Source: a virus. From it: 34,095 nucleotides of DNA. Location of the stretch: IMG/VR virus record IMGVR_UViG_3300047550_003244, positions 1 through 34,095 of that record, one strand, 5' to 3'. The translations under genes were made by a program, and so were the position numbers. Under the pieces are notes generated by a model. It ran no database searches. It was given only the letters and a program-made list of their open reading frames with translations, and was not told where the DNA came from. Shown here piece by piece: positions 1 through 34,095 of the stretch; the first letter of the stretch is position 1; each line of letters opens with the position of its first letter.

Positions 1-1318
1 AAACAGAAGTTTTAACACCCATCTGTACTTTTTTTACAGGTCCGAATCCTTCAGTAATAATTTGACCCTTTCTACCCATCATTGTAGTTTTAACTATATT
101 TTCATATTCCAAATCAGTATGTAAAATATTTGCCACTTCCATTCCTATACTATTCACCTCTATAAGAACATGTGCATTATTGTATTTTTTTGCTACGGTC
201 CTGAGAACCGAGGCAAAAAGCAAAGGAGACACGGTATTATTTTTATAAGTTGCAACAACCTTATAGGGAAATTCGGTAACATCTACAACTGCCATCGCTG
301 TATAATCTTTACCCTGTCCTTCTGCAACATCCGCAGTAATAAAATATAAATGATCTTGAGATTTTTCATTATCTATATTTTTTCTTACTGGTTCCTGATA
401 TATGTTCATTCCATCTTTTGTGCGAAGTAATGGTTTAACATACACTAGTGTATGTAATTTACTAGACGATATCAAAGTATTTGAACTTCCCAAAAAGTCA
501 CATTCAAACTCCTGTTCAAATTGCTTTTCGGAGGTTTTACTAATCATTTCTTGTTTCCATTTTTCATCACGAAGAGGTCCACCTGGATATTTTGGAACCT
601 GACTCCAGTGAACTTCAAATGGAACATAACCGTTTTGATTGTTTATGGCACCCTTCCAATAATAATAAAACATATTAAGACCATTGGGTGTTGAAATAAT
701 AAACATCTTAGTCGATTGACCAGATGTTATAGTTGGATATACAGATGTGAAAAACTCTTCAGCAATTTGTGTAGGAATGTGAGCAAACTCGTCTAAAAGA
801 ATACAATTGAATGAACCACCACGAATAGCAGAGGAAGAAGTTGCTGCTGCTAAAATTCTGGATCCATTTTCTAACACAATAGAACCTTTATTCCATTCTA
901 TGACACCCTGCTGCAACCATTTAGGTAAATATTCATATGCCATTTTAATTCTTCCAAGAATTTCAATCGCGGTTGATTGTTTGTTGGCAAGAATGGCAAC
1001 ATTCATATTTTGATTAAATAGTACATAATGTAAAAGATAAGCACCTACAGTAGTCGTTTTTCCCACCTGACGGGGAAGTTTTCCAATGACGAATCTATTA
1101 CTGTGAAGTTTTCCTATGAGTTCCTTTTGAAAGTCATACATCTCAAAAGGAACAAGACCCTTATCCACTGCTACAATTTTTACATATTTTTCTACAAAAT
1201 ATACAGGATCAGTAGCACATTTTATATATTCTTTAACTTGTTCTGGTGTAAATTGCTGTTGAACCCCTACTGGTTTAAGATTTGGGTTTCCTAGATATCC
1301 ATCTTTTTTAGTTGTCAT
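1..1318 (-). CDS. 17: Terminase large subunit gp17 (3' end cut by window edge)
   Basis: This is the ATPase and nuclease of the headful packaging motor, which docks on the portal and pumps DNA into the prohead. My translation gives 439 residues from the ATG at 1318 with no stop before the edge; T4 gp17 has 610. The ATPase half shows a Walker A (PRQVGKTT, about residues 82-89), a Walker B (ILLDEF, about 173-178) and a coupling motif (ISTPNG, about 208-213). The nuclease half begins with the acidic motif TADVAEGQGKDYTA around D330 and the second acidic motif IEVNS around E387; the third acidic residue would lie beyond the edge. The gene overlaps the end of gp16 by 11 bases, as expected for coupled terminase subunits. 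A GGAAG sits about a dozen bases before the start. The reading frame is open to base 1, so only the C-terminal nuclease part is missing. Confidence 0.96.
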   Translation of the reverse strand, partial: MTTKKDGYLGNPNLKPVGVQQQFTPEQVKEYIKCATDPVYFVEKYVKIVAVDKGLVPFEMYDFQKELIGKLHSNRFVIGKLPRQVGKTTTVGAYLLHYVLFNQNMNVAILANKQSTAIEILGRIKMAYEYLPKWLQQGVIEWNKGSIVLENGSRILAAATSSSAIRGGSFNCILLDEFAHIPTQIAEEFFTSVYPTITSGQSTKMFIISTPNGLNMFYYYWKGAINNQNGYVPFEVHWSQVPKYPGGPLRDEKWKQEMISKTSEKQFEQEFECDFLGSSNTLISSSKLHTLVYVKPLLRTKDGMNIYQEPVRKNIDNEKSQDHLYFITADVAEGQGKDYTAMAVVDVTEFPYKVVATYKNNTVSPLLFASVLRTVAKKYNNAHVLIEVNSIGMEVANILHTDLEYENIVKTTMMGRKGQIITEGFGPVKKVQMGVKTSV

Positions 1319-1778
1319 TTTCCACTTCTTCCGTTGGTATCGCTTTCAATTGACTACGCGACTGGTTAATAAGGTTTTGAAGATCGCGAGTTGAACCAAC
1401 AAAGATTGAATTGTTTGTAGTATTTTTAACAACTTTATTTGTGCCTAGAGCATCCGCAGTGGTTTTATGTATTCCCATAAGATCAGTATTTATTTCGCTG
1501 ACTGTTTTCATTAAAATAGAAGCAACTTCATACGCTCTCGGGGAGTCGCCTGCTTCTGCAACTCTCATTATTCCGTCAAGTGCATCAAACCCACGACTTA
1601 TGAGTTCTTTCATATTTTTTCTGGCAGAATCATAATCTTGTTTTATTTGATCTTTTCTTTTAATTTTTACTTCTTTTATAAAAGATTCTGTTTTTATAAT
1701 AGGTTGATCTGATTTAATCACTTCTATGTCAAGAGCATTTGCAATTTTATCATCTGCTGTAATTCGTTCATCATTCAT
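1308..1778 (-). CDS. 16: Terminase small subunit gp16
   Basis: The small terminase regulates gp17 and helps recognise DNA at the start of packaging. The protein has 156 residues from the ATG at 1778 (T4 gp16 has 164). It has the family layout: a variable acidic N-terminus, a helical core (DYDSARKNMKELISRG, then AEAGDSPRAYEVASILMKT) that forms the ring in homologues, and a C-terminal tail containing IFVGSTRDLQNLI, which parallels the T4 segment with VFMGSPTELMDEI. A TTG six bases upstream would add two residues. The ATG is preferred because it forms a classic ATGA overlap with the gp15 stop and has GGAG about ten bases upstream. Its 3' end overlaps the gp17 start, so gp15, gp16 and gp17 look translationally coupled. 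Confidence 0.92.
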   Translation of the reverse strand: MNDERITADDKIANALDIEVIKSDQPIIKTESFIKEVKIKRKDQIKQDYDSARKNMKELISRGFDALDGIMRVAEAGDSPRAYEVASILMKTVSEINTDLMGIHKTTADALGTNKVVKNTTNNSIFVGSTRDLQNLINQSRSQLKAIPTEEVENDN

Positions 1779-2527
1779 GGCCAATCTCCAGTCACTATTG
1801 TTGTAGAACCACTTATATAATCTCCAGTATATCCAATATCAGCAACATATTCACTTCCACCAACTGTTTCCTCGCCATCATATATGTTAACATCAGATCG
1901 TTCAATTATTCCTCCAGTAGAACCACATATATTTGGATAAATGTAAGTTTTTGATGAAAAATCAAAACTTGTAATCAATATTCTTCGATCATCAAAAGTT
2001 CCTTCATATTTTTCGTCAATATTTACATTATTTAATACGAATGGTATATCAACATTTGGATACAACTCATTCATTTTTACTGTCACTGTATAATCTGGAG
2101 CAAAATATGGAACAATTTGTTCTACGATTTGTAGCATATCATCCATATTTCTTGTAAAAGCATACAAAGAAAATCCTATGATATATGGTACTTCGGCATA
2201 TGCTTTATAAAATACATCGTTTACCACATCACTTCTTTGTAGAGTTCTATTTAATTTTCTACTTGGATCATAAATCATTGTTGTGATCTCGAATCCAAGT
2301 TTAGGTAAAACAATTTGAACTCTGGAGTTTTTAGATAAACTGCTTTCTTGTGAAATTCTCCAAATAAATTTTTCTTTGCTTCCATAACTTAAAGCAACAC
2401 GAATTTTTTCTTTCACTGATCCATCTGTGTTTTTTCTAATAACATAAACTGATTCAAACAATGAACCAAATGCAAGAACAAGTTTGCGAATAGATTCGTT
2501 ATAGTACGCTTGAGTTACAGAAAACAT
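1775..2527 (-). CDS. 15: Tail sheath terminator gp15 (proximal tail completion protein)
   Basis: In T4, gp15 forms a hexamer capping the finished tail tube and sheath and connects it to the neck proteins gp13 and gp14. The protein here has 250 residues (T4 272). The N-terminus (YYNESIRKLVLAFGSLFESV) parallels the T4 start with YNSSFRRYATLMGDLFSNI. The central block shows IRVALSYGSKEKF and then SLYAFTRNMDDMLQIVEQIVPYFAPDYTV, matching the T4 pattern of FTRYEDDMFQIVEQILPYFQP. The C-terminus after about residue 200 is Gly/Ser-rich and looks flexible. Its ATG shares a base with the gp14 stop (TAATG), and its stop overlaps the gp16 start. Position and sequence agree, so the call is firm. Confidence 0.93.
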   Translation of the reverse strand: MFSVTQAYYNESIRKLVLAFGSLFESVYVIRKNTDGSVKEKIRVALSYGSKEKFIWRISQESSLSKNSRVQIVLPKLGFEITTMIYDPSRKLNRTLQRSDVVNDVFYKAYAEVPYIIGFSLYAFTRNMDDMLQIVEQIVPYFAPDYTVTVKMNELYPNVDIPFVLNNVNIDEKYEGTFDDRRILITSFDFSSKTYIYPNICGSTGGIIERSDVNIYDGEETVGGSEYVADIGYTGDYISGSTTIVTGDWP

Positions 2528-3450
2528 TAATTACATTCCTCCGAGAATGGATTATCTCTGCTAAATTTTAACTCATTATCTGCTGCTTCAGCATATATGT
2601 CATTTTCTATTTCACTAACTCCTGATATTGGGTCAACAGATAGGTTTACATTTGTTACATTATAATTCAGTAGGTAATGTTCTCTTCCAGTAACTTTACT
2701 CTTTACTGTTTGTGTTCCTGATGGTCCTGTTACAAATGTTCCACTTACACCTTTAACATATGTAAATGCTCCTGTAATTTCAACAACGGTTGCCTCTGCA
2801 GTTCTTGCTGTGTATATTGAATTTGGTCCTGTTATTCCATCAACTTGATAAATTAAATCTCCACGCTTAAATGCAGTTGCTCCACAGAATCCTGCACCCG
2901 ATATTTCAAAATAATACATGTTGTATTTTCTTTTATCTTCTACTTCATCTATAGAATCAATTCCAGTATCAATTGTTTCAAACGAATATGTAAAGAGTTC
3001 ACATGTAAGTGTGTATGTTGTTAAAATTCCAAATTGAAAAAATGGCATCTTATCTTCAACATAATTTATTTCAAATAAACTTTTATTGAATGGAAAGTAA
3101 ATTAAATCGCCTTCTCGTGGAACTTTCACAATATCATTTTTATTTGCCACTTCTTCATCAAATCTTCTTTTTGCTACTTGTAAAGTTACTTTATCTGTAA
3201 TGTTAATACCAAATTTATTAATTATATTCATTTGACCAGCAAATGCAGTTACATTTTGAATATACATTTCTATAGTGTATACATCTTTAAACTGAGATAT
3301 TGGATCTTCTCCGAATACCAAATCTCTATTTAAATATTCTCTAGGAATATAAATCATATCTCTACCCATAGTTCTGATTGTTTCTACAGTCAAATCTGTG
3401 AGTAGATCTTGTTCTCCAACATATTCCCTGAAGTATGGATTTGTTGCCAT
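2527..3450 (-). CDS. 14: Neck protein gp14
   Basis: gp14 completes the head by forming, with gp13, the ring between the portal and the tail. The protein has 307 residues, longer than T4 gp14 (256). The N-terminal signature is YFREYVGEQDLLTDL, followed by ETIRTMGRDMIYIPRE, the typical opening of gp14 proteins, and a central block with DIVKVPREGDLIYFP. The extra length probably comes from a region at about residues 175-260 that includes Gly/Thr-rich loops (GITGPNS, SGTFVTGPSGTQT). The start lies three bases after the gp13 stop, with GGAT as a weak ribosome site overlapping the end of gp13. The stop is fused to the gp15 start in a TAATG. Confidence 0.92.
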   Translation of the reverse strand: MATNPYFREYVGEQDLLTDLTVETIRTMGRDMIYIPREYLNRDLVFGEDPISQFKDVYTIEMYIQNVTAFAGQMNIINKFGINITDKVTLQVAKRRFDEEVANKNDIVKVPREGDLIYFPFNKSLFEINYVEDKMPFFQFGILTTYTLTCELFTYSFETIDTGIDSIDEVEDKRKYNMYYFEISGAGFCGATAFKRGDLIYQVDGITGPNSIYTARTAEATVVEITGAFTYVKGVSGTFVTGPSGTQTVKSKVTGREHYLLNYNVTNVNLSVDPISGVSEIENDIYAEAADNELKFSRDNPFSEECN

Positions 3451-3453
3451 TTG

Positions 3454-4263
3454 TTATCCGATCATGAAATCTACTGGCAATTCATATGATCTTTCAAATT
3501 CTTGTTCAATTGCTATAATTTCTTGAACTGCTGAATCATATATCTGTTGTCCTTTAAATTGAATTCCACCTGGAAGCTGGACACCATCATACTTTAACAT
3601 ATTGGCACCCCATTGTCTTTTTACCAAGGCAGTCATATATTTTTTCAAAAGACGATCATTGTAGATTTTTGTATGAATTTCTGGATCTAACGCAGCATAT
3701 GCTTCAATTACCAAATAATGTCCAGAAGGAATATCTTGTGAAAATGCATCAACATAAATTTTATCCGTAACTTTGCTAAATCTTATACCTTTTTCTGGAC
3801 TAAAAAACTGCTCAATTAAACTTATATACTGCATGGTTGTTTGATATCCAGCAACGGGTGTTGATTGACTTCCATTTAATCCACGATTTATTCCAAAATA
3901 ATCTGTAAGTGCTAACTGATATCTAACATCAAACATGTTTACACCAGATAAAGTTCCAAATCGAAACACTTTAACAACAGATACTATGTCTTCACCTTTT
4001 GGTCCAGTTGGATCATCTGCGGGATTGTCTATATCAGTGACATTTATATAACCTCTGTCTAAATCAGTTTGTGTTACTTGATACTTAAAATAAATTTTTT
4101 GAACACCATCATAATGGCGAGTTGTGAAATATTGCAATGCTTCATCAAGACGGTCTTCGCACTGCTGTTGATCGACATTTACCTGTATTACTGGATGCCC
4201 GAGAGTGCGAAGAGCGTATTCTATTAATGTTTGTCTTGAGTCTGGTGCAGTAGGTGATGCCAT
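3454..4263 (-). CDS. 13: Neck protein gp13
   Basis: gp13 is the head-completion protein that binds below the portal and prevents DNA leakage before the tail attaches. It has 269 residues (T4 309). Its N-terminus (LIEYALRTLGHPVIQVNVD followed by EDRLDEALQYFTTRHYDG) is the hallmark of the gp13 family in T4-like phages. The C-terminal half contains KKYMTALVKRQWGANMLKYDGVQLPGG, also typical. The gene is the first of the neck/terminase group and has its own apparent late promoter and a strong Shine-Dalgarno (AAGGAG, nine bases before ATG), both embedded in a hairpin at 4266-4302. Read-through transcripts from the upstream adhesion module would therefore be expected to translate it poorly. Confidence 0.94.
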   Translation of the reverse strand: MASPTAPDSRQTLIEYALRTLGHPVIQVNVDQQQCEDRLDEALQYFTTRHYDGVQKIYFKYQVTQTDLDRGYINVTDIDNPADDPTGPKGEDIVSVVKVFRFGTLSGVNMFDVRYQLALTDYFGINRGLNGSQSTPVAGYQTTMQYISLIEQFFSPEKGIRFSKVTDKIYVDAFSQDIPSGHYLVIEAYAALDPEIHTKIYNDRLLKKYMTALVKRQWGANMLKYDGVQLPGGIQFKGQQIYDSAVQEIIAIEQEFERSYELPVDFMIG

Positions 4264-4272
4264 AGAAAAACT

Positions 4273-4278
4273 CTCCTT
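4273..4278 (-). promoter_or_regulatory. gp13 ribosome binding site sequestered in a hairpin arm
   Basis: AAGGAG sits nine bases before the gp13 ATG and is the strongest Shine-Dalgarno noticed in the window. All six bases are in the 3' arm of the terminator stem, so a transcript reading through from upstream would pair them, while a transcript starting at the late promoter in the loop would leave them free. Confidence 0.75.
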
Positions 4279-4282
4279 ACTT

Positions 4283-4290
4283 TATTTATA
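4283..4290 (-). promoter_or_regulatory. T4-type late promoter octamer upstream of gp13
   Basis: The minus strand reads TATAAATA, an exact match to the T4 late promoter -10 octamer recognised by the gp55 sigma factor. It lies in the loop of the hairpin and overlaps its 3' arm complement by two bases. With usual T4 spacing, transcription would begin at about 4277, so the RNA would contain the gp13 Shine-Dalgarno but lack the pairing arm. Chance octamers are expected in DNA this AT-rich, but this one lies in the largest intergenic gap directly before a gene. Confidence 0.7.
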
Positions 4291-4304
4291 AGGAGAGTTT
4301 TTTA

Positions 4305-4910
4305 CTATTTTTGTGTTTCATTTTCTGGATTTGGTTGATTAGGTGCCAAATCGTGCGTTGTTACAGATATTTTTTCAATTTCACTGTAAGGTAATTGATC
4401 AATATAGTACCTTCTAGTAATTGGCATAGTTGCTTCTTCTGGTTTTGATTTTTCGTAGTTTGTAAATCCAGGCATAGCAAGAGGGCAATTTAACTTTGGA
4501 TAATCAAGTTTACTATATTCTTCTCCCTCTGCCACTAACCAAGTACCTTTTCTGTCCCCGCAACCACAACCGCCACAAAAATGTTTTCCTGGAGTTGATG
4601 AATTTTTTAAATGTTCGCAGGGGGGAAGAACTCCACCTTGATTTTTATTACCAAAACAAGAAAGAACTCGTAATTGTTTTATTGGTTTTGTTACTTTTTG
4701 ATTATTAATTCCCCGCGATGCAATTGCCATAGCAAAACTTTGCATCATGGTTAATTTTTGTTTTAATGCAGACTCTGGAGTTGCTATTTCTCCTGGTCTA
4801 AAATTTACCGACTGTTCTGTTGTTTTTGGTGCTAAAATTGGAGGTAGTGTGGTATTTTGATTGTTTTCGTTATTTGGTTCATTGTTTTTATTTCTGCAAT
4901 TGCAACCCAT
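4305..4910 (-). CDS. Conserved-looking Cys-rich protein, possible metal binder (function unknown)
   Basis: This 201-residue protein opens with MGCNCRNK, followed by an Asn-rich, low-complexity stretch to about residue 25. The centre holds a Cys cluster: CFGNK, then PPCEHL, then CGGCGCGDRKGTW at about residues 112-124, and NCPLAMPGF at about 142-150. The spacing of six to eight cysteines suggests a zinc or iron-sulfur site or a disulfide-rich fold; no named domain can be assigned. The segment EYSKLDYPKLNCPLAMPGFTNY looks too regular to be random, and I believe similar hypothetical proteins occur in other large phages, but this is memory rather than a search. The gene is the last before the terminator and follows the 536-residue gene by ten bases with AAGGAT as its ribosome site. 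A role with the Cys-rich adhesins (structural or as an assembly helper) is only inferred from its position. Confidence 0.6.
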   Translation of the reverse strand: MGCNCRNKNNEPNNENNQNTTLPPILAPKTTEQSVNFRPGEIATPESALKQKLTMMQSFAMAIASRGINNQKVTKPIKQLRVLSCFGNKNQGGVLPPCEHLKNSSTPGKHFCGGCGCGDRKGTWLVAEGEEYSKLDYPKLNCPLAMPGFTNYEKSKPEEATMPITRRYYIDQLPYSEIEKISVTTHDLAPNQPNPENETQK

Positions 4911-4920
4911 AATATAATCC

Positions 4921-6531
4921 TTATGTTAAAAGTATTCTTCTAAAAAACATCATTGTTGCTGGTGTTTTCTTGTCAATCAATACAGTTTTATAGTTTATAG
5001 AATAAGAAGAATCTACTGCCACTCCATAAACAAAACTTTTTCCTAATGATTTATTCTTTTTTGTTTTACTGTTTAAGTATTTAGTGTCAAATAAAGAAGA
5101 AGATGTGAGAGTTCCAAGATTTTCTATATTTTTTGATTTTAAATATGCAGAATAAAAGTATAATTCATATATTGATGGAATGTAAAAATCTATAAATCCT
5201 TTTCTATCTGCGTACCGAATAGTATTTGTTACAGCAGTGTTTATTCCTGAAAAACTATTACTGCCGTATGTATTATAATATCCATCCCATAGAGAAGTTT
5301 GATAACTTAAATCCTGTTCACCTTTAAATAAAAATGGAGCACTGTATCTATTTGGATCTACTATTATTGCCCATTTTGCACCAGTTCCACCAATCGAATC
5401 TGCATTTACTGTATTTAAGGTTGGAGATCCAAAACTTAAATTTCCATAAACCAAACTGCTTTTTCCATTTAAATATGGAGGTTCAAATATTCCAATATAG
5501 ATTCCACCTTGAAAACTATCTCCCGATGTAAGACCTAATGCATTAAATGCACTTAATCCCATTTCTTGGACCACATATTTTCCAAAAGTATTTTTTACAG
5601 GATCTGATGGTCTATATGTTTCTCCAGATATTCCACAATATGGATTATCTGAATCTTCCACTTCTACCCAATATCCAGTGCACAATGATTTTGGAGTTAT
5701 TGTGCATTCATATTCTAATGTAATTCCATTTTCTACTAATGAGTAACAAGAACCCAAATCAAATTCATCATATACTGAAGGAATGTTAACCATTCTTCTT
5801 AAATTTGAATTTGTACTACAATTTGCAACAGGTGTTCCTTCAATCAAAGGAACATTGCATCGTGTAGATGAATTGTAAATGGAAACATATGCAGATTGAG
5901 ATAGTGCACCACAATCTGAAGGATTGCAGACATCTGTGCAAACTACAGAAGAAGGTTCTCCATATTCATTATAACTTAAATGACAACATGCTCTTGCAGC
6001 ACGCGCGTCTAAAGTAGCACCAATCATGCAATAATTTTTCCAGTAATAAGGAGAAGTTGTATCTTCACTTAAAGTATTTGGACAATTACCTGGAGTCCAC
6101 TTTCCTCCTATACTTTCACAGTAGCATTTACTAGTAAATGATCTAAGACCAGGACCATCGCCAGAAATTGCATTTGGATCTGTTTGTGGATCGGAGGATG
6201 GTGATAAATACGGAGAACTTCCTGCAACTGGATCACCATTTGGAGATGTTAATGTAGGCATCTGCTGTTGAGCAGCAGATGTCATAAACTTGCAAGCACA
6301 GCAACATCCTTCATCATTATTTATTTGTGGACATGATACATTTTCATAATTTCCATCTGGCACTGGTATATAAATTCCACCATAAACCCAGCATTCATAA
6401 AATGAAGTTATTAATGGTTCAGAAAGATTTCCACCAGATCCACCTATATTGCAACAAACTCCATATCCGTTTAAAGCGTCAGAATAATCAAATGCTGGTT
6501 TAATTCTAGAACGAAAATGGACGCTTGACAT
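4921..6531 (-). CDS. Cys-rich virion protein with a C-terminal DUF1566/Lcl_C-like domain
   Basis: This 536-residue protein has no collagen stalk. Residues 1-230 are Cys-rich (GVCCNIGG near 23, GCCCACKF, KCYCESIGGKWTPGNCP, ACCHL) and match the second half of the repeats seen in the three giant proteins. From about residue 345 it resembles the C-terminal halves of the 1260- and 1267-residue proteins: GGIYIGIFEPP, then KWAIIVDP, then FIDFYIPSIYELYF at about 445-458, ending with a basic FFRRI. This order of motifs resembles the DUF1566/Lcl_C family, probable C-type-lectin-like ligand binders. The WSST motif present in the two relatives is not recognisable here. The start codon overlaps the stop of the 1291-residue gene (TAATG), suggesting that both products are made together. 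It is probably a distal adhesin or accessory virion protein; the domain call is by eye. Confidence 0.6.
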   Translation of the reverse strand: MSSVHFRSRIKPAFDYSDALNGYGVCCNIGGSGGNLSEPLITSFYECWVYGGIYIPVPDGNYENVSCPQINNDEGCCCACKFMTSAAQQQMPTLTSPNGDPVAGSSPYLSPSSDPQTDPNAISGDGPGLRSFTSKCYCESIGGKWTPGNCPNTLSEDTTSPYYWKNYCMIGATLDARAARACCHLSYNEYGEPSSVVCTDVCNPSDCGALSQSAYVSIYNSSTRCNVPLIEGTPVANCSTNSNLRRMVNIPSVYDEFDLGSCYSLVENGITLEYECTITPKSLCTGYWVEVEDSDNPYCGISGETYRPSDPVKNTFGKYVVQEMGLSAFNALGLTSGDSFQGGIYIGIFEPPYLNGKSSLVYGNLSFGSPTLNTVNADSIGGTGAKWAIIVDPNRYSAPFLFKGEQDLSYQTSLWDGYYNTYGSNSFSGINTAVTNTIRYADRKGFIDFYIPSIYELYFYSAYLKSKNIENLGTLTSSSLFDTKYLNSKTKKNKSLGKSFVYGVAVDSSYSINYKTVLIDKKTPATMMFFRRILLT

Positions 6532-9500
6532 TAGGTTTCCTCACAAAGTTCGTAATCAACACAGTCTCCACATGAAGTCCTTACACAAATATAATCAGTA
6601 TTATTTAGATAAACTTTTACATTTTTAAGAGAAGAGAACCCAGAAAATGAACTACACTGATTAGTATATGATGAAAATGTTGGATCATATCTTTGTGATG
6701 ATCCATTACTGTACCATTGCTGCTCTGTTGCATTAGATGCCCCCAAAAAACAAGAATCAGAAGGTATAGGACACCAATATTGATAAATATTATCTTCTTC
6801 TGCCCACTGAGTACACTGTTCAGTTGTATTATTACAAAAATCTTCTCCAGTTACTTCACCATTGCCGCTAGAGTTACCTTCTCCTAAAACTGGACCACCA
6901 TCATCAACACAACTACATGGAGATGTGCAATCATAGTAATCGCAAATCCATCCTCCTCGCCTTTTTAGCAATATTTGTCCTCCTCCTGGTCCCTCCTCAC
7001 CACCACAATATCTCTCCCAAGTAAAAGGAATATCTGTTCCAAATTTTAGTGGATTCACCCAAAAAGGTGCAGCAGTAGAGCAAGGAGTATTTGGGGATGG
7101 GCATCTTCTACATTTACATGCATTATTTGGATTAGAAAATGACACATTGCTATCTGGGTAAAGTGCAACTCCCGCATTTCCCCAAAAGTCTAAAACTTTA
7201 TTTGCAATTAGTTGAACTGCAAGGGTGGCATTGGACATCTCATTTACCTCCCCCGTTGTGCCAAAAATATTAAACAATATATTTTGTGCATTGCAATAAT
7301 TGTTATTAAATGGAGATAATGATGGTGTTAAAGATGTTTCCCATGGAATGTTTATTCCTAATGTATTAAACATTAAATCACAGCAACCATTAAATCCAGG
7401 AGATTCAGGATTATCAATACATTCAACATTTTTGTTAAATGGAACTCTCTCTATGTGTATAACAAGTGGGCATGGTGCTATTCCCAATCTTGGATCATTG
7501 GATCCATGTATAACTCTTTGTGCCTGATTGTCTGGTATATAACCCTCAGTTGTCAGATTTGCTCCTGCTGTATATCCCATTATTCTTAAAACAGGTTTTG
7601 TCTTGATTGTGCTATTGCATAATAAACAATCACTAGTAAATTCGCCAGTATTGCATGGAATTCCTTTTGGTCTATTACATGGTCTAAAGAAATATGGAAC
7701 CTCTTGACATGAATTGCCAGTACATCCAAACAATGCATTTGGTTTATTATACCACACACCACCACCAGCACAACATTCTGTTTTTGTTGTTACATTTGGC
7801 AAGCAATTATTATTTTTACAACAAATTCCTTCTGCGCCATTAAAACAATTTCCACCGCCACCTCCACCAAACCCTGTTCCAAACCCTGTTCCTCCTGAAC
7901 CACCAGATCCACCAATGCAAGGATTAGATGCGCAAGAAACATATGGAACAAACTGTCCAGTGCACTGTCCGCGAGTAACATTATCTACACAACCACCACT
8001 TTGTCCTCCTGGTGGAGTTGTTCCTTGACAATTATTATCTTCACATGCATTTGGATTTGTTCCCAACCAAGTTCCATGCCCTAAGGGAAAATTGACACAT
8101 TCATATTCAGTTAAGTTGTTAGTACAATTGCCTGGAGAATTTGGAGGTGCAAGATCTCCGCGTATACAACAATAACCAGTTGGTCCACTTAATCCACCGC
8201 CTCCACCTGGTGGTAAAAGTCCTAGTCCACCCCCACCACCAGATATTGGACCACCACCGCAATTATCAGTAGCTTGTGGACAATTATCACCCTCATATGT
8301 TCCACAAATATAGAGATTAGGAGGAACAACCGAGCATGGTGCATCGTCTGGAACAAAATCGCGATTACAAGCTATTCCTGATGGTGTGCAATACGAATAA
8401 CACGGAGTAATTTCTTCACATTCTTCTCCGTTATCGTCAACTATGCGTCGAACATAACTACAACAACAACGATTTCCAGCTGGAATAGTACCATCTGAAT
8501 TTAAATTGCAAGTACACCCTGCTAAACATAAGTCTCTTGTTGAACTCCATTTTTTATATGGTCCAGAGCATTGAGACTGTGTTGATGGAACACAAGCAAA
8601 TTCGGGATCTTCTGTTGCAACATCATTTATATTTTGACAACAGAATCCATCTTCATCTGTGCCTCCACCTCCACCTCCACCGCCACAACAAGATCCAGTT
8701 GGTCCACCACCACCACTTCCACCAGATACACCAATTGAACAAACACATGCACAGGATACATCTGTACATCTTAAATTTGGACCCATAAATGAACCATTGA
8801 GTGCTCTGCATTCAGAAACACTAACATCATCTCTGCATTCATATCCACCGAATTCATCACAAATACAACATGGACCAGAATTAACAGTAAGATCACAGCA
8901 ATTAACTAAATCACATGAATCTCTGTTTGGTGGATGACCAATATCATTTTCATCTGGAATTGCAGTCATTGCTTTTCCACCAAGAACAATTTCACACTGT
9001 GCTCTAGTATAATTTCCTAAACATTTTCCACCTTTGCAACAAACAGTTGGTGTATCACAAGGATCATAACAAAATCTTCCTTGTAATCTAAGTTGATCCT
9101 CTGTTAAATCGCCACTTGGATAATTAAGACCATCTGGATTAAATGAACCACAAGAAATTCCTTTCCAAAATATTCCTCCAAAACTTTCACAAAGTCTTGG
9201 AGATATACTTTCAACACATGAACCATTTACACAACAAACTCCATTTTCAGCACAATTTTCCGAACAAGAACTCATTGGATTAAATGTGCCATATAAAAAG
9301 TCACATTGTCTTTTTGTTACATATTCTTGACAACCAAGGGTTCCTCCAGGAGTTTCATAACAACAAGACCCAAACAAATATCCTGGAATACATTGTTCTG
9401 CATCTTGAATTCCATGACCACGATGCGCTACTGTTGCATACCAAGAATACCCACGATTAAAACTAGTAAGTCCAATTATGTTTTTTCCACAACTTAAATA

Positions 9501-10406
9501 ATTTTCACCCTGTTCAAAATAAATATTAATTGGAAAAACCCAAACATCATCACCATTTATAACTAAAGTTGCCGAAAGTATTTGGTTATCGCCAAAGTTA
9601 TCATATCCAGTAAATCCACGAATTCCTATTGGAGTATTAAGCACAAATGTTCCAGCTGCATTTAGATCTAAATATACTCCTAAAGTTGCTGGTGGAGAAA
9701 TTGTATAAGGAAGGCCAGTTATTCCATGAATTGATCCTGGAGGTATTGGATTAAGAGTTAATATTTTTGATCCAGAATTTAAATGATAACTGGTATCATC
9801 TTTTCCTGCTCCATCATATACAGTGTTTGTAAAATTAAAAGCTCCAGAATGTCCTTTACTTATGTTTTCAGATGTTAATGGACTATAAGTTAATCCACCT
9901 CCAAATACTGTATATGGGTTTCCTAAATACAGTATTTTTCCAACACCCATTGTGGTTGCATCATAATTTCCAATTATATTTGTGCCAAAATAAATTGAAT
10001 CTATAGAAATATATTCATTATTTGGTCCAGTTAATGATGCATACAAAGAACCAGTTGCTGTAAGTCCTTTTATTATAAAAGTTCCACCAATAACTTGATG
10101 AAATATTCCATATCTTTGTGTGTCTTCGGAAGAACCTGTATTAGATCCCTTTACTAATCCAAATGTTTTATCTGCAGTTGTGCTTCCTCTAAAATTTCCA
10201 GAAACCGAAAATGTAGTTCCATCAGAAAGTGTTAGTTGTATTACACCTCCTGCAGCAGTTGCAGAAACAAAATATACAGCAATATTTCCAGTAAACCCAG
10301 TTGTTCCAGGAATACCAGTCGGACCTATAGAACCAGTTAAACCAGTTGGACCTCTATTTCCAGTTATACCGTAAGTTAAAATGTCAATTATTGGACTATT
10401 ACTCAT
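6531..10406 (-). CDS. Giant collagen-like, Cys-repeat virion protein (putative adhesin 3)
   Basis: This protein has 1291 residues. Residues 13-40 form a short collagen-like Gly-X-Thr stalk. Residues 41-345 are Gly/Ser/Thr-rich and beta-like. Residues 345-930 hold the longest Cys-rich array in the window, about eight imperfect units built on G-x-CC, a short loop, C-x5-7-C, an aromatic GG-F/W stretch and C-x2-6-C (examples: GVCCVNGSC, VCCKGGKCLG, ICCKNNNCL). Units are separated by poly-Gly linkers near 570-585, 715-740 and 850-870. The C-terminal 360 residues are unlike the two sister proteins: the DUF1566-like motifs are absent, and an unrecognised region (LAVQLIANKVLDFWGNAGVAL) precedes more Cys pairs (CKCRRC, CGDCVDYELC). 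The stop overlaps the start of the 536-residue gene. The ATG at 10406 has only a weak AAAAGAA site. Cysteines this dense suggest disulfide bonding after release. Its role as a fibre or surface adhesin is inferred. Confidence 0.65.
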   Translation of the reverse strand: MSNSPIIDILTYGITGNRGPTGLTGSIGPTGIPGTTGFTGNIAVYFVSATAAGGVIQLTLSDGTTFSVSGNFRGSTTADKTFGLVKGSNTGSSEDTQRYGIFHQVIGGTFIIKGLTATGSLYASLTGPNNEYISIDSIYFGTNIIGNYDATTMGVGKILYLGNPYTVFGGGLTYSPLTSENISKGHSGAFNFTNTVYDGAGKDDTSYHLNSGSKILTLNPIPPGSIHGITGLPYTISPPATLGVYLDLNAAGTFVLNTPIGIRGFTGYDNFGDNQILSATLVINGDDVWVFPINIYFEQGENYLSCGKNIIGLTSFNRGYSWYATVAHRGHGIQDAEQCIPGYLFGSCCYETPGGTLGCQEYVTKRQCDFLYGTFNPMSSCSENCAENGVCCVNGSCVESISPRLCESFGGIFWKGISCGSFNPDGLNYPSGDLTEDQLRLQGRFCYDPCDTPTVCCKGGKCLGNYTRAQCEIVLGGKAMTAIPDENDIGHPPNRDSCDLVNCCDLTVNSGPCCICDEFGGYECRDDVSVSECRALNGSFMGPNLRCTDVSCACVCSIGVSGGSGGGGPTGSCCGGGGGGGGTDEDGFCCQNINDVATEDPEFACVPSTQSQCSGPYKKWSSTRDLCLAGCTCNLNSDGTIPAGNRCCCSYVRRIVDDNGEECEEITPCYSYCTPSGIACNRDFVPDDAPCSVVPPNLYICGTYEGDNCPQATDNCGGGPISGGGGGLGLLPPGGGGGLSGPTGYCCIRGDLAPPNSPGNCTNNLTEYECVNFPLGHGTWLGTNPNACEDNNCQGTTPPGGQSGGCVDNVTRGQCTGQFVPYVSCASNPCIGGSGGSGGTGFGTGFGGGGGGNCFNGAEGICCKNNNCLPNVTTKTECCAGGGVWYNKPNALFGCTGNSCQEVPYFFRPCNRPKGIPCNTGEFTSDCLLCNSTIKTKPVLRIMGYTAGANLTTEGYIPDNQAQRVIHGSNDPRLGIAPCPLVIHIERVPFNKNVECIDNPESPGFNGCCDLMFNTLGINIPWETSLTPSLSPFNNNYCNAQNILFNIFGTTGEVNEMSNATLAVQLIANKVLDFWGNAGVALYPDSNVSFSNPNNACKCRRCPSPNTPCSTAAPFWVNPLKFGTDIPFTWERYCGGEEGPGGGQILLKRRGGWICDYYDCTSPCSCVDDGGPVLGEGNSSGNGEVTGEDFCNNTTEQCTQWAEEDNIYQYWCPIPSDSCFLGASNATEQQWYSNGSSQRYDPTFSSYTNQCSSFSGFSSLKNVKVYLNNTDYICVRTSCGDCVDYELCEET
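7615..9370 (-). repeat. Cys-rich repeat array encoded in the 1291-residue protein
   Basis: About eight degenerate units of 40-70 residues share a CC pair, a C-x5-7-C spacing, and a Gly/aromatic stretch before the last Cys pair. They are separated by Gly-rich linkers whose DNA is simple (CCACCT-like on the plus strand). The repeats are similar in protein sequence, not near-identical in DNA, so they are old duplications. Boundaries are approximate. Confidence 0.7.
10287..10371 (-). repeat. Collagen-like Gly-X-Y segment of the 1291-residue protein
   Basis: Codons for Gly recur every third position (GPTGLTG, GPTGIPGTTGFTG), with Thr favoured in the Y position. Collagen-like triplets in phage fibres are known to form trimeric rods, so a trimeric assembly is inferred. 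Confidence 0.85.
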
Positions 10407-10428
10407 AATTTATTCTTTTAAGTATATA

Positions 10429-13400
10429 TCAAGCATTAAATGGAATTACTGTTGTTTCTCCTGGTATATTACCAACAGCATAAAAATTTGCATTTCTTGG
10501 TTGTGTACAAATTCTTTCAACTCTATCTAAACATGAAGCACATCCAAAATTATCTCCAGAGGAACCAGCTCTATAATAATTTTGTAAAATATTTGTACTA
10601 TAGTAAAAATTCTTACAAGTTACAATAAGTGGTATTCTTCTTACTGGTCTTAAGTGTGCAATTCTGGCATTTCTATTTTGAGATCGCATTGCTCCAACTT
10701 CATTAGCAGGTCCATTAAATACTTGAGTTAACATTTTTTGACCATTAGAAACTGCCATGGTAAATTTGTATGCTTGATCTTCTGTTAATGAATTTTCATC
10801 ATTTGTTAAAACTGTTCCATTGAAATTAGTAGAAGTCAATCTTGTTGATGATAAGTATGGTTCAAGTTGAGGATCAATTGGTTCTAAAATATAATAATCT
10901 TTATTTAATGGATCATCATTGCTCCAGTTACGAAGACGAGAAACGCTTGTAGAGCTCCAATATTCATTTCCTGCTAAAATTTGATCTCCCTCTACTGCAA
11001 GAGAAGCATTTAAATCATTTAAATTCGAATACATATAATTCAATTCAGTTATACTCGGTATATACCAATCATTATAACCATACAGAAAACTGTTATTCCA
11101 ATTTGAAATTTGTCTAATTGCAGATGTTAATGGATTTTTTGAATCCCACATTCTAGCATATGCTTGTTTAAAATAATTAATATCGTTTTGCATCAATTCT
11201 GGATTAATATCGGAAGGCCATGCTGAACCATTTCCGAAACTAAATCTGCAATAAGCAGATGGATCACTTGTTGTTGTTAATCCTTCTCCTGATCTAAACC
11301 ACAAATATGGATTTCCTTTTGAGGTGGCATCATGAATTCTTGTAGACAATAAACCATCAACAGGATATGTTGGAGTTTCTTCTAATACTATTGCAGAGGG
11401 TGCACCACTTTCAGATGCAATATTAGATCCTTGCATCATTCCCCAACTTAGTTTTCTAGAACCCCCCGTTATTCCATCTTGAGTCAAGACTTCAACATCT
11501 TCGGGTGCAACAATCAATGCCCAGAGAACATGAATATCGTTATTTCCGTAAACATTTGCTGCTAAATGTTCGTATAGATTTGACTGATTAACCCCATCAA
11601 GTAATCCGTTAAAATATTCAACAGCAAGTCCAGAACCAACTAATGTATAAGAGAAAGCACCCCTATTTGTACTATAGTTGTATCCGCCCTCAAACATCAT
11701 TTCCGCTGGCCAATTCACTCCATTTAAATTTACCGCTTGTTGAACAATTGGTGCTCCTGCTTTCAACATGCATCTGGAATCTAATGAATTTTTTGGAAGA
11801 ACTCTGGGGAAAGTTCTATTAAAATATTGAATTACTCCACTATTTGTTATTCCTGTAGATGGTTTACATGTTCGAAGATACCAGTATGGAACATTTTCTA
11901 GATTTCCTCGTGGATTGATCATACATTCTAATGGTTCACCTAAAGCAGTTGATGGTGAATTAAAATCATCACATGGATTTGGCATTCCTATAAATCCAAC
12001 AAAATATCCTCCACCAAGTTTAGTTCCAGGTTGCAAACACGAATATAATTGTCTAGCATGAAGTGCTTTACATTCTATATCTTTAATAACATTTTGATCA
12101 AGTGGATTTTGATATCCTGTAAAATAGGTATCATTACCACCAGTTACTCCACCACAACAATTGACTTCAGAACACTTTACTCCAGCACCTCTGAAAACAC
12201 CATTGATACTGTACATGCAATCTTGTGGTGAAACATCTTCACGACAATCTCCTGTTTCTGTACAACATGCACCTTTTAATAAATTGCTTCTTGCACAGCA
12301 TTCTGGATCACCTTCTAATGATGTACATGTTGCACCAGGAACAAATGTTGCTCCTTCTATTGCCATGCATTCATTTTCTTTTAAGTTATAACATCTTCCA
12401 AATATGCAACATCTTCCAGTAGTTGAAAAAGTACCACATAATATTTGTGAACATCTGTGTGAATTTCTTGCACGATCAGCAATTGCTAATTGTTGTGCAG
12501 TTGGTGGTGGATCAAGTCTTCCATAACTTCCGCTAGGAATTCCTGGTAATTGATTTCCAGAAGAATTTGGAGAACCCGTTTCATAATAATCTCTGCAAAT
12601 TTTTCCTGGGGCAAAAATTCCATTTAATTGTTGACATCTTGCCGCTGATGTGTTTCTACATTTATATGGATCTCCAGTATAATTATACCAATCTTGATCA
12701 TATGTGCAACATGCACCTTCTGCTAAACACTCTCCTGCTCTGTCAGCACAAGATCTTGTTGCCCACTGACCTCTATAAGTATAAATGCAAGCATGTTTAC
12801 TAATATAATCCTTACATTCATAAGTTGAACTTCCATCAGATGTACATATACAGCAAGAACCTATGAATCCAGCATTGCTAAAATTTCCAGGAAGTGCTGC
12901 ACTTAATGGAGTATATGAATTTCTATTTTCATATCTTGGAAGATACATTGGAACATATCGATAACTGTATGGATTTGCAAATGATTTATACCAATTTGCA
13001 TTAAACTCATTAAGCGATTCTGGATTAGTATCATATCCAAATATAGATCGAATTATAAATCCAATTTCTGGAAAGGATAATGATCCATAAGATGAGTAAT
13101 ACGGTTCTCCAGGAGTTACAGGAAATTCAAGTGTATTAATTTGTGTTGAAAAAAATTGTGGACCATATTGCACTGTATCTGCATCATAAAATGTACTTGA
13201 TTTATACCAAAATGGATGAATAAATTTTTGCGATAAGTATGTTATTGTGTCAAAAGATAAACCACTTGTTACACCAATATACATTATTGGTGTATATGTA
13301 AAATATTCATCTCGTATATCGTTATTTGGTAAAAATGATGTTTCAATATTAAATAATTGAGTATAATATGGTAATGTTCTTGTAATGATATCTTGTGGTG

Positions 13401-14232
13401 GAGCAAAAGGAGAAGATGGATTATTTAAAAATAAAGGAACAACTGAATTATAAACAAGAGAGGTTCCATATTTTTCAGAAGTAAATCCAGCATTATATGT
13501 AAAGGTTGATCCAACTGTGCCAAATTGGAATCCAGACAGCGTATTTATAGTTCTCCAATTTTTATTATTATAGAATGCTTCTCTTGATACTTTTTGATCT
13601 ATAGTCAATTGTCTAGAACTTTGATCAAATTTTGTATTTGGTGCTGCAGAAGATTTAAATCCAGTATAATTGAAACCAGCATTTGGATTTACATATAACA
13701 ATTCACCAGTGTTTCCAATTGCAATTTCTTCATCTGCCAGTGTTGCTCCGTACAGATAGACTACGCTACTATCTGAAGTTATTCCTACAAATGTGGCACC
13801 AATTTCAAGACCTGGAGCACTTCCTTTTAATTCTATTCCTTTAAAAAATACAGTATTAGCTGCTTCATTATTTGAAAATGGAAAATATTCAAATATATTA
13901 TTATGAATAAAATTTGTAGATAAATTTTCAGTTGGTTCAGCATTTAATTCTCTAACACCAAATTTTGGAAGAATTGAAGCAGAATTTCCTGGATTTCCCT
14001 GCACATTTGCAAAAGTAAATGCATAATTATTTGCATAGAATATAATAGTGGTGCCATATCCAGTTATTCCAGTAACTCCTGCACCAGTCGGACCAGTAGG
14101 ACCACTAGTTCCACTCGGTCCAGTTGCACCAGTAGTTCCAGTTGCACCAGTTGCACCCGTTCTTCCTTGAGTTGCCCCAGAAATATTTGATGGTCTTATT
14201 ATTTGTACTACTCTTGATGAACCGTAAATCAT
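10429..14232 (-). CDS. Giant collagen-like, Cys-repeat, DUF1566/Lcl_C-like virion protein (putative adhesin 2)
   Basis: This protein has 1267 residues. It starts MIYGSSR, close to MLYGSSP of the next gene upstream, followed by a collagen-like stretch at about 19-60 (GRTGATGATGTTGATG). Residues 60-455 are Tyr/Ser/Asn-rich without a recognised domain. Residues 455-695 hold four Cys units (GSCCIC, GACCTYDQ, GRCCIFGRC, GACCTETGDC). Residues 730-1200 resemble DUF1566/Lcl_C: GGGYFVGF, WALIVAP, NDWYIPSITELNYMY near 1050, YWSSTS near 1092 and LRPVRRI near 1197. A short Tyr/Asn-rich and Cys-containing tail follows. The Legionella adhesin Lcl combines the same two elements, a collagen-like stalk and a C-terminal Lcl_C domain, which supports a trimeric adhesin role. 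It sits between two similar giants and probably arose by duplication. The domain identity is by motif only. Confidence 0.7.
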   Translation of the reverse strand: MIYGSSRVVQIIRPSNISGATQGRTGATGATGTTGATGPSGTSGPTGPTGAGVTGITGYGTTIIFYANNYAFTFANVQGNPGNSASILPKFGVRELNAEPTENLSTNFIHNNIFEYFPFSNNEAANTVFFKGIELKGSAPGLEIGATFVGITSDSSVVYLYGATLADEEIAIGNTGELLYVNPNAGFNYTGFKSSAAPNTKFDQSSRQLTIDQKVSREAFYNNKNWRTINTLSGFQFGTVGSTFTYNAGFTSEKYGTSLVYNSVVPLFLNNPSSPFAPPQDIITRTLPYYTQLFNIETSFLPNNDIRDEYFTYTPIMYIGVTSGLSFDTITYLSQKFIHPFWYKSSTFYDADTVQYGPQFFSTQINTLEFPVTPGEPYYSSYGSLSFPEIGFIIRSIFGYDTNPESLNEFNANWYKSFANPYSYRYVPMYLPRYENRNSYTPLSAALPGNFSNAGFIGSCCICTSDGSSTYECKDYISKHACIYTYRGQWATRSCADRAGECLAEGACCTYDQDWYNYTGDPYKCRNTSAARCQQLNGIFAPGKICRDYYETGSPNSSGNQLPGIPSGSYGRLDPPPTAQQLAIADRARNSHRCSQILCGTFSTTGRCCIFGRCYNLKENECMAIEGATFVPGATCTSLEGDPECCARSNLLKGACCTETGDCREDVSPQDCMYSINGVFRGAGVKCSEVNCCGGVTGGNDTYFTGYQNPLDQNVIKDIECKALHARQLYSCLQPGTKLGGGYFVGFIGMPNPCDDFNSPSTALGEPLECMINPRGNLENVPYWYLRTCKPSTGITNSGVIQYFNRTFPRVLPKNSLDSRCMLKAGAPIVQQAVNLNGVNWPAEMMFEGGYNYSTNRGAFSYTLVGSGLAVEYFNGLLDGVNQSNLYEHLAANVYGNNDIHVLWALIVAPEDVEVLTQDGITGGSRKLSWGMMQGSNIASESGAPSAIVLEETPTYPVDGLLSTRIHDATSKGNPYLWFRSGEGLTTTSDPSAYCRFSFGNGSAWPSDINPELMQNDINYFKQAYARMWDSKNPLTSAIRQISNWNNSFLYGYNDWYIPSITELNYMYSNLNDLNASLAVEGDQILAGNEYWSSTSVSRLRNWSNDDPLNKDYYILEPIDPQLEPYLSSTRLTSTNFNGTVLTNDENSLTEDQAYKFTMAVSNGQKMLTQVFNGPANEVGAMRSQNRNARIAHLRPVRRIPLIVTCKNFYYSTNILQNYYRAGSSGDNFGCASCLDRVERICTQPRNANFYAVGNIPGETTVIPFNA
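12150..12870 (-). repeat. Cys-rich repeat array encoded in the 1267-residue protein
   Basis: Four units of about 40-90 residues follow the pattern G-x-CC, C-x6-8-C, Gly-aromatic and C-x2-9-C. The last unit (GACCTETGDC to EVNCC) is the most regular and could serve as a query. Boundaries are approximate. Confidence 0.7.
14055..14166 (-). repeat. Collagen-like Gly-X-Y segment of the 1267-residue protein
   Basis: More than ten Gly-X-Y triplets, mostly Gly-Ala-Thr and Gly-Pro-Thr, occur in one run with one interruption near GAGVTG. It is the longest collagen-like stalk in the window. Confidence 0.88.
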
Positions 14233-14247
14233 AGTTTTTTTACCATG

Positions 14248-17200
14248 CTATGTCTGAACAATATTTGCAATTATGGAACTCCACTGTGGATCTGATGTAA
14301 AATTAGATGCGTTGTATTGTTCATTATTTGCATTTGTACCATTGACAATAGCACCATCAGTTAATCTTGGAATATGCCACATTCTATTTGCACATATTTC
14401 ATAACCTGTATTATTATATTCATTTCCATAATATCTTTGATCACAACGAATCAAACGAACTAATCTCAATTCATATTTATCGTAAAAATCATCTCCCTTT
14501 TTAACTTTAAAATCCGTGGACACTGGAGCAGATTGTGTTTCTGTATCAAATGCTGGGAATTTTAATGCCCAAGCCTTTGTAAATTGGTGAGTGTTTACTT
14601 GATAAAAATGAGGTCCAGTTACTGAAACTGTTATTGGATTGTTTGTTTTAGGAACACCTCCTGTTGCTTGAATGTATTGTTTTGTGTTGCCTTCATCAAA
14701 ACATCCAGTAGAGGACCAAACCCATCCATTTGCACCAAGGGCAGCAGATCCTATAGGAATTCCTTGTCCTAAAGTTGGATTACCTCCACCACCCACACCT
14801 CCACCACCCACACCTCCACCACCCACACCTCCACCAGCACCACCCAACAATCTAAAAGTAATTTCTTTATTTGTTGAATTAGAAAAACTGTCTATATCAC
14901 CTAGAGTGGTACTTCTCAATCCAGAAGAATTAACTTGATAATTGTAAATTTTTTCTTGCAAATTATGTTTTACACATTGATTTGCAATAAAGGATAATTC
15001 ATCTATGCTTGGAACAAACCATCTAGAAACTTGTGGATATCCCGTTGCTCCCATTTCCTCAACTGTGTAATATTTTCTATTATAAACACTAGTTCCCTCT
15101 GCAATTGTTGTTTTTGCATGTTGACCGTTTGCTCTAAAGTTTGCAGTAAACCCAAAAGTAGGATGTTGTCCTGTTGCACCATATAATGAACGCAATTCGG
15201 TATACATTCCCGATCCTGCTCTTAAATAATATTCTGCAGCATCAGAACTAAATAATCTTGTACAATTGTACATTCCCCAATTTCTAGCCCAATAACCTGT
15301 ATTGGTTGTAAGAAGATTTGGTTTTCCTAAGCGTGTTCGTTTACATGGAGCTCTCCAACAATTTTGAAGACATGGGCCAAGAGATATTTGATTTCCCCAA
15401 CAAAAATCAAAAGATGTAGTATTACCCCAATATGTTGCTCCTGGTATTCCAAGATGCGATGTTGGCAATGTTCCATAAAACCCATCATTGCGTAAATTGA
15501 CACTTGTAGCTTCACAATTTAATGGTTCAATTAGGTCTGTGCCTTGAGTAACAATATGACCATCTTTTAAATTAGTTGCTAAAGTAAAACAATGTGATGT
15601 ACCACCATGACTCCAAGTAAATAAATTAATTTTTCTTTCATACATTTCAAATTGGTCTACTGTAGTTGGAGTTAGACTAGAAAACTCCACTGTGCTAGTA
15701 TCAGGTTCAATTGGTTCATTTGTATAAAAATCAGCATAATAATTTTCTGTTCCCAAAATACTGTTTTCATATAGTTGGGGTTTGATTCTCGCAGGGAATG
15801 GTAAAACTATTAATAACCAACTCTCACATCTCGAAGGAACTAGACCTGAAGGCAATTCATTATTTTTTGGAAGAGTAAATCCATATCCCCTGTCATCAAA
15901 AAAACTTCTATAATATTGTGCAGTTTTTTCATTTCCATTATTTAATTGATTAAACAATCCTCCAGCTAGACCCGATGGGTGTGAAGGGTTTGTTGCCTCA
16001 TTAAATTCTACATGCATAAGATCTAGACCGTTATAGGTTATTCCTGTAAATTCTCCACCAAAAGCATCAGCATTTCCTAAACATGTTGATCCCGAAGGTC
16101 TAAAAACTCCAGCAACAATTCCTCCAGCAAAAAAATCACCAATATTTAATTCAGTATACTGTCCAGTAAATATTCCAGTTACTGGATCATATTTTTTCAC
16201 TCTGAATGTATTTCCATCATAGCACTGTGGACAATTTGATTGAGTTGGAGGTGGTGGACCAGTTGGACCAGTCCCACCAGTGCCACCAGTTGGACCCGCT
16301 TCGCCCTCACATATAAATGAACCGCATGTAAATCCACATCCATAATAAACACCTGTACAACCAGTTATTGAAAAGTCGCCATATCGTTGTCTGTTTGTGC
16401 AATTGCCATTTACACAACAACCAGCAGTTGCTCCATTAAATCCTAAACATCTTTGATATAAAAAATTTCCAGAACCTGTATAACTGCAGACAGTTCCAAC
16501 TCCTTGCCAATATCCGTTTGCCGCTATACATTCATTTCTTGTTTTATTGTCTTGGCATCCACCAGAACCATTACAACAAGAACCTGTTTCGTTATATGCT
16601 GCAGCACAATCAACTGCTCCTGGAGCTCTATTACAATTATCAAACAATGTCCAATGTGACCAAGGAGTTTGATTTGAACTTCTAGAAATTCTTAAGCAGT
16701 CACATGATCTTACTGGAGAGGGATGTGTGACAATTTCATCATTTGAATTTTTATAACAACAATATCCAATTGGATCTCCATTTGCAGTACATCCAGGATA
16801 ATTAATGTTTTGGTGAGGAAAGAAATATGCATTTCCACTGCTAACTAAAGACTGACACCCCGATCTAACGGTAACAAATGATGTTCCTGCGCTGCACCCA
16901 ACACAGCACAAACCAACTGGATCATAAACTGGGTCATCAATTTCTATTGATCCAGCACAATTATTATATGTTTTATTCCAGGAAATTTGTTCATTTCCGC
17001 TATTATACATGCCATAATTTGCGTGCCATATTCCTTCAATATAAAATGCATTTATGACATCCAATCCTTCAGTAAAACATGGAGGATATGTTAATGGCCA
17101 TGAAATATTATTTTCGCCACCACCAAGAACATAACTATTTGAGTTTGTTGATATGTATTTTGTTGCAACTTTACCTGTTATTCCTGGTGGAACAACAATT

Positions 17201-18030
17201 GTTATTGCTTTTGCAAAAGCAGGATCGGCATTTTTAAAAACAATAATCTGATTTGTAACCACTTGCCCAACAGAAAGTTGATCTGTAAATGAGTTTAAAA
17301 CAAATGTTGGTGCTTCTTCCCAATCTAAATACCAGTAAAAATAAAATCCAGCAGTAGTGTTATTTGGATCTGACTGTCTCTTTACTGGTCTTACATATTT
17401 TACTCGTTCACCATAGTTTATAGTTTGCAAATTTACAGTTTTTGAGTTTACATCATATTCTGTTCCTGTAAGTCCACCAAATCTATTTGCGGAGTGTGCA
17501 ACAACTAATTGTCCCGTGGATCCACCAGATAATCCTAAAAATGGAAGTCCAACCAGTGTATAATCTATAACTATATCTTTTGGTCCACCAGGAATTGTAT
17601 TCAATGCCGATGGTGGATTTATACTAATTATATTTAATCCTGGTTTTCGAGATGCTGTTGTTAATCCTCTAAAATTTAAAGTATTAACTGTATATTTTTC
17701 TATTCCAAAATCATAAACTGAAGCAGAAACTCCAGCAAAAATATCTATTACTTGATCTGATGCGTTTTGACCATCAGCAAAAACATAGTAATCTCCATCA
17801 TTTCCTTTTATTTCACTGCCAACGCGCGTTGTGACATTATCATCGAATGTAGTTATTACTACATTTGAAGAGTTTGTCATTCCACTTATGCTTGGACCAG
17901 TTGCACCTGTTTGACCTGTTCCTCCATGTGCTCCAGTTGGTCCAACTGGACCCGTAAATCCAGTTGGTCCCGTTGGGCCAAATGCTCCTCTAAATTTTTT
18001 CTGTAAATATGGACTGCTTCCGTATAGCAT
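14248..18030 (-). CDS. Giant collagen-like, Cys-repeat, DUF1566/Lcl_C-like virion protein (putative adhesin 1)
   Basis: This protein has 1260 residues. It starts MLYGSSPYLQKKFRGAFGPTG, with a collagen-like stalk at about 15-50. Residues 50-375 are beta-like. Residues 375-573 hold four Cys units (GLCCVGC, GYCCYKN, GSCCNGSGGC, GCCVNGNC), followed by a second short collagen-like segment and a Pro run at 575-598. The C-terminal half resembles DUF1566/Lcl_C: GGIVAGVFRPSG near 625, WLLIVLPFP, SRWFVPSIDELSFI near 1003, WVWSSTG near 1105, and YELRLVRLIR near 1195. An unusual Gly-rich loop (GGGVG repeats, residues 1063-1083) is inserted before the WSST motif. The gene begins 11 bases after the stop of the 377-residue gene. 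The protein is a likely homotrimeric fibre or surface adhesin and the first of three tandem paralogues. The ligand is unknown. Confidence 0.7.
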   Translation of the reverse strand: MLYGSSPYLQKKFRGAFGPTGPTGFTGPVGPTGAHGGTGQTGATGPSISGMTNSSNVVITTFDDNVTTRVGSEIKGNDGDYYVFADGQNASDQVIDIFAGVSASVYDFGIEKYTVNTLNFRGLTTASRKPGLNIISINPPSALNTIPGGPKDIVIDYTLVGLPFLGLSGGSTGQLVVAHSANRFGGLTGTEYDVNSKTVNLQTINYGERVKYVRPVKRQSDPNNTTAGFYFYWYLDWEEAPTFVLNSFTDQLSVGQVVTNQIIVFKNADPAFAKAITIVVPPGITGKVATKYISTNSNSYVLGGGENNISWPLTYPPCFTEGLDVINAFYIEGIWHANYGMYNSGNEQISWNKTYNNCAGSIEIDDPVYDPVGLCCVGCSAGTSFVTVRSGCQSLVSSGNAYFFPHQNINYPGCTANGDPIGYCCYKNSNDEIVTHPSPVRSCDCLRISRSSNQTPWSHWTLFDNCNRAPGAVDCAAAYNETGSCCNGSGGCQDNKTRNECIAANGYWQGVGTVCSYTGSGNFLYQRCLGFNGATAGCCVNGNCTNRQRYGDFSITGCTGVYYGCGFTCGSFICEGEAGPTGGTGGTGPTGPPPPTQSNCPQCYDGNTFRVKKYDPVTGIFTGQYTELNIGDFFAGGIVAGVFRPSGSTCLGNADAFGGEFTGITYNGLDLMHVEFNEATNPSHPSGLAGGLFNQLNNGNEKTAQYYRSFFDDRGYGFTLPKNNELPSGLVPSRCESWLLIVLPFPARIKPQLYENSILGTENYYADFYTNEPIEPDTSTVEFSSLTPTTVDQFEMYERKINLFTWSHGGTSHCFTLATNLKDGHIVTQGTDLIEPLNCEATSVNLRNDGFYGTLPTSHLGIPGATYWGNTTSFDFCWGNQISLGPCLQNCWRAPCKRTRLGKPNLLTTNTGYWARNWGMYNCTRLFSSDAAEYYLRAGSGMYTELRSLYGATGQHPTFGFTANFRANGQHAKTTIAEGTSVYNRKYYTVEEMGATGYPQVSRWFVPSIDELSFIANQCVKHNLQEKIYNYQVNSSGLRSTTLGDIDSFSNSTNKEITFRLLGGAGGGVGGGGVGGGGVGGGGNPTLGQGIPIGSAALGANGWVWSSTGCFDEGNTKQYIQATGGVPKTNNPITVSVTGPHFYQVNTHQFTKAWALKFPAFDTETQSAPVSTDFKVKKGDDFYDKYELRLVRLIRCDQRYYGNEYNNTGYEICANRMWHIPRLTDGAIVNGTNANNEQYNASNFTSDPQWSSIIANIVQT
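14783..14842 (-). repeat. 15-bp tandem repeat encoding GGGVG units
   Basis: The plus strand shows three exact copies of CCTCCACCACCCACA at 14783, 14798 and 14813 and a diverged fourth from 14828. The unit length is a multiple of three, so copy-number change would lengthen or shorten a Gly/Val loop inside the C-terminal domain of the 1260-residue protein without a frameshift. Confidence 0.95.
16255..16299 (-). repeat. Second collagen-like segment of the 1260-residue protein
   Basis: Five Gly-X-Y triplets (GPTGGTGGTGPTGPP) lie between the Cys-rich region and the C-terminal domain, followed by four prolines. It looks like a short rigid spacer. Confidence 0.85.
16310..16910 (-). repeat. Cys-rich repeat array encoded in the 1260-residue protein
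   Basis: Four imperfect units with CC pairs at their starts and C-x2-9-C at their ends, related to those of the two following genes. The unit GSCCNGSGGCQDNKTRNEC is the clearest. Boundaries are approximate. Confidence 0.7.
17894..17988 (-). repeat. Collagen-like Gly-X-Y segment of the 1260-residue protein
   Basis: About ten Gly-X-Y triplets (GPTGPTGFTGPVGPTG and onwards) follow a short basic N-terminus. As in the two sister genes, the stalk is at the extreme N-terminus, the end that would attach to the virion. Confidence 0.88.
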
Positions 18031-18041
18031 TTAAAACTTTC

Positions 18042-19175
18042 TTATATTCTTAATCTATCTTCAATTGTTTGTATTCTGGCTTCATGATCATCAAGAACTG
18101 TTTCAACATTTGTATCTTCGTTTCCTACAATCACCGAATCTGCTGTTACCGTATTTGCTAAAATATTGCTAGGAACACTTACTCGTATTCCCATTGGTTG
18201 TACTTTTAATCCTACACTTACTCTTTGATTTGGTGCTGGTGTTCCATATGCTGTTTCAATTAATAAAGGTTGTGGTAAACGAATTATTGGAGTTTGAGTT
18301 GCATACACAGATGCAGAATCTATCGCATATTGCAAATTTTGACCACCTGGATCAACTATAAGATTTTTGCTAAGAGAAACTTGTGGACTGTTTGGTTCTT
18401 TAAGAATTAATAATGTTTTATATCCTATTTCTGCAACTGATCCTGTATATTGAACTCCAGCAACTGCTGTTTGTGATACACGCATTCCAACTTGAATTGT
18501 TCCAGACAGTTCATTTACTGTTATTATTTTTTCAACATATCCATATTGTGTGCCAAATTTTGAATAAAATTCTGGATAATCTGCTATTGGGAGTTTTTGC
18601 GATGTGCTAGTGTCTATAAATCCTTCTTCAAATGTATTATTTCCAATAACAATTTGAAGATTTCCAATTTCTGTATCATCCAATACTGCTTGAATCTCCC
18701 CACCAATTCTATATCCCAGATAATTCATAACTACGCCACTATATGATCCAGCACCGTGTGGTGCCGCTTGATATACTGGTTTGATAATATGATCTAGACT
18801 GTTTGGAGCAAGATTCTGAAGTGCTCCTGCAGTTATTCCACTTAAAAAATAAACATCGTTTCCACCAGAACCACCAGTTGTTCCACTAATATTTAATAAA
18901 TTTTGAGAATTTATATTAATAGAACCATATAGTATTACAACTAAATTATTGTTTGAAGAGTTATATGATTCTACTACCCCAAAAACTTCAGAATTTGGTG
19001 CTGTATCTGCCTTTGCAGATGTATAACCACTAGTTAATACATCATATCTCACCACGCTACCATTTGTTAATCCAACTGTATATGGAATTTCTACAAGCAA
19101 ACGAGAACCACCCTGCACAACACTAAAAGTGTTTATTGATGATTGTATGTTTGAACTATTGCTACAACTGGGCAT
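18042..19175 (-). CDS. Fibre-type virion protein with a shared head domain and C-terminal coiled coil
   Basis: This 377-residue protein has a domain at about 40-150 that clearly matches residues 100-210 of the 782-residue protein: GSVVR, SGYT-x-AKAD-x-A, EV-x-G, then a YFL-x-x-x-TAG segment. At about 190-205 it shows LPIADYPEFYSKFGTQYG, reminiscent of phage tail-collar domains where a Pro-rich segment is followed by a YG. The C-terminus (ETVLDDHEARIQTIEDRLRI) is a short coiled coil ending the protein, which suggests trimerisation or docking onto another fibre part. It lies between a fibre-type gene and the giant adhesins, 11 bases before the latter, and has GGAG as ribosome site. It may be a short fibre or a connector; the receptor is unknown. 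No T4 homologue is recognised. Confidence 0.6.
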   Translation of the reverse strand: MPSCSNSSNIQSSINTFSVVQGGSRLLVEIPYTVGLTNGSVVRYDVLTSGYTSAKADTAPNSEVFGVVESYNSSNNNLVVILYGSININSQNLLNISGTTGGSGGNDVYFLSGITAGALQNLAPNSLDHIIKPVYQAAPHGAGSYSGVVMNYLGYRIGGEIQAVLDDTEIGNLQIVIGNNTFEEGFIDTSTSQKLPIADYPEFYSKFGTQYGYVEKIITVNELSGTIQVGMRVSQTAVAGVQYTGSVAEIGYKTLLILKEPNSPQVSLSKNLIVDPGGQNLQYAIDSASVYATQTPIIRLPQPLLIETAYGTPAPNQRVSVGLKVQPMGIRVSVPSNILANTVTADSVIVGNEDTNVETVLDDHEARIQTIEDRLRI

Positions 19176-19195
19176 TTATTACTCCATTACTAATT

Positions 19196-21544
19196 TTAAA
19201 TTGGATAACTAGCATCTACGATTAAATGACAATTTATTACATCATATGGAACAGCACCTGTTACTATATTTACTCTAGTTGTGGTTGGATCTGATGTTGT
19301 TGAAACCGTTGTTGTGTTTGGAGTTGCATATCTTCTAGTATTGTTATATCCAACAGTTCCAGTTGTATTTCTTAAATCTTTTCCTGCGGTATAATTATAC
19401 ATTTCGTTTGATAGACCAGACAAAGGAGAATAGACAGAAACAGTGGGGGTCGTTCTCATCAAGGTTGGAAATTTAAATATTCCAAATGGCGAGTTTGGTA
19501 AATATGTAAAATTAAATGTATTTAATTCTGGTTCTGTCGTTGTTAACATAGTTTTAGTGCCAAACGATTGAGAATCTTTATATGTTTTATTATAATATCT
19601 TTGTGATTTTTTTAGTTTGTCAGTATATTGTTGAAACTGGTGGGGTGGTGAAGTATAAGTTCCATCGTAAACAACAAATGATGCTAAACTTACAGTCAAA
19701 TTTGTACCAACTGTAACAATATTATTATATGCTAATGTAATTAATGGAATTAAATCTATTCCTATTTCAACATAATCATTTGTATATGATGCTGCAGATA
19801 AAGAAGGAACATCATAATTCATCGTGTGTTTAGTCCAAGATGTTTGAAGATTTATTGTTCCTATTGTCTGTTTACTTATTTGGGATCCACCAGAATATCT
19901 TGCAAAATAAACATTTGCACTATAGTTTGGTAATGTACATTTAGCATAAAAACTAACAGTTATATTTGATCCATTAAATGTTTCAATATCATCAATTACA
20001 TGACCAACAGAATATTCCGCCGCTGCTGGACTTGAACCTAACCCAACTGGATTTTCTAGACATTTTAGATCTATGTAATATTCTGGATTTCCTTCTACAT
20101 CTGTGCTTGCTGATGCAAAAGATTTTCTTTCTAAATTTTGAACTGGAGTAGTTTCATCTGCAAATAATGACTGACGGCGAATCCAATTATCAGCAAAATA
20201 AACACTACCATAAGTAGTATATGAAGTTTTTCCTGTATCTCTTTGCCAGATTGAAAAATCTCCATTGAATGCATAATTAAAACCATTTGTAAGAGTTTCT
20301 GGAGACTGTGTTGTTCTGAACGCTGATGTAACCGCAGATCCAACAAGTGGTCTTGGATTTATAAACCAATATGAGGGAGAAGAGTCAAATACAAATCCAA
20401 CTTGATATTTTGGAGGATATAAACTGTTTATGTTAGTGGGTGCAATTTGTAATTGACCAGTTGCTCCTATAGCAGTAGTTGTATATGTTGCACCAGAAAT
20501 ACACCATGGTCCTTGTTTTGTTCCTGCTGAAGATATTGCTTTTGGTATTACTGTAGAAGTTCCTCTTGTAATTAGAGTGTATATAATATTTGAAGATCCT
20601 GATGATGAGGATTCTATCATTCCAACAATAAAATCTTCTTCATCTGGTAAATTCCAATATTCCGTACCAACATCATATGTTCTGTAAATGTAATTTTTAC
20701 TTCCACTTAAAAACCAACCATTAATCGCAGTTCTTCCAGAATCTACAAGAACTTTGTTAAAAAATGTACTTCCTGATACAAGTTGTGGGGCATATGATAA
20801 AAATGATCCAAATGTAAATCCAAGAGTATTTGTACTTTGCGTTTTTAAGAATGAAAGTATAATTTTATTTGTTCCAGTTGATCCACTTCCTGATCCTGCT
20901 CCAGAAGAAGCATTTAAATAATTTCCACGATATTGAACCACAAGTCCAGCAGTTTCTCCAAGTCCTATCATTACTGGTTTTGAAACTTGCCCCATTGTTG
21001 TGGGTTCTGTTGTGCTAATAGTTCCAGCAGTTACCGCATCCAAAAAGTAAACACATCCAGGAGATAAAGTCGAACCAGCAACTGATGTAAAATTTCCTTC
21101 TATTTTTCCAGAAGTGGTAATCACAGAATGTGTAGATTTCATACTAGAAATAAAACCTATAACTTCGGCAGAATCTGCACTATCTGCTTTTGCTAAAGTG
21201 TAACCAGATGTTGTTATTCGCACCACAGATCCAAATGTATATCCAGTAGACCCAGAAGTTATTCCTGTTATTTTATAAGAATTATTAGGAATGATCACAT
21301 TTTGTAAAAAACTAATATCTCCTGCAAATGTCAATCCTGTTTGAACTACTCCTAATGTTCCACCTATAGATATTGTTACTAATCCACTAGACGCACATAA
21401 TCCAGCAACAATTCCATCACCATTAGTAATTCCAGATACTTTTACCTGGTTTAACTTTGAAATAATTTCATTATTTTCCTTCAAATACCAATCATAAAAT
21501 GTTGATGTTGAAGTTAAAGATGTTATTGTGTCGTTGAACGCCAT
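19196..21544 (-). CDS. Tail-fibre-type protein with a carbohydrate-binding-like module
   Basis: This 782-residue protein begins with a segment (FYDWYLKENNEIISKLNQVKV) that resembles the virion-attachment end of fibre proteins in marine myoviruses. Residues 100-210 contain the AKAD domain shared with the 377-residue neighbour. Residues about 420-660 start with NGFNYAFNGDFSIWQRDTG and continue with YFADNWIRRQ and later LKKSQRYYNKTY; this combination (N-G-F-IWQRG, ADRW, QRYY) is frequent in phage fibres and structural proteins, often read as a jelly-roll carbohydrate-binding module. The C-terminus has a beta-rich tip ending in VDASYPI. The gene follows a 255-residue baseplate-type gene by 16 bases with AGGA as ribosome site. 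A host-binding fibre is the most likely role, in place of T4 gp9-gp12. The exact family was not searched. Confidence 0.65.
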   Translation of the reverse strand: MAFNDTITSLTSTSTFYDWYLKENNEIISKLNQVKVSGITNGDGIVAGLCASSGLVTISIGGTLGVVQTGLTFAGDISFLQNVIIPNNSYKITGITSGSTGYTFGSVVRITTSGYTLAKADSADSAEVIGFISSMKSTHSVITTSGKIEGNFTSVAGSTLSPGCVYFLDAVTAGTISTTEPTTMGQVSKPVMIGLGETAGLVVQYRGNYLNASSGAGSGSGSTGTNKIILSFLKTQSTNTLGFTFGSFLSYAPQLVSGSTFFNKVLVDSGRTAINGWFLSGSKNYIYRTYDVGTEYWNLPDEEDFIVGMIESSSSGSSNIIYTLITRGTSTVIPKAISSAGTKQGPWCISGATYTTTAIGATGQLQIAPTNINSLYPPKYQVGFVFDSSPSYWFINPRPLVGSAVTSAFRTTQSPETLTNGFNYAFNGDFSIWQRDTGKTSYTTYGSVYFADNWIRRQSLFADETTPVQNLERKSFASASTDVEGNPEYYIDLKCLENPVGLGSSPAAAEYSVGHVIDDIETFNGSNITVSFYAKCTLPNYSANVYFARYSGGSQISKQTIGTINLQTSWTKHTMNYDVPSLSAASYTNDYVEIGIDLIPLITLAYNNIVTVGTNLTVSLASFVVYDGTYTSPPHQFQQYTDKLKKSQRYYNKTYKDSQSFGTKTMLTTTEPELNTFNFTYLPNSPFGIFKFPTLMRTTPTVSVYSPLSGLSNEMYNYTAGKDLRNTTGTVGYNNTRRYATPNTTTVSTTSDPTTTRVNIVTGAVPYDVINCHLIVDASYPI

Positions 21545-21560
21545 TTATGTGTCCTGTATT

Positions 21561-22328
21561 TTAATTAGTAGTAGTAACTGGTTGTTCATCAATATAAGTT
21601 ACCGTAGCAGTGGTTGCATTAAATGTTATTTTAAATATTGGATAAAAATTATCTCCAGATGCTATACTTGTTCGTATTTCTATTGGATCTGTAAATGAAA
21701 CCTTCAATCTAGAAGCACCGCATGTAAAAAATGAATTTTGCGCATTCCCAGAAGAATTGTCTCGTATTGTATCATCCTGATCAGTTCCGCATGTTGATGA
21801 TGGGCAGCAAGATATTTCAGTTTTTTCAGCAACAAATCCAATATAATTTATAGAATTTCCAGAAGTTGTTGTAGATATAGTCCTAAAATTAGTAGATCCA
21901 CTTTGATTTATGTAAATCCAAAATCCAAGACCTGTTGATTCATCTACCCAGTAGAACCAACTTGGACGCATAATTACATCAAATTGCCAAATTCCACTGA
22001 TCGGAGATGATGGAGTTGTCACTGTTGGTGCTGCTAACTCAGATGGCAAACTTTGACCAGGAATTGCTATTCTTGGATCACCAGGTATAAGTCCATCCCA
22101 AAATGGTATTTTACCGTATTGTGACCAATTTGAATTCAGTCTTGCTGTTAAACTTTGATTAATAAAAAATAATTCTTGAAGTTCATTTAATTCAGATGCC
22201 TGAAGTGCATATCCAGGATTAAACCCCAGCATGTAATAATTTTTATTCTCCTGTGAATACTGAGAACTAATTCTACTGTAGTATGGAACACCACTTAGTG
22301 GTAATGTACCTAATGGCAAATTTGGCAT
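21561..22328 (-). CDS. Putative baseplate or fibre-connector protein (function unknown)
   Basis: This 255-residue protein contains GFNPGYALQASELNELQELFFINQSLT at about 35-60. The core of this, A-L-Q-A-x-E-L-N-E-L-Q, occurs near the start of several phage baseplate-associated proteins (I recall a DUF4815-like family), where it forms an N-terminal helix. The middle is beta-rich (WQFDVIMRPSWFYWVDESTG), and residues about 175-205 hold five cysteines (CCPSSTCG, FFTCGA). The C-terminus is Thr-rich. It starts seven bases after the gp8-like gene and has an apparent late promoter of its own. By position it may link the baseplate wedge to the fibres, the place taken by gp9 or gp10 in T4. Sequence evidence for that role is weak. 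Confidence 0.5.
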   Translation of the reverse strand: MPNLPLGTLPLSGVPYYSRISSQYSQENKNYYMLGFNPGYALQASELNELQELFFINQSLTARLNSNWSQYGKIPFWDGLIPGDPRIAIPGQSLPSELAAPTVTTPSSPISGIWQFDVIMRPSWFYWVDESTGLGFWIYINQSGSTNFRTISTTTSGNSINYIGFVAEKTEISCCPSSTCGTDQDDTIRDNSSGNAQNSFFTCGASRLKVSFTDPIEIRTSIASGDNFYPIFKITFNATTATVTYIDEQPVTTTN

Positions 22329-22334
22329 ATACTA

Positions 22335-24104
22335 TTACATTCCCTTCACCATATTTATACGAATAATTACAGATTCAGTGTCGCTAATGTTTAAGTTAGC
22401 ATTTTCCTTTTTACTTAACAATATTTTTCCACTATATTGAATAAATTCGGGAGCAGCAACAACAGCAGTAACATAATTTACTGAAGAACCATCTAGAGAA
22501 GAAAAAGTTAATCCTTCTAAATAATCATATTTACCATAATTTACATTTTTGAGTTCAACTCTAGTAGTATTTGTGGCAACTCCACCTTCAGCAGTGGGAG
22601 CAACACCACCAATAAGAATGCCGTTTGTTGTATTTGAAAGACCAGTGAGTTCAATATTTGTGGGTATGTTTGTATTGTATTCTTCTCCACTAACAGGAAG
22701 ATCTGCTATATTTGTGTCATTTCCAACTTCTGCTAACACTGTAGTTCTGTAAATATAATCTAATTTTTTATTTTTATTTGTTCCAGAAGTTATAATATTT
22801 GTTCCAACAGTCGAATTTGGGTTTTGAATAAGTCCAAAAAAGTTTAATTGATCTGGAATATAAATGTTTGAACTTTCTATTGTTTTCTTTTCTATTCTTG
22901 CGTCAATCATTACATGTTGTGCATTTAGCACATCTATTGGATCGAATCCTAAACCATCAAGTGTGTCTATATTTACATCTATAACTGATGTTATCATTAA
23001 AGAATCTACTTCAATTAAATTTTCATCAATTGAAAGTTTTATATCTTTATATCCGCTTCCTCTTTGAATGATTTCTATTCCATTTATTATATGTTGATTG
23101 TTAAATATTTTTGTTTTTAATTTAATTCTACCTCCATTTCCTGTATTGCTAGTAACTGCAATTTCAGGATCTGGAACGCTGCAAACCAATTGACTTGTAC
23201 TAAATCCAGATAAATTTATAAAAACAGATATTAAAGATCCCTCGTCTAAATTATCATTTTGATTTATTTCATTCAGATAATAATAGGGGGATGCTGTAGA
23301 AATTTGATTAGCTTGGATTAAATTTGTGATAGTGTCATAATTGTCAACAATTTCAATTGTACTTGGAATAGATGTATTTGTATCATAAAACACAGACGCA
23401 AACTTTTCATTTAAATGTAATAAATAAAAACATTCACTACAAGACATGTTTGAACCAACACTAAACAAATCTCCCCTTTCAAATTCATTAGTTCCTGCGT
23501 CATCGTCGGTATTTAATGCAGTTTTTGCATAAATCGCACAATACCCTGTGTCTCCTGTTCCAAAATCACCACAAAACTGTTTTGTTAACTGATTTAAATT
23601 TTTTTGTGGTTCATTATCAAACAAATCAAAAGATATAACTGGCAACCAACTTGCAGAAACAAATCTTTCTAATGACGAAGTTATTCTATAAAGTGGTTTC
23701 CAAGAATAACCATCAGAATAACTTTGAATTCCCGCAGTATGTGTTGGTCTAATCGTTGATGAATTTACTCCACCAAAATCACTTCTGTTGTCTGCATTAT
23801 TTGATATGCAAAGATAAACATAACCATTTTGATCATTATATGCGTAATAATTTCCATTATTTGGTTTGGTTGAATACCAAGGTTGATATGGTTTCCGACT
23901 AGACCATTTAATAAACGGAACAACAGGCATTAAACTATTTTGACCCACACGAACAGAAAAATCAGAGTAATTCCAAACATTTATAGAAGTTTCATTTGTG
24001 TCTGAAAGAGACGGATTTGGATTGTATCCCGCAAATACAAATAATTGATTTTTAATACCAGCATCTTTAATAAAATTTTTAGCATTTTGACTTTTTGTAC
24101 TCAT
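22335..24104 (-). CDS. 8: Baseplate wedge protein gp8-like
   Basis: T4 gp8 is a wedge subunit bound to gp7 and gp10. This protein has 589 residues against 334 in T4, so it would be an extended version. The N-terminal third shows the T4 gp8 order of motifs: a start with LFVFAGYNPNPS and WNYSDF, where T4 has ITFGRSEPWS; then NGYVYLCISNN, where T4 has GWLVYRCLD; then SYSDGYSWKPLYRI, where T4 has GDGYVWEYLFEI. The remaining C-terminal part is Asn/Thr/Ser-rich with beta-like stretches and no clear match. It lies directly after the gp7-like gene, as in T4, with AGGAAA as ribosome site. The call rests on order plus three short motif matches, so it is fairly firm for the N-terminal half only. Confidence 0.72.
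   Translation of the reverse strand: MSTKSQNAKNFIKDAGIKNQLFVFAGYNPNPSLSDTNETSINVWNYSDFSVRVGQNSLMPVVPFIKWSSRKPYQPWYSTKPNNGNYYAYNDQNGYVYLCISNNADNRSDFGGVNSSTIRPTHTAGIQSYSDGYSWKPLYRITSSLERFVSASWLPVISFDLFDNEPQKNLNQLTKQFCGDFGTGDTGYCAIYAKTALNTDDDAGTNEFERGDLFSVGSNMSCSECFYLLHLNEKFASVFYDTNTSIPSTIEIVDNYDTITNLIQANQISTASPYYYLNEINQNDNLDEGSLISVFINLSGFSTSQLVCSVPDPEIAVTSNTGNGGRIKLKTKIFNNQHIINGIEIIQRGSGYKDIKLSIDENLIEVDSLMITSVIDVNIDTLDGLGFDPIDVLNAQHVMIDARIEKKTIESSNIYIPDQLNFFGLIQNPNSTVGTNIITSGTNKNKKLDYIYRTTVLAEVGNDTNIADLPVSGEEYNTNIPTNIELTGLSNTTNGILIGGVAPTAEGGVATNTTRVELKNVNYGKYDYLEGLTFSSLDGSSVNYVTAVVAAPEFIQYSGKILLSKKENANLNISDTESVIIRINMVKGM
22352..22359 (-). promoter_or_regulatory. T4-type late promoter octamer before the 255-residue gene
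   Basis: The minus strand reads TATAAATA within the last codons of the gp8-like gene (encoding I-N next to the C-terminal MVKGM). With T4 spacing, the transcript would begin near 22346, about 18 bases before the next ATG, leaving GAAGGGA as ribosome site. Position supports function, but chance matches are expected in this AT-rich DNA. Confidence 0.5.
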
Positions 24105-24116
24105 TTTAATTTCCTA

Positions 24117-25277
24117 TTATGAACATGCATAACCAGAATTTGGAGAAACTGTTCCTACTGGATAACACAATTCAAACATTGTGCTGATATTTATATCTCT
24201 AAAATTAGTTTTTGTATAATTTGAATACTCTGTCCAATTTGGAAATACATGTGTGGTTCCTGTAAATCCTAAAGTTGACCCACCAAAACTTGCACCACAG
24301 CATCCGATTGATCGTTCTAGTCCTATTAATGTTAAACCAGCAATTTTACTCCAGTAAGTTGGATAAGTTATACCAGTGTATCCAGCATAACTAAAATCAA
24401 TTCTATATGGAGCATAGTTTTTCAAAAATGCAGTATCACAAATAGTATTGACATTATCATCAAATGTAGGTCCGCGATAATCTGAAATTGTTTTTTCAAA
24501 AACAACTTTAAGACCAGCAGGATGTGCCATATTTAAATAATTATCTTTATATTGATAACCTGGAATTCCAACTTTTAACAAATATGACCATTCTTGAATC
24601 CAGTTTCCATCCTGCATTCGTGATCCATTCAAATAACTTCCTGCTAAATTTGGAGCATTTCCGTAGTCACCCGTAATTCCTATTGAAAAGTTAATAGATT
24701 GATCATAAAATCTACCACCATTCAACCTCAAGATAAATTTTTTAGGTATAGTTATTTGAACATCTTCAAAATTAATGTCATACAGAGTTTTGAAAAAATA
24801 TCTTATTCCATCCTCAGTTGTTTTTTTATGATAAAAAGTTCTTTTAATACCTTTTAAAAACTTTCTAATATTGCTTTCATATATTAGTCCACCATTTGGA
24901 ACTGTGGACATTGTATCAAATCCATCTGCATATATTTTTGTTAGTCTATCTAAAAATATAGATCTTGTTTTTTCAATATCAACTAAATCTATTAAGTTTT
25001 TTGCAAGTTGATATTGTGCACCAGTAGAAGTATCACAATATAACCAATCATAATATTTTTGTAAAAAATCATATATTGTTAATGTCTCAAGTCCATCTGC
25101 TTGTCGTTCACTTTTTTCGACTACTACCCACAGTGGAACCTGATTACTAATATCGTATTGTGTTGGACAACCAGTTTCTACAAATAATTTATTTAAATCT
25201 CCAATAATACCAAACAGACTTTTAGTTAATCTGTTGTTTACAGTTTGTTCTTGAGAATTTAGTGTTGTAGAAAGCAT
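24117..25277 (-). CDS. Baseplate wedge protein gp7-like, short P2 gpI-type form
   Basis: In contractile-tail baseplates a gp7 (T4) or gpI (P2) protein joins two gp6/gpJ chains to make the wedge core. This 386-residue protein is in the gp7 position directly after gp6, but it is far shorter than T4 gp7 (1032). Residues about 75-185 resemble tail protein I: TIYDFLQKYYDWLYC, then LDRLTKIYADGF, then FLKGIKRTFYHKKTTEDGIRYFFKTLYDI, where the K-T-T-E-D-G-I pattern corresponds to the conserved KGT-x-x-G-I of that family. The C-terminus is Gly/Tyr-rich with a pair of Cys (GCCGAS). Its ATG overlaps the gp6 stop (TAATG). It is likely the minimal wedge linker; the family call is by motif and order. Confidence 0.65.
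   Translation of the reverse strand: MLSTTLNSQEQTVNNRLTKSLFGIIGDLNKLFVETGCPTQYDISNQVPLWVVVEKSERQADGLETLTIYDFLQKYYDWLYCDTSTGAQYQLAKNLIDLVDIEKTRSIFLDRLTKIYADGFDTMSTVPNGGLIYESNIRKFLKGIKRTFYHKKTTEDGIRYFFKTLYDINFEDVQITIPKKFILRLNGGRFYDQSINFSIGITGDYGNAPNLAGSYLNGSRMQDGNWIQEWSYLLKVGIPGYQYKDNYLNMAHPAGLKVVFEKTISDYRGPTFDDNVNTICDTAFLKNYAPYRIDFSYAGYTGITYPTYWSKIAGLTLIGLERSIGCCGASFGGSTLGFTGTTHVFPNWTEYSNYTKTNFRDINISTMFELCYPVGTVSPNSGYACS
24188..24195 (-). promoter_or_regulatory. Possible T4-type late promoter octamer before the gp8-like gene
   Basis: The minus strand reads TATAAATA inside the 3' end of the gp7-like gene, 84 bases before the next ATG. It is an exact octamer, but inside a coding region and relatively far from the start, so chance is a real alternative. 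Confidence 0.3.
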
Positions 25278-27067
25278 TATCCTATTGTTACCGTGCCGTA
25301 GTTAAATGATACTAAATTATTCAATCCTATTGTAATAAACCTTTTTGCAAATAATACATTTAATGTCGCTAAATTTCCTATCACACCACTTTTAATATTT
25401 AAAACCCCTTTATTTGCAATAAATGAACCATAATCTCCTGGATACGGTCCAATTTGTTCTCCAGTTTCGTCATTCCTTGACCACAATTGCAATTTAATTG
25501 GAATATTTTTATCAGAATTTCTAGAAACAAACATCTTTAAAACTGCTCTGGAACCTGCAGGTATTTGAATTGTACTTACTGGTATGAATGGTTCTGTTAC
25601 ATCTATACCGTCATTGATTGGTAATAAAAATTCATTTCCTAAATTAAAATTATATTCTTTTCCTGATTGAAGGGTATCTTTTACATATATCGTAAAATAA
25701 TCTGGAGATATTAATAGGTTACTGATGTCTGGATTTGAATTTGATCGTAAAACATCAATAAAATCTGAAGCACTAAATGATAGATTATATTGTGCAGAAA
25801 CCTCAAAAAATTGTCTAAAAAGTGATTTTACTTCAGACAAAATATTACTTCTATTTGATGTTGTATTGTCAGTTCCAGGCGATAGATAAAAATTAAAATC
25901 TGTAAAAATATTTAAAGATTCGCTTTGCACATATTCCGGAAAAACAGTAATAATACTTCTTTCCTTTAGATAATTTATCATTTCGGGAACAATTGGGTCC
26001 GTAGAATTTAAATTAGAAGATACAAAAACTCTACCATGCCTGGGTGGTGTTAAATCCTGACCACCAAACACATTAAATTGATTTTGAGAAGTGAAAAATT
26101 TTGCCTGAAGCAATAATGCTTTATAGTCGTTCACAGTCACTGCTCTTTCTTGTGCAGAAAACCATTTGGGAGCAAGAAATCTAATTTCATCCAAATTTAA
26201 ATCTGTTTTTCCATTTTTTGATGTGCTTAAAACCTGAACAACTGCATTTTCTCCATTAAATCCATTAAGAGTGAAAAATGTTAAATTATTAGCTTCACTT
26301 CCATTTGTTAAAATATATCTAATGTTTATAGATTCAATTTTATCATCAATGCTTCTTCCTATTCCATTTAAACCACCAAATATAATAACGAATCCAGAAG
26401 ATGTTCTTTCTACAAAATAGATATTTTCATCTGCTTTTGATGTATATCCAACATTTTCAACTCTTGACCATATTTTTCTATCTACTGTTGCATCGTCTAT
26501 TCTTTCCGTAATCGTAACTTTTATTGAGTCAATATCAAAACCATTTGCTGATATTGCTATTTTTTGATTTGTAAAATCAAAATTAGTTAATGCTTCAAAT
26601 TGAACATATGTGTTTGCTTCATATATGTCAAATCCAACTTCTGGACTATTCCCACCCACTAAAGGAATATCTTCTAAATTATAAAATGCGTATTGAATAC
26701 CATCTGAACTTGCAGACAAAAATCTAGTCCCTGCTGGAATACTTGTTGAATTTACTAAACCCCCAACAAAAACTTTAGCAACTGCTGCGCTTCTTGAAGA
26801 AACAGTAAATCCTAAAGGTTTGCATAAGGATATAATAGAATCGTCTTTTTGTGCACTATCTAAAAATGCTTCTGCATTTATAACATTAGCATAATATGCA
26901 TAATAAAAAGTGTTATATGCTAGTAAATCTATAACAGACTGCATTGCGCTACCTTCAAAGTTATACCCTGAAAGAGTTTCTTGATCTCTCAAATAATCAG
27001 TTAAACTTTTTTTAATCTGATTAAATTCTAGACTACCAAGAGTGGTTGGTGTTGTTCTGCTTGCCAT
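25277..27067 (-). CDS. 6: Baseplate wedge protein gp6
   Basis: gp6 is the structural core of the T4 baseplate inner ring and the equivalent of P2 gpJ. The protein has 596 residues (T4 660). Its N-terminus is diagnostic: FNQIKKSLTDYLRD, then YNFEGSAMQSVIDLLAYNTFYYAYYANVINAEAFLDSA and LGFTVSSRSAA. The J-like region follows with WFSAQERAVTVNDYKALLLQ at about 300-320 and a GRVFVSSN / FTDFNFYL pair typical of baseplate J proteins. The C-terminal part contains a beta-rich section (IPAGSRAVLKMFV). Start and stop are each fused to a neighbour in TAATG (gp25 before, gp7-like after), consistent with balanced synthesis of wedge subunits. Confidence 0.94.
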   Translation of the reverse strand: MASRTTPTTLGSLEFNQIKKSLTDYLRDQETLSGYNFEGSAMQSVIDLLAYNTFYYAYYANVINAEAFLDSAQKDDSIISLCKPLGFTVSSRSAAVAKVFVGGLVNSTSIPAGTRFLSASSDGIQYAFYNLEDIPLVGGNSPEVGFDIYEANTYVQFEALTNFDFTNQKIAISANGFDIDSIKVTITERIDDATVDRKIWSRVENVGYTSKADENIYFVERTSSGFVIIFGGLNGIGRSIDDKIESINIRYILTNGSEANNLTFFTLNGFNGENAVVQVLSTSKNGKTDLNLDEIRFLAPKWFSAQERAVTVNDYKALLLQAKFFTSQNQFNVFGGQDLTPPRHGRVFVSSNLNSTDPIVPEMINYLKERSIITVFPEYVQSESLNIFTDFNFYLSPGTDNTTSNRSNILSEVKSLFRQFFEVSAQYNLSFSASDFIDVLRSNSNPDISNLLISPDYFTIYVKDTLQSGKEYNFNLGNEFLLPINDGIDVTEPFIPVSTIQIPAGSRAVLKMFVSRNSDKNIPIKLQLWSRNDETGEQIGPYPGDYGSFIANKGVLNIKSGVIGNLATLNVLFAKRFITIGLNNLVSFNYGTVTIG

Positions 27068-27459
27068 TACCTAGTCCTTGAAATTTGTATTTTAATTATA
27101 TCTTGTAAACTTAAATCTGGAGCTTGGTATTCAACTTCTACATCTATTGAATTTTGCTTTGAATTTTCATAAACCTTAATGTTATTTAAAACTGCTCTCG
27201 GTTCAAACAGTCTTAAATTTTCAGCAATTGCAGACTGCACAGAAGCGATCAATTCTATGCTAAAATTTTCAAACAAAAAAGTTTGTAAATTTGCACCAAA
27301 ATCAAAGTTAAATTTTCTCTCTCCATTATTTGTTAAAACTAAATTTTTAATAGATTGTCTGATCGCTGCAAGATCATTTATTGTATTAATATCAGAAGTA
27401 AAACTATTTTTACTCAAGAAAAAAGGTAAGTCTTTATATTTTTGTTTTTTGCTTAACAT
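27067..27459 (-). CDS. 25: Baseplate wedge protein gp25
   Basis: gp25 is a small wedge protein that nucleates the tail sheath at the baseplate in contractile systems. The protein has 130 residues (T4 132). It shows the GPW/gp25 pattern: DLAAIRQSIKNLVLTNNGERKFNFDFGANL at about 28-57, LFENFS, and IAENLRLFEPRAVL, followed by beta strands ending in IKIQISRTR. In T4, gene 25 lies in another cluster; here it directly precedes gene 6, as in many marine T4-like phages. The upstream hub gene ends 11 bases before its ATG; GAGGAT within the end of that gene is the nearest purine-rich site. Confidence 0.95.
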   Translation of the reverse strand: MLSKKQKYKDLPFFLSKNSFTSDINTINDLAAIRQSIKNLVLTNNGERKFNFDFGANLQTFLFENFSIELIASVQSAIAENLRLFEPRAVLNNIKVYENSKQNSIDVEVEYQAPDLSLQDIIKIQISRTR

Positions 27460-27470
27460 AATATTATTTA

Positions 27471-30400
27471 TTAATCCTCATTGCTATTACCTTTATTTGT
27501 TATTCCAAATGGTTTTTTTACATCTTTTGGATCATAATGTAGACTATTTCTGACTAAAATAAGTTCCATTTCGTGATTTGTTGAAGATATCATATGAATT
27601 ATTTCCGCAACTAACCATTTTCCAGAAACTTTTTTATATTTATTCTTTGTGAATAAGGGATTGTCATTTTGTACAAATAATTCAATAAGAGACCCCACTT
27701 TAACCTTTTCATTTGTATTTACTTTAATTCGTATCTTTTGTGCCTGTAATTGTGCCAACTGTGCTGTTCTAACTAATGGTAATTTTGGTGGGCAATTCCA
27801 GAATGTGGAATGCGTTCTAGTATATGCCAAATATTTCCAAAAATATCTTCCTTGTTCTGGGCAATTGCAACTACAGGTAGAATCTGGATTAGACAGTTCG
27901 CAACCTAACCAATCATCTCCGAGATATTCTTTAATTAATGCACACTCATTTATTTCGTTTTCAAGTTTTGCCAATTCAAGATAAGTTGGTTCCTTTTCTT
28001 CGGGTGCCAAATACTGTGCAGGACAATTGCAATATGGGTGCCCTGCTGTACATCCAGAATTATTTGAACTTGATTCTGTTAGTGGAATTGGTCCATCTAA
28101 AAGTGCTTTTGGATTTGCACACGATAATCCCAAATCCTTACATGTTCTTGTTTTTCCATATACTGTGAACTGAGCAGAAAAATTACGATCAAAAAACTCG
28201 TATTCTGTGTCTACTGGAGGTGTTATTAAACCATACTCGGTTTCTCCACTTAAATCATATTTCCACAAATCATTGGCAACCAAATTTGGTTTATATAACA
28301 TATAATCACCCTCAAGGTAGTACATCAACGAATCTCTAAAATAACCACCCAAAGAATAATCTTTATCTTTGTAAGCAGAAATGTAAGTTTTGAATGTCTC
28401 TTCACCCTCAACATCGTCATCGTTAAAGAAAAACTTTAAATGTTCTGCTTTATCTGCAACAAGTTCTGTCAATTTGGTTTTAGACAGATCCATCCATCCA
28501 GCAAATTCGCTTCCATACCAAGTTCTCCAATAGTTTGGATTCACCGTAAACAATCCCTTACCACCAAATAAATCTCGTGCCTTTGTGTTTGGTGGTTTAA
28601 ACATATTAGCAAATCTAATCGGTATGAATAGATTTCTGGGAACAAAGAACGACCACCAAGAACGGTGTGGTTTTAGTTTCTTGTACCCGTTTGGTAGAAT
28701 ATAAGAACCAACGGTAGATGTTCTATGAAGAGGATCAAATTGTTTTCCACTACTAATTGCATAATGATATAGCGACTCCATCCAATTTTGAGAGTTTTCA
28801 TCAAAATAATAAGCACCCCCCATGTGGAAGTCTAGATCATATCCACCACCATGCATATCCTCTTGCATTGGATCGTAGGCATAATACGGATACTCTGTTT
28901 CAAATCCATCTTCGGGCCATAAATCCATTCCATTATAGTCTGTTGTTAAATATTCTGTCTTGGACAGTACAGACCCTGTATCATGATTCCACCAATCATA
29001 ATAATTTCCTTTATCTATTCCTTGCAATTTTCTATTTGTTGGAATATCATCTTTTATTTTCTTAACAGCAACATCAAACCCATATGGATCCATTCCAATT
29101 ACTGCAGCATTATATTTAACACCATGTCTACCAATTGGACCGACCGTTAAATTTACAAGATATGGTAAATAATATTCTACTCCAGCATCACGAACAAACC
29201 CATTTGGAAATTCTCCCACAGTTTGAAGACCAATTGGTTCTGCAAACTCTACTCTAACATATGAAGAAATTTCTTCCTTTTTAATATTTGGTGGTCTGTA
29301 TGTTACTCCATCTGCCGATGAATTAACAAAATTTTTATAAAAGTTAAATGTATTTCTAAATTTTGTCATATCCATGACAGATAGATTATTATTTGAAGAT
29401 GCTTGACCCGAAAGTGATATTTTTGGAAGATCTGGTTGAGCATAGCCATACTCAAAAAATCCTTGTAAATCAGCAGGATCGGTTGAAGGCGAAGTTTCGG
29501 GGACTATATCGACACGATCAACTGCTCCAATATGTGTTGCAGCAGTTTCAACATATTCGAGTCCTCTAAATTCTGGACTTGTATCTGGTAAACTGCTGTT
29601 TCCTTGTCTTGTAAAGGATTTTTGATCTATAAAAAATACTGGATCATCTGTTCCATCTGCATCTCTAAATCCAAACCACTGATGAACTTTTCTAGAAGTT
29701 ATATACGCATTTTTTGTATATCCTTGGTCATAATATGGATGTTTTGCAGTGCTACCTGACGCGCCTCCAAAAAATATTGAATATAACCACTCTCCAGCAA
29801 CAGCACCTGTTATTCCTATTTTATTAGATAACAATTCATATCTGCTTCCACGAACATCTTTTCTTGTTATTTTTTTAATATTTTTTAAACTATTTGCAGA
29901 TTTTAATTTGGGTTTTGTTTCTGATCTAAAAATTGAAGTGCCTGGTTTTTTAGAATAAAAGAATGCAGCTCTATTAAACCATTTTGAATAATTGTCTTTC
30001 CATAAGAAACGATAACCATTTGATATTTTTGTTTTTAAATCTTTTATTAATTCAAGTTCAACGCTAAGTAATTCTTTTTCAGCAACATATGTTCTTCTCA
30101 ATACTTCAAGTGCAACACTACTTGCACATGTGGTATTATAACAACCACCAGATTCACAATCTTCATTTTCCAAACATGCTCTAGTTTTTTCTTGAATAAC
30201 TGGATCAACTATTCCTGGTATTAATCCAGAATCTGTTCCATAATCATAAAAATTCCAATCACTAAGTTGATTTCCATCTTCGGAAAATGTATTTTCCCAC
30301 AAATATGGTGCAGCATATAGATAAATTTGACTAAAGTTTTCAACAGACTTTCTTGTAGTGTGTTTTATATACCCACGAATTAATGGATCTTTTGAACAAT

Positions 30401-33239
30401 CTCTATATGCACATGGAGAAATGTATCTAACATCTCCTTCTTGTGGAAGATTGCTAGGTCCAGTAGGTCCAGTAGGTCCAGTAGGTCCAGTTGGACCTCT
30501 TATGCCGCCAGTTCCTCCATCACCACTACCACCATCATCGTTTGTTCCAGGTCTTCCATCTGGACCTGGATCACACTCTGGATTGTTCGGACACAATCCA
30601 CAAGGACACCCAGCACCACACGGATTGTCAGCGCATTCTCGCTCATCACCATCACTTGGACATAATGGAGGATCCCCAGAGCATGGATCCCCACTGCCTC
30701 CACCATTGTCTGCATCACTACATGCGGTGCAAGAATCCGCTTGCCAGAATCCATCACCAAACATTGAACATGGGAATCCTGAAAGTTTTGGTCTACAAGC
30801 AGGAGGATTACATCTGACACAATAACCTAATAGTTGGTCCAAGTCCCTAAAAGTTATAGTTCTTGGGGAATTAGTCTGCTCACTTTGCTCTTGATTTCCT
30901 ACCGCTGCTCCTGGTCTATCTGCACTTGTGCCAAAAAATACCTGACCAAACCCATAACTTGCACCAACTTTAGAATACGGAACCATTCCAAACTCATAAG
31001 ACCCTATTGGCCAATCTGTTATTTGTTCTCCTATTATGGCATCTCCCATAAATTTATTTGAAATACCATCTAATAAATTAATAGGTCTTGATTCTGGAGC
31101 AGTTATATCTCTTTGCTCATCACCAACTTTTTGAATTCTAACCTGACCAAAAATTTCATCTGCCTTGTCTTTATAATTTTCAACTCTAGTGAGAAATGTG
31201 TCTATTTGTTGAATTCTTCTTGAAATCTTTCTTTCGGATATATCATATTGGGTCAATGCCCTAGAGATCACAAATTTAACATACTCATCATCTGCGTTAA
31301 TCGTTGGACCTCTAAGATTGAAAAACTTACCAATATTTTCATTATAAGGAGATTTGGTTAAATCGTATGAATATGATAATCCTCTGTCATATAATGTTGC
31401 CCCCGCGTCAAAGTTTAAAGTATCGGTAAATGATCCCGCAGCAGCAAGTTTATATTCTCCGCTAGTTTTTGCATACAATCCAGTTGGACCCAGAAGAAGA
31501 GTATATGTGATACCTGTTATTCCTGGATCTAATAATATTGCCATATCTGTTGTTGAACCCATTGCGGCATTTTCGCTGCAACAAACTGTACATCGATAAA
31601 CTTCCCATTTTCTTTTTATGTCTTTTTTCTGAGAATATAGTTTTCGTTTTTCTAATAAAGGTTTTCTTATATTTGAATGAATAATATTAAAATAGTCAAA
31701 ATTATACTCAGTTATATCGTATTGCGGTTGCCATGCAGTAGTTGACCACGGACCAGATTTTCGCGAATACACATCCCATTCTGTATAATATGGGGTATTC
31801 ATATAATTTATATCGTAGTAACCATAGTTTATATCATCTACTCTATTTGGACTGTTTTCTTCTATTACCTCTGTATCTAAATTTTGTTGAGTATTTTCAG
31901 AAGAACTTGAAATTTGTGTTATATTTCCTTTTGTAGTTTTTTCACTAAACTTTGATTCTTTAGAATCATTTATTAGTGGAAACTCTTCTATCTGAACCAT
32001 GTCTTTATAATCTCTTACATAAGAATAGTCAACATTGAAATCCGAAAAAGATCCTGATCCAGACAAACCTCTTCTATCTTTAAGTCCAAAATCTCCATTA
32101 AAGTTTATTCCAAAACTTTTTCCCACATTGTAACTAGCACTTAAAAAATCTGAATATGTTGTAAAATTTGGTTCTATTCTTGTGTACTGGGAAAAAACTG
32201 CTCCACTTTCAAGAAGTCTAGAAATATTATATTCATTTATAACTTGAAATGCAAGAACTCTGTTTGGATTTGTAAGATCGGTGGTCATTACAAATCCATC
32301 TACAGGATCCGATATTTCGTTTGTATCTTCTCCTTTTTGTAACATTTTAGATATTGATCTAAAATTCCAACCATCTCTATCCTCCCAGAAAAAATAATCA
32401 GCGTGTATTCCGTTGTTTAATGCTCCTGGACCTTGAGAATAGTCAAATGCATGATCTGCCAAATAATTAAACAATTGACTAATTCTTGATTGACCTTTAT
32501 GTTTTAACCAAGGATAGGCAATATTATCCCATTTTAACCAAACTCCAGTTTCACATGGATCTATTTTATTTTCTTTTAATTTAAATTTTTTTGTAAGTCT
32601 GTTTACAAGACCACCAGTAGAACCTTTTTCAACAGATAGTTTTCCAACATAGTCTTCTTTTTCCCAAGTATGAAATGGTGGAGTTAAATAATTTGGTAAA
32701 AATATTTGTGAACTTATAAAATCTAATCTCCAAACAGAAACTGTTTCATCTAGAGGATTTCCTTCAACAAATATAGTATCATCCGTTACAGATTTTGCAT
32801 TGTATATGTTGAACTTAAATTTTAATAACTTATCAACTCTCCCTGCATTTTCATCATCGTTTGAATTTTCTGATGGTGAATTTTTTTCTATTCCAAGTTT
32901 TAATTGTATTTCTAATTCTTCAGTGCCATCAAAACCAAATTCATCTATCCAATTTCTGTAATCAAAAACATACATGCTTCCATACATGCTTCCATTGAAC
33001 ATAGACTCAGAAAATGATATAGATCGCAACGGAGATTTAAGAACAACATCTCCGCTAGTCCATGGGATCAATTCAAAGTTAATTTTTTCATCTTTACCAG
33101 TAGATGAAGACTTTTTTCCTTTTTTACTTATGACAACCTTTTCAAGTCTGGATTCGCCAATGAATACGAAATTGCCGTCCTTCTGCGAACCTTGAGAAGA
33201 TATTACTTGATTTTCTAATTTAAAATTTCCGTCAGACAT
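27471..33239 (-). CDS. Giant baseplate hub-like protein with an internal Cys-rich/collagen-like insertion
   Basis: This protein has 1922 residues, the longest in the window, and lies where T4 has gene 5, after gp53. The N-terminal region resembles the first barrel of hub proteins such as T4 gp27: SPLRSISFSESMFNGSMYGSMYVFDY, then FGFDGTEELEIQLKLG (about 68-117). The C-terminal 110 residues show a matching closing domain (VKVGSLIELFV, SGKWLVAEIIHMIS, NHEMELILVRNSLHYDP). Between them, residues 800-905 are Cys-rich, residues about 912-930 are collagen-like (GPTGPTGPTGPTGP), and residues 1720-1830 hold another Cys-dense stretch (CNCPAQ, CSCNCPEQ). No lysozyme motif was recognised, unlike T4 gp5. 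Cyanophages carry a large protein sometimes labelled VrlC in this cluster; identity is possible but unverified. It probably forms the baseplate centre. The start lies one base after the gp53 stop. Confidence 0.65.
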   Translation of the reverse strand: MSDGNFKLENQVISSQGSQKDGNFVFIGESRLEKVVISKKGKKSSSTGKDEKINFELIPWTSGDVVLKSPLRSISFSESMFNGSMYGSMYVFDYRNWIDEFGFDGTEELEIQLKLGIEKNSPSENSNDDENAGRVDKLLKFKFNIYNAKSVTDDTIFVEGNPLDETVSVWRLDFISSQIFLPNYLTPPFHTWEKEDYVGKLSVEKGSTGGLVNRLTKKFKLKENKIDPCETGVWLKWDNIAYPWLKHKGQSRISQLFNYLADHAFDYSQGPGALNNGIHADYFFWEDRDGWNFRSISKMLQKGEDTNEISDPVDGFVMTTDLTNPNRVLAFQVINEYNISRLLESGAVFSQYTRIEPNFTTYSDFLSASYNVGKSFGINFNGDFGLKDRRGLSGSGSFSDFNVDYSYVRDYKDMVQIEEFPLINDSKESKFSEKTTKGNITQISSSSENTQQNLDTEVIEENSPNRVDDINYGYYDINYMNTPYYTEWDVYSRKSGPWSTTAWQPQYDITEYNFDYFNIIHSNIRKPLLEKRKLYSQKKDIKRKWEVYRCTVCCSENAAMGSTTDMAILLDPGITGITYTLLLGPTGLYAKTSGEYKLAAAGSFTDTLNFDAGATLYDRGLSYSYDLTKSPYNENIGKFFNLRGPTINADDEYVKFVISRALTQYDISERKISRRIQQIDTFLTRVENYKDKADEIFGQVRIQKVGDEQRDITAPESRPINLLDGISNKFMGDAIIGEQITDWPIGSYEFGMVPYSKVGASYGFGQVFFGTSADRPGAAVGNQEQSEQTNSPRTITFRDLDQLLGYCVRCNPPACRPKLSGFPCSMFGDGFWQADSCTACSDADNGGGSGDPCSGDPPLCPSDGDERECADNPCGAGCPCGLCPNNPECDPGPDGRPGTNDDGGSGDGGTGGIRGPTGPTGPTGPTGPSNLPQEGDVRYISPCAYRDCSKDPLIRGYIKHTTRKSVENFSQIYLYAAPYLWENTFSEDGNQLSDWNFYDYGTDSGLIPGIVDPVIQEKTRACLENEDCESGGCYNTTCASSVALEVLRRTYVAEKELLSVELELIKDLKTKISNGYRFLWKDNYSKWFNRAAFFYSKKPGTSIFRSETKPKLKSANSLKNIKKITRKDVRGSRYELLSNKIGITGAVAGEWLYSIFFGGASGSTAKHPYYDQGYTKNAYITSRKVHQWFGFRDADGTDDPVFFIDQKSFTRQGNSSLPDTSPEFRGLEYVETAATHIGAVDRVDIVPETSPSTDPADLQGFFEYGYAQPDLPKISLSGQASSNNNLSVMDMTKFRNTFNFYKNFVNSSADGVTYRPPNIKKEEISSYVRVEFAEPIGLQTVGEFPNGFVRDAGVEYYLPYLVNLTVGPIGRHGVKYNAAVIGMDPYGFDVAVKKIKDDIPTNRKLQGIDKGNYYDWWNHDTGSVLSKTEYLTTDYNGMDLWPEDGFETEYPYYAYDPMQEDMHGGGYDLDFHMGGAYYFDENSQNWMESLYHYAISSGKQFDPLHRTSTVGSYILPNGYKKLKPHRSWWSFFVPRNLFIPIRFANMFKPPNTKARDLFGGKGLFTVNPNYWRTWYGSEFAGWMDLSKTKLTELVADKAEHLKFFFNDDDVEGEETFKTYISAYKDKDYSLGGYFRDSLMYYLEGDYMLYKPNLVANDLWKYDLSGETEYGLITPPVDTEYEFFDRNFSAQFTVYGKTRTCKDLGLSCANPKALLDGPIPLTESSSNNSGCTAGHPYCNCPAQYLAPEEKEPTYLELAKLENEINECALIKEYLGDDWLGCELSNPDSTCSCNCPEQGRYFWKYLAYTRTHSTFWNCPPKLPLVRTAQLAQLQAQKIRIKVNTNEKVKVGSLIELFVQNDNPLFTKNKYKKVSGKWLVAEIIHMISSTNHEMELILVRNSLHYDPKDVKKPFGITNKGNSNED
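30457..30497 (-). repeat. 9-bp tandem repeat encoding Gly-Pro-Thr triplets in the hub-like protein
   Basis: The plus strand shows GGTCCAGTA at 30457, 30466 and 30475, a one-base variant at 30484 and a half copy after it. The near-identity of copies indicates recent expansion by slippage, in contrast to the diverged collagen-like segments of the adhesins. Confidence 0.93.
30539..30835 (-). repeat. Cys- and Asp/Gly-rich insertion in the hub-like protein
   Basis: About 100 residues contain some seventeen cysteines in pairs (CVRC, CTAC, CPCGLC) and end with DPGPDGRPGTNDDGG, a short Asp-rich loop like those that bind calcium in thrombospondin type 3-like repeats. It directly precedes the collagen-like stretch. 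The repeat units are irregular, so this is a composition-defined region. Confidence 0.6.
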
Positions 33240-33240
33240 A

Positions 33241-34095
33241 TTATATTGTTATTGTTATTGTTTTAAATACTGCGCTGCTTTGTAACTCATTAGTTAAGGT
33301 TGAGACGACCAAGGGTGCAAACTCTGGTTTTAACACTCTTATTTTTTGTTTAGAAATATATTCTAACTCTTGATTTTCTGAAATTGTTTTTTTATTAATT
33401 GCAAATGGTGGTGTACCACCACAGACTCCATATCTGTACAAAACAGTTTTTGCAAAATTATCATTAACAGTAGTCCCTGCTGGATTAGAGTAAGTTGTAG
33501 TCGTTTTTGCAGCAGAAGCACCTGTAATTCCATACCTATAGGGATCTAAAATAACATTAGACATGTCTATAAAATATAAAATGCTATCTAAATATTTTTC
33601 TGTGTATAAGACATCGGTATGGTTTACAGACACAGGAGTATAGTCTTTGCTGTTAAATGATAATGGTTCTACTGTTCCATTTATTTTATTTTGTCTTGCA
33701 AATAGAACACTGTCTCCCGAATTAATCGTACCTGATCCACATATCCCTCTTATTTTTCTAAAATATGGATCAAAATCAGCAATGAACCGATAAGTATCAA
33801 CATCAATTGCAGTTGCTGTAACTCCTCCAGTTCCAGTAACTTTAACTAAAATATCACCTGGTTTTATATCTGGAAGTGCTGAAATATAATAAGCATCACC
33901 GCCATAATTTATATCAAGTAATCTATTGTGTTCTTGTAATGATAAAAACCAATCAGTCTTTAATGACAGTATTTTATTTGGCAATAATACTAACCAAGAA
34001 TAAATTGGACTTCCATATAGTGTAGTCGATATTGACTCTGGAGAGTCACCATCTTGAATATAATAATCACTAAATGCTGCACTACTATCAACATC
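33241..34095 (-). CDS. 53: Baseplate wedge protein gp53 (5' end cut by window edge)
   Basis: gp53 binds around the gp6 ring of the baseplate and holds adjacent wedges together. The frame is open to base 34095: 37 residues precede the first start-like codon at 33984, a TTG that is internal. The edge part reads FSDYYIQDGDSPESISTTLYGSPIYSWLVLLPNKI, where the Y-I-DG-D-P-E and LYG-x-x-x-Y-x-W-L-V-L-L-x-N motifs are the gp53 signature. At least 284 residues are visible, more than all of T4 gp53 (196), so the C-terminal part is extended; it contains LPDIKPGDILVKVTGTGG and a Thr/Gly-rich section. The stop is one base from the start of the hub-like gene, matching the T4 order 53-5. Confidence 0.88.
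   Translation of the reverse strand, partial: DVDSSAAFSDYYIQDGDSPESISTTLYGSPIYSWLVLLPNKILSLKTDWFLSLQEHNRLLDINYGGDAYYISALPDIKPGDILVKVTGTGGVTATAIDVDTYRFIADFDPYFRKIRGICGSGTINSGDSVLFARQNKINGTVEPLSFNSKDYTPVSVNHTDVLYTEKYLDSILYFIDMSNVILDPYRYGITGASAAKTTTTYSNPAGTTVNDNFAKTVLYRYGVCGGTPPFAINKKTISENQELEYISKQKIRVLKPEFAPLVVSTLTNELQSSAVFKTITITI

Follow-up and report, generated by a model that had tools for sequence, protein, structure and literature searches.

A hairpin before gp13 of an uncultured T4-like phage as a probable one-way insulator of the neck-terminase operon

The stretch of DNA analysed here, called the window (34,095 nt; IMG/VR record IMGVR_UViG_3300047550_003244), is probably a fragment of a phage genome. 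Its minus-strand gap of 41 nt between a 201-aa gene (4305-4910) and gp13 (3454-4263) raises the question of how so short a sequence might govern the neck-terminase operon behind it (Table 1). The gap is probably a one-way insulator, a terminator and ribosome-site lock with a late promoter inside. Sequence, fold prediction, conservation, covariation, U-run enrichment and a difference in ribosome-site exposure support the insulator; from these we infer the late start, the read-through, the termination, the translational block and the timing of each.

A long open frame after gp16 runs off the window and reads as the large terminase by sequence and gene order. The nearest named relative is Pelagibacter phage Mosig, whose gp13 is 43% identical and has no hairpin before it. 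Genes upstream of gp13 (baseplate, fibre, adhesin-like) are probably late themselves. Three of the encoded proteins (window 6531-18030; ~1260-1290 aa) carry collagen-like GPTG/GATG repeats near their N-termini, and by sequence are probably fibres or adhesins.

Table 1. Genes and sequence elements at the border between the Cys-rich gene and the neck-terminase operon
Feature	Coordinates	Strand	Basis
gp13 neck protein (head-tail adaptor Ad2), first gene of neck-terminase operon	3454..4263	-	PHROG phrog_211, 1.8e-35
gp14 neck protein (head closure Hc2)	2527..3450	-	PHROG phrog_460, 2.3e-61
gp15 tail sheath stabilizer	1775..2527	-	PHROG phrog_227, 1.4e-64
gp16 small terminase; TTG start is the ORF finder's choice only	1308..1784	-	PHROG phrog_445, 3.6e-35
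Upstream co-directional small Cys-rich protein MGCNCRNKN..., 201 aa	4305..4910	-	sequence
Hairpin 5' arm AAAAACTCTCCTTA, includes anti-SD CTCCTT	4289..4302	-	sequence, fold, covariation
Hairpin loop TAAATAAAG; 7 nt if U-G pair closes	4280..4288	-	sequence, fold
Hairpin 3' arm TAAGGAGAGTTTTT	4266..4279	-	sequence, fold, repeat search
T4-type late promoter octamer TATAAATA	4283..4290	-	kept in all 14 aligned window-clade sequences
Predicted late transcription start	4277	-	inferred from octamer position by T4 spacing
gp13 Shine-Dalgarno (SD) AAGGAG, within 3' arm	4273..4278	-	sequence
U-tract TTTTTCT, candidate termination point right before ATG	4264..4270	-	sequence; T-run enrichment in relatives

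On the minus strand the gap runs from the upstream stop codon TAG (4307-4305) through T (4304, directly after TAG), A, AAAAACTCTCCTTA, TAAATAAAG, TAAGGAGAGTTTTT and CT to the ATG at 4263. A sequence-only reading had proposed a perfect 14-bp inverted repeat forming a 37-base hairpin, with the gp13 AAGGAG in the 3' arm, and both are there: the arms (4302-4289 and 4279-4266) are complementary at 14/14 positions around a 9-nt loop, 37 nt in total (4302-4266), and AAGGAG lies at 4278-4273. The U5 that it placed after the repeat is present (4270-4266), but makes up the outermost third of the 3' arm, where it pairs with A5, and adds no tail. Similarly, the exact octamer that it placed in the loop is found at 4290-4283, but it begins in the 5' arm, whose final two bases it shares. 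In A/U-flanked terminators, a U-run lying within the 3' arm and paired to an A-run is normal.

No other inverted repeat in the window is perfect over 14 or more positions with its arms no more than 60 nt apart. The folding-energy check called for by the same reading gave -20.1 kcal/mol for RNA of 4310-4250, against -6.4 +/- 2.1 for shuffles (z = -6.4; 0/200 shuffles as good); the hairpin by itself comes to -17.8 kcal/mol, or -12.5 without its A5/U5 part. A chance inverted repeat is ruled out by the z-score, the shuffles and the covariation described below. A terminator scan of the window that allowed loops of up to 8 missed the hairpin because its 9-nt loop exceeds that maximum. Rfam gave no match anywhere in the window. 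A second inverted repeat (4147-4163 / 4204-4220; 17 nt, 88% complementary) lies in the first 120 bases of the gp13 coding sequence.

In T4 late promoters, +1 falls six bases after the octamer. By this spacing the predicted start, 4277, falls inside AAGGAG and gives a 14-nt leader, AGGAGAGUUUUUCU; since the 5' arm ends at 4289, RNA from 4277 would lack it. Before gp13, TATAAATA stands at the distance from a late gene expected of a T4-type late promoter. The octamer occurs four times on the minus strand of the window and never on the plus strand, and of the intergenic copies only that before gp13 has an SD and a start codon after it. Copies at 13549 and 24195 were considered as promoters of like kind and rejected, as they lie inside genes. 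The 22335-24104 gene has another copy right at its end (22359-22352, minus strand), placed 23 nt ahead of the ATG of the gene 21561-22328, for which it is a candidate late promoter, but without a hairpin. A sigma-70 promoter scan of the window was uninformative (46 found vs 46.3 in shuffles). Mosig encodes a gp55-type late sigma. In octamer class and in its place upstream of structural genes, the gp13 promoter resembles the late promoters NATAAATA of cyanophages and pelagiphages, as given in the available excerpts (PMC2984593); the excerpts of the literature on those promoters hold no description of them as hairpin-embedded. For pelagimyophages, late-promoter prediction is reported as failed in the available part of PMC7029224.

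The two RNAs that would result differ sharply in predicted exposure of the ribosome site. In the window, the predicted probability that the SD is unpaired is 0.001 on read-through RNA vs 0.83 on RNA from 4277; across 34 clusters of related gp13 leaders the medians are 0.0006 and 0.58, with late starts placed by T4 spacing. The predicted late leader is 14 nt in the window and 9-29 nt across clusters. On upstream-initiated RNA, the SD is thus predicted to be paired in a stable hairpin (-17.8 kcal/mol, with covariation), and the promoter is so placed that late RNA is predicted to lack the 5' arm.

The proposed mechanism follows this layout. Polymerase from the adhesin-side operon would transcribe the entire hairpin, which together with the U-tract would act as an intrinsic terminator, ending the RNA at ~4266-4264, just before the AUG. 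RNA that escaped would have its gp13 SD locked in the 3' arm and would be translated poorly. Late in infection, polymerase with a gp55-type late sigma would start at TATAAATA in the loop, near 4277. Lacking the 5' arm, this late RNA would escape termination at the hairpin and could not form the lock; AGGAG in its 14-nt leader would be open to ribosomes. The neck-terminase operon would then answer to its own late promoter alone.

Conservation was assessed on relatives fetched from IMG/VR with the window gp13, to which more distant gp13 proteins were added; 232 gp13 loci with a readable leader fell into 83 clusters at 90% protein identity. Loss of hairpin or octamer in close relatives, named beforehand as the outcome that would tell against the sequence-only reading, was looked for, and all of the window gp13 clade (12/12 clusters) keeps the hairpin, the octamer in its loop and the SD in its 3' arm. 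The branch enclosing this clade has 98% support. Aligning the gap in related phages, also proposed beforehand, revealed compensatory change: among 14 distinct window-clade leaders, 98% of pair cells are paired, 8/14 pairs have changed on both sides and the octamer is kept in 14/14 sequences. Sliding the partner by 1-3 columns lowers pairing to 49-64%, and no shuffle is as high as the true alignment. In one relative (L021, gp13 70% identical), the helix is kept via compensatory changes at seven pairs, ATCTCCATCTT...AAGATGGAGAT.

In other gp13 clades the arms are unalignable outside a CTCC/GGAG core, with the same layout and, in several, TATACATA in the loop. Examples of such arms before gp13 are CTCCTGATGC...GCATCAGGAG, CTCCTATGTTC...GAACATAGGAG, CTCCCCTGTG...TACAGGGGAG and TTCTCCTTACCTG...GTAGGTAAGGAGAA. 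Across 15 leaders of distant clades, 10/13 pairs have changed on both sides. The hairpin is present in 36-37/83 gp13 clusters, a count from which one classifier match was dropped (L147, SD exposed in the ensemble, 0.98) and L022, L069 and like matches with dG above -8 were left out, while L226, L230 and L219 were added by eye. About half of the gp13 clusters have no hairpin at the same place. Five named phages (Mosig, HTVC008M, DSL-LC02, Melnitz and P-TIM40) have none there. On the gp13 tree (84 rows), the hairpin state requires at least 6 changes, gains or losses alike, and 0/500 shuffles are as low.

The terminator half is visible as a stable core stem (-12.5 kcal/mol) followed by UUUUUCU. 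Its strength is uncertain because only 4/9 core stem pairs are G-C. A T-run of at least 4 between SD and ATG is found in 24/36 hairpin clusters vs 1/25 gp13 leaders without a hairpin and 17/318 SD-bearing genes of related contigs; for the last comparison Fisher p is ~1e-17, a value that overstates independence, the clusters being related. T-runs after the SD occur in several separate clades, and from their enrichment termination looks to be under selection. Without a U-run, 12 hairpin clusters resemble T4 gene e.

This enrichment also fits a less likely alternative, in which the hairpin is terminator and promoter only and the SD pairing is a by-product of packing into ~40 nt, with no regulatory role. 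A leader of 9-14 nt forces the 3' arm over the SD. Moreover, four loci (L323 at ~9905, L320 at ~4221, L394, L399) carry TATAAATA in the loop of a terminator-like hairpin and, directly after it, a second TATAAATA and a start codon; by sequence they hold two candidate late promoters, one in the hairpin and one after it, and so use the hairpin without locking the start. The gene downstream of the double octamer in L323 reads as gp13. In L067 and L078 the terminator is separate: a terminator-like hairpin of the ordinary kind precedes a promoter that lies free of it. The L042/L219/L220/L226/L230 clade and the L045/L053 clade argue the other way, as they keep the SD-pairing hairpin with no U-run, making termination unlikely there. 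The terminator and the SD lock are each kept alone somewhere and are therefore separable; this speaks for a role of both at the sites of overlap.

The gene upstream of the hairpin suggests a further possibility, a rather improbable one: that ribosomes ending the Cys-rich gene open the hairpin and pass to gp13, whose output would be tied to upstream translation. In the window just 2 nt separate the Cys-rich stop codon from the 5' arm, close enough that a ribosome terminating there could open the hairpin; across the window clade this spacing is 1-5 nt, and the anti-SD follows the stop at 9-15 nt. Wherever a hairpin cluster has sufficient DNA before the hairpin, the upstream gene runs in the same direction as gp13. 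The Cys-rich protein (4305-4910) has no match in Pfam or PHROG; similar-looking Cys-rich proteins, their likeness judged by eye from start sequence, size and place rather than by alignment, directly precede gp13 in most relatives, with or without a hairpin. Against coupling, the distance is not constant, being 11-46 nt in other hairpin clusters, except L045, L053, L063, L074 and L108, and the late promoter kept in the loop everywhere would be superfluous.

More doubtful still is protection or processing of the mRNA end, with the hairpin mainly stabilising the upstream mRNA at its 3' end or serving as an RNase III-type cleavage site. A stable hairpin right after a stop codon suits such a role, which is also compatible with termination, but the conserved loop octamer and the constant 3'-arm SD across unalignable arms would be left unexplained. 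A palindrome acting as DNA, bound by a protein or used for recombination where the variable adhesin region ends, is hardly credible: the hairpin does lie close to the boundary of the variable region for host recognition that the accessible part of PMC7029224 outlines in pelagimyophages, but the arms differ in length and sequence from clade to clade, a promoter and an SD are embedded in every case, and coding-strand mismatches in both alignments favour G-U over A-C (24 vs 8; two-sided p = 0.007), which argues that coding-strand RNA folds.

The sequence-only reading had the hairpin separating neck/terminase expression from the adhesin operon, and the layout and logic of that separation, conserved and covarying, hold. 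An early/late split as in T4 e is on less sure ground, since the upstream genes are themselves probably late, and for the same reason the translational lock is less obviously needed than in T4 e. The safer reading is insulation from a neighbouring operon that is variable. According to the accessible text of PMC7029224, the neck genes of pelagimyophages have a hypervariable cluster for host recognition immediately upstream, which would make insulation from exchangeable neighbours a reasonable purpose.

Tentatively, the hairpin of terminator, late promoter and lock might be a general insulation device, built repeatedly by T4-like phages with unrelated arms at the border between host recognition region and neck-terminase genes, so that the upstream module could be swapped with the expression of the packaging genes left intact. 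If the insulator reading is true, the T4 trick of a ribosome site hidden in long transcripts and freed by a start inside the hairpin would extend from accessory genes to a core structural operon of uncultured T4-like phages. The hairpin would be a minimal insulator of ~40 bp whose promoter and terminator share bases. It would also offer a concrete way to locate the borders of late operons in phages where, according to the available part of PMC7029224, late-promoter prediction failed.

The lock half is the known mechanism of T4 e, soc, 49 and I-TevI, whereas the overlapping terminator and the neck-terminase placement appear to be new. The excerpts of PMC3014915 describe SD-sequestering hairpins in these four genes that are opened by late initiation, with 100-fold repression of gene e on long early transcripts, and those of PMC2988022 name segB, I-TevII/III and Aeh1 mobE as similar arrangements. 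As in soc, 49, I-TevI, segB and mobE, described in these excerpts, read-through RNA before gp13 would hide the ribosome site and RNA from the adjacent late promoter would not (PMC3014915, PMC2988022). The parallel with e and soc drawn in the sequence-only reading agrees with the available text of PMC3014915, and folding reproduces it for e; the soc leader folded into weak structure only. The T4 e leader, AATACCTTCTATAAATACTTAGGAGGTATT-ATG, served as positive control for fold and layout and folds like the gp13 hairpin, with TATAAATA between the arms, the SD in the 3' arm beside the ATG and a very short late leader. Unlike the gp13 hairpin, it has no U-run and hence no terminator part.

The genes guarded also differ. 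The e hairpin guards a lysis gene in early transcripts, whereas the gp13 hairpin would guard the neck-terminase operon behind probably late genes; the known T4 and Aeh1 targets, as far as the excerpts cover them, are accessory, lysis or endonuclease genes, whereas gp13 heads a core structural operon. Neither gp13 nor the terminator overlap was found in the excerpts of open-access literature on SD-sequestering hairpins, an earlier report being possible, and excerpts of the literature on promoters inside terminator hairpins in phages held nothing relevant. With the intrinsic terminators of T4-like phages the hairpin shares a stem and then a U-rich tract at an operon border. In T4 itself (L480, T4 93300-94900), a GGGGCCGCAAGGCCCC hairpin lies between wac and 13, shortly before the SD; unlike that of the window, it holds no promoter and excludes the SD.

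A scan of 644 kb (related contigs and the window) for hairpins of dG -12 or lower with a late promoter in the loop and an SD in an arm returned 8 matches, overlapping motif matches counted apart, vs 0.4 per Markov-shuffled replicate, and the distinct sites listed at this threshold were all at gp13. Markov shuffles served as the control because a reversed-motif control was uninformative, ATAAATAN overlapping TATAAATA itself. In 7 long relative contigs, a Mosig stretch, two T4 stretches and the window, the strongest elements (dG -12 or lower) were at gp13 and T4 e.

A wider scan of viral contigs for CTCCTTATAAATA-N(0-10)-AAGGAG found at least 119 stretches; among the matches listed, 72 of the 113 examined in newly fetched loci precede a gp13 relative. 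Also among the matches listed, L296, L376, L336 and L358 have a hairpin with TATAAATA in the loop before the baseplate hub gene gp5 (Gp5_OB). This gp5 element occurs in many contigs, mostly without a U-run, although L376 has U8; excerpts of the T4 review literature make no mention of such a use at gp5. Three others among the matches listed (L300, L330, L312) have the element before a GH19 endolysin, a SegE-like GIY-YIG endonuclease and a RuvC-like protein. The endolysin and endonuclease sites match known T4 uses, since T4 has the arrangement at e and at I-TevI and segB.

What the first reader, a model, noticed from the sequence alone, without database searches (positions are those of the whole stretch)
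6531..18030. Three tandem giant proteins combining a collagen stalk with Cys-repeat arrays
Three consecutive genes of nearly equal size (1260, 1267, 1291 residues) each begin with a short N-terminus and a Gly-X-Thr collagen-like stalk, then a beta-rich region, then CC-containing repeats. Together they take about 11.5 kb, a third of the window, where T4 has genes 9-12 and wac. Such heavily cysteine-bearing fibres would probably form disulfides only after lysis, which could harden them in the environment. I know of no described phage system built like this, but could not search.
Basis: partly seen in the sequence, partly recalled or inferred. Interest (0 to 1): 0.75.

Follow-up and report, generated by a model that had tools for sequence, protein, structure and literature searches.

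The report
Cysteine-rich collagen-stalked phage adhesion fibres
An uncultivated group of T4-like phages carries a conserved set of four large, cysteine-studded tail proteins, three with a short collagen-like stalk and one with a head folded like the Legionella adhesin Lcl, and these probably form disulfide-reinforced host-binding fibres not described in any cultured phage.

Summary
Three adjacent minus-strand genes (1260, 1267, 1291 aa) each start with 10-11 Gly-X-Y triplets (~30 aa), then a beta-rich domain, then CC-containing units. They sit in a T4-like tail module (gp53-hub-gp25-gp6-gp7?-gp8-P6-P5-P4-[C-B-A-D]-P14-gp13-gp14-gp15-gp16-gp17). A fourth cysteine-rich gene (D, 4921-6531) belongs to the set. 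tblastn finds no relative in 50,697 phage genomes, but the module is in 58 IMG/VR contigs (49 distinct); 26 show the complete C-B-A-D-P14-gp13 order. Across relatives cysteine is by far the most conserved residue (93-97%). In D, cysteines are gained or lost in pairs, which favours disulfides. B ends in a domain folded like Legionella Lcl's C-terminal domain (Z 9.7), the head of a collagen-stalked glycan-binding trimer; C and D carry related domains. A ends instead in a fast-evolving, indel-rich, cysteine-rich tip before a conserved 30-aa terminus. Best reading: a lineage-specific adhesion apparatus of collagen-anchored, disulfide-stiffened fibres with lectin-like and variable tips. Disulfides, trimers and virion location are inferred, not shown; 'hardening after lysis' is plausible but untested. 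New variant of a known kind (phage receptor-binding fibres).

The parts
6531..10406 (-). Gene A, 1291 aa, 96 Cys: collagen-like run, beta domain, conserved CC region, variable Cys-rich tip, conserved C-terminal motif
10281..10370 (-). Collagen-like run of A (aa 13-42, 10 triplets)
   Evidence: Gly positions invariant in 7 homologues
9372..10274 (-). Beta-rich domain of A (aa 45-345); aa 211-331 weakly resembles phage spike domains and chains of Klebsiella phage KP1 baseplate entries
   Evidence: AF2 model (low confidence over much of this part); VIA Z 4.5-5.8
8739..9371 (-). Conserved CC region of A (aa 346-556)
   Evidence: 25 of 31 Cys of aa 45-556 invariant in 31 sequences; pLDDT mostly 70-89
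6624..8738 (-). Variable Gly/Pro/Cys-rich tip of A (aa 557-1261): fastest-evolving, indel-rich part of the module
6534..6623 (-). Conserved C-terminal motif of A (NVKVYLNNTDYICV...YELCEET)
10429..14232 (-). Gene B, 1267 aa, 39 Cys
14077..14166 (-). Collagen-like run of B (aa 23-52)
   Evidence: Pfam Collagen E 0.037, below cut-off
12133..12864 (-). CC region of B (aa 457-700), paralogous to that of A
   Evidence: hhalign ACC vs BCC E 2e-74 (the two sets partly overlap); A1 vs A2 E 9e-25
10633..12057 (-). C-terminal domain of B (aa 726-1200): Lcl_C / C-type-lectin-like fold with insertions
   Evidence: VIA Z 9.7 to 8q4e, 123 of 131 residues, 26% id; Pfam Lcl_C in 30 of 31 homologues
14248..18030 (-). 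Gene C, 1260 aa, 41 Cys
17890..17988 (-). Collagen-like run of C (aa 15-47, 11 triplets)
   Evidence: Pfam Collagen in 3 of 4 homologues
16306..16920 (-). CC region of C (aa 371-575)
   Evidence: BCC vs CCC E 5e-13
14263..16221 (-). C-terminal domain of C (aa 604-1256), related to those of B and D
   Evidence: hhalign E 2e-10 (B) and 2e-14 (D)
4921..6531 (-). Gene D (P0013), 536 aa, 23 Cys: Cys-rich N-half and Lcl_C-like C-half, no collagen run; fourth member of the set
4305..4910 (-). P14, 201 aa with 8 Cys, conserved neighbour between D and gp13
18042..21544 (-). P4 (18042-19175) and P5 (19196-21544), conserved upstream neighbours; P5 aa ~420-730 matches tail fibre proteins of Stenotrophomonas and Rhizobium phages
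30450..30824 (-). Cys-rich plus 9-triplet collagen insertion in the hub-like protein (aa ~806-930 of 1922)

Best explanation
Genes C, B, A and D form the host-adhesion apparatus of an uncultivated lineage of T4-like phages. SHOWN (computed): C, B and A start with a short collagen-like run, a beta-rich region and a paralogous CC region; D has a more diverged Cys-rich half; B has an Lcl_C-fold C-terminal domain and those of C and D are related to it by profile; A has a variable tip; gene order is conserved; cysteine is the most conserved residue. INFERRED: the proteins are virion components; each is a trimer whose collagen and beta segments anchor or align the fibre at the baseplate or tail; the CC regions are small disulfide-rich modules that stiffen the neck, oxidised after assembly or lysis, since no redox helper was found in the contigs searched; the Lcl_C-like heads of B, C and D make glycan contacts, and the tip of A is the part under host-driven diversification.
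For: Position in the tail operon. Same order in 26 of 49 distinct relatives, the rest mostly truncated contigs. Cys conservation 0.97, 0.93 and 0.95 in A, B and D, other residues mostly 0.2-0.6 (Trp up to 0.76). D Cys counts odd in 29 of 31 rows, and 6 of 9 branches with changes carry exactly two (P = 0.0015); A P = 0.0075. Lcl fold of B: Z 9.7, next best 4.4; Lcl_C in 30 of 31; C and D heads related. Lcl is a trimeric collagen-stalked glycan-binding lollipop (PMC11162425). Tip of A: 63% identity where all other parts are 92-99% (L010/L023), same trend in most pairs. No thioredoxin or glutaredoxin in 10 partial relatives.
Against: No proteomics, EM or cultured relative. The pair-change signal is clear in D and weaker in A; B (P = 0.24) and C (P = 0.36) give none. 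Window B's Lcl_C score (21.9-24.2 bits) is below Pfam's cut-off of 34.9, and Foldseek's own E-value for 8q4e was only 0.2. The A model is low confidence (pLDDT 61). Trimerisation was not modelled.
Confidence: 0.66

Rival explanations
1. The conserved cysteines bind metal (zinc or iron-sulfur) in the reducing cytoplasm instead of forming disulfides; the CC units are zinc-knuckle-like folds that assemble before lysis.
For: Tail proteins fold in a reducing cytoplasm; no thiol oxidase was detected (uninformative because its control rang nowhere); metal sites also conserve Cys.
Against: No His is invariant in A, B or D; CC pairs and spacing do not resemble regular CxxC...CxxC sites; Cys in D change in pairs, as expected for disulfides and not for four-ligand sites.
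Confidence: 0.2
2. These are divergent orthologues of T4 gp9-gp12 (baseplate pins and short tail fibres) in which collagen, CC and lectin parts are lineage-specific insertions, with mainly structural instead of receptor roles.
For: Same position as gp9-gp12; a stretch of A (aa 211-331) weakly matches chains of Klebsiella phage KP1 baseplate entries and tailspike TSP4 (Z 4.5-5.1; best overall 5.8).
Against: No PHROG or Pfam baseplate model hits A-D; Z below 8 may mean only a common arrangement; the lectin-like heads and variable tip point to surface binding.
Confidence: 0.25
3. A-D are neck or collar whiskers or head decoration (wac-like) that bind environmental glycans or particles, not the cell receptor.
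For: They lie just upstream of gp13, where T4 has wac; collagen-like and lectin-like domains occur in decoration proteins; Lcl, a collagen-stalked protein with this head fold, binds sulphated glycans.
Against: Four large proteins and a variable tip are more typical of receptor-binding devices; pelagimyophages and cyanophages carry their tail-fibre region at the same place (PMC7029224).
Confidence: 0.15
4. A-D are not virion proteins but are displayed on or released from the infected cell.
For: Lcl itself is a secreted surface adhesin (PMC11162425).
Against: Embedded in a structural operon between baseplate and neck genes in all relatives that show the context; none begins with an evident signal peptide (sequence inspection only).
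Confidence: 0.05

Closest known systems
Legionella collagen-like protein Lcl (DUF1566/Lcl_C, PDB 8q4e)
   Same: Collagen-like run and a C-terminal Lcl_C domain; B's head has the same fold (Z 9.7, 26% id).
   Different: Phage tail operon; beta domain and Cys-rich neck lie between stalk and head; different collagen repeat sequence; Lcl-CTD lacks disulfides.
Tail-fibre / host-recognition clusters of cyanomyophages and pelagimyophages (S-PM2, HTVC008M; PMC7029224)
   Same: Same genomic slot between gp8/VrlC and gp13; related gp6, gp13-gp17; triple collagen repeats reported in some of their structural proteins.
   Different: The large slot proteins there are Cys-poor (0.15-0.4% in S-PM2) without CC regions; no A-D profile match.
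Disulfide-linked tail of Agrobacterium phage Milano (PMC10811340)
   Same: Virion tail and receptor-binding proteins rich in cysteine and joined by disulfides.
   Different: Milano structural proteins hold 2.1% Cys and cross-link sheath, tube and baseplate; here 3-7% Cys is concentrated in collagen-stalked fibre-type proteins of a different phage group.
T4 gp9-gp12 and fibritin wac
   Same: Genomic position; fibre-type proteins.
   Different: No sequence match; different domain make-up.

Membership tests
Lcl-type collagen + DUF1566 adhesins | Gly-X-Y collagen-like region | tested here: met
   10-11 uninterrupted triplets in A, B and C
Lcl-type collagen + DUF1566 adhesins | C-terminal Lcl_C/DUF1566 domain (gene B) | tested here: met
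   Fold Z 9.7 over 123 residues; Pfam Lcl_C in 30 of 31 homologues, best E 6e-8; window copy E 2e-4, below the curated cut-off
Lcl-type collagen + DUF1566 adhesins | C-terminal Lcl_C domain (gene A) | tested here: inconclusive
   No profile hit in A; its tip was not folded
Lcl-type collagen + DUF1566 adhesins | Trimer with glycan-binding surface | not testable with these tools
   No multimer prediction or binding assay
T4 gp9-gp12/wac | Gene position between gp8 and gp13 | tested here: met
T4 gp9-gp12/wac | Sequence or fold homology | tested here: inconclusive
   No Pfam or PHROG baseplate hit; weak Z 4.5-5.8
Disulfide-crosslinked phage tails (Milano-type) | Conserved cysteines in tail proteins | tested here: met
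Disulfide-crosslinked phage tails (Milano-type) | Disulfides in the virion | not testable with these tools
   Indirect only: paired Cys changes in D
Diversity-generating retroelement target (DUF1566) | Reverse transcriptase nearby | tested here: inconclusive
   No RVT_1 in 14 related contigs, but the contigs may be fragments; template/variable repeats were not searched

The most novel reading that the evidence does not exclude
A dedicated four-gene system of disulfide-rich fibres, assembled reduced in the cytoplasm and locked by oxidation on release, so that redox state tunes adhesion or stability of the particle in oxygenated water; a collagen + cysteine-module + lectin architecture not described in phages and shared by a whole uncultivated lineage.
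Probability: 0.3. Interest if true: 0.78.

Novelty: new variant of a known kind. Interest (0 to 1): 0.6.

Why it matters
It defines an unrecognised receptor-binding architecture in an uncultivated T4-like clade, links phage fibres to the Lcl collagen-lectin fold known from a bacterial adhesin, and offers a testable case of disulfide-reinforced phage tail fibres with a hypervariable tip that could help trace host range in uncultured viruses.

Tried and rejected
Close homologue search with C gave nothing, with A 7 loci, with alignments 19 and 56 loci. Cyanobacterial marker psbA: none in 10 partial contigs. DGR diversification: no RVT_1. Phage-encoded redox helpers: no thioredoxin or glutaredoxin; the Erv1 search was uninformative because no control rang. 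Collagen hydroxylation: a 2OG-Fe(II) oxygenase in only 2 of 10 partial contigs. No PDB sequence match for A or D; only weak Lcl (8q4e, E 0.11) for B. Foldseek alone gave no E < 0.001 for either model. The genome-contig scan gave only short bacterial matches to B's Lcl_C-like region. Pair-change test not significant in B and C. The CC unit recalls repeats I remember from planctomycete secreted proteins; this is memory, not tested. Host not identified.

Full report
WHAT IS THERE. Each begins with a short N-terminus, 10-11 uninterrupted Gly-X-Y triplets, a beta-rich stretch and CC pairs. Total Cys is 96 (A), 39 (B) and 41 (C). CC-unit counts beat shuffles clearly in A and B; in C the strict pattern occurs only twice. 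A fourth cysteine-rich gene, D (4921-6531, 536 aa, 23 Cys, no collagen run), follows.

CONTEXT. PHROG models identify gp53, gp25, gp6, gp8, gp13, gp14, gp15 and gp17 around them, and a weak baseplate-type match for the gp7 position, i.e. a T4-like tail module. Its terminase is below 60% identical to every phage in the collection, best to marine Synechococcus myophages at 59%.

RELATIVES. tblastn of A, B, C and D against 50,697 phage records found nothing. In IMG/VR, searches seeded with A and B found 58 contigs. Merged by identical A N-terminal sequence there are 49 distinct ones; 26 show the complete order C-B-A-D-P14-gp13, and most others are cut by a contig end. In a few the A gene is duplicated with a 2900-3000-aa second copy, and in one subgroup D is split into its Cys half and its head. 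Profiles of the module find nothing in the matching regions of S-PM2, S-H9-2, HTVC008M or AG-345-P14, although flanking genes there do match. Positional equivalents in S-PM2 are Cys-poor.

PARALOGY. Profile comparison links the CC regions of A and B (E 2e-74, although the two homologue sets partly overlap; whole-protein A1 vs A2 E 9e-25), and those of B and A with C (E 5e-13, 5e-10); D is only weakly linked (E 7e-5 to 1e-3). Whole-protein comparisons also align the N-terminal collagen/beta regions of A, B and C, but with the collagen runs removed only A-C remains convincing (E 4e-7; B-C 1e-3, A-B 0.05). The three stalked genes therefore look like ancient duplicates, most clearly in the CC region.

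CYSTEINES. In 29-31 aligned homologues, mostly 30-60% identical to the window copies, cysteine is conserved at 97% (A), 93% (B) and 95% (D); Trp reaches 0.61-0.76 and all other residues 0.6 or less. In D, Cys counts are odd in 29 of 31 rows, and of nine tree branches with changes six carry exactly two (permutation P = 0.0015); A gives P = 0.0075, B 0.24 and C 0.36. Paired gain and loss is what disulfides predict; the test is indirect, parsimony-based, and significant only in D and A. AF2 gives the CC region of A pLDDT mostly 70-89 with repeated strand-strand-helix-strand units. I could not measure S-S distances.

HEADS. The B model (aa 456-1243, pLDDT 76, above 90 in many blocks of its C-terminal part) matches the Legionella Lcl C-terminal domain 8q4e with Z 9.7 over 123 of 131 residues at 26% identity; the next entries, C-type lectin-like proteins, have Z 4.4 and less. 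Foldseek ranks the same entry first but with E 0.2. Pfam Lcl_C is found in 30 of 31 homologues, the window copy below the curated cut-off. C and D heads are related to B's by profile (E 2e-10, 2e-8; C-D 2e-14). Lcl is a trimer with a collagen stalk and globular glycan-binding head, and its CTD lacks disulfides (PMC11162425). In B too most cysteines sit in the neck, before the Lcl-like part.

TIP OF A. The part after the CC region is the most variable of the module: 63% identity against 92-99% for every other measured part in L010/L023, 47 against 71-93 in L054/L061, 68 against 73-100 in L009/L025; one close pair (L044/L045) shows no such difference. In L011/L023 the DNA is 96% identical and collinear up to the tip, where it is broken by an indel, and 93% identical again beyond. 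A 30-aa motif at the very end is again recognisable in many homologues.

MECHANISM (inferred). Collagen run and beta domain anchor and align a trimer; the CC region is a disulfide-stiffened neck; Lcl_C-like heads (B, C, D) bind surface glycans; A's tip supplies variable specificity. Since phage tails fold in a reducing cytoplasm and no redox helper was seen in the partial contigs, oxidation would follow lysis. Disulfide-linked phage tails exist (Milano, PMC10811340), so the idea is reasonable but unproven here.

VERDICT. A real, conserved, apparently undescribed variant of phage receptor-binding fibres. The individual elements (collagen stalk, Lcl_C fold, disulfide-rich tails) are known; the combination as a syntenic four-gene set is new as far as these searches reach. 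Literature searches covered open-access PMC only.

Noticed in passing
window 30450-30824 (hub-like protein, 27471-33239): The 1922-aa hub-like protein has its own Cys-rich plus GPT-collagen insertion at aa ~806-930, and a further cluster of Cys in aa 1700-1816.
   Followed up: partly
L041, L052, L053: A is duplicated; the second copy (2900-3000 aa) keeps the collagen/beta/CC N-terminus and a similar C-terminal motif but has a long Cys-poor Ser/Thr-rich middle, suggesting the N-terminus is a portable attachment module.
   Followed up: partly
L067-L071 and L064: D is split into separate Cys-half and head ORFs, showing that the two parts are independent modules.
   Followed up: no
L065, D position: An open ORF of at least 2590 aa with 251 Cys and 34 CC pairs.
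   Followed up: no
L088:14357-14749: A 156.7-kb relative carries a tmRNA gene (tag ANNNNYMAIAA) and several tRNAs; a possible host clue.
   Followed up: no
L093:12827-14599 and L093:16750-19716: Long Cys-poor collagen-like proteins (41 and 73 triplets) elsewhere in the 117.8-kb relative.
   Followed up: partly
window 21561-22328 (P6): The N-terminus matches the start of VrlC of S-PM2 and phrog_358, suggesting P6 is a shortened VrlC-type protein.
   Followed up: partly
window 19196-21544 (P5): aa ~420-730 match tail fibre proteins of Stenotrophomonas and Rhizobium phages at 24-28% identity.
   Followed up: partly
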